Below the pieces are notes generated by a model. That model was not told where the DNA came from. It searched no databases and was given only the letters and a program-made list of their open reading frames with translations. From positions 1 through 52,106 of the forward strand of contig JAFDWK010000062.1 in assembly GCA_018268515.1 (NCBI GenBank): a DNA stretch of 52,106 bases, in the 5' to 3' direction. The position numbers were made by a program, and so were the translations under genes. Positions 1 to 52,106 of the stretch are shown one piece after another. Positions within the stretch are counted from its first letter, which is position 1; each line of letters opens with the position of its first letter. Source of the DNA: Actinomycetota bacterium (GTDB lineage Bacteria; Actinomycetota; Actinomycetes; Actinomycetales; Microbacteriaceae).

Positions 1-10
1 TGTAGGTTCC
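1..10 (+). repeat. Left terminal inverted repeat
   Basis: TGTAGGTTCC, a perfect 10-bp inverted match to the last ten bases of the window. It begins with the TGT that is typical of Tn7-like ends and would be the strand-transfer terminus joined to target DNA. Confidence 0.93.
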
Positions 11-76
11 ACGCCGAAATGACATATTCCACGGGTAGTTGGCAGGCACTTGGCATCCCTGCCATTTGCTGTGGAC
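7..76 (+). repeat. Left-end array of putative TnsB-binding sites
   Basis: Three related sites are visible. Site 1 (7-25) is TTCCACGCCGAAATGACAT. Site 2 (26-45) is ATTCCACGGGTAGTTGGCAG, directly abutting the first. Site 3 (59-76) reads CTGCCATTTGCTGTGGAC, which on the minus strand is a TCCAC...AAATGGCAG version of the same motif in opposite orientation. All resemble the right-end repeats. Binding by the TnsB of this element is inferred from position and family behaviour. Confidence 0.8.
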
Positions 77-92
77 GATTGAGGGGTTCGGT

Positions 93-3000
93 GTGACTGA
101 TGCCAGCGAGACGGTGACCAGTCCACTGAGGCTCGAGTCGCTCGTTCCACGGTTCGTGAGCGACCAGCACGGCACTTATCGCGACGAGCTCGTCGACCTG
201 CTCACCGACGACGATCGACGCGCGCGCGTATGGAATATCGCGTTGACCGGGGGGTACGGCAGCGGGAAGAGTAGCGTGCTCGCGGGCGTGCGAGACCAGC
301 TCGGCAAGCGCGTGGTTGAGATCTCACTGTCGTCGCTCAGCGACGTCGGTGTTGAGCGTGGTGACGACCTCAACAACTACATCCAGAAGGAGATCGTCAA
401 GCAGCTGCTCTATCGTGAGCGCCCCAGCCGCGTCCCGGGATCGAGGTTCAAGAGGATCAGCAGGCTGCCAGTAGGGCGAACGCTGGTTGCATCCGCGCTG
501 GTCGCTGTCCTCATAGCACTCACCTTATGGATCACAGGTTGGGGAGCACCGTTCCAACTCGCCCCCGCCAACGAGGGCATGCGAGTCCCATTGCTGCTTT
601 CTGCAGCGTTGATCGCCGGCGTGATCGCGTACGTGGTTATGGCGCTCCTGCACAACCGGATCCGAATCGACAAACTGGGAACCTCAGCGACGTCGGTGAG
701 CCTGACCGCGGAGTCCGACGGTGGCAGCTACTTCGATGAGTACCTCGACGAGATCGTCTACTTCTTTGAAAAGACTCGTCGCGACATCGTGATCATTGAG
801 GACCTGGACCGGTTCGAGGACCCGACAATCTACGCGTCTCTGCGTGAGCTCAACACCGTGCTCAACACGTCGCGACAACTTCGAAAGCGTCCGGTCCACT
901 TCGTTTACGCTGTCCGGGACAGCATCTTCGAAGACCTTGAGGTGCCGCGCGATACGCCGGATGGCCCGGACGCAGCACCGGGCGTGTGGCAGGCCGACCG
1001 CGGACTGTCGGATGCGGCGACGCAGCGAACCAAGTTCTTCGAGCTCGTTGTCCCGATCGTGCCGTTCATCACACACCGCTCGTCTGCCGACCTCCTGTTC
1101 GATCTGGCCGCCGAGGTTGACTCGGCGATCTCCTTCGAGGCGGTCCGCGTGGTGGCGAAGCACGTGACAGATATGCGGCTTCTGCGCAACATCCTGAACG
1201 AGTTTCGGGTCTTCCACGCTCGTGTGCTGGCGGGCGGAAAGCTCGGCGGGCTCACCTCAAGCGGGTTGTTCGCGCTTGTTGCTTACAAGAACACCCATAT
1301 GAAGCAGTTCGAGCTGATCCGGGTCGGATCAAGTGAGCTGGACGTGCTGTACCGACGCTCGCGAGAAATCATCGCGAGTGGGATGGATACTGCGTCGGCG
1401 ACGCTCGCTGCGCTGCGTGAGCAGGGTACGCAGATTGCAGCGACTGATGCGCGCGCTGAGCAACTTGGCGCTGCGCTCCAAGATCTTGTCGAACGCTGGC
1501 TTCCACGGGTACATAGGCGTGGACACACTGCGACCTATCGAATTGGCGGAGCCGATTGGGCACCCGCCGCGCTCAGTACTGCCCGCTTCTGGGAAGCGGC
1601 AATCGACTCCGGCCACGCTCTGCAGGTCGTCGTGAATGGAGAGGTTCTTTTCGAGCTCACCGCTGACGAGATCGCTGCGGATCTGGGCGTGCCCGTCCCG
1701 GCGCGTTGGAGCGACCAAGTCGTCGCCGATACCGCGGCGGCTTCTGAGGATGCGCGCGCTGAGCTGCAGTGGTACCGCACGGCCGACTTCCAACAGTTGC
1801 TGATGCGACAGACGAGTGACTCTTCCTCGAGACTTATCCGCGGCACCGTCGACCCGCTTCTGCACGACCTCCTCGCAGAAGGGCTGATCGATAGGAACTT
1901 CGCACTCTACGCTTCCGAGTTTTACGGCGTCATTGCCTCTGCAGCCGCGATGACCTACGTGATCCAACACCTGCAAGCAGACACCCCGGATCACGACTAC
2001 CCACTCGACGAGAAGGACGTCGACGCGGTGCTCGAGCTCGGCGGCCCGCGCGCGTTCGAATCGACCGGGCTGTTCAACATCGCGATCTACGACCAGCTGC
2101 TGGCGCGAGAAGACGGTCGGTTGGCGAAGAACATCGCCGCTCTCGCCGTTGCTGACCCCGCCGCCGTCGGCTTCATGCGCAGCTATTTGCAGCGTGGTCG
2201 GCTCCCAGCGACGCTCATCAGTCGCGTCGCAGCGCAGTGGGACGGGGTCTTCAAGTTCATCGATACTGAAGGACCCGCCGTCGCGGCGGATCAGCTCGAT
2301 CTCGTCGTCGCCGCCTTCGAGTCCTTGAATCCAGAGCTGGAGTACGAGGTACCCGACGACGTCAAGCGACTTCTCGCTGAGAACCCAGGGCGCCTCACGG
2401 AACTGAGTGCTGACGGTACGCCCCAGCGAGCGACTGCTGCGCTTACCCAACTCGGCGTCAGTCTCGCAGATATCCGAGCGCTCCCACCGGCCGCGCAGCG
2501 GTCCGTCGTGGTCGCGCGCCGTTACGAGGTAAATGCGCCGAACCTCGAGGTGGCAGTCGGCGGGGGCGACATCGCGCTCGATGCAATCATGCAACTCGAG
2601 GATCCGACGTTCGACCACGTTCTCGGGCACTTCGAGGCGTACCTGTCAAGCATCGACGCATCCCACCGCCCGAGTATCACCGACGTTGACATGGCAGTGG
2701 ATGTGATGGAGGCCGCGGAGCTTTCAAGGGCCGGCGCGGCAAGCGAGATCGCGCGGCGGATGCCCGCGGAGATGCTCATCCGAGACATCAATGCAGTGCC
2801 GGCGACGCTGCTTCCCGTTCTTGCTGAATCACACCGATTCCCCCTCACCTTCGCGAACGTCACGAACTACATCGCCGTACGCTCCCTGGACGCTCCTCTG
2901 ATCGAGTACCTCGCTGCTTCGCCCACTCTCGCCGTCCCGCCAGAGACCGACGTGACCGCGCGCATCACTCTCGCCGCGCGCCTCGTCTCTGAGGATGAGC

Positions 3001-3677
3001 TCGATGTCGCCGCTCGTGTCACGCTTGCCGGACAGCTCGTAGACACGGTCCCAGCATCACGATCGATGGGGGATGAGGCGGATCTTGTCACGGCACTCAT
3101 GAACGCAGGATTGCTCGACGACAGCGCTAGCACCTTCCAAGCTCTCGCCACCGCGCACGCACAGGAAGCATTTGTCGTGGAGTCTCAGACGGCGCCAGAC
3201 TGGATCGTTTCGTCGAACGCGTCGGCGACATTGGTGGCGTCGCTCCTTCGCAATCCCGATGTCTCACCCCGGGTCAAGACTCTGCTTGCTGATGCGATTC
3301 CTCGAAACGCCGCTTGGGGATCAACCGATGTGCTTGAGGCGCTCGGCGCCTGGGCGGAGGTGACCCGCGAGCCCCTACCAGCCGAAACTCTACAGTTGAT
3401 GCAGATGTCGGGAGCGTCGACCAGCTCAAAGGTCGCTGCGCTCAGCGCATCCGTGGCGACCGTGCCCGGCCTCGTACCGCAATACGTGGCCCAACTCGGC
3501 GGTGCGTACGCCGAGGTTCTTCAGCCCGCAAACACTTATGTCGATCTTCCGCTCGTCCCAGATCCGACACCGTTCCTGGAGTTGCTCAAGGACTCGGACA
3601 CCGCCGTCTCATCCTTCAATGAAGTCGACGGCGTCATGCGTGTATACCGACACCGCCCGAGACCCAACGGTGACTAA
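93..3677 (+). CDS. KAP/YobI-like membrane P-loop NTPase
   Basis: A large NTPase of about 1194 residues. A Walker A motif GGYGSGKSS lies near residue 52 (Lys59). Two hydrophobic membrane segments follow at about residues 127-152 and 166-186, then a Walker B IVIIEDLDRF near residue 232-241. A membrane hairpin placed between Walker A and Walker B is characteristic of KAP-family NTPases such as YobI. The long C-terminal 900 residues are rich in helices and not recognised. The chosen GTG start at 93 has a GAGGGG ribosome site upstream; an upstream TTG at 39 falls inside the transposon-end repeats and is unlikely. KAP proteins have been linked to phage or plasmid exclusion in some cases, so a defence role is possible but unproven. 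It converges on the small regulator at 3679-3996. Confidence 0.75.
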   Translation: MTDASETVTSPLRLESLVPRFVSDQHGTYRDELVDLLTDDDRRARVWNIALTGGYGSGKSSVLAGVRDQLGKRVVEISLSSLSDVGVERGDDLNNYIQKEIVKQLLYRERPSRVPGSRFKRISRLPVGRTLVASALVAVLIALTLWITGWGAPFQLAPANEGMRVPLLLSAALIAGVIAYVVMALLHNRIRIDKLGTSATSVSLTAESDGGSYFDEYLDEIVYFFEKTRRDIVIIEDLDRFEDPTIYASLRELNTVLNTSRQLRKRPVHFVYAVRDSIFEDLEVPRDTPDGPDAAPGVWQADRGLSDAATQRTKFFELVVPIVPFITHRSSADLLFDLAAEVDSAISFEAVRVVAKHVTDMRLLRNILNEFRVFHARVLAGGKLGGLTSSGLFALVAYKNTHMKQFELIRVGSSELDVLYRRSREIIASGMDTASATLAALREQGTQIAATDARAEQLGAALQDLVERWLPRVHRRGHTATYRIGGADWAPAALSTARFWEAAIDSGHALQVVVNGEVLFELTADEIAADLGVPVPARWSDQVVADTAAASEDARAELQWYRTADFQQLLMRQTSDSSSRLIRGTVDPLLHDLLAEGLIDRNFALYASEFYGVIASAAAMTYVIQHLQADTPDHDYPLDEKDVDAVLELGGPRAFESTGLFNIAIYDQLLAREDGRLAKNIAALAVADPAAVGFMRSYLQRGRLPATLISRVAAQWDGVFKFIDTEGPAVAADQLDLVVAAFESLNPELEYEVPDDVKRLLAENPGRLTELSADGTPQRATAALTQLGVSLADIRALPPAAQRSVVVARRYEVNAPNLEVAVGGGDIALDAIMQLEDPTFDHVLGHFEAYLSSIDASHRPSITDVDMAVDVMEAAELSRAGAASEIARRMPAEMLIRDINAVPATLLPVLAESHRFPLTFANVTNYIAVRSLDAPLIEYLAASPTLAVPPETDVTARITLAARLVSEDELDVAARVTLAGQLVDTVPASRSMGDEADLVTALMNAGLLDDSASTFQALATAHAQEAFVVESQTAPDWIVSSNASATLVASLLRNPDVSPRVKTLLADAIPRNAAWGSTDVLEALGAWAEVTREPLPAETLQLMQMSGASTSSKVAALSASVATVPGLVPQYVAQLGGAYAEVLQPANTYVDLPLVPDPTPFLELLKDSDTAVSSFNEVDGVMRVYRHRPRPNGD

Positions 3678-3678
3678 C

Positions 3679-3996
3679 CTACGATGCGGAGCGCTCGGTA
3701 GCGCGATCCTCTTCGACGTACTGGCTCGCCGCATTCCACCAGGGATTCTCGCGGACCCGATACAGAATGGTCCGCTCTCCAGGCACGCGCTCCACGAACT
3801 CGATGAAGTTCGCGCGGCGGAGCTTCTGGATCAGCGGATGCACGATTCCAGGAGAGAGTCTCGTCGCGTCGGTGATCGTCTTCGATGAGAACTTCCCGCC
3901 GCGCAGGCCCGCGATCTCGACCATGACGCTGTACATGTAGCTGTTGCCGAAGACGAGCCGGGATTCCTCCGGCGCGATGGGCTCCAACATCGTCAT
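3679..3996 (-). CDS. Small winged-helix transcriptional regulator
   Basis: A 105-residue protein with the look of a MarR/PadR-type winged helix. A helix-turn-helix lies at about residues 37-63, with the turn around TRLSPGIVHPLIQKL, and a wing follows around ERTILYRV. It has no obvious effector domain. It is transcribed leftward, divergent from tnsA. The 212-bp gap between the two holds several inverted repeats, so the natural inference is that it binds there and controls itself and the transposition operon. The target is not shown by the sequence alone. Confidence 0.7.
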   Translation of the reverse strand: MTMLEPIAPEESRLVFGNSYMYSVMVEIAGLRGGKFSSKTITDATRLSPGIVHPLIQKLRRANFIEFVERVPGERTILYRVRENPWWNAASQYVEEDRATERSAS

Positions 3997-4079
3997 GTCC
4001 TTGAGTGTCGCACACGCGGCCGACGTGGGGTTCAGGCGGGCCTGCGCGCGTTGATTTCGTGGTCCCTATATTTGTATCC

Positions 4080-4205
4080 CTGACGGTGACTGTTGTGTAT
4101 ATGACATCGACTACAGTGAATGTCACATTCATTGGTATTCGTAAATCGCATATACCGAAGTAGCCCAGGAAATCAAGAGCGCGATCCTGAATCGTAATTC
4201 GCGAA
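4080..4205. promoter_or_regulatory. Divergent control region upstream of tnsA with nested inverted repeats
   Basis: This stretch is AT-rich compared with the rest of the element. It contains TGACAT (4102-4107) paired with ATGTCA (4120-4125); a perfect GAATG-TCA-CATTC dyad (4118-4130); GGTAT (4134-4138) paired with ATACC (4152-4156); and two similar blocks, ATTCGTAAATCGCA (4137-4150) and AATCGTAATTCGCG (about 4190-4203). These look like operators for the divergent winged-helix protein. No convincing ribosome site precedes the tnsA ATG at 4209, so tnsA may be leaderless or start further in. Confidence 0.5.
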
Positions 4206-4208
4206 TCT

Positions 4209-5018
4209 ATGGCAGAAGCGTGCATTCTCCCGGACCGATTCGACCCTCACGCTGGCTTCATGACGGCGCGCGAGCAACTCGAGACGCGGGGCGGAACGCG
4301 CCAGGCGGATGTCGGGCTGATGGTTCGCAAAATGGGTGGCGAGGTGGACGTTGTTCCGCTGCAGTCAGCTCGATTGAGCGTCTTCGACGCCGCCGTCCCG
4401 TGGCGTGAGTTCCGCTGGTACCGGGGGCAGCGGCACTTCTCGGGCAGCTACTGGTCGGCGACCATGCAAGCGCATGTCGGGTACGAGTCGCGACTCGAGT
4501 ACGCGAACCTGCTGCTGGCCGACTTCGACCCTCGCGTCGACTGGATTCTCTCTCAGCCGTTCCTCCTCGAGGGGGAGGACAAGGGCGCACGCCGTCGCCA
4601 CATTCCCGACTATCTGATGGTCCACGCGGACCACACCGTCTGCGTGGTGGATGTGAAGCCCGCCGCGAAGCTCACCGTCCCGAAGGTGCGTGACTCGCTG
4701 AGCTGGTCGCGGCGCGTGATCGAACCGCACGGGTGGGAGTACCGCGTCCAATCCGAGCCCGATGAAGTGTTGCTGCGCAACGTCCAGTTCCTTGCCGGCT
4801 ACCGCCGGTCGTTCCAGTTCGCCGGCGGCGACGTCACCGCCGCGCTCGGCGAGCTGAGATCGCCCATGGCGTTCGGCGAGGCAGTGCGCGCGATCGTGCC
4901 CGTCACCGGCGGGCGTCTCGCAGCACGCGCGCTCGTCCTGCACCTGCTGTGGGCTCGCCGGCTGAGCACCGACCTGACTCGACTTCTGAGCGCCACGAGC
5001 ATCGTGACGCGGGCCTGA
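4209..5018 (+). CDS. tnsA: TnsA-like transposase endonuclease subunit
   Basis: A 269-residue protein with a restriction-enzyme-like core. Candidate catalytic residues are Glu93 or Glu97 in YESRLEYA, Asp134 in HIPDYL, and Lys150 in VDVKP, which matches the E...D...xxK layout of TnsA. In Tn7-like elements TnsA cuts the 5' ends of the transposon while TnsB cuts the 3' ends, giving cut-and-paste transposition. It is the first gene of the tnsABC-tniQ operon, 34 bp before tnsB. The start at 4209 is not firm, because no ribosome site is seen; an in-frame ATG at 4260 is an alternative that would keep the whole nuclease core. Confidence 0.88.
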   Translation: MAEACILPDRFDPHAGFMTAREQLETRGGTRQADVGLMVRKMGGEVDVVPLQSARLSVFDAAVPWREFRWYRGQRHFSGSYWSATMQAHVGYESRLEYANLLLADFDPRVDWILSQPFLLEGEDKGARRRHIPDYLMVHADHTVCVVDVKPAAKLTVPKVRDSLSWSRRVIEPHGWEYRVQSEPDEVLLRNVQFLAGYRRSFQFAGGDVTAALGELRSPMAFGEAVRAIVPVTGGRLAARALVLHLLWARRLSTDLTRLLSATSIVTRA

Positions 5019-5052
5019 GATACCACCACCTCAACACTTGAAGGAGATAGCG

Positions 5053-7203
5053 ATGAGCAGCACGTGGACCCTGAAACCAGGCGTGGATATCGTCTACGAC
5101 GGCGACGCCTGCACTGTTGCGGAGATCTGCGATGGCGCGGTCGTCGTCCGCACTCGAACTGGGCAGGTTCGGCGCCTGCGGATGATCGACCTCCTGCGCC
5201 CCCGCGCTGAGGGAGGTACGACACGCATCCCCGGAAACAGTCGCGATGAGGACGCGGCTCCACTGGGTGTCGTCTGGGCCGATGCCAGCGACGCGGCCCG
5301 CGCGGTGTCCGCCGAGCGCGCTGATCATGTGCGAGAGGTCCTCACCGGCTACCGGTCGGGGGCGGCCGAGATCGCACGTGAGGGCGAACCGAAGCTCGCC
5401 TACCATCCGGAGCGTCGCATCGAGGAGCGGATCGCGGCGAAGGCGCTCGAGCTCGGTAAGGGTCGCCGGACCGTCGCGAGGTGGGTGGCGCGGTATAAGG
5501 ATGCCGGCGAGATCGGACTGATCGATCACCGCAAGGCGCAGCCGGGCAATCTGCTCGTCAACTTCGACGACCGCTGGGTCACGGCGGCACGTGAGGTCAT
5601 CGATGAGCAGACGCCGGAGTCGAAGGTCGCGAAAAGCATCATCATCGCGAGAGTCAACGCCCGAGCCGACCGCACCCACGGGCCAGGTATCGTCGCCGCC
5701 CCTTCTCGAAGCGCCGCATACAAGATCCTCGACGAGCTCTCCCGTGGCCGCGCGACCTTCTCCGGGAGCACCAAGCGCAAGCGCTCCAACGCGAACCGGC
5801 CGCCCGCTCCGTACGGACGCCTGCACGCCACCGCGCCCGGCCAATACGTTCTCCTCGATACGACGCCGCTCAACGTCTTCGCCGTGGCCCCGGTGACGGG
5901 CAAGTGGGTCGCCGCAGACCTCACGGTCGCGATCGACCTCTACTCCCGCTGCATTCTCGGCATGCGGCTGACGCCCGGCTCAACGAAATCCATCGACGTA
6001 TCCGGCGTGCTCATGGAAGCGTGCCAACCCTTCGACACTCCCGCGGAGTGGGGCACGAGCGCACGATGGCCCTTCCACGGTGTCGCCGGTTCCGTGCTCG
6101 TCGACCCGACGCGCATCCGCGTCCCGCGGTTCGTCCGTGCGGGGATCCTGCCCGACACGATCATCGTCGACCACGGCGCACCGTACCTCTCGGAGCACGT
6201 GACCAGCGCGTGCGCACGCCTGGGCATATCCATCCAGCCGGCCCGCGTCTACCAGCCCACCGACAAGAGCCCTGTCGAGAGGTTCTTCCGCACCCTCGAC
6301 ACGTTCCTCCAGGAACTCCCTGGCTACAAGGGCGCGGACGTCGGCGGCCGCGGCGACGACGTCGAAGCCGACGCGGTCTACACGGTCCCGCAGCTGGAGC
6401 AGATCATCCGCGAATGGGTCGCGACGGTCTACCACCTCCGACCCCACGACTCCCTCGAGGATCCCCGCCTCCCCGGCGTCAAGCTCAGCCCCGCCGAGAG
6501 ATACGACCAGGGGCTCGCCGTTGCCGGGCAACTGCGGATGCCGATCGACCGGAGCGTTCTCCTCGAGCTGCTGCCGGTGGTGAAACGGCAGTTCAATCAC
6601 TACGGCGTCGAGATCCACAAGCTGCGCTACACCGGAGACTCGGTCGCGAAGTACCGCAACCGCGCCCGGTCGATCCACCGAGACAAGGGCACGGAGTGGC
6701 CGTTCGTGGTCAACCCCGACGACTTGACGCAGATCTACTTCCACGACCCCGAGGACGGCACCTGGCACACCCTCGAGTGGGAGCACAAGGGAGCCTTCGA
6801 CACACCGTTCAGCCTCGACGCGCTGGAGTACGCGAAGAAGATCGCGATCCGCCAGGGTCGCCCCTCTCAGGTCGACGACGTCGCCGCGCAGCTGCTCGAG
6901 GACTGGGGCGCGGGACGCGCGCTCACCCCATCGGAGAGGCGGATGAGTTCACGCATGGCCGCGCAGCTCAACGAGAAGGATCCCGCGGCTGACGGGGTGT
7001 GGTCGCTGCGCACCGTGCAGCGGATGCTCGAGGCCGAACTGAACCCCACCACAGATCTCGGACGGGAGCTCACCGGCGAGGTCCGCGACCCACGCAAGCG
7101 CGTCGACATTCCCGAAACGGGCGATGACGACGACGAGGACGACATCGACGAGCCCACGATCCGATCCGACTACCACTTCGAGCCGATGGAGATGATCCAA
7201 TGA
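5053..7203 (+). CDS. tnsB: TnsB-like DDE transposase
   Basis: A 716-residue transposase of the Mu/TnsB/TniA class with a retroviral-integrase-type catalytic core. The DDE triad is visible as Asp269 (LLDTTP), Asp373 (IIVDHGAPYL) and Glu409 (SPVERFF); the 35-residue spacing between the second Asp and Glu is classical. N-terminal helix-turn-helix segments (around residues 125-160) should recognise the end repeats, and the acidic C-terminal tail is where TnsC contacts are found in relatives. The ATG at 5053 is preceded by AAGGAG at 5040. The stop overlaps the tnsC start (ATGA), showing translational coupling. It catalyses 3'-end cleavage and joining to the target. Confidence 0.95.
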   Translation: MSSTWTLKPGVDIVYDGDACTVAEICDGAVVVRTRTGQVRRLRMIDLLRPRAEGGTTRIPGNSRDEDAAPLGVVWADASDAARAVSAERADHVREVLTGYRSGAAEIAREGEPKLAYHPERRIEERIAAKALELGKGRRTVARWVARYKDAGEIGLIDHRKAQPGNLLVNFDDRWVTAAREVIDEQTPESKVAKSIIIARVNARADRTHGPGIVAAPSRSAAYKILDELSRGRATFSGSTKRKRSNANRPPAPYGRLHATAPGQYVLLDTTPLNVFAVAPVTGKWVAADLTVAIDLYSRCILGMRLTPGSTKSIDVSGVLMEACQPFDTPAEWGTSARWPFHGVAGSVLVDPTRIRVPRFVRAGILPDTIIVDHGAPYLSEHVTSACARLGISIQPARVYQPTDKSPVERFFRTLDTFLQELPGYKGADVGGRGDDVEADAVYTVPQLEQIIREWVATVYHLRPHDSLEDPRLPGVKLSPAERYDQGLAVAGQLRMPIDRSVLLELLPVVKRQFNHYGVEIHKLRYTGDSVAKYRNRARSIHRDKGTEWPFVVNPDDLTQIYFHDPEDGTWHTLEWEHKGAFDTPFSLDALEYAKKIAIRQGRPSQVDDVAAQLLEDWGAGRALTPSERRMSSRMAAQLNEKDPAADGVWSLRTVQRMLEAELNPTTDLGRELTGEVRDPRKRVDIPETGDDDDEDDIDEPTIRSDYHFEPMEMIQ

Positions 7204-8378
7204 CCGCCACAGTCCCGGGCGAGCACGACGCGCCTCGCCGGCAGCGGAGCCTGTCGACCTACGAGGGATGGAAGGACTTCGCCGAACGTCCCCCGCGCGA
7301 TAAGCCCGCGTTGCTAACGACCGAGCAGCTCGGATCGCTCGGCCCGGACGAGTTCGCGCGGTACAACGCGGACCGGCGGGCGTGGCACGCGAACATCCTG
7401 CTGCGCACCCGGCAGGTGCACGGGGTGCACCTGCAACTGGGCGACATCCTGGACAGCAACCTGCAGGACTCCGACCGGGTCAAATCCGCCGCCGCCCTCG
7501 ACGCCCCACCGGCCCTCGGGAAGTCGACGGTGGTCAACACGTTCGGGCGCGACTTCCACCGTCAGCGGATCGCGGAAGTGGGCGAGTACCTCGACGAGGA
7601 TCGCGACATCCTCCACCTCCCGGTCTGCCACATCACCGTCCCAGGGCGCCTCACGATCAAGGGCCTGCACATGATGATCCTCGGGTTCTACGCCCACCCC
7701 GCGACCGCGGGCATCCTGCACCGTTCGATGGCCGGCCGAGATCTGGCGCGGGCGGCCGCGGACTGCATCGAACGGCACGACACCCGCCTCGTGATCATCG
7801 ACGATCTGCACTTCATCCAGATGCGCACCCGCGACGGTGTCGAGGTCGCGAACCAGCTGAAGTGGCTGTCCAACGAGTACAGCGCCACCTTCCTGTTCGC
7901 CGGCGTCGCGCTCCGCGAACGCGGCCTCGTCGGCGAGGGCGCGACCGGGAAGGAAGCGGCGATGGCGCAGACGTTCCGCCGCTGGACCGTGCTCAGCCTC
8001 GACCCGTACAGCCTGCGCACCAAGCAGACCCGCCAGGAGTGGGACAGCCTGCTCTGGCACATCGAACAGGCCCTCGTGCTCGCGGACGCGCACGAAGGGA
8101 TGCTCGTCGACATGTCGCGGTACCTGTTTGCCCGCACCACCGGCAACATCGGCTCGCTCATGGACCTCATCCGCCGCGGCGCGTCCCGCGCCATCCGCAC
8201 CGGCGCCGAGCGGATCGACCGGAAGCTCCTCGACGACATCCGCATCGACGAGGGAGCAGAAACGGAGCGCACCGAGCTGCAGGCCAAGCACGACCAAGAG
8301 GATCGGGCACGCCGTGAGCGGCGCCGACGCCGACTGAAGAGCGACGGCGCCGAAGAGACCGGCGAGGAGGCCGCCTGA
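7200..8378 (+). CDS. tnsC: TnsC/TniB-like AAA+ transposition regulator
   Basis: A 392-residue AAA ATPase. The Walker A region reads APPALGKST (Lys at about residue 106), lacking the first glycine of the usual GxxxxGK[ST]. The Walker B is RLVIIDDLHF at about 198-207, and a lid region with basic residues follows. The C-terminal 40 residues are strongly charged. TnsC proteins form ATP-dependent filaments on DNA and connect TniQ/TnsD target selection to the TnsAB transposase. Start and stop overlap tnsB and tniQ by ATGA, as expected for a coupled operon. The altered Walker A could weaken nucleotide binding, but the rest of the core is intact. Confidence 0.9.
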   Translation: MTATVPGEHDAPRRQRSLSTYEGWKDFAERPPRDKPALLTTEQLGSLGPDEFARYNADRRAWHANILLRTRQVHGVHLQLGDILDSNLQDSDRVKSAAALDAPPALGKSTVVNTFGRDFHRQRIAEVGEYLDEDRDILHLPVCHITVPGRLTIKGLHMMILGFYAHPATAGILHRSMAGRDLARAAADCIERHDTRLVIIDDLHFIQMRTRDGVEVANQLKWLSNEYSATFLFAGVALRERGLVGEGATGKEAAMAQTFRRWTVLSLDPYSLRTKQTRQEWDSLLWHIEQALVLADAHEGMLVDMSRYLFARTTGNIGSLMDLIRRGASRAIRTGAERIDRKLLDDIRIDEGAETERTELQAKHDQEDRARRERRRRRLKSDGAEETGEEAA

Positions 8379-10795
8379 TGAGCGAGACGGCCGGTGCCGT
8401 GCGCGTCCTTCCGTTCCGGGTCCGCCCCTTGCCGGATGAGCCGTTCGACTCCTGGCTGGAGGCCTCGGCGGCCGCGAACCGCGCGACTGTCGCGGAGATG
8501 GCGTGCGCGCTCGGCCTGGTGGAGCAGGAGGGCGGCAGGGCGGTGTCAGCGACATCGTGGATGGCCGCGCAGTGGGCGACCGAGCTCACCGATGAGCAGG
8601 CGTCCCGGCTGGAGCGGTCGACGGGGATCCCGGCGGCGCAGTTCCAGGAGATGACGCGGATGCGGTTCGCACGCCACGCGATCCGCTACACCCGGCAGGG
8701 ACGGATCAGCTTCCGCTGCCCCGTCGGCGGGATGGCGGGACGGTACTGCCCCGAATGCCTGGCGGACTCCGGAGGCAGGTGGCGGATGTCGTGGCAGTTC
8801 CCATTCACCTTCGCGTGCGTCAGACACCGCCGCATCCTCGCCGACAACTGCCCGGTGTGCCACAAGCCACCGCGTCACACCGGGCACCCGCTCGCCGGGA
8901 TCCCACATCCCGGGCACTGCCACAATCCCGTCGCCGGTGCCGGGACGGGCCCGATCGCGAGCCGCTGCCGCGGCGACCTCACCGCGCATCCCGAACGCAT
9001 CGCCGCACCCGACCCGGCGCTCCACGCACAGCGCCGAATGATGCAGATCCTCTCCACCGGCGAGGGCCGGTTCGGGATCTATGCGGACGCCCCGCAACCC
9101 GCGATCACCGTCCTCGAAGACATCCGTCTCCTCACCCGCGCCGCAGGAGTTACGCTCTGCGATGGCGGCGACCTCGACATGCCAGAGCTGGAAACGGACC
9201 TCCTCGCGGCGGTGCCTCGAGACAAGCATGAGTGGACGTGGGCGGGACCGCCCACAGCGGCCGGCGGCGCGGTCGGTACGACGATCGCGATCGCCGCACT
9301 CGAAGACCCCGACCGTGCGGTTCGGCTGCTGGCTGGGCGCCTCGCGGTGAGCACGTCGTACACCGGTCAGACGCCGCAGCTGCAGCGACTGATCGCCGCG
9401 TCCCTCGGACGCACCCGACGACCGACGCTGTTCCTACAAGCTGCGCCAGCCTCGGACGTAAACCCGGAAGAGCGGGCACGGAAGGTGCCCGCACAACTCT
9501 GGGATGAATGGACGAACGCGCTCACCCCACGCCGCATCAACGGCGACGTCGCCGCCTCCGCGCTGGCCGCGGCCGTCGTGTTCACCGGCACACGGCTGAC
9601 CCACTCCGCTGCCCTCGCCCTCCTGGACTCGACGGCGCCCATTCGTCAGGTCACTCATGTGATGCGCGAGTTCGGGAGGCCGGGCGCGGAGACGCCCGCC
9701 CTCGCGGCGATCCTCAACCTCGCCGCCTACCTCGACAGCCACGAGACACCGATCGACTACGCACGCCGCCGCAGACTCGACTGCACTGAACTCCTTCCCG
9801 AAGAGGAATGGCAGCAGCTGTGCGCCCGACTGAATGTCCAACCCGGCTCCGGCGCCCGACACCGCCATGCGCGCGCCCACCTCTACCGGGCCATCACCGG
9901 CAACTCGATGCGACGCGCACCGGAAGCATGGGACGCGGCCGGGATATCTCCGCGGACGGTCACGACGTTCACGAAGACGCTGCCGGACACCGTGCGCCGC
10001 GAGCTGAACGATATCGGCCGCGCCTTCCTGCTCCGCCGAGGGATCGACGAGCCACTCAGCTGGGCGCCCCCGCTGTCGACGCACATCGAACCCGCCGTCC
10101 GCAGCGACCCCGTCGGTGAGTGGGCGACGGCCAGACCCGTCCGTGGCGCACTCGACACACCATCTCGCAGCCGCGAACTCATCGCCCAATACGGTGAGGG
10201 CGCGACCACCTATGAGCTCGCACGGCGGACGGGAGTATCGCGGCAGACGGTGTCGCGTGTGCTCGCCGACGGCAACAGCACCCTCCGCCGCGGACGGCCC
10301 ACCACGTTCGTCATCGACGAGGCTTGGCTGCGCGAGCGGTACGAGAAGGAAGGGATGACGCTGCGACAGATCGCGGCGCTCGTCGGCTGCAGCGCTCCCA
10401 CGATCGCGCACCGCATCCAAGCGGCAGGCATCACGATGCGACCCGGCCCACACGACCGCACCCCTCACCCACTGGCCGGCCGGTCACGGCTCCTCCAGCG
10501 CGCCCTCGTCGGCCGCCACCCCATCGAACGCGCGCGCCGATTCCTCATCGCCACACAGCACGACAACGTGCGCGCCGCCGCGGCGACCATCCGCACGACC
10601 CAAAGCTCACTGAGCGCCCAGCTCGCAAGCCTCGGCGCCGACGTCGGCGGGGGCCTGTTCGTTGCCGCGGCACGCAACAGGCCGATGCGCCTCACCCCAC
10701 TCGGCGAACGGCTCGCTCGCGAGCTCCATCGCGCCCTCGCCGCCGACCCCCATACCCAGACCACATCACCTACCGAAGAGAAGAAGGCATCATGA
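8378..10795 (+). CDS. tniQ: TniQ/TnsD-like target-selection protein with C-terminal HTH and LysR-like domains
   Basis: An 805-residue protein. The N-terminal TniQ domain starts with FRVRPLPDEPFDSWL and has a zinc-binding cluster: CPVGG...CPEC at about residues 114-127, then CVRH...CPVC at about 147-165 with further His/Cys residues. The middle part is helical. The C-terminus holds three DNA-binding candidates: an HTH near residue 610 (LARRTGVSRQTVSRVL), another near 665 (LRQIAALVGCSAPTIAHRI), and a LysR-like winged helix near 720-795 with AAAATIRTTQSSLSAQL and MRLTPLGERLA. TniQ/TnsD proteins choose the insertion site and recruit TnsC. Length fits TnsD-like rather than the short CRISPR-associated TniQ. 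The site it recognises is outside the window. Confidence 0.9.
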   Translation: MSETAGAVRVLPFRVRPLPDEPFDSWLEASAAANRATVAEMACALGLVEQEGGRAVSATSWMAAQWATELTDEQASRLERSTGIPAAQFQEMTRMRFARHAIRYTRQGRISFRCPVGGMAGRYCPECLADSGGRWRMSWQFPFTFACVRHRRILADNCPVCHKPPRHTGHPLAGIPHPGHCHNPVAGAGTGPIASRCRGDLTAHPERIAAPDPALHAQRRMMQILSTGEGRFGIYADAPQPAITVLEDIRLLTRAAGVTLCDGGDLDMPELETDLLAAVPRDKHEWTWAGPPTAAGGAVGTTIAIAALEDPDRAVRLLAGRLAVSTSYTGQTPQLQRLIAASLGRTRRPTLFLQAAPASDVNPEERARKVPAQLWDEWTNALTPRRINGDVAASALAAAVVFTGTRLTHSAALALLDSTAPIRQVTHVMREFGRPGAETPALAAILNLAAYLDSHETPIDYARRRRLDCTELLPEEEWQQLCARLNVQPGSGARHRHARAHLYRAITGNSMRRAPEAWDAAGISPRTVTTFTKTLPDTVRRELNDIGRAFLLRRGIDEPLSWAPPLSTHIEPAVRSDPVGEWATARPVRGALDTPSRSRELIAQYGEGATTYELARRTGVSRQTVSRVLADGNSTLRRGRPTTFVIDEAWLRERYEKEGMTLRQIAALVGCSAPTIAHRIQAAGITMRPGPHDRTPHPLAGRSRLLQRALVGRHPIERARRFLIATQHDNVRAAAATIRTTQSSLSAQLASLGADVGGGLFVAAARNRPMRLTPLGERLARELHRALAADPHTQTTSPTEEKKAS

Positions 10796-10986
10796 CCGAG
10801 AAGAAGCGGACCTCCAGTCGTCTGCAACGGGCAGCACGGGAGCGCATGAAGGTGACAGGGGAGAAGTACACCGCGGCGCTGATGGCCGTGACGGAGGACG
10901 CCGGGTCACAGACTGAGCTCAGCTCCCCGCCGACCACGCCCGCTGGTTCACTGCGCGCGTCCGTCGACCCCGAGGCGCGGCGGTGA
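10792..10986 (+). CDS. Small basic protein translationally coupled to tniQ
   Basis: A 64-residue protein whose ATG overlaps the tniQ stop (ATGA) and which ends in a GTGA overlap with the next gene. The N-terminal half is a basic helix containing RLQRAARERMKVTGEKY, and the C-terminal half is probably disordered. No enzyme motif is visible. Helix segments of this kind (LQRxAR...TGxxYTAAL) occur in many small actinobacterial proteins of unknown role. Its position inside the transposition operon suggests an accessory function in transposition, immunity or regulation. That is inference only. Confidence 0.65.
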   Translation: MTEKKRTSSRLQRAARERMKVTGEKYTAALMAVTEDAGSQTELSSPPTTPAGSLRASVDPEARR

Positions 10987-11438
10987 GCCCCGGCTCTACC
11001 GAGGATGGCGAGCCGGTCCTCCAGCCCGACACGATGCAGTGGAACAACTCCGGGTGGACCGAAAAGCCGTGGTCGGCACCTCACCTGGCGCCGCTGTTCA
11101 CCGAGCTCACGTCAGCGAAGAGCGCGCCGAGCTGGGCGCGTCGCGCTGTGAAGATCATCCACCGGTACACCCGCGAGCACGGCGAACCGCCGACGTTCCG
11201 CGAGCTGTTCACCGAGCTCGCCGCACAAGACCCCGACTACGCCGACCACGAGGAGGCGTGGTCGTCACGCGCAGTCCGGAGCCTCGTGATGGTGCATTGG
11301 CGAAGGCAGGGATGGGTGCGCTACCGGACCGAGACGCGCACTCTCCGATCCGGCCCCACCGCGAACGGCGACCTGTTCCCGGCTACCCGTCCGCCTCGTC
11401 GGGAGGGAGCGCGGCGAGAAGCTCCTCGAGAACGATGA
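10983..11438 (+). CDS. Putative winged-helix protein at the end of the transposition operon
   Basis: A 151-residue protein starting at a GTG that overlaps the stop of the 64-residue gene. The segment at about residues 50-120 (IIHRYTREHGEPPTFREL, then a helix, then GWVRYRTETRTLRSG) resembles a winged-helix fold like the LexA N-terminal domain, with a basic wing. The last 25 residues are Arg/Pro-rich. It is the sixth consecutive overlapping gene after tnsA. Its 3' end overlaps the oppositely oriented phosphoesterase by 56 bp. A DNA-binding accessory role in transposition is plausible but unshown. Confidence 0.6.
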   Translation: MSPGSTEDGEPVLQPDTMQWNNSGWTEKPWSAPHLAPLFTELTSAKSAPSWARRAVKIIHRYTREHGEPPTFRELFTELAAQDPDYADHEEAWSSRAVRSLVMVHWRRQGWVRYRTETRTLRSGPTANGDLFPATRPPRREGARREAPRER

Positions 11439-12168
11439 CGAGCTCGTTGTATCCCTGTGTGTAGAACAGCGCGTCCGAGCCCGGGGTTTCGCCGCCGACG
11501 ATATCGGCGAGCACGGTGCGCGCTTCCCGAGTTGCGGCCTGCAGTCGTGTCTCGATGTCCGGCAGGCTGCGGATCCATTCGTCGATGACGGTGAAGCGGA
11601 TGGGCGTGAAGTCGTGGGCGTCGACGCCGACGTGGAACTCGTGCCCGTGGGGGCCGTGATCGCGGGCATGCGTGTGACCGTGCAGCAGCGGAACGCCCTC
11701 GTCGCCGCGTGGGCGGTGCGTCGTATGCCGGTCGGTGCCGTGCGAGTCGCCGCTGTAGGGATAGTGGGATGCCAGGATCCGGTACCCGCGACGGGTGCCC
11801 TCGATGACCTCGGGGAGTATGCTCCACCCGGCCGCCTCGTACAGCGGGGCGAATCGTTCGATCGCGCGCCTCGACTGTGTTGCCGGCGAAACTCGGTCGT
11901 GGTTGCCGGGCACGAGAAATCGTCGCCCGTTCAGGTGCTCGGTCAGCCCGACAGATTCCTCGATCGGTCCGAGCGCGAGGTCACCGAGATGAAGGACGAT
12001 GTCGTCCGGTCCCACGACCTCGTTCCACCGTCGCACCAGCTCCGCGTTCATCTCTTCCACGGTCGCGAACGGGCGGTCGGCGAGTTCGCTGATCCGTGCG
12101 TGGCTGAAGTGCTGGTCCGAGGTGACGAAGTCCACCTGGTCGAAGTCAAACCACGGATACTGGCTCAC
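11383..12168 (-). CDS. Calcineurin-like metallophosphoesterase
   Basis: A 261-residue protein with the metal-binding motifs of the metallophosphoesterase superfamily in order: DQHFSH near residue 18-23, HLGDLALG near 60, a VPGNHD signature near 87, an ASHYP-type His near 134, and LLHGHTHA near 162. The active site would hold two metal ions and hydrolyse phosphoester bonds. The substrate cannot be read from the sequence. The start has a good ribosome site (GAAGGAGG on the minus strand). It lies at the boundary between the transposition genes and cargo and is probably cargo. An AT-rich promoter region lies at 12190-12240. Confidence 0.85.
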   Translation of the reverse strand: MSQYPWFDFDQVDFVTSDQHFSHARISELADRPFATVEEMNAELVRRWNEVVGPDDIVLHLGDLALGPIEESVGLTEHLNGRRFLVPGNHDRVSPATQSRRAIERFAPLYEAAGWSILPEVIEGTRRGYRILASHYPYSGDSHGTDRHTTHRPRGDEGVPLLHGHTHARDHGPHGHEFHVGVDAHDFTPIRFTVIDEWIRSLPDIETRLQAATREARTVLADIVGGETPGSDALFYTQGYNELVIVLEELLAALPPDEADG

Positions 12169-12245
12169 ACCGGCCTCCTTCGATGAGCGTGGCCCTCGAG
12201 AAATCTAGGGATATCTATCGTTTCGCTAGACGGGTGTAGATGTTC

Positions 12246-12686
12246 CTAGAGATCATCGACGTCGACGCCGAAGCGCGCCGCCACATCCTCGAGCGGTTCA
12301 CCGCTCATGCCATCCCGCTCACGCACCACCCGCTCGACCTCGCGGTCGTCGATTGCTTCGACCAGCTCCTCGAGTACTCGGTCGATGTCGCCGCCGTTCG
12401 CGGCGGCGACTCGCGCCACTTCCCTTGCCGCGTCAGCGAGCGTGTAGAGACGCTCCCAGGGGTGGTCTCCGTGACGGGCGATCGCGACGGTCTCACGAGT
12501 GTAGGAGCGGTCGTCCCCGGCGACGAGCCAGCGTTCCTCGCCCTCAGCGGTGATGAAGAAATCGACCACACACTCACCGCACGGCATCTTGTAGACGCCC
12601 GGTTCGGTGGGCGCCGCCTCGGTCGCACGCGTGATCATCTCGCGGATGACGCCTTCCCAATCGACCGCCGGTTCATCGTCGCCCAT
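12246..12686 (-). CDS. Acidic hypothetical protein
   Basis: A 146-residue protein, not recognised. The ATG at 12686 was chosen because GGGAGG lies five bases upstream; an in-frame ATG at 12722 has no such site. The sequence is acidic, with a segment GVYKMPCGECVVDFFIT suggesting beta strands and a CxxC-like pair, followed by a helical C-terminal half. It shares strand with the metallophosphoesterase 78 bp downstream and may be co-transcribed with it. No function can be offered. Confidence 0.55.
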   Translation of the reverse strand: MGDDEPAVDWEGVIREMITRATEAAPTEPGVYKMPCGECVVDFFITAEGEERWLVAGDDRSYTRETVAIARHGDHPWERLYTLADAAREVARVAAANGGDIDRVLEELVEAIDDREVERVVRERDGMSGEPLEDVAARFGVDVDDL

Positions 12687-12791
12687 GGTGACCTCCCGAA
12701 GTAGAACAGAGAAGTGTCTCACTTCGGCACCGCGGCGTCTAGGGCTCAGCCCCGTCGCGTTCGCGCATCAGTTCGCTTGACCACCGATGGT

Positions 12792-13250
12792 CTACCCGAG
12801 CTGGTGGGCAAGAATCACAGCCTGCACGCGGTCGCGGACGCCGAGCTTGGCGAAGATTCGGTTGATATGCGTCTTCACCGTTGCGGGTGAGAGATGCAGT
12901 GCCTGGCTGATCTCGCCGTTGGAGAGGCCGAGCGCGATCGCGTTGAAAACGTCGCGTTCTCGGGGGGACAGAACCGAGAGGCCCTGTCCGCCCGGGACGG
13001 GCTGGTCGCGGCCGGTGTAGGCGTCGATGAGCTGCCGTGTGATGCGGGGCGTCACGATGGCATCGCCTCGAGCGACGACGCGTACGGCGTCCACGAGTTC
13101 TTGGTGTGTCGCAGTTTTGACGAGGAACGCACTCGCCCCCGCGCGGAGTGCCCCGAAGGCGTACTCGTCCAAGTCGAACGTCGTGAGTACGATCACGCGG
13201 CTCCGCAGCCCGCCGTCGACAATTGCGCGGGTGGCGTGGATACCGTCTTG
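12792..13250 (-). pseudogene. 5'-truncated NarL/LuxR-type response regulator
   Basis: The reading frame enters in the middle of a receiver domain at DGIHATRAIVDGG and continues through the conserved Thr (VIVLTTFD) and Lys (FLVKTA) to a full C-terminal LuxR-type HTH (LSPRERDVFNAIALGLSNGEI). The first 60-70 residues, including the phospho-accepting Asp, are missing. Upstream of about 13250 the frame continues only into antisense of the recombinase fragment, so the gene is broken at that point. No partner histidine kinase is present. It is therefore a remnant rather than a working regulator. Confidence 0.8.
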
Positions 13251-13252
13251 AC

Positions 13253-13549
13253 GCGCTGTGGGTGACGGAACGCCGCACCCGACTGTCGGCCGGCTATCTC
13301 GACCGGCGGTTCGCGGAGCTGCGGGACGAGGCCGGCTTGTCAAAGGCCCTGACTCTGCACAGCCTCCGGCATTCGTACGTGACGCACCTGCTCGAGTTCG
13401 GCTACGCCGACCGATTCGTCCAGGAGCAGGTCGGGCACATGCATGCTTCGACGACCTCGATCTACGCCTCCGTCAGCTCGGACTTCAAGAACCGGGTACT
13501 CGCGGACGCATTGAAGGCCCTCATCGAAGGAGAAGCAGATGACCGTTGA
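13253..13549 (+). pseudogene. C-terminal fragment of a tyrosine recombinase/integrase
   Basis: About 98 codons corresponding to the end of the catalytic domain of a tyrosine recombinase. It includes the HSLRHSYVTHLL box with the second catalytic Arg and its His neighbours, GHMHASTTSIY with the His and the nucleophilic Tyr, and the usual C-terminal helix. The N-terminal two thirds with the first catalytic Arg are absent. The break is directly joined to the broken response regulator at about 13250. The open frame can be extended to an ATG at 13223, but those codons belong to antisense response-regulator DNA. Its stop overlaps the start of the next HTH gene. Confidence 0.85.
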
Positions 13550-13874
13550 GCTCGAGACCGCATGGAGCCTCCGCAGCGTGATGGCCTCGCGCGGGATCTT
13601 CCAGACCTCCAAGCTGAAGCCGTTGCTCGAGGAGCGGGGCGTCGACCTGTCCCGGGAACAGGTGTACCGACTGGTGACGCAAGCACCGCAGCGGGTTCGC
13701 ATCGACGTGCTCGCCGCGCTGTGCGACGCGTTGGAGTGCTCGCTCGACGACCTCGTGCAGGTCACCCGCCGGGAGGCTGCGGCCCCGGTCGCGGTGGGTG
13801 AAGAGGCGACGCGGGGTGCGATCGGCGATCTGCGGCCCGTGCGGGCCACGATCCGTCGCCCGCGCTCGAAGTAG
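13539..13874 (+). CDS. XRE/Cro-like helix-turn-helix protein
   Basis: A 111-residue protein with a Cro/CI-type HTH at about residues 15-65: a helix LKPLLEERGV, recognition region LSREQVYRLVT, and IDVLAALCDALECSLDDLV, the usual ending of the domain. The tail is basic. The ATG overlaps the recombinase fragment by 11 bp, so the two were one operon, with the larger zinc-ribbon protein 6 bp downstream. The same order (tyrosine recombinase, HTH protein, recombinase-like protein) is recalled from other actinobacterial mobile elements; with the first gene broken, the trio is probably no longer mobile. Confidence 0.8.
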   Translation: MTVELETAWSLRSVMASRGIFQTSKLKPLLEERGVDLSREQVYRLVTQAPQRVRIDVLAALCDALECSLDDLVQVTRREAAAPVAVGEEATRGAIGDLRPVRATIRRPRSK

Positions 13875-13880
13875 GCCGCG

Positions 13881-15836
13881 GTGGCGAAGCCTCCGCAGGA
13901 GCCCAGGGTTGCTGAGGTCGCCGGGCTCGTCCACGCGATCGCGCCGGAGATCCCGGTGGAGCGCCTTGTTGAGATCGTGGCTGAAGTCGCACCCGTGCCG
14001 CTCACCCAACGGCGTCTCGAACTCGCACTCCTCAAACAACCTGGAGTCCTCGAAGGGCGACACCGGAACGTACCGGTGACGGTGCAGGATCTGGCCCACG
14101 CTCTCGTGAACGAGGGTGCCGGGCGGGTCGTCTTGCCTACATGCGATTCCTGTGGACGTGCCGTTCGGATGCCTCACAAGACGCAGACCGGCGGTCGCCA
14201 CTGCTCGCGCTGTGAACGGAATGCCCGATCGGTCGCGTGTGCCAGATGCGGACGAGTTCAGCCCGTGCAGCGCACCGTCGATGGGCAACGGTTCTGCCGG
14301 GACTGCTGGCGAGCCGATCCGCGGTCGTTCGGCGACTGCTCGCGATGCGGGCAGAACGCCACGATTATCGTCCGTCGCCCCGCGCTCGTCTGTCTCGCGT
14401 GCTACACCGCGCCGGTCAAGATGTGCGAGCTCTGCGGGGAGCCGGGCCGCGTAGCGACGCACCTGGACGGCCGACGGGTCTGCGCCCGCTGCTACTACGC
14501 GATGCGACGCCCCCAGCCGTGCCCGGAGTGCGGGCGGAAGGTGTTCCTCACTGGCTTCATGAATGGGCACAAGGTCTGCGCCGAGTGCGCAGGAGCTCCC
14601 GTGACGATGGCATGCCCGGGATGCGGGACGATCGAAGAGGTGCGCAAGCACCGGCTATGCGTAGAGTGCCGGCGACCTATCGCCATCCAGCAACTGCTTG
14701 CTGACGACAGCGGAGAGATCCGCCCCGAGCTGCACCCGCTCGCGGAGTATCTGGTGACGCACCACGGCAGTGCGATCTCCCTCGAGCGGTGGCTGTACAA
14801 GAGCCGCTGTGCGGTCGTCCTCCGTGAGCTCGCCGATGGCACGCTGCCCCTCACCGCGGACGCGATCATGACCAGAGCGCACGCCGGCCAGTCCGTGGCA
14901 TTCCTGCTCTCGCTCCTCATCCGCTCAGGCGTGCTGCCCGATTTCGACATCCAAGCGGCGAGGTTCGAGCACTGGTTCCAACGGTGGCTTCCGACCGTCC
15001 CCCATCCCGAGGACCGGCTCCTCCTACGGCGGTACTGCACCTGGGAGCTGCTGCCGTCGGGCAGATCACTCAGGGGCAGACCAGCTACGGCCGTCCGATC
15101 CGGCTCCACCTATCAGAAGGTGCGTGCGGCGCTGAAGCGGTGCGCGGCCCTCCTGCAGCAGATCCGCGCGAGCGGCGAAACGCTGACGACATACCCGCAG
15201 CGATCTCTCGACGGCTTCCTCACCGGTTCGCCCTCACAACGGGATGCCCTCGCGCCGTTCACCCGGTGGCTGCGACGGCACCGCCTGAGCCGCCTCCGGG
15301 TCGAGTTCCGCAGCCATCGCCTCGAAGGGCGCGACTACGCCGCCGACCATCGGTGGACGATGGCACGCGCGTTCATCACGCGAGACGACATGGATCCCGT
15401 GACGCGAGTCAGCGGATTGCTCGTCCTGTTCTACGGGCTCCACCTGACCCGCATCGCAGCGATCACCCGCGCACAAGTCGATACGACCGCGCGCCCCATG
15501 ACGCTGACGGTCGGAACTGAACCGATCGAGCTGCCCGAAGTCCTCGCCGAAGCAATGGTCCAGCTGCTCGACGGCAACCGCTCCGACACTTGGCTCTTCC
15601 CGGGCAGGAACCCGGGCCGACCGATCACCCCCGGGCCGCTCAGCCGTCGACTCCGTCAAGAAGGACTCCTCGCCGGCAGCGCTCGTGTCACCGCGCTGAT
15701 GGACCTCACCCGACAACTGCATCCTCGAATCGTGTCCGACCTGCTCGGCATCACGGCGTCATCAGCTGCCGCCTGGGCACGCCTCTCCGGGGGCGAATGG
15801 TCCGACTATCCCGCGCTGCGCTCAACCTCGACCTGA
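13881..15836 (+). CDS. Zinc-ribbon protein with degenerate tyrosine-recombinase-like C-terminus
   Basis: A 651-residue protein starting at GTG. Residues of about 85-275 carry at least six CxxC zinc-ribbon pairs (CDSC, CSRC, CARC, CRDC, CELC, CPEC, CPGC among them). The C-terminal half resembles a tyrosine recombinase: VSGLLVLFYGLHLTRIAAIT matches the region that normally contains the first catalytic Arg, but His stands in place of it. Near the end VSDLLGITASSAAAWARL matches the region of the catalytic Tyr, but Trp stands there. It would thus bind DNA without cutting it. It follows the HTH gene by 6 bp. A partner or regulator role for the lost integrase is inferred. Confidence 0.7.
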   Translation: MAKPPQEPRVAEVAGLVHAIAPEIPVERLVEIVAEVAPVPLTQRRLELALLKQPGVLEGRHRNVPVTVQDLAHALVNEGAGRVVLPTCDSCGRAVRMPHKTQTGGRHCSRCERNARSVACARCGRVQPVQRTVDGQRFCRDCWRADPRSFGDCSRCGQNATIIVRRPALVCLACYTAPVKMCELCGEPGRVATHLDGRRVCARCYYAMRRPQPCPECGRKVFLTGFMNGHKVCAECAGAPVTMACPGCGTIEEVRKHRLCVECRRPIAIQQLLADDSGEIRPELHPLAEYLVTHHGSAISLERWLYKSRCAVVLRELADGTLPLTADAIMTRAHAGQSVAFLLSLLIRSGVLPDFDIQAARFEHWFQRWLPTVPHPEDRLLLRRYCTWELLPSGRSLRGRPATAVRSGSTYQKVRAALKRCAALLQQIRASGETLTTYPQRSLDGFLTGSPSQRDALAPFTRWLRRHRLSRLRVEFRSHRLEGRDYAADHRWTMARAFITRDDMDPVTRVSGLLVLFYGLHLTRIAAITRAQVDTTARPMTLTVGTEPIELPEVLAEAMVQLLDGNRSDTWLFPGRNPGRPITPGPLSRRLRQEGLLAGSARVTALMDLTRQLHPRIVSDLLGITASSAAAWARLSGGEWSDYPALRSTST

Positions 15837-15910
15837 GCACCAATGGCCTCCCGCTACGCTTGCGCCTCCAGTGGGACTGCCTGAATTATCGGACAGACCC
15901 CCGGGCTTGG

Positions 15911-16300
15911 CTACAGATAGCGGCAGACCTGATCCGAGCTGCACGTGTCGGGCTCGACGTGCTCGGCCTGGTCGCGGAGCCCGGCGAGGGTGTCGCGCAG
16001 GTCGTGGAGCTGCCTGAGCTGCTGGTCGATATCGGTGAGGCGTGCGTCGAGGAGGTCGCGGACGTGGCTGCAGGGCGCTTGGCCGTGGTCGCGGATGTGG
16101 AGGATCTGCTGGATCTGGGCGAGGGTGAGTCCAGCGGCTTGGCCGCGGTGGATGAAGTCGATTCGGGCGATGGTCTCGGCGGTGTAGTTGCGGTAGCCGC
16201 TGGGCGTGCGCCCGGCCGGCGGCAGGAGCCCCTGGTCCTCGTAGAACCGCAACGTCTTCGCCGTGGTGCCGGCCGCGTCGGCGAGCTCTCCGATCCGCAT
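15911..16300 (-). CDS. merR: MerR mercury-responsive regulator
   Basis: A 129-residue MerR-family protein: an N-terminal winged HTH (MRIGELADAAGTTAKTLRFYED), a long dimerisation helix, and three cysteines, Cys77 (APCSHV), Cys120 and Cys126 (near the C-terminus), positioned like the three Hg(II)-binding cysteines of mercury MerR. It is divergent from merA with a MerR-type promoter between them. It should repress in the absence of Hg and underwind the promoter when Hg binds. The ATG at 16300 gives the canonical N-terminus; longer upstream reading would be antisense to merA. Confidence 0.9.
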   Translation of the reverse strand: MRIGELADAAGTTAKTLRFYEDQGLLPPAGRTPSGYRNYTAETIARIDFIHRGQAAGLTLAQIQQILHIRDHGQAPCSHVRDLLDARLTDIDQQLRQLHDLRDTLAGLRDQAEHVEPDTCSSDQVCRYL

Positions 16301-16340
16301 TCCCCGCCCCCCCCCTTTTCGCTGGTCGCAAATTTCGTGC

Positions 16341-16372
16341 TTGACCTTCCCCTGTGGTGGAAGGTTCATGAT
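16341..16372 (+). promoter_or_regulatory. MerR-type mer promoter/operator
   Basis: A -35-like TTGACC (16341-16346) is followed by an inverted repeat, ACCTTCC (16344-16350) paired with GGAAGGT (16359-16365), and then a CATGAT-type -10 at about 16367-16372. The spacing is about 20 bp, longer than the usual 17 and characteristic of promoters activated by MerR proteins. It lies between merR and merA and should serve merA. Confidence 0.8.
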
Positions 16373-16417
16373 GAGTGTATCAGCGGGATGTTCCAAGATG
16401 TCCAGGGAGGAATAAGG

Positions 16418-17842
16418 ATGCCATCGAGGTTTGATCTGGCCGTGATTGGGTCGGGTGGCGCGGCATTCGCCGCGGCGATCCGCGCCACCACACTGGGAAA
16501 GTCGGTGGTGATGATCGAGCGCGGCACGTTGGGCGGCACGTGCGTGAACACGGGGTGCGTTCCGTCCAAGGCGCTGCTCGCGGCCGCCGAGGCCCGCCAC
16601 GTGGCCGCGGATGCGGGCTCCCGGTTCCCGGGGATCGCCGCCACCGCTGGCCCGGTAGACATGCACGGGCTGGTGGGTGGCAAGCAGGACCTGGTCGAGG
16701 CGATGCGGAGTGAGAAGTACATCGACGTGGCAGAAGCCTACGGCTGGCCGGTCCGCCAGGGCGAGGCGGCGTTCGCCGGCACGCCGGATGCGTCGGTCCT
16801 CGAGGTCACCGCCGCGGACGGCACCGTCGAAACCATCGAGGCCGCCCACTACCTCATCGCCACAGGCTCCCGCCCGTGGGCTCCTGCCATCGAGGGGCTG
16901 GACGGCGTCGACTTTCTCACCTCGACGTCGGCGATGGAGCTGTCCGAGGTGCCTGACTCGCTGCTGGTGCTCGGCGGGGGCTATGTGGCGCTGGAGATGG
17001 CACAGTTGTTCGCCCGGCTCGGCTCGAAGGTGACTCTGCTGGTGAGGTCCCGGCTGGCGTCGAAGGAGGAGCCGGAAGTCTCCAAGGCGTTGCAGGAAAT
17101 CTTCGCCGACGAGGGCATCCGAGTGGTCCGCCGCGCCATCCCCACCCGCGTCACCCGCGACCCGGGCACCGGCCAGATCGTCGCCGCGGCCGAGGTCTCG
17201 GGCGGCGTGCAGGAGTTCCGTGCCGACGAGATCCTCGTCGCGCTCGGCCGCGCCCCGGTCACCGACGGGCTCAACCTCGAGACCGTGCAAGTGAAGACCG
17301 GCGCGGCCGGAGAGGTCGTGGTCACCGACCAGTTGCAGTCCTCCAACCCTCGCGTCTGGGCGGCTGGGGATGTCACCGGGCACCCCGAGTTCGTCTACGT
17401 CGCAGCCCGGCACGGCACGTTGGTCGCCGAGAACGCCTTCACTGACGCCAGCACGTCGGTCGACTACACGCGGATGCCGCGGGTCACATTCACGAGCCCT
17501 GCCGTCGGCGCGGTCGGGATGACCGAGAAGGAGGTCATCGCGGCCGGGATCCGCTGCGACTGCCGTGTCCTGCCACTGGAGTACGTGCCCCGCGCGCTGG
17601 TGAACCGGGACACCCGCGGGTTCATCAAGATGGTCGCCAACGCGGACACCGGCGAGATCCTCGGCCTGACCGCGGTCGCCAAGGACGCCGGCGAACTCGC
17701 CGCCGCAGGTGTCCACATCCTCGGCAAGACCATCACCGAGGTCGCCGACGCGTGGGCCCCGTACCTGACCACGGCCGAAGGCATCCGGATCGTCGCCAAG
17801 GCCTTCACCACCGATGTGTCGATGCTGTCCTGCTGCGCCTGA
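16418..17842 (+). CDS. merA: Mercuric reductase
   Basis: A 474-residue FAD-dependent disulfide oxidoreductase that reduces Hg(II) to volatile Hg(0) with NADPH. Visible are the FAD-binding motif VIGSGGAAFAAAI, the redox-active pair Cys42/Cys47 in GTCVNTGCVPSK, the NADPH-binding LVLGGGYVALEMA, the second FAD motif VWAAGDVTG, and the C-terminal vicinal cysteines (LSCCA, residues 472-473) that hand Hg to the active site. There is no N-terminal HMA domain, as in many actinobacterial forms. The ATG at 16418 has GGGAGG upstream; the open frame extends further back but into the merR gene. Confidence 0.96.
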   Translation: MPSRFDLAVIGSGGAAFAAAIRATTLGKSVVMIERGTLGGTCVNTGCVPSKALLAAAEARHVAADAGSRFPGIAATAGPVDMHGLVGGKQDLVEAMRSEKYIDVAEAYGWPVRQGEAAFAGTPDASVLEVTAADGTVETIEAAHYLIATGSRPWAPAIEGLDGVDFLTSTSAMELSEVPDSLLVLGGGYVALEMAQLFARLGSKVTLLVRSRLASKEEPEVSKALQEIFADEGIRVVRRAIPTRVTRDPGTGQIVAAAEVSGGVQEFRADEILVALGRAPVTDGLNLETVQVKTGAAGEVVVTDQLQSSNPRVWAAGDVTGHPEFVYVAARHGTLVAENAFTDASTSVDYTRMPRVTFTSPAVGAVGMTEKEVIAAGIRCDCRVLPLEYVPRALVNRDTRGFIKMVANADTGEILGLTAVAKDAGELAAAGVHILGKTITEVADAWAPYLTTAEGIRIVAKAFTTDVSMLSCCA

Positions 17843-17901
17843 CCGCGCGCCAGACAGCGGATCCACCCCATCAGAAACTGGAGCCTCGCCCGCTCCTCGA
17901 T

Positions 17902-18249
17902 CGGCCCGCCCGGGTCGAATCGATCTCCCCGGCCAGCGGCGACACGATCCGCGTCACCGTCGACTCGACCGCCGGTGTCACTAGCGTGGAACCGGCGACC
18001 GCGGTGGTGTCCTTGGTCAGCCCCGAGGCCATGCACTCGATTCGCTCCTCGTTCTGCAACCAGGTCCACTACTTCGCTTCCCGCGAGGACGCCGCCGGAT
18101 GGCTCACGGAACACCCGATGGCCCAAATCCTCACGGTCGCCGATGCCTTCGAGGTTGGCAGCACCCTGATCACCGAGATGCTCGAGCGCCCCCGGACCGG
18201 TGCCGACGAACTGTCTGGAAGCTGCTGCGGTCCCGAGACCTGCTGCTGA
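17902..18249 (+). pseudogene. merB: 5'-truncated organomercurial lyase (merB remnant)
   Basis: This frame matches the C-terminal half of MerB: RVESISPASGDTIRVTV, then AVVSLVSPEA, SSFCNQVHYFAS with the second catalytic cysteine, and AILTVADAFEVG-type sequence, with a Cys-rich tail (SCCGPETCC). The N-terminal half with the first catalytic Cys/Asp pair is missing. No start codon is seen between the merA stop and the homologous part, and the frame runs back into merA out of phase. A deletion joining merA to the end of merB is likely. Organomercurial resistance through this gene is not expected. Confidence 0.8.
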
Positions 18250-18277
18250 GACGGCACCACGAGAGGACAGAACACCA

Positions 18278-18598
18278 ATGCCTCCCAACCAGGACGACCA
18301 GCGAGGCGGCCGTGGCCTGCTCCTTGGGGCCGTCGCCGCACTGCTCGTGGTCGGCTGCTGCGCCCTCCTTCCACTTCTCGTCGTCGGAGGCACGATCACA
18401 GGGATCGGCACCCTCCTCCGCAACCCGTGGGTGATCACGGGCGGTGCCGCACTCCTGATCCTCGCGGTGGTTGCAAGCATCGTGATGACAGCGCGTGCCA
18501 GGCGACACCGCCGCGAAAACGACCCCGACTGCTGCCCGCCCCTTCGCCCGACCATAACGAAGACAGACCCGAGGCGAAGGGAAACCGGAACCAAATGA
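18278..18598 (+). CDS. Small two-helix membrane protein, MerF/MerT-like mercury transporter candidate
   Basis: A 106-residue protein with two transmembrane helices. The first (LLLGAVAALLVVGCCALLPLLVVGG) carries a vicinal Cys pair inside the membrane, as in the first helix of MerT and MerF, which move Hg(II) into the cell toward MerA. The second helix is about residues 54-72. A basic C-terminal tail contains another Cys pair (DPDCC). The position, 28 bp after the merB remnant and in the mer operon, supports a role in Hg(II) uptake. Overall similarity to known Mer transporters is only by layout. Confidence 0.6.
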   Translation: MPPNQDDQRGGRGLLLGAVAALLVVGCCALLPLLVVGGTITGIGTLLRNPWVITGGAALLILAVVASIVMTARARRHRRENDPDCCPPLRPTITKTDPRRRETGTK

Positions 18599-18752
18599 TC
18601 ATGGCCATTAGACCCCGGCATACGGCCCGCCCGATAGGCCCCTAGCCAGCAGGCAAGTCGCCGATCAACGCGCGCGAACTCTGATGTGAAATCTAAAGGT
18701 CATCCGCATGGTCCCGGATCAAGCCGTCACGCGGCGGCGACGTCCTGCGCGG

Positions 18753-20666
18753 TCACGTGCTTGCCTTCCGCGTCGACGCGGCGCGCAGGCCGTTGAGGAT
18801 CACGATCACCTCGGCGATCTCGTGCACCAGCACCACTGCCGCAAGCCCCAGGACGCCAAAGAGGGCGAGCGGGAGCAGGGCGGTGATGATCAGCAGCGAC
18901 AGGATGATGTTCTGGTTGATGATGTGCCGCCCCCGACGGGCATGGGCGAACGCGCGCGGGAGAAGCCGCAGATCGTGACCGGTGAAGGCCACGTCGGCCG
19001 ACTCGATCGCGGCGTCGGAGCCCGTCGCGCCCATCGCGATCCCGATGTCCGCGGCGGCCAGCGCAGGGGCGTCGTTGATGCCGTCGCCGATCATCGCGAC
19101 CGGCCCCTTCGCACCGAGCTCTGCGATCGCGGCGGCCTTGTCTTCGGGGCGCAGCTCGGCGCGGACGTCATCGATCCCTGCATGCGCAGCGAGGGCGCGG
19201 GCGGTGCGGGCGTTGTCGCCGGTGAGCATGGTCACCCCGATGCCCTGGGTCGCGAGGGTGCGGACCACTTCAGGGACCTCGGGGCGCAGCTCGTCGCGGA
19301 CGCCGATCGCGGCGACCGGGACGCCGCCGCGGTGGACGATCACGACTGTCATGCCCTGCTCCTCCAGCCCCGCGACCCGGTCGCCGAGGGTCCCGGCGTC
19401 GAGCCAGCGCGGGCTGCCGACGGTGATCCGCGCGCCGGCGAGCTCGCCCTCGATGCCGTGCCCGGCCTGCTCGGTCACGCCCTCCGCCGCAGGGGCATCC
19501 GGCGCTGCGGCGGTGATCGCGGCGGCGAGGGGGTGGGTGCTGTGCTGCTCCAGAGCGGCCGCCCACGCCAGCGCCTCCGCCTCGCTCACACCGTCCACGG
19601 TGAGGACGGCGGTGACGGCGGGCTCGTTGCGGGTGAGGGTGCCGGTCTTGTCGACGGCGACGTGGCGGATCACGCCGAACCGCTCGAACGCGGCACCGGA
19701 CTTGATGATCACGCCGAACTTGCTCGCCGAGCCGATCGCCGCGACCACGGTCAGCGGCACGGAGATCGCCAGTGCGCAGGGCGATGCCGCGACCAGCACG
19801 ACCAGGGCGCGGGTGATCCACAGCTCCGGGTCGCCGAGCAGCGAGCCGATGATCGCGACCAGGGCGGCGAGGATCAGCACGCCCGGGACGAGAGGGCGGG
19901 CGATGCGGTCGGCGAGGCGGGCGCGGTCGCCCTTCTCCGCCTGAGCCTTCTCCACGAGGTCGACGATCGTGGTCAGTGAGTTGTCGGTGCCTGCCGCGGT
20001 CGTTTCGACCTCCAGTGCCCCGGCGGTGTTGATTGCGCCGGCGGAGACGGCATCGCCGGGTTCGACCTCGACCGGGATCGACTCCCCGGTGATCGCGGAC
20101 GTGTCCAGGCTGGAACGTCCCGTGCGGACGACGCCGTCGGTCGCGATCCGCTCACCCGGCCGCACCAACATCAGCTGCCCGACAGCCAGATCCTTCGCGG
20201 CGACCTCGACCGAGACGCCGTCGCGGCGGATGGTGGCGGTCTCCGGGACGAGCTTGAGCAGTGCCCGCAGCCCGCCGCGGGCACGGTCCATCGCCTTGTC
20301 CTCCAGCGCCTCGGCGATCGAGTACAGGAATGCCAGCGCTGCGGCCTCCTCGACGTAGCCGAGGATCACCGCGCCGACCGCGCTGATGGTCATCAGCAGC
20401 CCGATGCCGAGCTTGCCCTTGAAGAGGTTCCGGATCGCGCCCGGCGTGAACGTCGACGCGCCCAGCAGCAGGCCGATCCAGAACAGCACCAGCGCAGGGA
20501 TCTCCATCCCGGACCACTCCAGCGCCAGACCGGTGAGGAACGCCACACCGGAGAAGACCGGGACCATGATCCCGCGGTCCCGCCACCAGGGGCGCTCCGC
20601 CTCCTCGGCCTCTTCGCCGACTGCGGTCTCAGGCTCGTCGTGCTCGCAGCCGCACGCCGCGCTCAC
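18753..20666 (-). CDS. cadA: Cadmium/zinc/lead-type P1B ATPase
   Basis: A 637-residue heavy-metal exporter. The membrane metal site is Ser295-Pro-Cys297 (AASPCALAIS), typical of Zn/Cd/Pb pumps. The TGES actuator motif (ITGESIPV), phosphorylation site DKTGTLT, the HP motif (QHSTHPLA) and the hinge GDGINDAPALAAADIGIAMG are all present. There is no N-terminal HMA domain; only a short CGC-E-H segment that may bind metal. The GTG at 20666 was chosen because it overlaps the cmtR stop (GTGA), making a coupled two-gene operon. Regulation by CmtR is expected. Shorter than HMA-containing CadA proteins but complete in core. Confidence 0.92.
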   Translation of the reverse strand: MSAACGCEHDEPETAVGEEAEEAERPWWRDRGIMVPVFSGVAFLTGLALEWSGMEIPALVLFWIGLLLGASTFTPGAIRNLFKGKLGIGLLMTISAVGAVILGYVEEAAALAFLYSIAEALEDKAMDRARGGLRALLKLVPETATIRRDGVSVEVAAKDLAVGQLMLVRPGERIATDGVVRTGRSSLDTSAITGESIPVEVEPGDAVSAGAINTAGALEVETTAAGTDNSLTTIVDLVEKAQAEKGDRARLADRIARPLVPGVLILAALVAIIGSLLGDPELWITRALVVLVAASPCALAISVPLTVVAAIGSASKFGVIIKSGAAFERFGVIRHVAVDKTGTLTRNEPAVTAVLTVDGVSEAEALAWAAALEQHSTHPLAAAITAAAPDAPAAEGVTEQAGHGIEGELAGARITVGSPRWLDAGTLGDRVAGLEEQGMTVVIVHRGGVPVAAIGVRDELRPEVPEVVRTLATQGIGVTMLTGDNARTARALAAHAGIDDVRAELRPEDKAAAIAELGAKGPVAMIGDGINDAPALAAADIGIAMGATGSDAAIESADVAFTGHDLRLLPRAFAHARRGRHIINQNIILSLLIITALLPLALFGVLGLAAVVLVHEIAEVIVILNGLRAASTRKAST

Positions 20667-21022
20667 GCGCCCGCTCCCGTCCCGCAGCAGCCCGGCACCG
20701 TGCACGAAGCGTCCATGCAGGGCGCGTGCTCGTCCACCGCGAGCGTCACGTCCACCAGCGCGGTCAGCGCCGCCGCGAGGTGCGGGTCCGCGATCTCGTA
20801 GCGCGTCTGCCGCCCTTCCGGCTCGGCGACCACGATGCCGCAGTCGCGCAGGCAGGTCAGGTGGTTCGAGACGTTCGAGCGGGTCAGCTCCAGCTCACGC
20901 GAGAGCACCGCCGGGTAGCTGGGGCCGTCGAGCAGGGTCATCAGTATCCGGGAGCGCGTCGGGTCCGCCATGGCCCGGCCGAGCCGGTTCATGACGTCGA
21001 GACGTGGAGCAATGGTCAGCAT
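20663..21022 (-). CDS. cmtR: CmtR-type ArsR/SmtB metal-sensing repressor
   Basis: A 119-residue winged-helix repressor. Cys57 and Cys61 (NHLTCLRDC) in the recognition helix and Cys102 (EHAPC) near the C-terminus fall at the same positions as the Cd/Pb-binding cysteines of M. tuberculosis CmtR, so Cd(II)/Pb(II) sensing is the best guess. Additional cysteines follow (MDASCTVPGCC), which could add ligands. It is coupled to cadA. An inverted repeat CACTG-N6-CAGTG sits two bases before the start codon on this strand and is the likely operator. Confidence 0.92.
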   Translation of the reverse strand: MLTIAPRLDVMNRLGRAMADPTRSRILMTLLDGPSYPAVLSRELELTRSNVSNHLTCLRDCGIVVAEPEGRQTRYEIADPHLAAALTALVDVTLAVDEHAPCMDASCTVPGCCGTGAGA

Positions 21023-21023
21023 G

Positions 21024-21039
21024 CACTGATCATACAGTG
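21024..21039. promoter_or_regulatory. Putative CmtR operator
   Basis: CACTGATCATACAGTG, a perfect dyad with five-base arms around six bases, immediately upstream of the cmtR start. Position and symmetry fit an ArsR-family operator over the promoter of cmtR-cadA. Binding is inferred. Confidence 0.65.
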
Positions 21040-21048
21040 TTTACTGAA

Positions 21049-21591
21049 CTAATCCCAGGATGAATAGTGCACCCTGCGACATTCGGCCCTACCAGTAACC
21101 CCGCGGGCGCGCAGCAGCAGCCCGGCGTTTTCGAGCGCGCCGAGGACGCGGACGATGCTGGTGGTGTTGCAGGACACCACCCGGGTCAGGTCCCGACCGA
21201 GCGCGGTGGCGTAGTTGGCCTGGGCGACGAAGGAGTGCCCGGTGGTCGAGTGCGCTTCCCCGCCCTGCACGATCACCTTTACTCCCGCCGCCTGGTAGCG
21301 GGGCAGGTTTCCGGCGGCGACGTGCTTGGGGGTCGTATCGACGATCACGTCGCTCTGCGCGAGGAGATCGTCGAGGGTTCCCTCGGGGCGGATGCCGGTG
21401 TCCACCATGCCGCTGTGCGCGTCGGGGGTGGCGGCGAATACGGGCAGCCGCGGGACGGCGGATTGTATTCGCCAGTCGGTGACGATGTCCGCGACGCCCA
21501 CCAGGTGCATGTCGGGTTGGGCGTGGACGGCGTCGGCGACCCTCTTGCCGATCACTCCGTACCCGTTGACGCCGACTCTGATCCTGTCCAT
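21049..21591 (-). pseudogene. 3'-truncated type II glyceraldehyde-3-phosphate dehydrogenase
   Basis: A 180-codon frame whose first 160 residues match the N-terminal half of the archaeal-type (type II) GAPDH: the Rossmann start MDRIRVGVNGYGVIGKRVADAV, and VVSCNTTSIVRVLGAL with the catalytic Cys. After RARG at about 21100 the similarity ends and the last 16 residues look unrelated; full proteins are about 340 residues. The break faces the cmtR-cadA module, so that module's arrival or a deletion probably removed the rest. It has a good ribosome site and follows aarF by 39 bp. Without its catalytic domain it should have no GAPDH activity. Confidence 0.8.
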
Positions 21592-21630
21592 CTTCGTCTC
21601 CTTTCGTGGTGTTCTTGAGCCGTGCGCGGG

Positions 21631-23286
21631 TCAGGGGCGGGGTCGGCGGCGCCGCAGCGTCCACAGCAGATAGCTGCCGAGGGCGCCGATCGTGCCGGTC
21701 CCGGCGCCGATCAGGACGCCTTCCCGGGAGCGCCATTTCGTGTTCCCGCCGACGAGGGTGCCGATCCCGCTGATCAGCGCGGCGGCGATCATTCCCGCGA
21801 CGACACGGTTGCCGACGCGTTCGGCGCGCCCGACGAGAGGTTCCAGCTCCGTCGCGCGCAGGTGCACCTCGAACCCGCCGTCTTCGAGGAGATGCCGGAG
21901 CCGGCTCAGGGTGGCGGGCAGCTCGGTGAGCAGTGCCCCGGTGTCGGCTCCCGCGCGCGCCCATCGCCGGGCCAGAGCCGGCAGGGACAGCTGGGCGCGG
22001 GTGAGCTGCTCAGCGTAGGGCTGCAGGGCGTCGAGCATCTGGAAGTCCGGATCCAGCCGCGCCGCGGTCCCTTCGGCCATCATCAGCACTTTGAACAGCA
22101 GCGCCGTCTCCTGCGGAAGGTGCAGCTGGTGCTGCTGCAGGATGCCGAGCAGCTGCTGGAGCATGATTGCGAGGCTGATCTCCGACAGCGAACGGCCCCG
22201 GTAGCGGGCCGTGAACGCGGTGATCGCCTGCCGCAGCCCTGCCCGGTCGACGACGTCGGCGGTCCGGGAGAGTTCTATCAGGGCGGTGGTGAGGGTGTCC
22301 GGGTCGTCGCGGGTGAAGGCGAGCACGATGCCGGCGAGGCCGTCCGTGGTCTGTTCGGTGAGCTCCCCGACCATCCCGAAGTCGATCAGCGCGAGCGCGC
22401 CGTCGGGCTGCACGAACATGTTCCCGGGATGGGGGTCGGCATGGAAGAACCGGTTGTCGAACACCATCGTGAGCACGATGTCGGCACCCAGCCGCGCGAG
22501 TGCGACCCGGTCGATGCCGGCGGCGTCCAGGCCCTCCAGGTCGTCGATCCGCACCCCGCTCATCCGCTCCAGGGTCAGCACGCGCGAGGTCGTGGTCTCC
22601 CCGTGCACGCGGGGAATCCGCACCCGCGCCGCGTGGGCGAACTCCTGCGCGAACCGTTCGGCGTTGCGGGCCTCCTGCAGGTAGTCCAGCTCGGCACGCA
22701 GCGTGCGGGAGAACTCCTCCACCAGCCCGGGCAGGTCGTACTGCCGGATGGCATCCCAGCGCCGGTCGGCGCGGTCGGCGAGGTTGCGGAGAATGTCCAG
22801 GTCTTCATGCACCTGCGCGACCACGCCGGGCCGGCGCACCTTCACGACGACCTCGGTGCCGTCGTGAAGAGTTGCCGCGTACGCCTGCCCGATGGACGCC
22901 GCCGCCAGCGGCACCGGGTCGAACTGGGCGAACACGTGCTCTGGGTCGGCGCCGAGCTCTTCACGGAGCACGTCCCGAATGCCCTCCCACGGTGCCGCGG
23001 CGACGTCGTCCTGCAGTTTGGCGAACTCGGCGACCCATGCCGCGGGGAGCAGATCGTGCCGGGTGGAGAGGATCTGGCCCAGTTTCACGAACGTCGGCCC
23101 GAGCTCCTCCAACGCGACCCGCACATGCTCGGGGTTCGTGTAGGGGTCCTCCTGCCGGGCGTGTCCGAGGGCGCCGCGGTGGAACGGCACCAAGCCGCCC
23201 AGGCCCAGCACGCCGGCCAGGACGCCGAGTCCGTGCCGGCGCAGCACGGCCCCGATCTGCCGGTACCGGCTACTCCCCGCGCCCAT
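21631..23286 (-). CDS. AarF/UbiB-family ABC1 atypical kinase
   Basis: A 551-residue ABC1 kinase-like protein. Visible motifs are KxGQ (FVKLGQILSTR, about residue 66), the Ala-rich nucleotide loop AAASIGQ, the Lys of VVVKVRRPG, HADPHPGNM with the catalytic-loop residues, and DFG (LIDFGMVGE). Two hydrophobic segments near residues 490-540 anchor the C-terminus in the membrane. UbiB/AarF proteins support isoprenoid quinone synthesis or distribution and related lipid processes. It overlaps the upstream AAA gene (TGATG) and shares the divergent CsoR-type promoter at 23893, so copper induction is likely. Its role in metal resistance is unknown. Confidence 0.88.
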   Translation of the reverse strand: MGAGSSRYRQIGAVLRRHGLGVLAGVLGLGGLVPFHRGALGHARQEDPYTNPEHVRVALEELGPTFVKLGQILSTRHDLLPAAWVAEFAKLQDDVAAAPWEGIRDVLREELGADPEHVFAQFDPVPLAAASIGQAYAATLHDGTEVVVKVRRPGVVAQVHEDLDILRNLADRADRRWDAIRQYDLPGLVEEFSRTLRAELDYLQEARNAERFAQEFAHAARVRIPRVHGETTTSRVLTLERMSGVRIDDLEGLDAAGIDRVALARLGADIVLTMVFDNRFFHADPHPGNMFVQPDGALALIDFGMVGELTEQTTDGLAGIVLAFTRDDPDTLTTALIELSRTADVVDRAGLRQAITAFTARYRGRSLSEISLAIMLQQLLGILQQHQLHLPQETALLFKVLMMAEGTAARLDPDFQMLDALQPYAEQLTRAQLSLPALARRWARAGADTGALLTELPATLSRLRHLLEDGGFEVHLRATELEPLVGRAERVGNRVVAGMIAAALISGIGTLVGGNTKWRSREGVLIGAGTGTIGALGSYLLWTLRRRRPRP

Positions 23287-23873
23287 CAGCTCACGCCCCT
23301 CTCGGCTGGAGTGCCGGCCGATGCTCGTTCGAGGATGAAGTCGACGCGCGCGTCGGGGGCGAGTGCGGGGACGGTGACGACGGGAAAGCCCAGCTCCTGG
23401 TACACCAGCCCGAGCAGGTCGTGGATGCGCCGCTGCGCGGCGGGGTCCTCGGTGCGCGCGTAGTCGGACGCCAGCGGGAGCAGGTCAAGCAGGAACACCG
23501 TCGCGTACCGGGCGCCGGCCAGCGCGCCCAGCAGGACGGTGCCGGGGGCGAGGCCGAGGAAGCGGTAGTAGGCGAGCGAGTCCGGCAGAGCACGGTCCAG
23601 GAACACGGTCTGTTGCGGGTCGAGGGAGCGTTCCTGCTCGATCTGCATGTCGACGACGGCGCGCTGGAACTCGCTCTGCCGTGCCCGCACCTCCGCGGTG
23701 CTGCGCCCGGTGATCCGTTGCAGGTCGATGTAGTGGCGGGCGTGCTCGATTGTGGTCGTGTACCCGCGGCCCCGCAGCAGGTTGACCGTGGTGGTCTTGC
23801 CCGAGCTGGGACCGCCCGTCACGACGTGCCAACGGGTGGTCTGTGCGGGCCGCGGCTCCTGGATGCCGGTCAT
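23286..23873 (-). CDS. Small AAA-type ATPase/kinase-like NTPase
   Basis: A 195-residue single-domain P-loop protein. Walker A is TGGPSSGKTTT (Lys near residue 26); a Walker B-like segment is VFLDRALPDS near residue 91. It belongs with the AAA_28-type predicted ATPases of unknown substrate. The stop overlaps the aarF start. The CsoR-type box lies 20 bp upstream of its start, making it the first gene of a copper-responsive leftward operon with aarF and the GAPDH remnant. Whether it phosphorylates something or acts as a chaperone cannot be told. Confidence 0.75.
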   Translation of the reverse strand: MTGIQEPRPAQTTRWHVVTGGPSSGKTTTVNLLRGRGYTTTIEHARHYIDLQRITGRSTAEVRARQSEFQRAVVDMQIEQERSLDPQQTVFLDRALPDSLAYYRFLGLAPGTVLLGALAGARYATVFLLDLLPLASDYARTEDPAAQRRIHDLLGLVYQELGFPVVTVPALAPDARVDFILERASAGTPAERGVS

Positions 23874-23892
23874 GACCTCACCCTACACCCTG

Positions 23893-23907
23893 TACCCCTA
23901 CAGGGTA
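23893..23907. promoter_or_regulatory. CsoR operator between the AAA-aarF operon and csoR-copZA
   Basis: TACCCCTACAGGGTA, a dyad of TACCC and GGGTA around five bases, close to the known CsoR box. It sits in the 60-bp gap between two divergent operons, where one bound repressor could silence both until Cu(I) binds. Confidence 0.8.
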
Positions 23908-23933
23908 TGGTAGATTGTGGGTGGAGGTGCGAG

Positions 23934-24218
23934 ATGGCACACGGGTATGTGGACAACAAGCCGGCGCTGCTGGCGCGGCTGAGCCGCGCGGAGGGTCAGG
24001 TGCGCGGGATCGCGCGGATGATCGACGAGGACGTGTACTGCATCGACGTGCTGACCCAGGTGTCGGCGGCGACGAAGGCGCTGGAGTCCGTCGCGCTGTC
24101 GCTGCTGGAAGACCACCTCGCGCATTGCGTCGCGCAGGCGACCGCCGAAGGCGGCCCGCTCGCGGAGGAGAAGCTCCGCGAGGCGAACGCCGCGATCGCG
24201 CGCCTCGTGCGCTCCTAA
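23934..24218 (+). CDS. csoR: Copper-sensing repressor CsoR
   Basis: A 94-residue all-helical CsoR/RcnR protein. Cu(I) ligands Cys36, His61 and Cys65 (VYCIDV...LEDHLAHC) fall at exactly the positions known for M. tuberculosis CsoR. Cu(I) binding releases it from GC-rich dyads such as that at 23893-23907. It heads the copZ-copA operon. Two further copies of the box (32478 and 42988) suggest it governs the whole copper island. Other frames read through further upstream; the ATG at 23934 gives the canonical length. Confidence 0.93.
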   Translation: MAHGYVDNKPALLARLSRAEGQVRGIARMIDEDVYCIDVLTQVSAATKALESVALSLLEDHLAHCVAQATAEGGPLAEEKLREANAAIARLVRS

Positions 24219-24264
24219 CGTCGTCCCCACTCACATCGTTCAACGCTCTTGAAGGGAGCACATC

Positions 24265-24624
24265 ATGACCGGACAGGGATTCCAGGACCTCGGCCTGCAG
24301 GCGACCAGCACCGGCGGTGGCTGCGCCTGTTGCAGCCCCACCTCCCACGCCACGGCAGCCACCGACACCGGCGCGCCGGCGCAGCAGACGGCGGCGGGCG
24401 AGACCGTGTCGGCGCAGTTCCTGGTGGAGGGGATGACCTGCGCGCACTGCGTGCGTAGCGTCACCGAGGAGGTCTCCGCGATCGACGGTGTCTCCGACGT
24501 CGCGGTCGATCTGCACGCCGGTGGCGTGTCCACGGTGACGGTGTCCAGCGCGACGCCGGTGGATGCGGAGCGGGTGCGGGCGGCGGTGGAGGAGGCCGGG
24601 TACAGCCTCGCCGCAGCCTCATGA
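24265..24624 (+). CDS. copZ: CopZ-like copper chaperone with Cys-rich N-terminus
   Basis: A 119-residue protein. The C-terminal 70 residues form an HMA domain with the Cu(I) motif GMTCAHC. The N-terminal 45 residues are an extra segment with [14 protein letters not shown], a second potential thiolate site not found in simple CopZ proteins. It would carry Cu(I) to the downstream CopA, whose ATG overlaps the copZ stop (ATGA). AAGGGAG precedes the start. It lies 46 bp after csoR and is under the same operator. Confidence 0.92.
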
Positions 24625-26900
24625 GCACGCTGGACGTCGATCTCGACATCACCGGGATGACCTGCGCGTCGTGCGCGACGCGGGTCGAGCGGAAGCTGAA
24701 CAAGCTGCCCGGGGTGGAGGCGACGGTCAACTTCGCCACCGAGAAGGCCCGCGTGCACTCGGAGGCCCCGGTGCCGGTGGAGGAGCTGATCGCGGCGGTC
24801 GAGCAGGCGGGGTACGGAGCGAGCCTCCCAGCCCCGCCTGTGCCCGACACGGCTGAGCAGACCATCCCGCGGGACGATGAGCTGGCGTCGCTGCGGCAGC
24901 GGCTGATCGTCTCGGCGGTGCTGGCGGTGCCGGTCGCGGTGCTGTCGATGATCCCCGCCCTGCAGTTCACCTACTGGCAGTGGCTCACGCTCACCCTGGC
25001 CGCGCCGGTGGTGGTGTGGGGGGCGTGGCCGTTCCACCGCGCCGCGGCGATCAATGCCCGGCACGGGGCGGCGACGATGGACACTCTGATCAGCGTCGGG
25101 GTGCTGGCCGCGTTCGGCTGGTCGCTGTACGCGCTGTTCTTCGGCGGTGCGGGGATGCCGGGAATGCGGATGAGCGTCACCTTCGTCGGCACCCCGCAGG
25201 CCGGTGGCCACGAGGTGTACCTGGAGGTCGCCGCGCTGGTGACCGTGTTCATCCTCCTCGGCCGCTACCTCGAGGTTCGTGCCAAGCGGCAGTCCGGCGA
25301 GGCCCTGCGCGCCCTGCTGGAGCTCGGCGCCAAGGACGCAGTGATCCTCCGCGAAGGCACTGAGCAGCGCGTCCCCGTCGCACAGCTCGTTCCGGGTGAT
25401 GTCGTGGTGGTGCGGCCGGGTGAGAAGATCCCCGCCGACGGCCTCGTCACCGAGGGAATGTCCGCGGTGGACGAGTCGATGCTGACCGGCGAGTCCGTGC
25501 CGGTCGAAGTCGCCCCCGGCTCCCGCGTGGTCGGCGCGACTGTGAACACCGGCGGGCGCCTGCTCGTGCAGATCACCCGCGTCGGCGCCGACACCGAGCT
25601 GGCCCGGATGGCGCGGCTGGTCGAGGAGGCGCAGACCGGCAAGGCCCAGGTGCAGCGCCTCGCCGACCGGGTGTCGGCCGTCTTCGTCCCCATCGTCATC
25701 GTCCTCGCCCTGGCCGCGTTCGCCGGGTGGCTGATCGCGGGGGCGCCCTTGGAGGTCGCCTTCACCGCCGCGGTGACCACCCTGATCATCGCCTGCCCGT
25801 GCGCGCTGGGGCTGGCGACGCCGACCGCTCTGCTGGTCGGCACCGGCCGCGGCGCCCAGCTGGGCATCCTCATCCGCGGACCCCAGGTGCTCGAGCAGAC
25901 CCGCCGCATCGACACCGTCGTGCTCGACAAGACCGGCACCATCACCGCCGGCACCATGACCGTCACCGGCATCCACCCCGCTCCCGGCACCGATGAGGCG
26001 GAGCTGATCCGGTTCGCCGCGGCGCTCGAGCACGGCTCCGAGCACCCCATCGGCCGCGCCATCACCGCCGCAGCCGACGGCCCGACGGATGCCGTGGAGT
26101 CATTCGCCGCCGAGGCCGGTCAAGGCGTGCAGGGCATCGTCGACGGCCGCCTGGTCGCCGCCGGCCGCGCCTCCTGGATCACCACCCAATGGGCGCTCCC
26201 CATCCCCGCCGAGCTCGCCGCGACCATCGCGGCGGACGAGGCGGCGGGGGCGACGGTGACGGTGGTGGCGTGGGACGGGCAGGTGCGCGGGGCGATCAGC
26301 GTCGCCGACACCATCAAACCCACCAGCCGTGAGGCGGTCGCACGGCTCCGGGAGCTCGGGTTGACCCCGATCCTGCTCACCGGCGACAACCCCGGCGCCG
26401 CCCGCGCGATCGCCAACCAGGCCGGGATCGAGGACGTCCGCGCCGGGGTCACCCCGCAGGGCAAGCTCGACACCATCCGCGACCTGCAGGCCGCGGGCCG
26501 GGTGGTCGCGATGGTCGGCGACGGCGTCAACGACGCCGCAGCCCTCGCCGCCGCCGACCTCGGGATCGCGATGGGCACCGGCACCGACGCGGCCATCACC
26601 GCCGCGGACCTGACCATCGTCTCCGGCGACCTGATGCTGGTCCCGGACGCGATCCGGCTGGCCCGCCGCACCCTGGGCACGATCAAGGGGAACCTGTTCT
26701 GGGCGTTCGCGTACAACGTCGCCGCGATCCCGGTCGCGATGCTCGCCCTGCTCAACCCCATCCTCGCCGCCGCGGCAATGGCGTTCAGCAGCGTGTTCGT
26801 CGTCACCAACAGCCTCCGCCTGCGCCGCTTCCGCCCCCTGCCCACCCCGACCCGTGCCGGCGCCCCCGCCACCCGAGAGCCCGCGCCCGTCCAGGCCTAA
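24621..26900 (+). CDS. copA: Cu(I)-exporting P1B-1 ATPase CopA
   Basis: A 759-residue pump. One N-terminal HMA domain (GMTCASC, about residues 12-18), eight expected membrane helices, the TGES actuator motif ([10 protein letters not shown]), membrane motif Cys392-Pro-Cys394 ([13 protein letters not shown]), phosphorylation site Asp436 (DKTGTIT), SEHPIG in the nucleotide domain and [20 protein letters not shown]. These are the marks of cytosolic Cu(I) export. Overlaps copZ, from which it should receive copper. A His-rich YHS-like protein follows 25 bp downstream. Complete and of normal length. Confidence 0.96.
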
Positions 26901-26925
26901 CCATCGCTCGAGAAGGAGACACACC

Positions 26926-27204
26926 ATGTCCCACGACCACGACCACTCCGGGCACGACCACACGCACGGGCACGACCATGGAGGACACGAGCATGGTGCG
27001 CACGAGCATCACCATCACGAGCCGCCGGCGGGGGCGACGAACCTGGTGACCTGTCCGGTGATGCCCGGCAACCAGGTCGACCCGGCCTGGGCCGAGCAGC
27101 GCGGCCTGTTCCGCGACTACCAGGGCAGCCGGTACTGGTTCTGCTGCGCCGAGTGCGGGCCGCTGTTCGACGCCGACCCGGCCCGCTACGCGCACGCCGC
27201 CTGA
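26926..27204 (+). CDS. His-rich small protein with YHS/TRASH-like domain
   Basis: A 92-residue protein. The first 35 residues are almost wholly His, Asp, Gly and Glu (repeats of GHDH and HEH). The second half contains TCPVMPG and YWFCCAECGPLFDADPARYA, which resembles the YHS metal-binding domain with its Cys pairs. AAGGAG lies upstream of the ATG. As the next gene after copA it probably binds or buffers copper in the cytoplasm. The assignment rests on composition and motif pattern. Confidence 0.8.
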   Translation: MSHDHDHSGHDHTHGHDHGGHEHGAHEHHHHEPPAGATNLVTCPVMPGNQVDPAWAEQRGLFRDYQGSRYWFCCAECGPLFDADPARYAHAA

Positions 27205-27234
27205 CCGGCCAGATAACCCGGTCGGAGATAGAGG

Positions 27235-27852
27235 GTGGACACGGCGGTCGGGCTGGTGCAGGCGTACCTGCGGGTCAACGGCTACTTCACCGTCGCCGAA
27301 TACCCCGTGCTGGACGCCACCGGTCCCGGCGGTCCCCGCACCATCACCGACCTGGACATCCTCGCCGTACGGCTGCACCGCGCACCGGGAGCGTCCGGGA
27401 CCGTCGACGCACCGCTGGACCCGGCCCTGGGTGCCGGGGGCGGAGCGGACATGATCGTCGGCGAGGTCAAGGAAGGCCGCCCGCACCCCAACCCGGCGAT
27501 GCGGGACCCGGCCGTGCTGGAAGCCGCGTTCACCCGGTTCGGGTGCTGCGCCCCGACCGATGCCGCCCGGCTGGTCGCCGAACTGCTGGAAACGGGACGG
27601 ACGGTGGCGCCGGAAGGGCGCACGATCCGCACGGTCGTGTTCGGCAACCCCACCTCCCCGCCCGGGGCGGGGGCGCCGTGGCACACCGTCCCGTTCGCCC
27701 GGGTGCTGCGCTACCTCGAAGACCACCTGAGCGCGCACTGGGGCATCCTCGGCCGCACCCAGATCAAGGACGACACCCTCGCCCTGCTGGCCCTGCGGGA
27801 GAAGGCCCACCGCGCCGCGACCGGCGCCTCCCGCCAGGGCACGGACCGGTAG
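27235..27852 (+). CDS. Hypothetical protein with PD-(D/E)xK nuclease-like pattern
   Basis: A 205-residue protein starting at GTG, 30 bp after the YHS gene. The N-terminal half has TITDLDILAVRL followed about 35 residues later by MIVGEVKEG, matching the D...ExK pattern of the PD-(D/E)xK nuclease superfamily. The remaining part is predicted helical with FGCCAPTDAARLV. There is no recognised DNA-binding partner. Its place in the copper operon is unexplained; a fold shared with nucleases does not prove nuclease activity. Confident as a gene, weak in function. Confidence 0.65.
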   Translation: MDTAVGLVQAYLRVNGYFTVAEYPVLDATGPGGPRTITDLDILAVRLHRAPGASGTVDAPLDPALGAGGGADMIVGEVKEGRPHPNPAMRDPAVLEAAFTRFGCCAPTDAARLVAELLETGRTVAPEGRTIRTVVFGNPTSPPGAGAPWHTVPFARVLRYLEDHLSAHWGILGRTQIKDDTLALLALREKAHRAATGASRQGTDR

Positions 27853-27860
27853 GGCGGGTC

Positions 27861-28743
27861 ATGGCGGGGGAGCGTGTGCACACGCAGGGGGAGCCGGTGT
27901 GGGTGCGCACCCGTGGCGGGCGCGCCCCTTATGCGATGGTGCTGCCGGGCCCCGCCGGGGCCCCGGGTGCCGACGGTGGTGTTCGAGGCGGGATCGGCGG
28001 CGACCCGCTCCACCTGGGCGTCGGTGCAGACCCGGGTCGCCGCGTTCACGCGGGCCGTGGTGTATGACCGGGCGGGGCTGGGTCGGTCCGTCCCGGATAG
28101 TGCAGGGCGCACCCTGGACCGGATGGCCGACGACCTGAACGATCTGCTGGACGGCCTCGAGCCGAGCAGCGGGTTCGTGCAGGTGGGGCATTCCGCGGGC
28201 GGCCCGATGGTGCGGCTGGCCGCGTCCCGCCGCCCGGACCGGGTGGCCGGGCTGGTGCTGGTGGATCCGACCGATGAGGCAGCGGACCTCCTGTTCGGTA
28301 TGCGGTTCCGGGTCGGGGAGAAGATCGTGATCGCCGTGGAGTGGGTGCTGGCCCGGGTGGGGATGCTGGAGCGGTTCTTCCGGTTCCTCGGGGAGGGGAT
28401 GCCCGCGGATGTGCGGGCCGATCTTCACCGGGAGGCGTTCCGGCCCGCGGTGGTGGTCACCCAGGGTCGGCAAGCGCGCACCTTCCTCACCGAGCTGCAC
28501 GCCTGGCAGGGCGACCCGCCGGCGCTGCCCGATGTCCCGGTCACCGTCATCTCCGGCAGTCTCGCGGACGGGATGCCGCGACGGGTCCGGGATGCCGCGA
28601 CCGCCGCCGGGCGGTATCGGGCCGCACAGTCCCGGCAGGGCCGGCACGTGGTCGCTGCCCGCTCCGGCCACTACATCCCCGCCACAGAACCAGATCTGAT
28701 CGCTGCGGAGATCCGCCGCCTCGTCCTCCCACCCGCAGGATAA
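27861..28743 (+). pseudogene. Alpha/beta hydrolase, apparently frameshifted near its start
   Basis: The expected N-terminus (MAGERVHTQGEPVWVRTRGG...) begins at the ATG at 27861 in one frame. The rest of the fold (VPTVVFEAGSAATRSTW, VYDRAGLGRS, nucleophile elbow GHSAGG, LVDPTDE, and ARSGHYI with the terminal His) lies in another. The shift is in the GC-palindromic stretch at 27945-27972. Alternatively translation could begin at the GTG at 27874 in the second frame, with an odd Cys/Arg-rich leader. All triad candidates (Ser, Asp, His) are present, so the protein may be active if the shift is a sequencing error. Substrate unknown. Confidence 0.6.
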
Positions 28744-28771
28744 CCCCGGGTTGTCTGGCGGGCATGCCTAG

Positions 28772-30379
28772 TCAGGCCACAGCAGGGGTGCGCCGCCGCC
28801 AGGCGATCGCGCCGGTGAGGGCGAGACCACCCAGCCCACCCCACAAGGTGACAGCGGAGACGCCTTGCCCGATGAGGACGGCGGGGGTGATGCCGGTGCG
28901 CAGGTCGGTGTCGGCGATCAGCGCCCCGGCCTGTCCGGCGGGCAGACCGGTGAGGGTGCTGCCGTCGGGGCGGATGATCTGGCTGGTGCCGACGGTGGAG
29001 ACGTTCACCACGGTACGGCCGGTCTCTACCGCGCGGATCCGGGCGACCGCGAGCTGCTGCAGGTTCTCGTCCGTGCCGCGGAAGTCGGCGTTGTTGGTCT
29101 GGAACACCAGCAGCTCCGCACCGGCGGTGATGCTCTCGGCGATGACCTCGTCGTAGATCACGTCGAAGCAGATCGCCAACCCCACCGGCACACCGCCGAC
29201 GGTGACCAGCGGCACGTCCGTGCCGTGCGCGTAGTCGCGTTGCAGCAGCCCGACCAGGTCGGGGGCGAGCAGGGTGTAGAACGCCCGGTCGGGCACGTAC
29301 TCGCCGAACGGCACCGGGTGGCGTTTCGCGTGCGTCTGCACCTGCTCCCGCTGCGGCGTGGCACCGGTGGTGGCCGGGTCCCACAGGAACGACGTGTTGT
29401 AGATGTTGCCGCCCGCCGTGGTGGCCGCGTTCGCCAGCAGCGGGGCACCTGCCCGGGTGCTGATGCCGGTGAGATACTCGGCCAGCCACGGGGTCTGGAA
29501 CGGGTCAGCCTCCAGCCCTTCCGGCCACACCACCAGATCCACATCCGCGTCGAGCACCGGGCCGGTCGCGTCCCCCTGCGCCCGGGCGATCGCCCCCACG
29601 GTGCGCTGGTCGAAGTACCCGGACGGGCCGTTGCCTTGCACCGCCCCGACCCGCATCGTCCCGGCCGGTGTGGTGGGAAACGCCGGGACCAGGACCAGCA
29701 TCAGGGTGGTGACGGCGGGTACGGCGGCGGGGAACGGGCGACGCCACCGGCCGGTCCGGATGGCTTCGATCGCGGCGGCGACGGTGAAGACCATCAGGAA
29801 GGTGAGCCCGCTCACCCCGACCCAGGACACCGTCTGAACGAGGGGGCTGTCGGCTTGGGTGATCCCGAGCCGCGCCCACGGCAGCCCCCCGTACGGCCAG
29901 GCGCCCAGCAGCACCTCCCGGCCCGTCCACAACGCGGCCACCAGGCCCGGCAGCAGGAGCAGGCGTCCGACCGGGCCGGGGGCGGCGCGCGGCACCCACC
30001 GGTAGGCGAGTGCCAGCGGGATGATCCCGACCGCGGTCAGGGTCCCTTCCACCACGGTCAGTGCCGCCCACGGCACCGGCCCGAGATACCGGGTCGTCCA
30101 GGACACCAGCAGCCCGAAGAACAGCAACCCGAACACCGCCCCGACCGCCACCGCCCCCCACACGCTCCGGCCGATCAGGGCGAGAAGCAGCAGCCCGGTC
30201 GCGGCGAACGCGGCCGGCCAGAATCCCACCTCCGGGTAGGCGAGATCCATCAGCACCGCCGCGGCTGCCGCGACCGGCAACGCCATCGCCAATGGCATCA
30301 CCGCCCGGGCGCGGCGGTTCGGCGGGGTGGGTTGGGGGCGTCCGTGCGGGTCCTGGAGGGTCGTCGGGGTGGCGGTCAT
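28772..30379 (-). CDS. lnt: Apolipoprotein N-acyltransferase
   Basis: A 535-residue membrane protein. Several N-terminal transmembrane helices (about residues 28-250) precede a periplasmic nitrilase-like domain with the catalytic triad Glu287 (VVWPEG), Lys352 (AKRHPVPFGEY) and Cys404 (AICFDVIYDE), the order and spacing of E. coli Lnt. It adds the third acyl chain to the N-terminal Cys of lipoproteins. The ATG at 30379 overlaps the stop of the upstream flavoprotein gene. Lipoproteins nearby include ResA, DUF305 and the beta-propeller protein, so it may modify the island's own products. The host should have its own copy. Confidence 0.92.
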   Translation of the reverse strand: MTATPTTLQDPHGRPQPTPPNRRARAVMPLAMALPVAAAAAVLMDLAYPEVGFWPAAFAATGLLLLALIGRSVWGAVAVGAVFGLLFFGLLVSWTTRYLGPVPWAALTVVEGTLTAVGIIPLALAYRWVPRAAPGPVGRLLLLPGLVAALWTGREVLLGAWPYGGLPWARLGITQADSPLVQTVSWVGVSGLTFLMVFTVAAAIEAIRTGRWRRPFPAAVPAVTTLMLVLVPAFPTTPAGTMRVGAVQGNGPSGYFDQRTVGAIARAQGDATGPVLDADVDLVVWPEGLEADPFQTPWLAEYLTGISTRAGAPLLANAATTAGGNIYNTSFLWDPATTGATPQREQVQTHAKRHPVPFGEYVPDRAFYTLLAPDLVGLLQRDYAHGTDVPLVTVGGVPVGLAICFDVIYDEVIAESITAGAELLVFQTNNADFRGTDENLQQLAVARIRAVETGRTVVNVSTVGTSQIIRPDGSTLTGLPAGQAGALIADTDLRTGITPAVLIGQGVSAVTLWGGLGGLALTGAIAWRRRTPAVA

Positions 30380-31395
30380 GGCCGGTCCGCGATGGTGCGG
30401 GCGATTACGGCGGCGTCCCGGGACACCCCGGCGAGGGTGTCCGCTCCGGGGCGGCTGTGGGCGGGGATCCCGGCGACGAACAAGCCCGGCAGCCCGGTCA
30501 TCGCCGGGCGGGACCGGGCTGCGGTCGCCTCGGCGGGGAGCCAGTCCTCGCCGGGGTCGTACCCGGTGGCGAGGATTACCGAGTCCGGGGCGAGGGTGCT
30601 GCCATCGGCGAACGTGACCTGCCCGCCGTCCGCGCCGGTCACCGCCGGGGCGACCGCCACACCCGCGTGACGCAGCGCATGGTAGCTGTCGCCGAACACC
30701 GGCTGCACGGCGGGTGGGCGACCCAGCCAGGACGAGCCTGCCCGGGCGTGGACGGGGAAGGTACGGGCGGGTCGGTGCGGCCGTCGGGTGCGGACCGCGA
30801 GGGTGACCTCGTGGGAGGTGGATAGCTCTCGCGCCAGCTGCACGCCGCTGTTTCCGCCGCCGACGATCAGCACCCGCCCGGTGGGCACCTGCCGGGGGAA
30901 TTGGTAGTGGGCGCTGTGCAGCACCACCCCGGGCACCCGCAGCTGCTGCGCCCACGCAGGGATGCGGGGGTGGGTGGCGGCGCCGGTCGCGCACACCACG
31001 TTGCGGGTCTGCACGTCGCCCTCTGCGGTCTGCAGCTGCAGCACCGACCCGTGACCGACGCGTTCCACCCCGACCACACGCAACCCCCAGAACGGGTCCA
31101 CCCCCAGGGTGTGCTGCACCTGGTCCAGGTAGTTCGCGATCTCATCCGCCCGCGGGTGCTCGTGCGGGTCCACCGGTAGAGGCCGGACTGGCAGCGTGCT
31201 GTGGCGGGCGTCGGATAGCAGCCGCATCGAATGCCACCGGGACGCCCAACTGCGTTGCCGGTCCGTGGCGGCGTCGACGACCACGAACTCCTGCTGCGGC
31301 CGGAACCCCAACCCGATCAGCGCGGCGGCCACCGCGAGCCCGGCCTGCCCGGCCCCGACGATGATCGCCCGCCGATGCGTCAACCCCGACCGCAT
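30376..31395 (-). CDS. FAD/NAD(P)-dependent flavoprotein oxidoreductase
   Basis: A 339-residue protein with two dinucleotide-binding motifs: AIIVGAGQAGLAVAAAL near the N-terminus for FAD and VLIVGGGNSGVQLAREL near residue 170 for NAD(P)H. An ATGYDPG motif lies near residue 290, as in flavin monooxygenases of the CzcO/Baeyer-Villiger type. Related proteins (often labelled CzcO-like) appear beside metal-resistance genes. The substrate is not readable. The ATG at 31395 was chosen after a GGAGGGGGT ribosome site. It overlaps lnt (ATGA), so both share a leftward transcript. Confidence 0.82.
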   Translation of the reverse strand: MRSGLTHRRAIIVGAGQAGLAVAAALIGLGFRPQQEFVVVDAATDRQRSWASRWHSMRLLSDARHSTLPVRPLPVDPHEHPRADEIANYLDQVQHTLGVDPFWGLRVVGVERVGHGSVLQLQTAEGDVQTRNVVCATGAATHPRIPAWAQQLRVPGVVLHSAHYQFPRQVPTGRVLIVGGGNSGVQLARELSTSHEVTLAVRTRRPHRPARTFPVHARAGSSWLGRPPAVQPVFGDSYHALRHAGVAVAPAVTGADGGQVTFADGSTLAPDSVILATGYDPGEDWLPAEATAARSRPAMTGLPGLFVAGIPAHSRPGADTLAGVSRDAAVIARTIADRP

Positions 31396-31663
31396 CACCA
31401 CCCCCTCCCCGCAGAAGAGGGCCGGGGCGGGAATGGACGGAGGATGATCGCGCCGGCGCCGCGGCGGGACGGGGCCGGACGGGGCCGAGCGGGGCCGGGT
31501 GGGCGGCGGTGACCGGCCGCAGCCGTCGGCACCGGACCGGCGAAGGGGGCCGCCGTGATACGGGTCGTCAAGACATTCTCCAAACCTAGAAATCGGCATC
31601 ACACAGCGCCCGCACACGGGCGGGCGGGAAGACGCCGCCCATGGGTGGGCGGCATGCCGGATC

Positions 31664-32110
31664 TCAGGTTCGGGAAATCGACAACAGCAGCAGTGAGGGC
31701 GCGGCCGGACGCCGCGACACGGGCACCGGCACCAGCAGCGGCGCGCGCACCGGACGGGATACCCGCAGTATCCGCAGCCGGCCCTGGAGCCGGGAAGCCG
31801 TCACGGCCGCCAGTACCAGCAGCGTGCACACCACCCCGATCAGGCACCCCCACGCCCCGGACGCATCGACGGACACCCCCGCAGAGGACGACGCCGTCCG
31901 GCCCTCCACCGGTGCCCCCGAGTCTGGGGTAGAGCCGGTCGCGACGGGGGAGCCCGCACTGGTGTCGGCGTGCGCGTCAGCCGTGGTGTGGGAGGTGGTC
32001 CAGCCGCCGATGATGAGCACAAGTGCCAGGCCCAGGATGGTCAGCAGCCGCCCCGACCACCACCCCGCCGCGATGACCCGGTCGGGCCGGGATCGGGGGT
32101 CGCGGGGCAT
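31664..32110 (-). CDS. DUF6153-like membrane protein with C-terminal LSISRT tail (copy 1)
   Basis: A 148-residue protein with two transmembrane helices (about residues 20-40 and 86-106) and a Ser/Thr/Ala-rich loop between them. A Cys lies in the second helix (GAWGCLIGVVCTLLVLA). The extreme C-terminus reads PSLLLLSISRT. Two other proteins in the element (42480-42911 and 43100-43570) share both the layout and the SISRT ending. The function is unknown. It is divergent from the DUF4396-oxidase gene with its CsoR box. The 268 bp between its end and the flavoprotein start show no gene. Confidence 0.7.
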   Translation of the reverse strand: MPRDPRSRPDRVIAAGWWSGRLLTILGLALVLIIGGWTTSHTTADAHADTSAGSPVATGSTPDSGAPVEGRTASSSAGVSVDASGAWGCLIGVVCTLLVLAAVTASRLQGRLRILRVSRPVRAPLLVPVPVSRRPAAPSLLLLSISRT

Positions 32111-32263
32111 AGTCCCTCACTGTACCAATCCGACCTTTGCGTCTCCCGGATCTCGCCCGGCCGCAGGCCTTCCACGCCTTCGCCGACAGAGCAGCCACAT
32201 CGCGTCCACCGGCACGTCGTTCTCGATTATCGGCGAACGACGTCCGTCTCCTGAGCGGAAGGA

Positions 32264-32450
32264 TCAGTGCCCTCGGGGTGCCGTGGTGTCGGTCAAGGCG
32301 GGCAGCAGGATCGCCGTGACGCCGTCGGGGTCGAGTCTGCCGGTGCGGACTTCTTCGGCGGCGCCGTTGAGGACGGCACGGGTCGCTGAACTCCGCCGCG
32401 ATCGTCTCGGCTGCGTCAGGTTCGCCCCACCGGGCACGTGCACCCGTCGG
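32264..32450 (-). pseudogene. Possible short gene remnant split by a frameshift
   Basis: In the gap of about 420 bp before the multicopper oxidase, the minus strand reads WGEPDAAETIAAEF in one frame and then, one base out of phase, ATRAVLNGAAEEVRTGRLD and VTAILLPALTDTTAPRGH to a stop at 32264. The sequence looks coding by composition but is not recognised, has no clear start, and needs a shift near 32400. It may be a decayed end of a lost gene. The rest of the gap shows nothing apart from the CsoR box. Confidence 0.25.
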
Positions 32451-32477
32451 CACCCGAGGCGGCGCCGATTGAAAGAA

Positions 32478-32492
32478 TACCTATAGGGGGTA
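32478..32492. promoter_or_regulatory. CsoR operator upstream of the DUF4396-multicopper oxidase
   Basis: TACCTATAGGGGGTA; on the minus strand TACCCCCTATAGGTA. It is close to the CsoR consensus and to the box at 23893. It lies 43 bp before the TTG start of the oxidase gene. Confidence 0.75.
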
Positions 32493-32534
32493 TAAGGTGT
32501 GGGGGAGTCGTGTGCGAGGGAGAGGCGGGCGAGG

Positions 32535-34448
32535 TTGATTCAACCGATCGACTATTTCCTGGTCGCCTGGTTCGTGCTGGTCGCGATCAGCACGATCTGG
32601 GTCGGGGTGGACCAGTTCCGTCACAACCCGGAGCCGGCGGTGATGAAGTGGGGCTTCATCCTGGTCACCCTCTACCTGGGGCCGATCGGGGCGCTGCTGT
32701 ATGTGCTCGCGGACAAGGAGCCACGGCCGGGAGAGCATGAGGAGTTCACCCGGCCGCTGTGGAAGCAGGGCATCGGCTCGACCATCCACTGCGTCGCGGG
32801 CGATGCCACCGGCATCATCGTCGCCGCCGTCGTCGTCGCGTCGCTGGGCCTGCCGATGTGGCTGGATCTGATCATCGAGTACGCCGCCGGGTTCGCGTTC
32901 GGGTTGTTCGTGTTCCAGGCCCTGTTCATGAAGAACATGATGGGCGGCAGCTACTGGCAGAACGTGCGCCGCTCGTTCCTGCCCGAGTTCATCAGCATGA
33001 ACTTGATGATGGCGGGCATGGCGCCGGTGATGTCGCTGCTGATGATGGGCCGCGACATGCGGGCCATGCTGCCCACCGAGTTGCTGTTCTGGGCGGTGAT
33101 GAGTTTCGGGATCGCGGTCGGGTTCGTGCTCGCTTACCCCGTGAACGTGTGGATGGTGAAGAAGGGCCTCAAGCACGGTCTGATGACCGTCCGCCCCCAG
33201 CCCGCCACCCACCCCCAGGAGCATGACGCGCACGCGCAGCACAGCCCGCGGCCGGAGGCGCACGCCGGCCACGACCAGGCGGCGGGCGGTGCGTCGTCGC
33301 CGGGGTCGGGGCATGAGGCGCACCAGCCTTCTGGCGCCGGAGCGGTGACCGTGCCGCAGCTGACCGTGGTCGGCGCGTTCTCCGCGATCGCGCTCGTGGT
33401 CGGGATGGTCGCCCCCGCGAACGCCGTCAACATGACTCTCAGCGCGCACGACGTCGGTGGGCTGATCATGCCGCCCGGGATGATCATGACCCGTGACACC
33501 CCCGCCGAGGCGATGCGGGACATGGCCGCCGTCGACCCGCGGGCCGCGACCGCCGCGTACGACGTGGACACCCGCGGTGATGAGGTGCTGGAACCTGCCC
33601 GCGTCGAGGACGGGGTGAGGGTGTTCGAGCTGACCGTGTCGCAGATCCGCTGGGAGATCCTCCCCGGCGTCACCGTCGACGCGTACGCGTACAACGGGCA
33701 GATCCCGGGGCCTCGGCTGCAGGTCACCCAGGGCGACCGGATCCGCATCGACGTGACCAACGAGCTCGACGAGTCCACGACCGTGCACTGGCACGGCCTG
33801 GACGTGCCCAACGAGATGGACGGGCCCGCCGGGATCACCCAGGATCCCATCCAACCCGGCGACACCTACCGGTACGAGTACACGGTGAAGCAGTGGGGCA
33901 CGTTCTTCTACCACTCCCACGATCACGCCGACCGGCAGCAGGCCCTCGGCCTGTACGGGGCGCTGATCATCGACCCCGCCGACCCTGGCCTGCAGCCGCC
34001 TGCCGATCGCGAGTACACGATCCAGCTGCAGGAGTGGCTGTCCCGGGAGGGGCTGACCTATCCGGCGATGCCGATGGAAGGGGGCATGCCGAACTACTTC
34101 ACCATCAACGGGAAGGCGTACCCGGCCACCGAGACCATCGACATGAAGGTGGGGGAGACCCTCCGGGTGCGGTTCATCGGCTCGAACACCAACGACATCC
34201 ACCCGATGCACATCCACGGCGGCCCGTTCACCGTCGTCGCCCGCGACGGGGCGGCCCTCACCACGGCGCAGCAGTTCCAGGCCGACACGATCAACGTCGG
34301 GCCGGGACAACGCTACGACGTGCTCTGGAACGCGCTCGAGCCCGGCCAGTGGCTCATCCACTGCCACATCAACCACCACACCACCAACAACAACGTCGAA
34401 ACCGACGGCGCTGGCGGCCTGACCATGATCATCAACGTCACCGAATAA
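32535..34448 (+). CDS. DUF4396 membrane domain fused to a multicopper oxidase
   Basis: A protein of about 637 residues. Residues 1-215 form a polytopic membrane domain of the DUF4396 type (several helices, Met-rich around MMAGMAPVMSLLMMGRDMR). A His/Gln-rich linker and one more membrane helix (about residue 290) follow, then a two- to three-domain multicopper oxidase with the four copper-binding boxes HWHG, FYHSHDH, HPMHIHG and HCHINHH. It probably oxidises Cu(I) to the less harmful Cu(II) outside the membrane. The TTG at 32535 was chosen because GAGGGAGAGG lies upstream and the protein then begins at PIDYFLVAWF; a GTG at 32499 is possible. CsoR box upstream. Confidence 0.88.
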   Translation: MIQPIDYFLVAWFVLVAISTIWVGVDQFRHNPEPAVMKWGFILVTLYLGPIGALLYVLADKEPRPGEHEEFTRPLWKQGIGSTIHCVAGDATGIIVAAVVVASLGLPMWLDLIIEYAAGFAFGLFVFQALFMKNMMGGSYWQNVRRSFLPEFISMNLMMAGMAPVMSLLMMGRDMRAMLPTELLFWAVMSFGIAVGFVLAYPVNVWMVKKGLKHGLMTVRPQPATHPQEHDAHAQHSPRPEAHAGHDQAAGGASSPGSGHEAHQPSGAGAVTVPQLTVVGAFSAIALVVGMVAPANAVNMTLSAHDVGGLIMPPGMIMTRDTPAEAMRDMAAVDPRAATAAYDVDTRGDEVLEPARVEDGVRVFELTVSQIRWEILPGVTVDAYAYNGQIPGPRLQVTQGDRIRIDVTNELDESTTVHWHGLDVPNEMDGPAGITQDPIQPGDTYRYEYTVKQWGTFFYHSHDHADRQQALGLYGALIIDPADPGLQPPADREYTIQLQEWLSREGLTYPAMPMEGGMPNYFTINGKAYPATETIDMKVGETLRVRFIGSNTNDIHPMHIHGGPFTVVARDGAALTTAQQFQADTINVGPGQRYDVLWNALEPGQWLIHCHINHHTTNNNVETDGAGGLTMIINVTE

Positions 34449-34631
34449 CCCCACGAACCGAAGAACCGCCGCCGTTGTGGTCGCCGTTGCCGCGTCGAGT
34501 CACGTCCGCGCCCTCCGGCAGCACAGCAGGCGGATGCCAGGGGTGCCCAGCTCATCGTGCCCGACCGTTTCGGTTGCCGGAGGCCGAGATCGCCCGCCCG
34601 CCCGCAACGGGGCGCGGTGACCTCGCCGTGG

Positions 34632-36143
34632 TCAGGTGGTCGCGGGAGGGAGGACGCGTCGGCGGCGGGCGACGGTGACGGCCGCGGCGACCGTGAGTGC
34701 CGTCGAGACGGCGAGGAGCACGGTGCCGAGGATGATCTGCCCCGGTGACGGGGTGAGGGCGGTGACGGGCTGGTAGAGGTTGCGCTGCTGGCTCTGCGGG
34801 CCGGTGAGTTGCTGATCGACGGGCACCCACACCTCGAGGGTGCGTTCGCCGGTGGCGAACTGGGCGTACACGAACCACAGCCCCGGTGACGGCAGTGCCA
34901 GTTCCCCGGTGAAGGTACCGGGAGGCGGGGTGCCGGGTTGTGCGCGCAGCGGCGCGGTGAGGTCCTCTCCGGTGCGGCGGGCGACCAGACGGGACGGGGT
35001 GAGGTCGGTGTCGTCGGTGAGGCGGATGCCGGTGATGGTGACGGTCAGCTGCCCGGTGCCGTCGCCGGTGACGGTCATCTGTGCGGTGCCGTAGGCGGTG
35101 CCCTGGCCGGGGTCGTGCGCCTGCGCGGGTGGGGGCGGGGCGAGGGCGACCAGCAGAAGGGTGAGGGCCGCGGCCGCGCCGCCGGATCGGAGGCGAGTCC
35201 CCGGCCGCACGGTGAGGGCGATCATGCTGACGATGATCACCGTGGTGGTGCCGACGGCGGACCAGGCGACGGGGGTGGGTGGGACGCTGCTGATCCCGGT
35301 CCCGGAGGCCAGCAGTTGCAGGGTGGTCACGGCGAGGGCGGCCACCGGCCACCGCCACCGGGGGACGGGCAGGGCCAGCAGGAAGAGCCCGGCCACCGCG
35401 ACCGGCAGGTCGGGGGCGAGCCACCCAGAGGTGGTGAGCAGCACCCACAGCACCACCCGGAACACCAGGTACACGGCGACGACGAGGACAAGGCGGGTGC
35501 GGCCGGGGACCAGGGTGGTGATCACCCATGCCGCGCCGAGCGTGGTCGCCAGCAGCAGCGGCAGGTACAGGGTCTCGGTGAACTGGGGCACGTCGGTGTC
35601 GTATTCCATCACGATGATCAGCGCCGCCCCCAGCACGCCTGCGGCCAGGGCGATCCGCGGCGGGGCGGGCACGTGCCGGTCGGTGCCGGTGAGCAGGCCG
35701 ATCAGCACGCACAGGGTGCCGATCACCGACAGCAGGTGCGGGGGCGACCAGAGCACCGCGTCACGCCCGAACGCGGTGTGCCAGAACGCGTCGGCGGGCG
35801 CGGCCGCCGCGGTCGCGACCGCCGCAGCGACCGCGAGGGCGAACCCGGGAGTGCGGAACACGGCGGCCACGGATCGTGTCGCGGCCAGCCGCCGCCACCC
35901 CCAGCCGGCGATCACGACCCCGACGGTGAGGATCGACGCATACAGCAGCAGGTGCGGAGGGATGAAGGTGCTGTCCCGGCCGAGGGTGGTGTGCCAGGAG
36001 TCGTCCCAATACGCCGACCCAACCCCGGCGGCCGCGGCCGCTGCGGCGACCCAGACGCCCCCTGCCCCCAGCGCCGGGGAACCGCGGGCCGGGTCCGGCT
36101 CGGACGGGATGGGGGCGCGGTCACGGCTGCCGTGTGGTCGCAT
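34632..36143 (-). CDS. Polytopic membrane protein with duplicated WHTxxGRD...PPHLL motif
   Basis: A 503-residue protein with about ten transmembrane helices in its first 330 residues, then an extracytoplasmic beta-rich domain (about 345-450) and a final helix near 470-490. Two similar segments occur in the membrane part: DSWHTTLGRDSTFIPPHLLLY near residue 48 and AFWHTAFGRDAVLWSPPHLLS near 120, which places paired Trp, His, Asp and His residues as possible metal ligands. The soluble part (TVTGDGTGQLTVTITGIRL, LPSPGLWFVYAQ) has the look of an immunoglobulin-like fold as in FixH/CopC-type proteins. The function is not known. It ends the leftward CsoR-linked operon. Confidence 0.65.
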   Translation of the reverse strand: MRPHGSRDRAPIPSEPDPARGSPALGAGGVWVAAAAAAAGVGSAYWDDSWHTTLGRDSTFIPPHLLLYASILTVGVVIAGWGWRRLAATRSVAAVFRTPGFALAVAAAVATAAAAPADAFWHTAFGRDAVLWSPPHLLSVIGTLCVLIGLLTGTDRHVPAPPRIALAAGVLGAALIIVMEYDTDVPQFTETLYLPLLLATTLGAAWVITTLVPGRTRLVLVVAVYLVFRVVLWVLLTTSGWLAPDLPVAVAGLFLLALPVPRWRWPVAALAVTTLQLLASGTGISSVPPTPVAWSAVGTTTVIIVSMIALTVRPGTRLRSGGAAAALTLLLVALAPPPPAQAHDPGQGTAYGTAQMTVTGDGTGQLTVTITGIRLTDDTDLTPSRLVARRTGEDLTAPLRAQPGTPPPGTFTGELALPSPGLWFVYAQFATGERTLEVWVPVDQQLTGPQSQQRNLYQPVTALTPSPGQIILGTVLLAVSTALTVAAAVTVARRRRVLPPATT

Positions 36144-36203
36144 GGTCTGTCCTTTCTGTGATGCGGCAGGGAGCCGGTCCGGCCCTGGCGGCTAACGCCA
36201 TGG

Positions 36204-36226
36204 CCCCGCTCCCGGCGGCAGCGGGG
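36204..36226. terminator. Hairpin between ccdA and the downstream membrane protein gene
   Basis: CCCCGCT (36204-36210) and AGCGGGG (36220-36226) form a perfect seven-base stem with a nine-base loop in the 96-bp gap on the leftward operon. No U-run follows on either strand, so it may slow rather than end transcription, or protect the upstream mRNA. Evidence is symmetry only. Confidence 0.4.
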
Positions 36227-36239
36227 TGTTAGAGGTGTG

Positions 36240-36968
36240 TTAGAGGGGGAGCACGGTGGCTCCGATGAGGTTCTGGATGCTGGAGGTGAGGAGTGTCCAG
36301 GCTCCGCTGATCATCGCGATGCCGGTGGCGATCATGAGGACCCCGCCGGTGATGTTGATGGTGCGGATGTGGCGGCGCAGGAACGTGATGCTTCCGGTGG
36401 CCCAGTTCAGGCCGGCGGCGGCGGCGATGAAGGGCAACCCCAGGCCCAGGCAGTAGGTGACGGCGAGGAGGGCGCCGCGGGCGGGGTTGCCGGTGGTGAG
36501 GCTGAGGGCGGAGATCGCGGCGAGGGTGGGGCCCAGGCACGGGGTCCAGCCGAGCCCGAACGCGATGCCGAGCAGGGGAGCTCCGGCCAGCCCGCTGGGT
36601 GGGTGGATGGCGGGTTTCGCCGTGCGTTGGAAGAGCCGGAACACGCCGAGGAACACGAGCCCCATCAGCAGGACCACGATCCCGAGGATGCGGGTGAGGA
36701 GATCTTGCCAGCGGATGAGCCAGGCCCCCAGGGCGCCGAACGCGGCCCCGTAGCCGATGAACAGGACGGAGAAGCCGAGGGTGAACAGTCCGGTCCCGGC
36801 CAGCGCCCGCCACCGGGAGACCCCCGCGGTGGTGGTGGTGCCGGTGAGGTAGCCGAGGTAGCCGGGCACGAGGGGGAGCACGCAGGGGGAGGCGAAGGAC
36901 ACCAGCCCGGCGAGGAGGGCTAGGGGGAGGGCGGCCCAGATGCTGCCGGCGGTGATGATCTCCCCCAT
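36240..36968 (-). CDS. ccdA: CcdA-type thiol-disulfide membrane transporter
   Basis: A 242-residue protein with six hydrophobic helices and the two conserved membrane cysteines, in FASPCVLPLVPGYLGY (first helix) and GWTPCLGP (fourth helix). CcdA passes reducing power from cytoplasmic thioredoxin to outside thioredoxins such as ResA, which keep apocytochrome c thiols reduced. The start overlaps the resA stop (TGATG), and ccsB and resB lie upstream, so this is the System II cytochrome c maturation set. The host function is standard; its presence in a metal transposon is unusual. Confidence 0.93.
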   Translation of the reverse strand: MGEIITAGSIWAALPLALLAGLVSFASPCVLPLVPGYLGYLTGTTTTAGVSRWRALAGTGLFTLGFSVLFIGYGAAFGALGAWLIRWQDLLTRILGIVVLLMGLVFLGVFRLFQRTAKPAIHPPSGLAGAPLLGIAFGLGWTPCLGPTLAAISALSLTTGNPARGALLAVTYCLGLGLPFIAAAAGLNWATGSITFLRRHIRTINITGGVLMIATGIAMISGAWTLLTSSIQNLIGATVLPL

Positions 36969-37597
36969 CAGGGGCTCGTCTCGGCGAGGACGGTGTCGAT
37001 GAGGGCGGCGAGGGTGGTGCGGGTAGGCAGTTGCCCGATGATGCGGGCGGCCATCCGGCCGGTGCGGTCCAGGACGATTGTGGTGGGCACGGCGCCGGGG
37101 GCGGCTTTCCCGGCGAACGCGGCTTGCACCGTGCCGGTGGTGGCGTCCAGGATCGACGGGTAGGTGATGCCGAACTGGTTCTCGAACGCGGCGGCGGTGT
37201 CGGCGCTGTCGCGCACGTTGACGCCGATGAACACGACACCGTCGGGCTGGTAGGTCTGGGCGAGGGCTTCCAGGTCGGGCGCTTCGGCACGGCAGGGCGG
37301 GCAGGCGGCGTACCAGAAGTTCACCACAACGACCGAACCCGCCCACGCGGTGGAATCCGCCTGCTCCCCGGTGTCGGTGGTGCCGGTGAAGGTGACCGGG
37401 TCGTCGCGCTGGTCGGCGGGGATCTCCCGCACGGTCTCGTCCGCGGACAGATACCCCGGGGACGGGGAGGAGGACAACAGGCCGGGCGTCTGGGCGGTGC
37501 ACCCGGCCAGAAGCAGGACGAGCGCGCCGAACACGGCGACCGCGGCGGCGGTGACGGCGCGGCGGGGTGGGCGTGTCAGGGTGGTGGGGGTGCGCAT
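36968..37597 (-). CDS. resA: ResA/TlpA-like thioredoxin lipoprotein
   Basis: A 209-residue protein. The N-terminal signal ends in a lipobox LLLAGC (Cys33), so it should be a membrane-anchored lipoprotein processed by Lgt and perhaps Lnt of this element. The thioredoxin fold has the active pair Cys99-Pro-Pro-Cys102 (YAACPPCRAE) and a cis-Pro region (GAVPTTIVLD). It would reduce the CxxCH cysteines of apocytochrome c using electrons from CcdA, encoded next. An overlapping stop/start couples the two. Confidence 0.92.
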   Translation of the reverse strand: MRTPTTLTRPPRRAVTAAAVAVFGALVLLLAGCTAQTPGLLSSSPSPGYLSADETVREIPADQRDDPVTFTGTTDTGEQADSTAWAGSVVVVNFWYAACPPCRAEAPDLEALAQTYQPDGVVFIGVNVRDSADTAAAFENQFGITYPSILDATTGTVQAAFAGKAAPGAVPTTIVLDRTGRMAARIIGQLPTRTTLAALIDTVLAETSP

Positions 37598-37616
37598 GCG
37601 GGATCACTCCGGTCGG

Positions 37617-37892
37617 TCAGGTGTTCGTGCTCTTGCTGGTGGGGCGGCGGCGGCCGGCGAGGATGGCGCCGGTGATCAGCAGCAGCGCCCCGGTCGGGTA
37701 CCCGGCGACCAGGTCGAGCCAGCCGGAGGGCTGGCCGGGGCCGAACACTTCCAGGTGCGCGAGCCAGTGGATGATCGCGACGATCGCGCCGGCGGCCATC
37801 AGGGCCTGGCCGACCCGGACGAGCAGGCGGTGTCGCCGCCAGGCGCGTTGCGGGTCCTCAGCTGGGGCGGGGCGGGGGGTGGTGCGGGTCAT
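37617..37892 (-). CDS. Small two-helix membrane protein in the cytochrome c maturation operon
   Basis: A 91-residue protein with hydrophobic segments at about residues 24-42 and 62-80 and basic ends. A His (AIIHWLAHLEVFG) pair follows the first helix. It lies between ccsB and resA with gaps of 19 and 25 bp, so it is almost certainly co-transcribed. Similar small membrane proteins of unknown role occur in actinobacterial ccs clusters. No function is offered. Confidence 0.65.
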   Translation of the reverse strand: MTRTTPRPAPAEDPQRAWRRHRLLVRVGQALMAAGAIVAIIHWLAHLEVFGPGQPSGWLDLVAGYPTGALLLITGAILAGRRRPTSKSTNT

Positions 37893-37917
37893 GAGCGGTC
37901 CTTTCGCAGGGGGCGGG

Positions 37918-38916
37918 TCACAGTCCGGAGTAGGAGTGCAGCCCGGTGAAGAAGACGTTGACGACGCCGAAGTTGAACAGCACGGCGGCGAAGCCGACGA
38001 TGCACAGCCAGGCGGCGCGGGTGCCGGCCCAGCCGCGGGTGGCGGTGGCGTGCAGGTATCCGGCGTAGAGCACCCAGATGATGAACGTCCACACCTCTTT
38101 CACGTCCCACCCCCAGAACCTGCCCCAGGCGCGGCCGGCCCAGATCGCCCCGGCGATCAGGGTGAAGGTCCACAGGATGAACCCGACGATCGTCAGCCGG
38201 TATGCGAGTCGGTCCAGATCCTCCGGCCCGGGCAGACTGTCCCGCAGCCGGGTGAGCCGGGAGGGGAGGCCGCGGCGGCGGGTGGTGAGCAGGTAGGTGA
38301 GGGAGACGAGGAACGCGAGCCCGAAGAACGCGGTCGCCAGCAGCGCGACCAGCACGTGGATGACCAGCCACCCGGACTGCAGGGCGGGCATCAGGGGGAC
38401 GACGGGGACGTAGAAGCTGACCGTCGCGACGCCGAGCAGCAGCACGGTCAGCCCGAGCACGGCGCTGCCCAGGTACGCCAGCCGCACCCGCAGCGACACG
38501 GCCAGGAAGGTGGCGATGATCAGGGCGGTGCCGGTGAGGGAGAACTCGAACATGTTCGCCCACGGCACCCGGTCCGCGGCGACCCCGCGCAGCACCACCC
38601 CGGCAAGATGGAACACCCAGCCCAGCACGGTCAACACGAACCCGACCCGCGCCGCCTTCCCCGCCCCCCGTCCGCCCCCCGGGGCAGCGGCGGCACCGGG
38701 TGCGGTGTCGGGGGCGGGGGCGGTGGGTGTGCCTGCCAGGTCCGGGTCGGTGGTGCTGGTGGCGCCGGCGGTGACCGGCACCCGGACGGTGACCGGGACG
38801 GCAGGGGTGCTGGCGCGGCGGGCGAGGTGAAGGGTGTAGGCGACGAATGCGGCGGCGTAGATCGCGATCGCCGAGTACACCAGCAGCAGGGACAGGGCGT
38901 CAAGGAACGGGGTCAT
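37918..38916 (-). CDS. ccsB: Cytochrome c biogenesis protein CcsB (CcsA-type)
   Basis: A 332-residue membrane protein of the heme-handling protein family. The tryptophan-rich WWD-type motif appears as WGRFWGWDVKEVWTF near residue 275, where heme is presented at the outer face. About eight transmembrane helices are expected, with conserved His residues nearby. A disordered Pro/Ala/Thr-rich insert of about 45 residues follows the first helix. It works with ResB as the System II cytochrome c synthetase. The start lies inside the end of resB (17-bp overlap) and has GAGGAGG before it. Confidence 0.93.
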   Translation of the reverse strand: MTPFLDALSLLLVYSAIAIYAAAFVAYTLHLARRASTPAVPVTVRVPVTAGATSTTDPDLAGTPTAPAPDTAPGAAAAPGGGRGAGKAARVGFVLTVLGWVFHLAGVVLRGVAADRVPWANMFEFSLTGTALIIATFLAVSLRVRLAYLGSAVLGLTVLLLGVATVSFYVPVVPLMPALQSGWLVIHVLVALLATAFFGLAFLVSLTYLLTTRRRGLPSRLTRLRDSLPGPEDLDRLAYRLTIVGFILWTFTLIAGAIWAGRAWGRFWGWDVKEVWTFIIWVLYAGYLHATATRGWAGTRAAWLCIVGFAAVLFNFGVVNVFFTGLHSYSGL

Positions 38917-40546
38917 CAGAGCCTCCTCGAAGGGGTGCGGGGGAAGGGGTGAGGCGGGTGGCGAGGGTGTCGACGGTGGGTTGCAGGCGGGGGTCGTCGC
39001 CGCGGGCGAGCCCGGCGACCTCAAGCACCGTGCCGCCGTCCCGGCCGGTGGTTGCGCGGACCCAAAGGCGGCGGCGGGGCACGAACAGGGACAGGGCCAA
39101 CCCGGCCATCGCGACGACCGCGGCGATCAGAGTGGGGGTTTGGGTGGGGTCGGCGGCGATCTCCAGCGACGCGAATCGGGGGATCGGGCCGAGCTCGATC
39201 GTGCCCAGCTCGTCCGGCAGCGGAACCGGGGTGCCGGGGACCAACTGCAGGGCGGGGGTGGGGGTGCCCCGCCCGGCGATCTGGGTGAGGGTGCTGGTGT
39301 CCAGTGCGTACACCGACACCGGGACCCCGGTGTTCAGGCCCAGGTCGCCGACGTACACGTTGAAGGTGACGACCGGGTCCAGCAGGTCCGGGTAGCTGGA
39401 CGCGAACGCCCCAGAGGCGGTGGTCGCGCGGGTGGGGTACAGCATCCCGACCAGGCCGACCTGCTCGGCCAGCCCGTCGGGAACCTTCACGATGCCCAAG
39501 CTGGTCAAATTCGCGTCCTGCGGCAGGAACGGGACCGTGTCACGGAACACGATCTTCCCGGCCGGGTTTCGGACGGTGAGGGTGGGGGCGTACCCGTTGC
39601 CGAGCAGATAGATGTCGGTGCCAGCCACCGGCAGCGGCTCGTTGACCCGGATGCTGGAGGCCTGCCGGGTGCCGCCAGTGGTGGTCGTGACCTGCGCGTC
39701 GAACGTCTTCGGCATGCCGAGCGCGTTGACGTTGTCCAGGACGTAGTCGACGCGGAACCGGTCCAGGGTGAGGGAGAACGCCGGGATCTGCGTGTCAGTG
39801 ATGAACCGGCCGGCGGTGAACGAGTCGTACGCGATCCGGGTGGACGCGAACGTCTGCCCCTCCACCAGCACCCGCTGCCCGGTGAACCGGAACCCGCCGC
39901 CGACGCCGACCACGACCAGCACCGCCAGCAGCGCCACGTGGAACAGCAGGTTCCCGGTCTCCCGCAGGTAGCCGCGCTCGGCTGCGACCGAGTCCCGTCC
40001 GTCGTCGCCGCGGACCCGGCGGGTGCGGTACCGCTGCCGACGCAGCGCCTTCTCGGCCGCGTCCAAGACCGCACCGGGGGGCGTGTCGGGGAGGACGCGG
40101 CGGGTGTGGGCGGGCAGGCGGGACAGGTTGCGGGGGGTGGCCGGGGGCGGGGCGAGCAGCGCGGTCAGGTGGTGGCGGATGCGGGGGATGACGCAGCCGA
40201 TCAGCGACGCGAACAACAGCAGGTAGATCGCGGAGAACCACACCGACCCGAACACGTCGTGCAGCTGCAGCAGGTCCACCGCCCACATCCAGCCCGGGTT
40301 GGTCTTGTCGAACTGGATCACCCCGTTCGGGTCGGAGGAGCGTTGCGGGATCAACGACCCGGGGATCGCGGCCACCGCGAGCAGCAGCAACAACACCAGG
40401 GCGGTGCGCATGCTGGTCAGCTGCCGCCACGCCCACCGCGCCCACCCCGACACGCTCAGGCGCGGATTCGTGCGCTCCTCCACCGGCCGGTCGACGTGAT
40501 CGGCGGGCAGCTGCGGGGCCTGCTCACTGCGGATCGACACGCGCAT
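38900..40546 (-). CDS. resB: Cytochrome c biogenesis protein ResB
   Basis: A 548-residue protein of the ResB/Ccs1 family. There are transmembrane helices near residues 46-66, 100-120 and 200-220, a large extracytoplasmic domain (about 225-470) with VPFLPQDANLTSLGIVKV, and a last helix near 478-500. It is the partner of CcsB in moving heme outward and joining it to apocytochrome c. It overlaps lgt by 23 bp upstream and ccsB by 17 bp downstream, placing it in the long leftward operon that starts near the CsoR box at 42988. Confidence 0.93.
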   Translation of the reverse strand: MRVSIRSEQAPQLPADHVDRPVEERTNPRLSVSGWARWAWRQLTSMRTALVLLLLLAVAAIPGSLIPQRSSDPNGVIQFDKTNPGWMWAVDLLQLHDVFGSVWFSAIYLLLFASLIGCVIPRIRHHLTALLAPPPATPRNLSRLPAHTRRVLPDTPPGAVLDAAEKALRRQRYRTRRVRGDDGRDSVAAERGYLRETGNLLFHVALLAVLVVVGVGGGFRFTGQRVLVEGQTFASTRIAYDSFTAGRFITDTQIPAFSLTLDRFRVDYVLDNVNALGMPKTFDAQVTTTTGGTRQASSIRVNEPLPVAGTDIYLLGNGYAPTLTVRNPAGKIVFRDTVPFLPQDANLTSLGIVKVPDGLAEQVGLVGMLYPTRATTASGAFASSYPDLLDPVVTFNVYVGDLGLNTGVPVSVYALDTSTLTQIAGRGTPTPALQLVPGTPVPLPDELGTIELGPIPRFASLEIAADPTQTPTLIAAVVAMAGLALSLFVPRRRLWVRATTGRDGGTVLEVAGLARGDDPRLQPTVDTLATRLTPSPAPLRGGSDDPVP

Positions 40547-41414
40547 CCCCCCTCCCCCGGACGGGTGCGCGGCGGCGGGCGCGCCAGGAGGCGTGGGCGA
40601 GCAGCCCGACCCCCAGTACGGCGGCCACCAGGGCGGTGAGCACGTTCGCTTTCAGCCCGCCGGCGAGCAGCTCGGTGGGATCCAGCCGGATGGACTCCAG
40701 CACCGCCCGCCCCGCCCCGTACCACAGCAGGTACACGCCCAGACTCCGCCCGGCGCCCAGCGTGATCCGGCCGTGCCGGCGGCGGTGCTGCTCGAGCAGC
40801 ACGATCACGGCGGCACCGGCCAGGTTCCACAGCAGCTCGTACAGGAACAGCGGATGAAACAGGGTCCCCGCCGGGGTCCCCGGCGGGATCGCGGGGGCTG
40901 AGGGGTCGATCTGCAGCCCCCACGGTAAGGTGGTGGGCGGGCCGAACAGCTCCTGGTTGAAGTAGTTCCCCAGCCGTCCCACCGCCTGGGCGACCAGCAT
41001 CCCCGGCGCGAGCGCGTCCAGGAACAGCAGCACCGGGATCCCGGCGCGACGGGTGCCGATCACAATCCCGACCAGCCCGCCCAGGATCGCACCGAAGATT
41101 GCGATCCCGCCTTCCCAGATGTAGAGCACCCGCCACAGGTCCGCGCCAGGGAAGAAGTAGTCGCCGGGATGGGTGAGCACATGGTAGATCCGGGCGCCGA
41201 GGATCCCGAACGGCACCGCCCACATCGCCACATCCACCACGACCCCGGCCGGGTGCCCGACCGCCCGCAGCCGACGGCCGGTGATCAGCACCGCCAGCAC
41301 GATCCCGGCCAGGATCGCCAGCGCGTAGAACCGGATCTGGAACGGACCGACCTGAACGAAGCTGATCCCCGGGCTCGGGATCAGCGCCGGAGCCACAATG
41401 AGGAGTGCGTCCAT
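40524..41414 (-). CDS. lgt: Prolipoprotein diacylglyceryl transferase
   Basis: A 296-residue membrane enzyme that transfers diacylglycerol from phosphatidylglycerol to the lipobox Cys of prolipoproteins. The family signature is seen as GRLGNYFNQELFGPPT near residue 150, with GLQIDP and a HPLFLYELLWNL segment after it, plus GGIAIFGAILGG earlier and the initial RFYALAI helix. The start overlaps the M23 peptidase stop (TGATG). The element also encodes Lnt and several lipoproteins, so it holds its own lipoprotein pathway. Normal length and complete. Confidence 0.95.
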   Translation of the reverse strand: MDALLIVAPALIPSPGISFVQVGPFQIRFYALAILAGIVLAVLITGRRLRAVGHPAGVVVDVAMWAVPFGILGARIYHVLTHPGDYFFPGADLWRVLYIWEGGIAIFGAILGGLVGIVIGTRRAGIPVLLFLDALAPGMLVAQAVGRLGNYFNQELFGPPTTLPWGLQIDPSAPAIPPGTPAGTLFHPLFLYELLWNLAGAAVIVLLEQHRRRHGRITLGAGRSLGVYLLWYGAGRAVLESIRLDPTELLAGGLKANVLTALVAAVLGVGLLAHASWRARRRAPVRGRGDARVDPQ

Positions 41415-42256
41415 CAGGGCCTCACCCTCGCCGGAAGCCACGCCAGCGGGTCCACCGCTTCGCCTCCGGTGCGGATCTCGAAGTGCAGGTGTGCGCCGAA
41501 GCTGCGTCCACTGTCCCCGACCCGGCCGACCATCTGCCCCACCCGCACGGTCTGTCCCGGGGTCAGGGCGAGGGACCCTTCCCGCATGTGCGCGTACGCG
41601 CTTTCCACGACCTGCCCGTCGATCTCGTGCCGGATCACCACGTACACCCCGTACGCGCCGCCCTGCTCCGTCGCGGTGGTGACCACCCCGTCGGCGATCG
41701 CCTGGATCGGGGTGCCGATCCCGGGGGTCATGTCCAGTCCGGCATGGAAATTTGAGCAGGACGGGCATGGCGGGGTGCGGTACCCGAACGTGCTGCTGAT
41801 CGGCACTCCCACGGTGAACGGCCACTGCACCGCCGATGCCGGGTCGTTGGTGAATGTGTCCGCGGTGTGCGCGTACGACTCGGTCCCGACGGGGGCGGTC
41901 ACCGCCACCGTGTAGTCCCCGCGCACCATCACCGTCCCGGTGACGGTGTCGGGGGTGGTGAACGACTGGGCGCGCACCGGGGTGCGGGTCGCCTCGACGG
42001 CGAACACCGGCTCCGGCGTCAACGGGATCAGCAACGGCAGTCCGGCGATCGACGCGACCGGGAGCATCACCGCGCCGGCGAGCATCCGGGATCGGGTGAG
42101 CGTGCGGCGCGGCGCGTGTCGAGGTGTCCGGGCGGCACGGGTGGGCCGACGGCGTCGATCGCGTCGCGTCTGGACGGGTGGGGAAGACAGGGCGGCTCTC
42201 GCCGCACGGCGCGTTCCGGTACCGGGAGTCGGGGTGGAGGGGGCGGGTTCGGGCAT
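41414..42256 (-). CDS. Secreted M23-family metallopeptidase
   Basis: A 280-residue protein. After a basic N-terminus of about 60 residues comes a hydrophobic anchor or signal (residues 62-82). The LytM/M23 domain occupies about 155-280, with metal ligands in NFHAGLDM (His, Asp) and GAHLHFE (His). The His upstream of SAYAHMREG is also present. M23 enzymes cut peptidoglycan cross-bridges, or in some cases act in metal-handling loci. AGGAAAG lies before the ATG at 42256. It starts the coupled run lgt-resB-ccsB. The 223 bp between it and the DUF6153-like gene show no gene. Confidence 0.85.
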   Translation of the reverse strand: MPEPAPSTPTPGTGTRRAARAALSSPPVQTRRDRRRRPTRAARTPRHAPRRTLTRSRMLAGAVMLPVASIAGLPLLIPLTPEPVFAVEATRTPVRAQSFTTPDTVTGTVMVRGDYTVAVTAPVGTESYAHTADTFTNDPASAVQWPFTVGVPISSTFGYRTPPCPSCSNFHAGLDMTPGIGTPIQAIADGVVTTATEQGGAYGVYVVIRHEIDGQVVESAYAHMREGSLALTPGQTVRVGQMVGRVGDSGRSFGAHLHFEIRTGGEAVDPLAWLPARVRP

Positions 42257-42479
42257 ACAAGACTTTCCTGGATGAGGGGGACGATGAAGGTGCGCACGGT
42301 CGCCGTCACACGGTCCAACCGGGAGCCGCGGCCCGGAGTGCACGGCGAGAATCCGGGATCGGATCACCCATGGCGCTGCCGCAGACGGGTCGCGCTCGCC
42401 TGCGGGCCGCACATCGTGGACCGTCGGCGACATCACGCGCCGGCGGCGGCTCAGGCGGCGGGCGCGGGCGGGGTGCTGA

Positions 42480-42911
42480 TCAGGTGCGGCTGATCGACAG
42501 CACGATCAGGGAGGGCCGCAGAAGAGGCGACCCGGACGTGAACGAGCTCGACCTGCCGGGGAGGGATCGCAGCCACGCCAGCAGCGACATCCACCCGTCC
42601 CGGGCCGGGAGCACCAGGATGAGCAGGGTCAGCAACGCGAGCAGACACGTCACGGCAGCGAAAGCATGAGACGTCCCGCAGACCGTCTCATCGCACGAGG
42701 GCGTCACCACCCCGCTGACCAGGACATCAGCGGCGGCATCGGGGGCCGCAACGACTGCGGAGGCGGACACGACAGTGCCCGCCTGGTCCTCTTCCAGACT
42801 CAGCGAATGCATCGCAAGCAGCCCCGCGATGATCGCGGTCACCGCGGCCAGGTAGAACCACAGGGCACGCCGGGACCCGAGTGCCCGCCGTCGCGCCACC
42901 ACCTGGTTCAC
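42480..42911 (-). CDS. DUF6153-like membrane protein with C-terminal LSISRT tail (copy 2)
   Basis: A 143-residue protein. The GTG at 42911 was chosen because GAGGAAGGGG precedes it and it aligns with the start of its divergent sister at 43100; an ATG at 42944 is possible. First helix FYLAAVTAIIAGLLAMHS, a loop with Cys residues (PSCDETVCGTSH), second helix with a Cys (VTCLLALLTLLILV), and a tail ending PSLIVLSISRT. The paired sister gene across the CsoR box begins similarly (IALAIITGLLSMHV). A copper-linked envelope role is likely from context; the exact function is unknown. Confidence 0.72.
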   Translation of the reverse strand: MNQVVARRRALGSRRALWFYLAAVTAIIAGLLAMHSLSLEEDQAGTVVSASAVVAAPDAAADVLVSGVVTPSCDETVCGTSHAFAAVTCLLALLTLLILVLPARDGWMSLLAWLRSLPGRSSSFTSGSPLLRPSLIVLSISRT

Positions 42912-42973
42912 CGTCGACGCCCCTTCCTCGATCACGCCCAGCATACCCCGGGCGGGTAGCCATCCCCGAAGCG

Positions 42974-43003
42974 ATACCCATCCTGGATACCCCGGATGGG
43001 TAT
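42974..43003. promoter_or_regulatory. CsoR operator and large dyad between divergent DUF6153-like genes
   Basis: ATACCCATCC (42974-42983) and GGATGGGTAT (42994-43003) form a perfect ten-base inverted repeat around ten bases. Within it TACCCCGGATGGGTA (42988-43002) matches the CsoR box at 23893 in layout. It should control the leftward operon (DUF6153-like gene through ccdA) and the rightward operon (DUF6153-like gene through the CueO-like oxidase). Confidence 0.72.
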
Positions 43004-43099
43004 ATGCTGAGTGGTAGGGGGCACCCGCTCCCGTGCGTGGTGTTCTGACCGTGTCGCGGAGGCAAGGCACCGCTACCCTGGACGGGAAGGAGGTCGGTC

Positions 43100-43570
43100 G
43101 TGAACGTGATTCGCTCGCACGCGCGTCTGACCCCCGGGGTGCGACGGCTCCTGCTGGCCGCTCCGATCGCCCTGGCGATCATCACCGGGCTGCTGTCCAT
43201 GCACGTCCTGACCGGTTCCCACCAGCCCGCCCTGGCATCAGAGACCAGCGCGATGAGCACGCACAGCCAGGTCGGCTCCGCACCAGCCGCCGCCGACGAT
43301 ACGCCGATGACCGCAGCTGCGGCGGAGGGCGCTGGAGGGCATTGCCAGGACGGGTGCGGCAGCCCTGCGGGGATGCCGGATCACTCGATGCTGATGATGG
43401 TGTGCGTGCTGGCGCTGCTGGCCGCGGTGATCGTCCTGCTCGCCCCGACGTCCCGTGCCCTTCTCACATACGCCGTAGCCCGCTCGCGCTCCCATACCCG
43501 GACTCTGCTGGTCGGATTGCCGCATCCCCGCCCGCCTTCACTGCTTGTCCTGTCCATCAGTCGCACCTGA
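43100..43570 (+). CDS. DUF6153-like membrane protein with C-terminal LSISRT tail (copy 3)
   Basis: A 156-residue protein starting at GTG after a GAAGGAGG ribosome site. First helix LLLAAPIALAIITGLLSMHV; an outside loop with possible metal ligands (AGGHCQDGCGSPAGMPDHSM); second helix MMVCVLALLAAVIVLL with a Cys at its start; a basic tail ending PSLLVLSISRT. The loop is rich in His, Cys and Met, a composition suited to Cu(I). It heads the rightward operon with the DUF305 lipoprotein. Function not established. Confidence 0.75.
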   Translation: MNVIRSHARLTPGVRRLLLAAPIALAIITGLLSMHVLTGSHQPALASETSAMSTHSQVGSAPAAADDTPMTAAAAEGAGGHCQDGCGSPAGMPDHSMLMMVCVLALLAAVIVLLAPTSRALLTYAVARSRSHTRTLLVGLPHPRPPSLLVLSISRT

Positions 43571-43670
43571 TTCCGCCTGAACCCCGGCGACCCTTGCCGG
43601 GGATGCTGCACCCTGCCCTCCCGGGCACTGAATCAGACCCTCACCGACTGAATAGACAAGGACACCCCTG

Positions 43671-44285
43671 ATGCGTTTTCGTACTCTCACGCTGACCGCC
43701 GGCGCCCTGGCCACCGTGCTCGTGCTCGCCGGCTGCGCCCCCACCGACGGCACCATGCCCGGCATGGACCACGGACCCGGGGGGATGACCAGCACCGCCC
43801 CCTCCCAGTCCGCCGCCGCGTTCAACGCCGCGGACGAGATGTTCGTGACCATGATGATCCCGCACCACCAGCAGGCCATCGAGATGGCCGATCAGATCCT
43901 CGCGAAAGACGGCATCGACGAGCGAGTCGTCTCCCTCGCCGAGCAGATCAAGGCCGCACAGGACCCGGAGATCCAGACCATGAAGGGCTGGCTGGAGGAG
44001 TGGGGCGTCCCGTACGACGACTCCATGTCCGGGATGGACGGCATGGACATGGGCGGCGGGATGATGTCGGAGGACGACATGGCCGCTCTGGATGCCGCGA
44101 CCGGGGTCGAGGCGACCCGCCTGTTCCTGAACGGCATGATCGCTCACCACCAGGGCGCCGTGACGATGGCGCAGTCGGTGCTCACCGACGGACAGAACCC
44201 GGACGTGGCCGCCCTCGCGCAGCAGATCATCGACGGGCAGACCGCCGAGATCACCACGATGCAGGACATCCTCGCCAGCCTCTGA
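43671..44285 (+). CDS. DUF305 lipoprotein
   Basis: A 204-residue secreted lipoprotein (signal, lipobox VLAGC). It has two copies of the DUF305 motif: FVTMMIPHHQQAIEMAD near residue 62 and FLNGMIAHHQGAVTMAQ near 160. A Met/Asp-rich stretch (SMSGMDGMDMGGGMMSED) separates them. The paired His and Met residues are suited to binding copper outside the membrane. DUF305 proteins are common near copper-resistance genes in actinobacteria. It needs Lgt for anchoring, and an lgt copy is in the same element. Confidence 0.9.
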   Translation: MRFRTLTLTAGALATVLVLAGCAPTDGTMPGMDHGPGGMTSTAPSQSAAAFNAADEMFVTMMIPHHQQAIEMADQILAKDGIDERVVSLAEQIKAAQDPEIQTMKGWLEEWGVPYDDSMSGMDGMDMGGGMMSEDDMAALDAATGVEATRLFLNGMIAHHQGAVTMAQSVLTDGQNPDVAALAQQIIDGQTAEITTMQDILASL

Positions 44286-44402
44286 CCCGGTACCCCTCGG
44301 ACGGGACCCGCGCTCCCGATGCCGGTCCCGTCCGAGGCCCCACCCTCGACCCCTGTGCGGTCACCGGTATCCGGCGTACCCGCACGGAAAGGACCTCCGT
44401 TC

Positions 44403-45263
44403 ATGATCTCTCCCACCACCCGCAGACTGGCGATCACGGCCACCGTCACCGTCGCGCTGCTGCTCACGGGCTGCAGCACCACCCCTGCGGAGCCCGATGC
44501 CCCCGCGGGCACCGCGGCCGGGTTCGGGCATGTGCACGGCATCGTCGACGCCGGTGACAGCACCGTGCTGCTGGGCACCCACACCGGCCTGTACACGCTG
44601 GGCGAGGACGGCACCGTCACCGGCCCGGTCGGTGGCATCGACCTGGACGCGATGGGACTGACCGCTACCGGTGACACCCTCTACGCGTCCGGGCACCCCG
44701 GCCCGTCCACCCCGGCGGAGCTCGGCGCCCCCAACCTCGGCATCATCCGCAGCCTCGACGCCGGCGCCTCGTGGGAACCGGTCGCGTTCACCGGGGAAGA
44801 GGACTTCCACGTCCTCACCGTCACCGGCGACGGCACCCTGTACGGGATCGGATCCTCCCGGCTGCTGCTGCGCACCAGCAGCGACGGCGGGCAGAGTTGG
44901 GCGGACGGTGCCGAGCTGCCCGCCGTCGACCTGGCCGCCGCGACCGACGGCACCCTGTACGCCGCCACCCAGGACGGGCTGCAGCACAGCACCGACGGTG
45001 GCGCCACCTTCACCCCGGCGCCGGACGCGCCAGTGCTGTACCTGGTGGAGACCGACCCAACCGGTGGGGTGGTCGGAGTGGACACCGACGGGACGTTGCG
45101 ACGCCTAGTCGGCACCGGCTGGGAGAACGTCGGCACCACCACGGGAACCGTCCAAGCCCTCGGGGTCACCGGGGACGGTGCGATCGTCCTGGTCGATGAC
45201 CGCGGCGTGGTCTGGATCCGCGACACCACCGCCACCGTTCTCATCCCGGCGGCAACACCATGA
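44403..45263 (+). CDS. F510_1955-type beta-propeller (sialidase/BNR-like) lipoprotein
   Basis: A 286-residue lipoprotein (signal with LLLTGCS). The mature part begins [24 protein letters not shown] and holds repeated blades with BNR-like Asp-box sequences ([31 protein letters not shown]). Families of this kind are called F510_1955 glycosylhydrolases, but no hydrolase activity is evident from the sequence. The N-terminal HVHG could bind metal. It lies between the DUF305 gene and phosphoketolase in the copper operon. Confidence 0.82.
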
Positions 45264-45321
45264 CCACCGTCATTCGCACCTGGCGCGACCCGAGCGGTCG
45301 CGGATCGGAAGGAGACCGACC

Positions 45322-47775
45322 ATGACCCCCACACCGGCACCCCCCGCGTGGGCGCACCGCACCACTGATGCCACCGCCGAGCAGTTGGCGGCGGTGGATG
45401 CGTGGTGGCGGGCGGCGAACTATCTGAGCATCGGGCAGATCTACCTGCAGGGTAACCCGCTGCTGCGCCACCGCCTCAGCCGGGACGACATCAAGCCGCG
45501 GCTGCTGGGGCATTGGGGCACCACCCCGGGCCTGAACTTCCTCTACGCCCACCTGAACCGCGCCATCCGCGACCGCGACCTGAACACCCTGTACGTGACC
45601 GGGCCCGGGCACGGCGGACCCGGCATGGTCGCCAACGCCTACCTCGACGGCACCTACACCGAACGCTACCCGGGCATCGACCGCACCGAAGAGGGGCTGC
45701 GGGCGCTGTTCCGGCAGTTCTCCTTCCCGGGCGGGATCCCCTCGCACGCGTCCCCGGAAACGCCCGGGTCGATCAACGAGGGCGGGGAGCTGGGCTACTC
45801 CCTCGTGCACGCCTACGGGGCCGCGTTCGACAACCCCGACCTGCTGGTCGCCTGCGTGATCGGTGACGGGGAGGCGGAGACCGGGCCGCTGGCGACCGCG
45901 TGGCACGGCAACAAGTTCCTCAACCCCGCCCATGACGGGGTGGTGCTGCCGATCCTGCATCTGAACGGGTACAAGATCGCCAACCCGACCGTGCTGTCCC
46001 GCATCCCCGAGGAAGAGCTGGTCGCGCTGCTGCGCGGCTACGGCCATCACCCCCACGTCGTCACGGTCGGCTTCGATGGCGAGACCCCGCAGGAGTCCCA
46101 CGCGACGTTCGCGGCGGTCCTGGATGCGGTGCTGGATGAGATCGCGGACATCAAGGCCGCCGCGGCGGCCGGGACGCTGGAGGGGCGGCCGGCGTGGCCG
46201 GCGATCGTGCTGCGCAGCCCGAAGGGGTGGACCTGCCCGAAGATCATCGACGGTCTGCCGGTGGAGGGCACCTGGCGGGCACACCAGGTGCCGCTCGCCG
46301 AGGTCCGCGACAATCCCGAGCACCTGCGGATCCTCGAGGACTGGCTGGCGTCCTACCGCCCGCACGAGCTGTTCGACGTGACCGGCGCCCCCCGCCCGGC
46401 CACGGTCGCGATCGCCCCGGACGGGGATCGGCGGATGAGCGCGAACCCGGCCGGCAACGGCGGACAACTCACCGTCCCGCTGCGGCTCCCGGACTTCCAC
46501 AAGCACGCGCAGCCGGTCGACCCGGCCGAGCGGGGTGCGGGAACCGGGGAAGCGACCCGCGTGCTGGGCGAGTGGCTGGCGGGGGTGATCCGGGACAACC
46601 CGGACAACTTCCGCATCTTCGGCCCGGACGAGACCGCCTCCAACCGGCTCGCCCCACCCGTCTACCAGGCCACCGGCAAGCAGTGGAACGCGGCCGTGGA
46701 GCCCGTCGACGAGCACCTGGCCCCGACTGGGCGGGTGATGGAGGTGCTCAGCGAGCACCAGTGCCAGGGCTGGCTCGAGGGCTACGTCCTTACCGGCCGG
46801 CATGGGCTGTTCAACTGCTACGAGGCGTTCACCCACATCGTCGACTCGATGTTCAACCAGCACGCCAAATGGCTCGAAGCGGCCCGGGAGGTGTCGTGGC
46901 GGGACCCGATCCCGAGCTTCAACTACCTGCTCTCCAGCCACGTCTGGCGGCAGGACCACAACGGGTTCTCTCACCAGGACCCCGGGTTCATCGACCTCGC
47001 CCTGAACAAGAGCCCCGACATCGTCCGCGTCTACCTGCCGTTCGACGCGAACACGCTGCTGTCCACCTACGACCACTGCCTGCGCTCGGCCGGGTACATC
47101 AACGTCGTCGTCGCCGGGAAGCAGCCCGCCCCGCAGTGGCTGACGATGGACGAGGCGATCGAGCACTGCACCCGCGGGCTCGGGATCCTGCCGTGGGCGG
47201 GCACCGAAACCGAAGGCACCGAGCCGGATGTGGTGCTCGCCGCCGCCGGCGACGTCCCCACCCTCGAGACCCTCGCCGCGGCGGCGCTGCTGCGCGAGCA
47301 CATCCCCGACCTGAGAGTGCGGGTGGTGAACGTGGTCGACCTGACCCGGCTGCAATCCGAGGACCAGCACCCGCACGGTCTCCCGGACCGGGAGTTCGAT
47401 GCGATCTTCACTCCCGACAAGCCGGTGATCTTCGCCTACCACGGCTACCCGTGGCTGATCCACCGACTCACCTACAAGCGCGCCGGGCACCAGAACCTGC
47501 ACGTGCACGGCTTCCAGGAGCGCGGCACCACCACGACCCCGTTCGACATGGTCATGCTCAACGACCTCGACCGGTACCGGCTCGCGATCGACGTCCTCGA
47601 CCACGTCCCGGGCCTCGCCGCCCGCCACGCCGGCCTGCGGCAGGAGCTGCAGGACGCCCGCCTGCACGCCCGCGCCCACACCCGCGAGCACGGCACCGAC
47701 ATCCCCGCCGTCGCCGACTGGCAATGGCCCCACCCCGACACCACCGACCCCACCCTCGGGAAGGAACCGAAATGA
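45322..47775 (+). CDS. xfp: Xylulose-5-phosphate/fructose-6-phosphate phosphoketolase
   Basis: An 817-residue thiamine-diphosphate enzyme of full length. Phosphoketolases split xylulose-5-phosphate (or fructose-6-phosphate) with phosphate to acetyl phosphate and glyceraldehyde-3-phosphate (or erythrose-4-phosphate). Recognisable parts are [52 protein letters not shown], the TPP/Mg motif [11 protein letters not shown] with HLNGYKI, and SPKGWTCP. A ribosome site GGAAGGAG precedes the ATG. Its stop overlaps the start of the CopB-like ATPase (ATGA), so the two are translated together. This is an odd neighbour for metal pumps; see findings. Confidence 0.95.
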
Positions 47776-50393
47776 GCGACACCAGAACCGTGACCCTGCA
47801 GGTCAGCGGCATGATCCGCGCGACCTCCAAGAACGTCACCGAAGCCCACCTGAGCCGCCAACCCGGGGTGATCGCCGTGGACGCGAACCCGGTCTCGCAG
47901 ACCGCGACCGTCACCTACGACCCCGAGACCACCTCGGTCGCGCACCTGCAGCAGTGGGTCATCGACTGCGGGTATCACTGCGCCGGCCAGTCCGTCCCCG
48001 ACCATATCTGCGACCCCGCGCACGACCCGCACGACGAGGGTGCGCACGACCACAGCGCCCACCACGGCCCCGCAGCTGAGGGCGCACAAGAACCGCACGC
48101 GAGTCACGACGCGCACGAGGGCCACACGGATGCCACGGGTCACGCCAGCCACGCGGGCAATAAGGGTCCTGCGGGCTATCACGACGACCCCGTCCACGAT
48201 CACGCCGCTGGCCACGACCACACGCACGCCCCGTCGGCGACGGCGGATGACGGTGAGCATGCCGGTCACCACGTCGAGCACGCCGGTCACACCGCGGCCG
48301 CGGGTGGGCACGATCATGGTGCAGCGTCGGGTCACAGTGCGCAGGAGATGATGGGCCACGGTGGGCATCACGGCGGGATGTCGATGGACGCGATGATCCG
48401 CGACATGCGCAACCGGTTCCTGGTCGCGCTGATCCTGTCGATCCCGATCACCCTGTGGTCTCCGATCGGGCGGGAGGTGATCGGATTCGAGGTGCCGGCA
48501 CCGTTCGGGCTGCGCGATGACGTGTTCATGCTGATCCTGTCGCTGCCGGTGATCTTCTACTCGGCGTGGATCTTCTTCGACGGCGCCTACCGGGCGCTGC
48601 GCGCGAAGACCCTCGACATGATGGTGCTCGTCGCGGTCGGTGTCGGCGCCGGCTGGCTGTACTCCCTCGCGGTCACCCTCACCGGCGGCGGTGAAGTGTT
48701 CTACGAAGCCGCCACGGTGCTTGCCACCTTCGTGCTGCTGGGGCATTGGGTGGAGATGCGCGCCCGCGGCGGCGCGAACGACGCCATCCGCACCCTCCTG
48801 GAGCTCGCACCCTCGCAGGCGGTCGTGATCCGTGACGGGCAGGAGGTCGAGATCCCCACCAGCGAGGTCGTCCCGGGGGATCTGATGCTGGTGCGGCCGG
48901 GGGCCAAGATCCCCACCGACGGTGTCGTGGAATCCGGAGAGTCCGAGGTGGACGAGTCGATGGTCACCGGCGAGTCCATGCCGGTGGACAAAGCGCCCGG
49001 GTCGGAGGTGATCGGAGCGACCGTGAACACCGTCGGCACCCTCCGCGTCACAGCCACCAAAGTCGGCTCGGACACGGCGTTGGCGCAGATCGTGAAGCTC
49101 GTGCAAGAGGCGCAGAACTCCAAAGCCCCCGGGCAGCGCCTCGCCGACCGGGCAGCGTTCTGGCTCGTCCTGGTCGCCCTGATCGGCGGCACCCTCACCT
49201 TCCTGGTGTGGCTGCTCGCCGGCGCTGCAATCCCGATGGCGATCCTGTTCGCTATCACCGTCGTCGTCATCACCTGCCCCGACGCGCTCGGCCTCGCCAC
49301 CCCGACGGCGATCATGGTCGGCACCGGGCTCGGCGCGAAACGGGGCGTGTTGTTCAAGAACGCCTCCGGGATCGAAACCGCCGCCCACATCGACACGGTC
49401 GTGTTCGACAAGACCGGCACCCTCACCAAGGGGGAGCCGGAGGTCACCGACTACATCCCCGTCGGCGGCGACGACCTCGAGACTCTCTCCCTCGCGGTCG
49501 CGTTGGAGCGGGAATCCGAGCATCCTCTGGCGAAAGCGATCGTGAATTACGCCGACGCCCGCGACGTCCCCCGTCGCACCGCGACCGCGTTCCGAAACGT
49601 CACCGGGCAGGGCGCGATCGCCACCGTCGACGGTCGACAGGTCGTCCTCGGCAACCCGCGCCTTCTCACCGGGGAGGGGATCGACATCAGCGGGGTGCAG
49701 GCCGCTCAGCAGGACCTGGCTGGGTCCGGCCGCACCGCGATCCTGTTCGCCGTGGACGGGCAAGTCGCCGGGATCATCGGTCTCGCCGACGCACCCCGGG
49801 ACACCGCAAAGACCGCGATCGACGCTCTCCACGAGCAGGGCGTCGAGGTCGCAATGCTCACCGGGGACAACAAGCCTACCGCCGACCGGATCGCCGCTCT
49901 CCTCGGCATCGACACCGTGATCGCGGATGTGCTCCCCGAGGACAAGTCCGCGAAGGTCGCCGAGCTGCAGAAGACGGGCAAGAAGGTCGCGATGGTCGGC
50001 GACGGCGTCAACGACGCCCCCGCCCTCGCCCAGGCCGACCTCGGCATCGCGATCGGCGCCGGCACCGACGTCGCCATCGAGACCGCCGACGTGGTCCTGA
50101 TGCGCTCGGACCCGCTCGATGTTGCGATCGCACTCAAGATCGGCAAGGGCACACTGCGAAAGATGCGGCAGAACCTGGGCTGGGCCATCGGATACAACGC
50201 CGCCGCCCTCCCCATCGCCGCTGGCGTGTTCTACCCGGCGTTCGGGATCATGCTGTCCCCGGAGATCGCCGCCCTGTCGATGTCCGGTTCCTCCGTGATC
50301 GTCGCCGTCAACGCCCTCCTCCTCAAGCGGCTCCGCCTGCCCGCCCAGGCGCCCGCTGCGACGACCATGCAGAAGGAGCCCGAACATGCCTGA
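47772..50393 (+). CDS. copB: CopB-like copper P1B ATPase with CPD motif and His-rich N-terminus
   Basis: An 873-residue pump. The N-terminal domain looks like an HMA fold but its metal loop reads GMIRATS (residues 13-19) with no CxxC. Residues 75-205 are very rich in His (many HDH, HAGH, GHHGG). The ATPase core has TGES ([10 protein letters not shown]), a membrane motif Cys502-Pro-Asp504 ([13 protein letters not shown]) in place of CPC or CPH, Asp546 in DKTGTLT, SEHPLA, and [20 protein letters not shown]. The last helix [15 protein letters not shown] resembles that of CopB-type (P1B-3) pumps. Copper or silver export is likely; specificity is uncertain because of the Asp. Confidence 0.9.
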
Positions 50394-51915
50394 CCGTCCG
50401 CTCTCTCCCACACCGTCCTCCCCGATGCTGCTGACCCGACGAGGTGTGCTCGGACTCGGACTGGGCGCCGTCGCGGCAGCCGTGCTCGCCTCCTGCACCC
50501 CCGCGCCGCAATGGGTGACACCCACCGGCGCAGCGGTGTCCGGCACGGAGAAGAACCGCGGCGGCACCGGCCGAGTCACCACCGTCGACCTCACCGCCGC
50601 CCCCACCACGCTCGACCTGGCCGGTACCGCCGCCGCCACCTGGGCGTTCGGAGGTATCCCCGCCCCGGTAATCCGGCTCACCGCAGGCGACACGCTGAAA
50701 GCGACCGTCCGCAACCAGCTCGACGCGGACACCTCCGTGCACTGGCACGGACTTGCCCTCCGCAACGACATGGATGGGGTCCCTCCGGTAACCCAAGCCC
50801 CCATCGCCCCGGGCGGACAGTTCGCATACGAGTTCGTCACCCCGCATCCGGGCACCTACTGGTTCCACCCCCACGTCGGCCCGCAACTGGACCACGGCCT
50901 CTACGGTGCGCTCATCATCGACGACCCGGACGAGAAGGTGACGTGGGACGACGAATGGGTGCTGATCCTCGACGACTGGCTCGACGGCGTCACCGCCACC
51001 CCGGACCAGGTCCTCACCGACCTCTCGAAGGGCATGGGCGGGATGGGCGGGATGGGCGACATGTTCATGCGGATGGGGAACCTGCTGATGGGCGCCACCT
51101 CCGACCTGCTCGGCGGCGACGCCGGCGACGTCTACTACCCGCACTACCTCATCAACGGCAAACCCAAAGCCGACCCCGCCCAATTCACCGGCACTCCTGG
51201 TGCCCGGGTGCGGATCCGTGTCATCAACGCCGGCAGCGACACCGCGTTCCGGTTCGCGATCGGCGGCCACACCCTGACGATCACCCACACCGACGGGTTC
51301 CCGGTGGATCCTGTCGAGGTCGACAGTGTCCTGATCGGGATGGGCGAACGCTACGACCTGCAGGTCACCCTGGACGATGGGGTGTTCCCTGTCGTCGCCG
51401 ACGCGGAAGGCAAGCAGGATCGCGCGTTCGCGCTCGTTCGCACCGCCGCTGGCACGGCTCCGGCCAGCGACGTCCCCGTCGCCGAGCTCGGCACCGGCAG
51501 GGTCGGCACCGCTGCCGGACTGAGCGCGACCGCCTCCGTCACCCTGCACCAGGCATCCCCCGACCGGGTCGTGCACCTCGCGCTGACCGGGGGGATGGAG
51601 GCGTACGACTGGGGGATCAATGGGCGCCGGTTCGACATGAACGACCCGTTGCGGGACGCGCACGCGATCAGTAGGGGGGAGCGGGTGCAGTTGCGGATCC
51701 GCAATGACACCGAGATGTGGCATCCGTTCCACCTGCACGGCCACACCTACCAGCACGCGAACGGCGGCCCCCGGAAGGACACCTCCATCATCCTCCCGGG
51801 CCAGACCCTGACGGTCGACTTCGATGCCGACAACCCCGGCCAGTGGGTCGCGCACTGCCACAACATCTACCACGCCGAGACCGGCATGACCACGGTGCTC
51901 GGATACCAGTCATGA
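50386..51915 (+). CDS. CueO-like multicopper oxidase, membrane-anchored
   Basis: A 509-residue three-domain multicopper oxidase. A twin-arginine-like start ([12 protein letters not shown]) leads to a lipobox-like LASC, suggesting Tat export and a lipid anchor. The copper boxes are [21 protein letters not shown] and [13 protein letters not shown] Met-rich loop ([16 protein letters not shown]) near residue 225 resembles the Cu(I)-binding loop of CueO. It should oxidise Cu(I) outside the membrane. The ATG overlaps the end of the ATPase gene by 8 bp. It is the last gene before the right end of the transposon. Confidence 0.93.
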
Positions 51916-51977
51916 ACCGCGCGTTCACCCCCAGCACGGGAGGATGATCGCGCGGGCGATCGGACGGCGGCGGCGGA

Positions 51978-52070
51978 CGTCAAGTCTAAGTGGACTTCCT
52001 ACTCTTATGTAGGGATCTGCCATTTCGCGCGGAATCCTGCTGACGAAACTGCTGCCAATTAGCGTGGAAT
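51978..52070 (-). repeat. Right-end array of putative TnsB-binding sites
   Basis: Read on the minus strand: ATTCCACGCTAATTGGCAG (52052-52070) and ATTCCGCGCGAAATGGCAG (52017-52035), closely matching the left sites at 26-45 and 7-25. A weaker GTCCACTTAGACTTGACG (51978-51995) may be a third. The last gene stops at 51915, so the 191-bp end holds only these repeats and the terminal repeat. Confidence 0.8.
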
Positions 52071-52096
52071 CCCCGAGTTCTCCGCCACCTTGACCG

Positions 52097-52106
52097 GGAA
52101 CCTACA
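52097..52106 (-). repeat. Right terminal inverted repeat
   Basis: GGAACCTACA, the perfect inverse of bases 1-10, ending in the ACA expected at a Tn7-like right end. Confidence 0.93.

Follow-up and report, generated by a model that had tools for sequence, protein, structure and literature searches.

Copper is described as impairing lipoprotein acylation in E. coli (PMC6538781) and, in C. glutamicum, as raising chromosomal hemL, a periplasmic thioredoxin, ccsA and ccsB 3.6-4.6-fold (PMC3140484), as far as the accessible portions of these reports go. Within similar limits of the sources, lgt2 of Listeria and Enterococcus mobile elements shares a copper-induced transcript with lit2 and copper determinants (PMC8275575), and a copper island of E. 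faecalis also carries lgt (PMC4511184); in the one E. faecium plasmid that we inspected, lgt adjoins an HMA gene and a P-type ATPase. A copper-induced mobile lgt2/lit2 is already published, then, for Listeria and Enterococcus. The locus analysed here, a 52,106-nucleotide stretch of a Microbacteriaceae contig (the window), resembles the lit2/lgt2 operon in having an additional lgt carried by a mobile copper element. That operon, however, belongs to Firmicutes and is described, in the available part of its literature, without Lnt or a cytochrome c set, whereas the window is actinobacterial and holds Lgt and Lnt together with ResB, CcsB, ResA and CcdA; no Lit-like family was found among its Pfam-scanned called genes, the scan having covered only part of the ORFs. 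The System II operon (resABC/ccsBA, ccdA) offers the same four functions with the same conserved residues, but what the window contains is an island-borne duplicate of the chromosomal operon, in a run with M23 and Lgt and behind CsoR-like boxes. In the copper stimulon of C. glutamicum, genes for copper resistance and genes for cytochrome c maturation both go up with copper, and the cop region cg3281-cg3289 holds a thioredoxin-like TlpA, but the cytochrome genes lie elsewhere (cg0518-cg0524) and neither Lgt nor Lnt is among the cop-region genes listed in the accessible part of that report (PMC3140484). Plasmid metal regions such as those of Arthrobacter sp. FB24, Rhodococcus rhodochrous BX2 and Streptomyces sp. 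CdTB01 have, next to metal genes, ResB accompanied by CcsB/TlpA/CcdA and by LspA, Lnt or Lgt; they differ in that they often have ArsR, cadmium or zinc genes and often DsbA-like and VKOR genes, with CsoR-like boxes in 4 of 15. The literature searched yielded no account of the cytochrome c set, of Lnt or of repeated recruitment in actinobacteria. The lgt2/lit2 precedent, the involvement of other metals and the spread of the pattern over actinobacterial plasmids and an E. faecium plasmid all go beyond the preliminary description of this DNA.

That description had named Lgt, Lnt, ResB, CcsB, ResA and CcdA, and all six were identified in the window with Pfam and NCBIfam models, although the ResA-like protein scores below the cut-off of the NCBIfam ResA model. 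Except for Lnt they form a minus-strand run from 42436 or 42085 to 36240, opened by an M23 metallopeptidase (41414-42436, PF01551, E 7.5e-26) whose start codon is uncertain, the gene caller giving 42085 rather than 42436. There follow Lgt, the prolipoprotein diacylglyceryl transferase (40524-41414, PF01790, 2.3e-60; TIGR00544 above its curated cut-off), the cytochrome c synthesis proteins ResB (38900-40546, PF05140, 5e-130) and CcsB of the CcsA type (37918-38916, PF01578, 5e-41; TIGR03144 above its curated cut-off), a small membrane protein without Pfam match (37617-37892), a ResA/TlpA-like thioredoxin lipoprotein with lipobox LAGC and CxxC (36968-37597, PF08534 (Redoxin), 2.7e-20) and a CcdA-like reductant transporter (36240-36968, PF02683 (DsbD_TM), 3.9e-9). 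Apolipoprotein N-acyltransferase, Lnt, stands apart on the same strand at 28772-30379 (PF20154 (LNT_N), 5e-26; PF00795, 2e-18; TIGR00546 above its curated cut-off). In alignments, Lgt keeps 66 of 73 columns invariant among 17 chromosomal Lgt, Lnt 77 of 78 among 14 chromosomal Lnt and ResB 105 of 111 among 26 chromosomal ResB, and Cys29 and Cys144 of CcdA are invariant. The System II residue set is present in the kit, namely the conserved His and W-x-W-D of ResB/CcsB, the CxxC of ResA and the Cys pair of CcdA, and the kit genes are intact. A search for solved structures by sequence gave a match of CcsB to the cytochrome c biogenesis protein 7s9y (2e-22) and no real match for ResB. The small membrane protein is a companion of the kit, with tblastn matches in 8/15 island loci (window included), 2/15 plasmid loci and 0/26 chromosomal ResB loci, and none in viral contigs.

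The placing of these genes beside a CsoR box, on a segment closing at 42256, proved right in substance and inexact in position. With TACCCN5GGGTA, which we take to be the CsoR box consensus, seven CsoR-like boxes (at most one mismatch) occur in the window, three of them perfect; shuffled windows averaged 0.49 boxes, and none of 100 shuffles reached seven; a variant with a 4-bp spacer had 0 matches. The four boxes that precede the kit (two perfect, two with one mismatch) lie beyond that end, at 42944-43088, between divergent DUF6153 genes, 5' of the minus-strand DUF6153 gene (42480-42944, PF19650, 3.5e-6) that separates them from the kit, and one overlaps its called start; the plus-strand DUF6153 gene occupies 43100-43570 (PF19650, 3.9e-9). 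Lnt is outside this boxed run and has no box directly 5' of its own gene pair. Further boxes were found on the plus strand 5' of csoR (23893-23907, perfect) and about 42 bp 5' of the called start of a fusion oxidase (32478-32492, one mismatch), and another at 11783 on the transposon side, away from the copper genes. In the loci of two close relatives, L063 and L066, a perfect box likewise stands about 80 bp 5' of a DUF6153 match leading M23-lgt-resB-ccsB-smTM-resA-ccdA; being 96.5% identical, the two count as one observation only. CsoR-like boxes were present in 8/15 island loci and 4/15 plasmid loci. A predicted CsoR-type operator thus precedes the kit genes in a layout conserved in relatives, and the kit is probably copper-induced via CsoR.

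The island copies are not the only ones available to the cell. The same genome carries a full chromosomal set 44-59% identical to them, the chromosomal copies that the preliminary description had suggested looking for, and at such identity recent duplication of host genes is rejected as the source of the window's copies; chromosomal Lgt, LspA and Lnt are all present. The window contig may, for its part, have been assigned to the wrong genome bin. That these functions are normally single-copy holds for ResB, single in 107 of 120 family genomes. Mobility, too, is borne out: L063 and L066, from two genera, share 12,753 bp at 96.5% identity while their chromosomal ResB stretch is only 73.5% identical over 1,593 bp, a pattern that points to recent transfer of the kit between lineages.

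Extra copies of ResB do not come alone. An extra Lgt, Lnt or LspA was found in 13/13 family genomes with at least two ResB against 1/13 single-ResB genomes (at least two Lgt, 10/13 against 0/13; extra LspA, 11/13 against 1/13; extra Lnt, 8/13 against 0/13). The controls YidC (6 multi-ResB and 7 single-ResB genomes) and S26 signal peptidase (9 and 11) revealed no such link. LspA was counted in genomes by Pfam, the LspA query from L019 having diverged too far for a plasmid count (14 records). At the level of 20-kb loci a lipoprotein maturase accompanied 12/14 extra ResB copies, the window not counted, and 0/26 chromosomal ResB; the 20-kb loci of L053 and L058 are without a lipoprotein gene, and such genes lie further off on the same contigs. 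Signal peptidase I does occur, with one in island locus L070 and one about 21 kb from ResB on a Kineococcus plasmid, and in L224 Lgt sits beside ResB without metal genes. The ResB tree forces at least five changes between chromosome and metal locus, some of which could be moves from island to chromosome, and on this comparison related metal islands have acquired such maturation sets several separate times. Many sets adjoin ArsR, cadmium or zinc genes, so that copper is not the whole story. Accounts of metal resistance usually centre on exporting, sequestering or oxidising the metal; the repeated acquisition suggests that replacing metal-damaged housekeeping enzymes belongs to such resistance as well.

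We lean, with somewhat more than even confidence, to an island that supplies spare extracytoplasmic maturation enzymes, with which the host can go on assembling lipoproteins and cytochromes c when copper poisons its housekeeping enzymes. Copper would act through CsoR to induce the spare set, which would keep both assembly lines going. The common target would be the exposed cysteine thiols that all these enzymes handle: Lgt, LspA and Lnt work at the cysteine of the lipobox, ResA and CcdA exchange thiols and disulfides, and ResB/CcsB deal with CXXCH cysteines. Such thiols are open to attack by Cu(I) and by soft metals in general. On this view ResB/CcsB would mature a cytochrome c of the host itself, probably the di-haem subunit of bc1, and Lgt/Lnt would have lipoproteins of both host and island as clients. 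This reading would join two usually separate strands, copper damage to lipoprotein acylation and to cytochrome c assembly.

Of the two purposes first offered for the kit, the replacement of damaged host machinery has more in its favour, namely the boxed conserved layout, the repeated recruitment and the lack of a convincing island cytochrome c. The other, that the kit finishes the island's own cargo only, with Lgt/Lnt serving copper lipoproteins, ResA/CcdA copper enzymes and ResB/CcsB as passengers, is rather unlikely as a whole; for Lgt/Lnt it keeps some appeal because the island does encode lipoproteins, as had been claimed. Four called genes of the window have a lipobox (the ResA-like protein, CopM/DUF305, F510_1955 and the second multicopper oxidase), and the first of these lies in one run with Lgt. 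Chromosomal Lgt, LspA and Lnt could process that cargo, however, and no LspA was found on the window island, which leaves its lipoprotein set incomplete. A filtered CXXCH scan of stop-to-stop frames of at least 80 aa with a coding-like G+C pattern, from which short or atypical genes and TniQ fall out, gave none in 15 island loci and two unconvincing candidates in 15 plasmid loci, hence no convincing cytochrome c gene in the 30. Among the window's called genes CXXCH-type patterns match TniQ only. On the own-cargo account ResB/CcsB would be left without a client, and they probably serve the host. A genome-wide search with PF13442 as the sole cytochrome c family hit contig C30 only; in this assembly the two haem motifs of the host's cytochrome c gene fall in different reading frames.

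Less probable still is that the lipoprotein half remodels N-termini to stop copper coordination, as proposed for Lit2 in the available part of PMC7387801, the cytochrome half being a separate matter: an Lnt is already present in the host, what many islands carry is Lgt or LspA and not an N-acylating enzyme, and ResB/CcsB/ResA/CcdA would go unexplained. We also consider it improbable that ResA/CcdA/CcsBA were re-purposed, for example as reductant for multicopper oxidases or copper carriers, with cytochrome c synthesis lost. The window does have multicopper oxidases, as do 5 of the 9 relatives that were mapped (L061, L067, L071, L106 and L018; missing from L063, L066, L070 and L075), and window ResB has lost a membrane-interface His, but ResB His203 (56/56), CcsB His187, His289 and His327 (49/49) and the ResA-like CxxC (52/52) are kept in all aligned proteins, W-x-W-D persists in 20/24 metal and 22/25 chromosomal CcsB, and the 105 ResB columns argue the same way. 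Hitch-hiking or plasmid addiction, in which the element would carry housekeeping genes by accident or as a means of making its hosts dependent, is very improbable: plasmids do carry housekeeping genes (LepB-like matches in 117 plasmid records), but extra ResB goes with lipoprotein maturases rather than with YidC or signal peptidase I, a ResB in plain chromosomal context is retained in all 13 multi-copy genomes, and the box-operon layout is kept.

The proposed comparison of metal-exposed residues gave no support, by Cys/His content, to an overall loss of metal-binding residues in island enzymes. Over 30/24/24/26 metal and 26/25/26/26 chromosomal rows of ResB/CcsB/CcdA/ResA, Cys was not significantly lower in any metal-locus protein and was higher in CcsB and slightly in ResB, while His was lower in metal-locus ResB (1.34 vs 1.58%, p 0.006) and higher in metal-locus CcsB. 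The membrane-interface His is present in 24/26 and 62/65 plain chromosomal ResB copies (two overlapping samples) and is replaced by Ala, Ser, Gln or Asn in 22/26 family island copies, at a column chosen after screening all columns for C/M/H differences; a tree-corrected sign test on it was not significant (6 pairs, median p 0.25), with on average 3 pairs going the expected way and 0.2 the other. It is tempting, if distinctly speculative, to regard target replacement as a general arm of soft-metal resistance in Gram-positives, with metal islands time and again recruiting inducible spare enzymes for extracytoplasmic cysteines (Lgt, LspA, Lnt, ResA/TlpA, CcdA, ResB and CcsB, often with DsbA-like and VKOR proteins), some of them being hardened, as by the replacement of the ResB His. 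Repeatedly recruited spare targets point to the envelope processes that metals break, extracytoplasmic cysteine chemistry, and the islands would form a natural catalogue of what copper, cadmium and zinc target.

The surroundings of the kit are those of a predicted CsoR-regulated copper island, with the CsoR repressor (23934-24218, plus strand, PF02583, 1.7e-29) accompanied by copper pumps and chaperones. Domain searches identified on the plus strand an HMA chaperone, a CopA-type P-type ATPase and a YHS-domain protein (24265-27204), CopM/DUF305 and F510_1955 lipoproteins (43671-45263) and a phosphoketolase, a second P-type ATPase and a lipoprotein multicopper oxidase (45322-51915), the lipoproteins also by lipobox. 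Neither tRNA nor Rfam families above threshold were found in the window, and Tn7-like genes occupy 4209-10795 of the same contig. A minus-strand membrane protein lying 3' of the kit in the same direction (34632-36143, no family above cut-off) has tblastn homologues in L061, L075, L018 and L102. Between it and Lnt are a plus-strand DUF4396-multicopper oxidase fusion (32535-34448, PF14342 and PF07731/07732/00394), a minus-strand ArsO-like flavoprotein oxidoreductase (30376-31395, PF13738, 5e-22; NF040505 below cut-off) and a small minus-strand protein without Pfam match (31664-32110) that ends in the same C-terminal LSISRT as both DUF6153 proteins.

The window makes up the whole of one contig (C74) of an assembly of 115 contigs and 3.7 Mb that is 96% complete, with 1.6% contamination. 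A minus-strand run of genes that overlap or nearly abut spans 42436 (or 42085) to 36240 and encodes an M23 peptidase, Lgt, ResB, CcsB, a 91-aa membrane protein, a ResA-like thioredoxin lipoprotein and CcdA; a further membrane protein gene follows (36143-34632, minus), and Lnt (30379-28772, minus) lies apart from the run, behind a flavoprotein gene. Lgt, Lnt and CcsB of this kit pass the NCBI equivalog cut-offs. CsoR, an HMA chaperone, a CopA-type ATPase and a YHS protein are encoded at 23934-27204, the other genes around the kit being those for a DUF4396-multicopper oxidase fusion, CopM/DUF305, F510_1955, a phosphoketolase, a second P-type ATPase and a lipoprotein multicopper oxidase. The fusion unites a DUF4396 membrane domain and a multicopper oxidase in one protein (32535-34448), with a 72% identical counterpart on a Leifsonia plasmid (L018). 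The phosphoketolase gene stands directly 5' of a P-type ATPase gene (45322-50393), a pair recurring on Mycolicibacterium and Rhodococcus plasmids (H1-H7), and might supply a bypass of a copper-sensitive glycolytic step, e.g. GAPDH. A short NAD-binding protein (180 aa; 21049-21591), whose gene has ArsR and P-type ATPase genes as neighbours, matches DapB_N and, below cut-off, the N-terminal part of glyceraldehyde-3-phosphate dehydrogenase. Tn7-like transposition genes (4209-10795; TnsA-like and rve-containing TnsB-like, both weak, TniB and TniQ) occupy a stretch of G+C below the island's, with a YobI-like P-loop NTPase (609-3677) ahead of it.

The chromosomal counterparts that the preliminary description proposed to look for are present in the same genome. 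ResA, CcdA, ResB and CcsB lie together on contig C8, 44, 51, 50 and 54% identical to the island copies, respectively; Lnt is on C11 (59%), and Lgt on both C83 and C115 (51% each). Since the C83 Lgt gene adjoins apparent trpA and trpB genes, as judged from protein starts, and pairs in the Lgt tree with the sole Lgt of a same-genus genome (G096), it is likely to be the housekeeping copy. The C115 Lgt, the genome's third, clusters with two copies from genome G069 and one from a Leifsonia plasmid; an M23 gene is nearby, a CsoR-like box is absent, and metal-gene queries gave no match in the stretch examined. The island copies keep most of the chromosomally invariant residues (ResB 105/111, CcsB 69/73, CcdA 48/50, ResA 23/24, Lgt 66/73, Lnt 77/78).

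ResB occurs in all 120 family genomes, and the assumption that it is normally single-copy was borne out in 107, the remaining 13 having at least two copies. Loci of 14-20 kb were compared around the 27 ResB copies, other than the window's, of the 13 multi-copy genomes and around those of 13 of the 107 single-copy genomes. With the window left out, a lipoprotein maturase was encoded in 12 of the 14 extra-copy loci (exceptions L053 and L058; the LspA match of L073, weak in tblastn, was confirmed by Pfam) and a metal gene in 13 (L058 the sole exception; the ATPase matches of L070 are weak, 166 and 198 bits). Locus L057 and plasmid locus L091 are one and the same DNA. By tblastn, Lgt, Lnt, LspA, DsbA, CsoR, ArsR, CDF, CopC and P-type ATPase were matched in none of the 26 plain loci (13 plain and 13 single copies), and the maturase contrast of 12/14 versus 0/26 gives a Fisher p of 1.6e-8 when relatedness is ignored. 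Genome-wide counts, which take in the window's own copies, revealed at least two Lgt in 10/13 multi-ResB versus 0/13 single-ResB genomes, at least two LspA in 11/13 versus 1/13 (G001), at least two Lnt above cut-off in 8/13 versus 0/13, and an extra copy of any of the three in 13/13 versus 1/13. The controls YidC (6 versus 7) and S26 signal peptidase above cut-off (9 versus 11) were compared in the same 13 and 13 genomes; signal peptidase I was near ResB in one island locus, L070. A second set, the best 80 named ResB loci, which overlaps the first (L182 is L073), comprised 7 loci with lipoprotein maturase and metal genes, 1 with Lgt only (L224), 7 with metal genes only, 6 of these a lone CDF, and 65 with neither.

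Similar sets are carried by plasmids. ResB matched 94 plasmid records, and among the 60 matches listed we chose 15 regions across genera (stretches of 18-38 kb, with an incomplete gene table), of which 14 encode Lgt, LspA or Lnt (LspA 11, Lnt 7, Lgt 3; L100 has none of them), 11 a DsbA-like or thioredoxin-domain protein and 8 VKOR, annotated signal peptidase I being found in 0/15 within the same stretches and table. DsbA-like and VKOR pairs recur next to ResB/LspA/Lnt sets on actinobacterial metal plasmids (L094-L101), some with CtaD or SURF1. VKOR matched 95 plasmid records and Lgt 313, of which 201 are from Enterococcus; in the one Enterococcus record examined, an HMA gene and a P-type ATPase gene come after lgt. 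The control LepB matched 117 (Staphylococcus 41, Bacillus 13), with 9 of 40 actinobacterial among the matches listed, and one of these nine, a Kineococcus plasmid, has both LepB and ResB, ~21 kb apart. Because many of the plasmid ResB regions adjoin ArsR, cadmium or zinc genes, the pattern concerns soft metals, not copper alone.

The ResB tree (56 proteins) contains 7 undirected changes between chromosome and metal labels, at least 5 of them forced by well-supported branches, a count valid for this sampling, in which other-order plasmids lack their own chromosomal counterparts. For L073 and L077, the island copy and the chromosomal copy from the same genome are each other's sisters (99/95 for L073, 100/100 for L077). 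The chromosomal copies from the window's genome and from a same-genus relative have as sister group a clade that unites two island copies with two Microbacterium plasmid copies. The window's island ResB falls in a clade of seven made up of island copies only (100/98). Lgt from eight islands forms one clade (100/99), one member of which, in L071, is combined with a chromosome-like ResB; therefore, parts have been exchanged between sets. The description of the element as mobile finds support in kit islands of two genera (G037 and G056), which have 12,753 bp in common at 96.5% identity, whereas their chromosomal loci match in pieces only, at 73.5% across the ResB stretch.

The CsoR-type consensus TACCC-N5-GGGTA is matched at 7 sites in the window, 3 of which are perfect and none of which has more than one mismatch (shuffles mean 0.49, 0/100 reaching 7). 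A perfect box at 23893 lies just 5' of csoR, another box at 32478 lies 5' of the fusion gene, and four (42944-43088) separate two divergent DUF6153 genes, the minus-strand one being the 5' neighbour of the kit run; the box at 11783 is on the side of the transposon genes, away from any copper gene. The placing of the kit beside a CsoR box holds for the run, with four predicted boxes 5' of the DUF6153 gene ahead of it, but not for Lnt, whose own gene pair has none directly before it. In the nearest relatives, L063 and L066, which are 96.5% identical and count as one observation, a perfect box ~80 bp 5' of a DUF6153 match heads an operon ordered M23-lgt-resB-ccsB-smTM-resA-ccdA (smTM, the small membrane protein), as in the window. 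Boxes occur in 8/15 island loci (window included), 4/15 plasmid loci, 0/13 chromosomal loci of multi-copy genomes and 4/13 single-copy loci (one mismatch each). Three small membrane proteins near such boxes (31664-32110, 42480-42944 and 43100-43570), two of them DUF6153, have the C-terminal end LSISRT in common.

Probably, the kit works as follows: copper would release CsoR, DUF6153, M23 and the kit would then be produced, and the spare Lgt/Lnt and ResA/CcdA/ResB/CcsB would stand in for their copper-poisoned counterparts, so that lipoproteins and respiratory cytochrome c would continue to be made. Earlier reports describe lipoprotein acylation impaired by Cu in E. coli (PMC6538781) and, from exploratory NMR, interaction of a lipopeptide N-terminus with copper (PMC8275575); Table 1 of a C. 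glutamicum study lists chromosomal ccsA, ccsB, periplasmic thioredoxin and hemL as raised by copper (PMC3140484), and a 2015 text already noted that a copper island of E. faecalis carries lgt (PMC4511184). Among the titles and abstract openings listed, none pointed to metal islands of actinobacteria that combine cytochrome c maturation genes with Lgt/Lnt/LspA; earlier Arthrobacter plasmid papers may lie outside these lists. The broader idea is that of target replacement, and it is worth testing.

As to the clients of ResB/CcsB, a profile search with PF13442 as the only cytochrome c family matched contig C30 alone in the host genome, where a stretch of under 500 bp holds two domains, a layout that a di-haem bc1 subunit would show. 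The two haem motifs of this gene (L164) are in different frames in the assembly, and it may not be intact; one piece of it used as query matched 0/56 loci. Scanning coding-like frames of at least 80 aa for CXXCH gave no match in 15 island loci and two in 15 plasmid loci, one overlapping a P-type ATPase gene and the other 5' of an annotated hypothetical-protein start. The lack of a convincing cytochrome c gene in these island and plasmid loci argues that the island ResB/CcsB most likely serve the host.

A post hoc screen for ResB columns that differ in Cys, Met or His singled out one column, a His just N-terminal to the last membrane segment, present in 24/26 chromosomal and 3/30 island or plasmid copies (Ala464 in the window). 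Loss of this His may represent a hardening of island copies, a lead from sequence comparison rather than a result. In a 68-row tree (a random 16 of 65 plain copies, with 8 metal-only or Lgt-only loci and other-order plasmids left out) it is missing from 22/26 island versus 3/42 chromosomal copies, but tree-corrected independent pairs (n=6) differ in the expected way in 3 and in the opposite way in 0.2 on average (median p 0.25). Among the best 80 loci of the second set, the His is present in 62/65 plain copies versus 1/7 of those with metal and lipoprotein genes.
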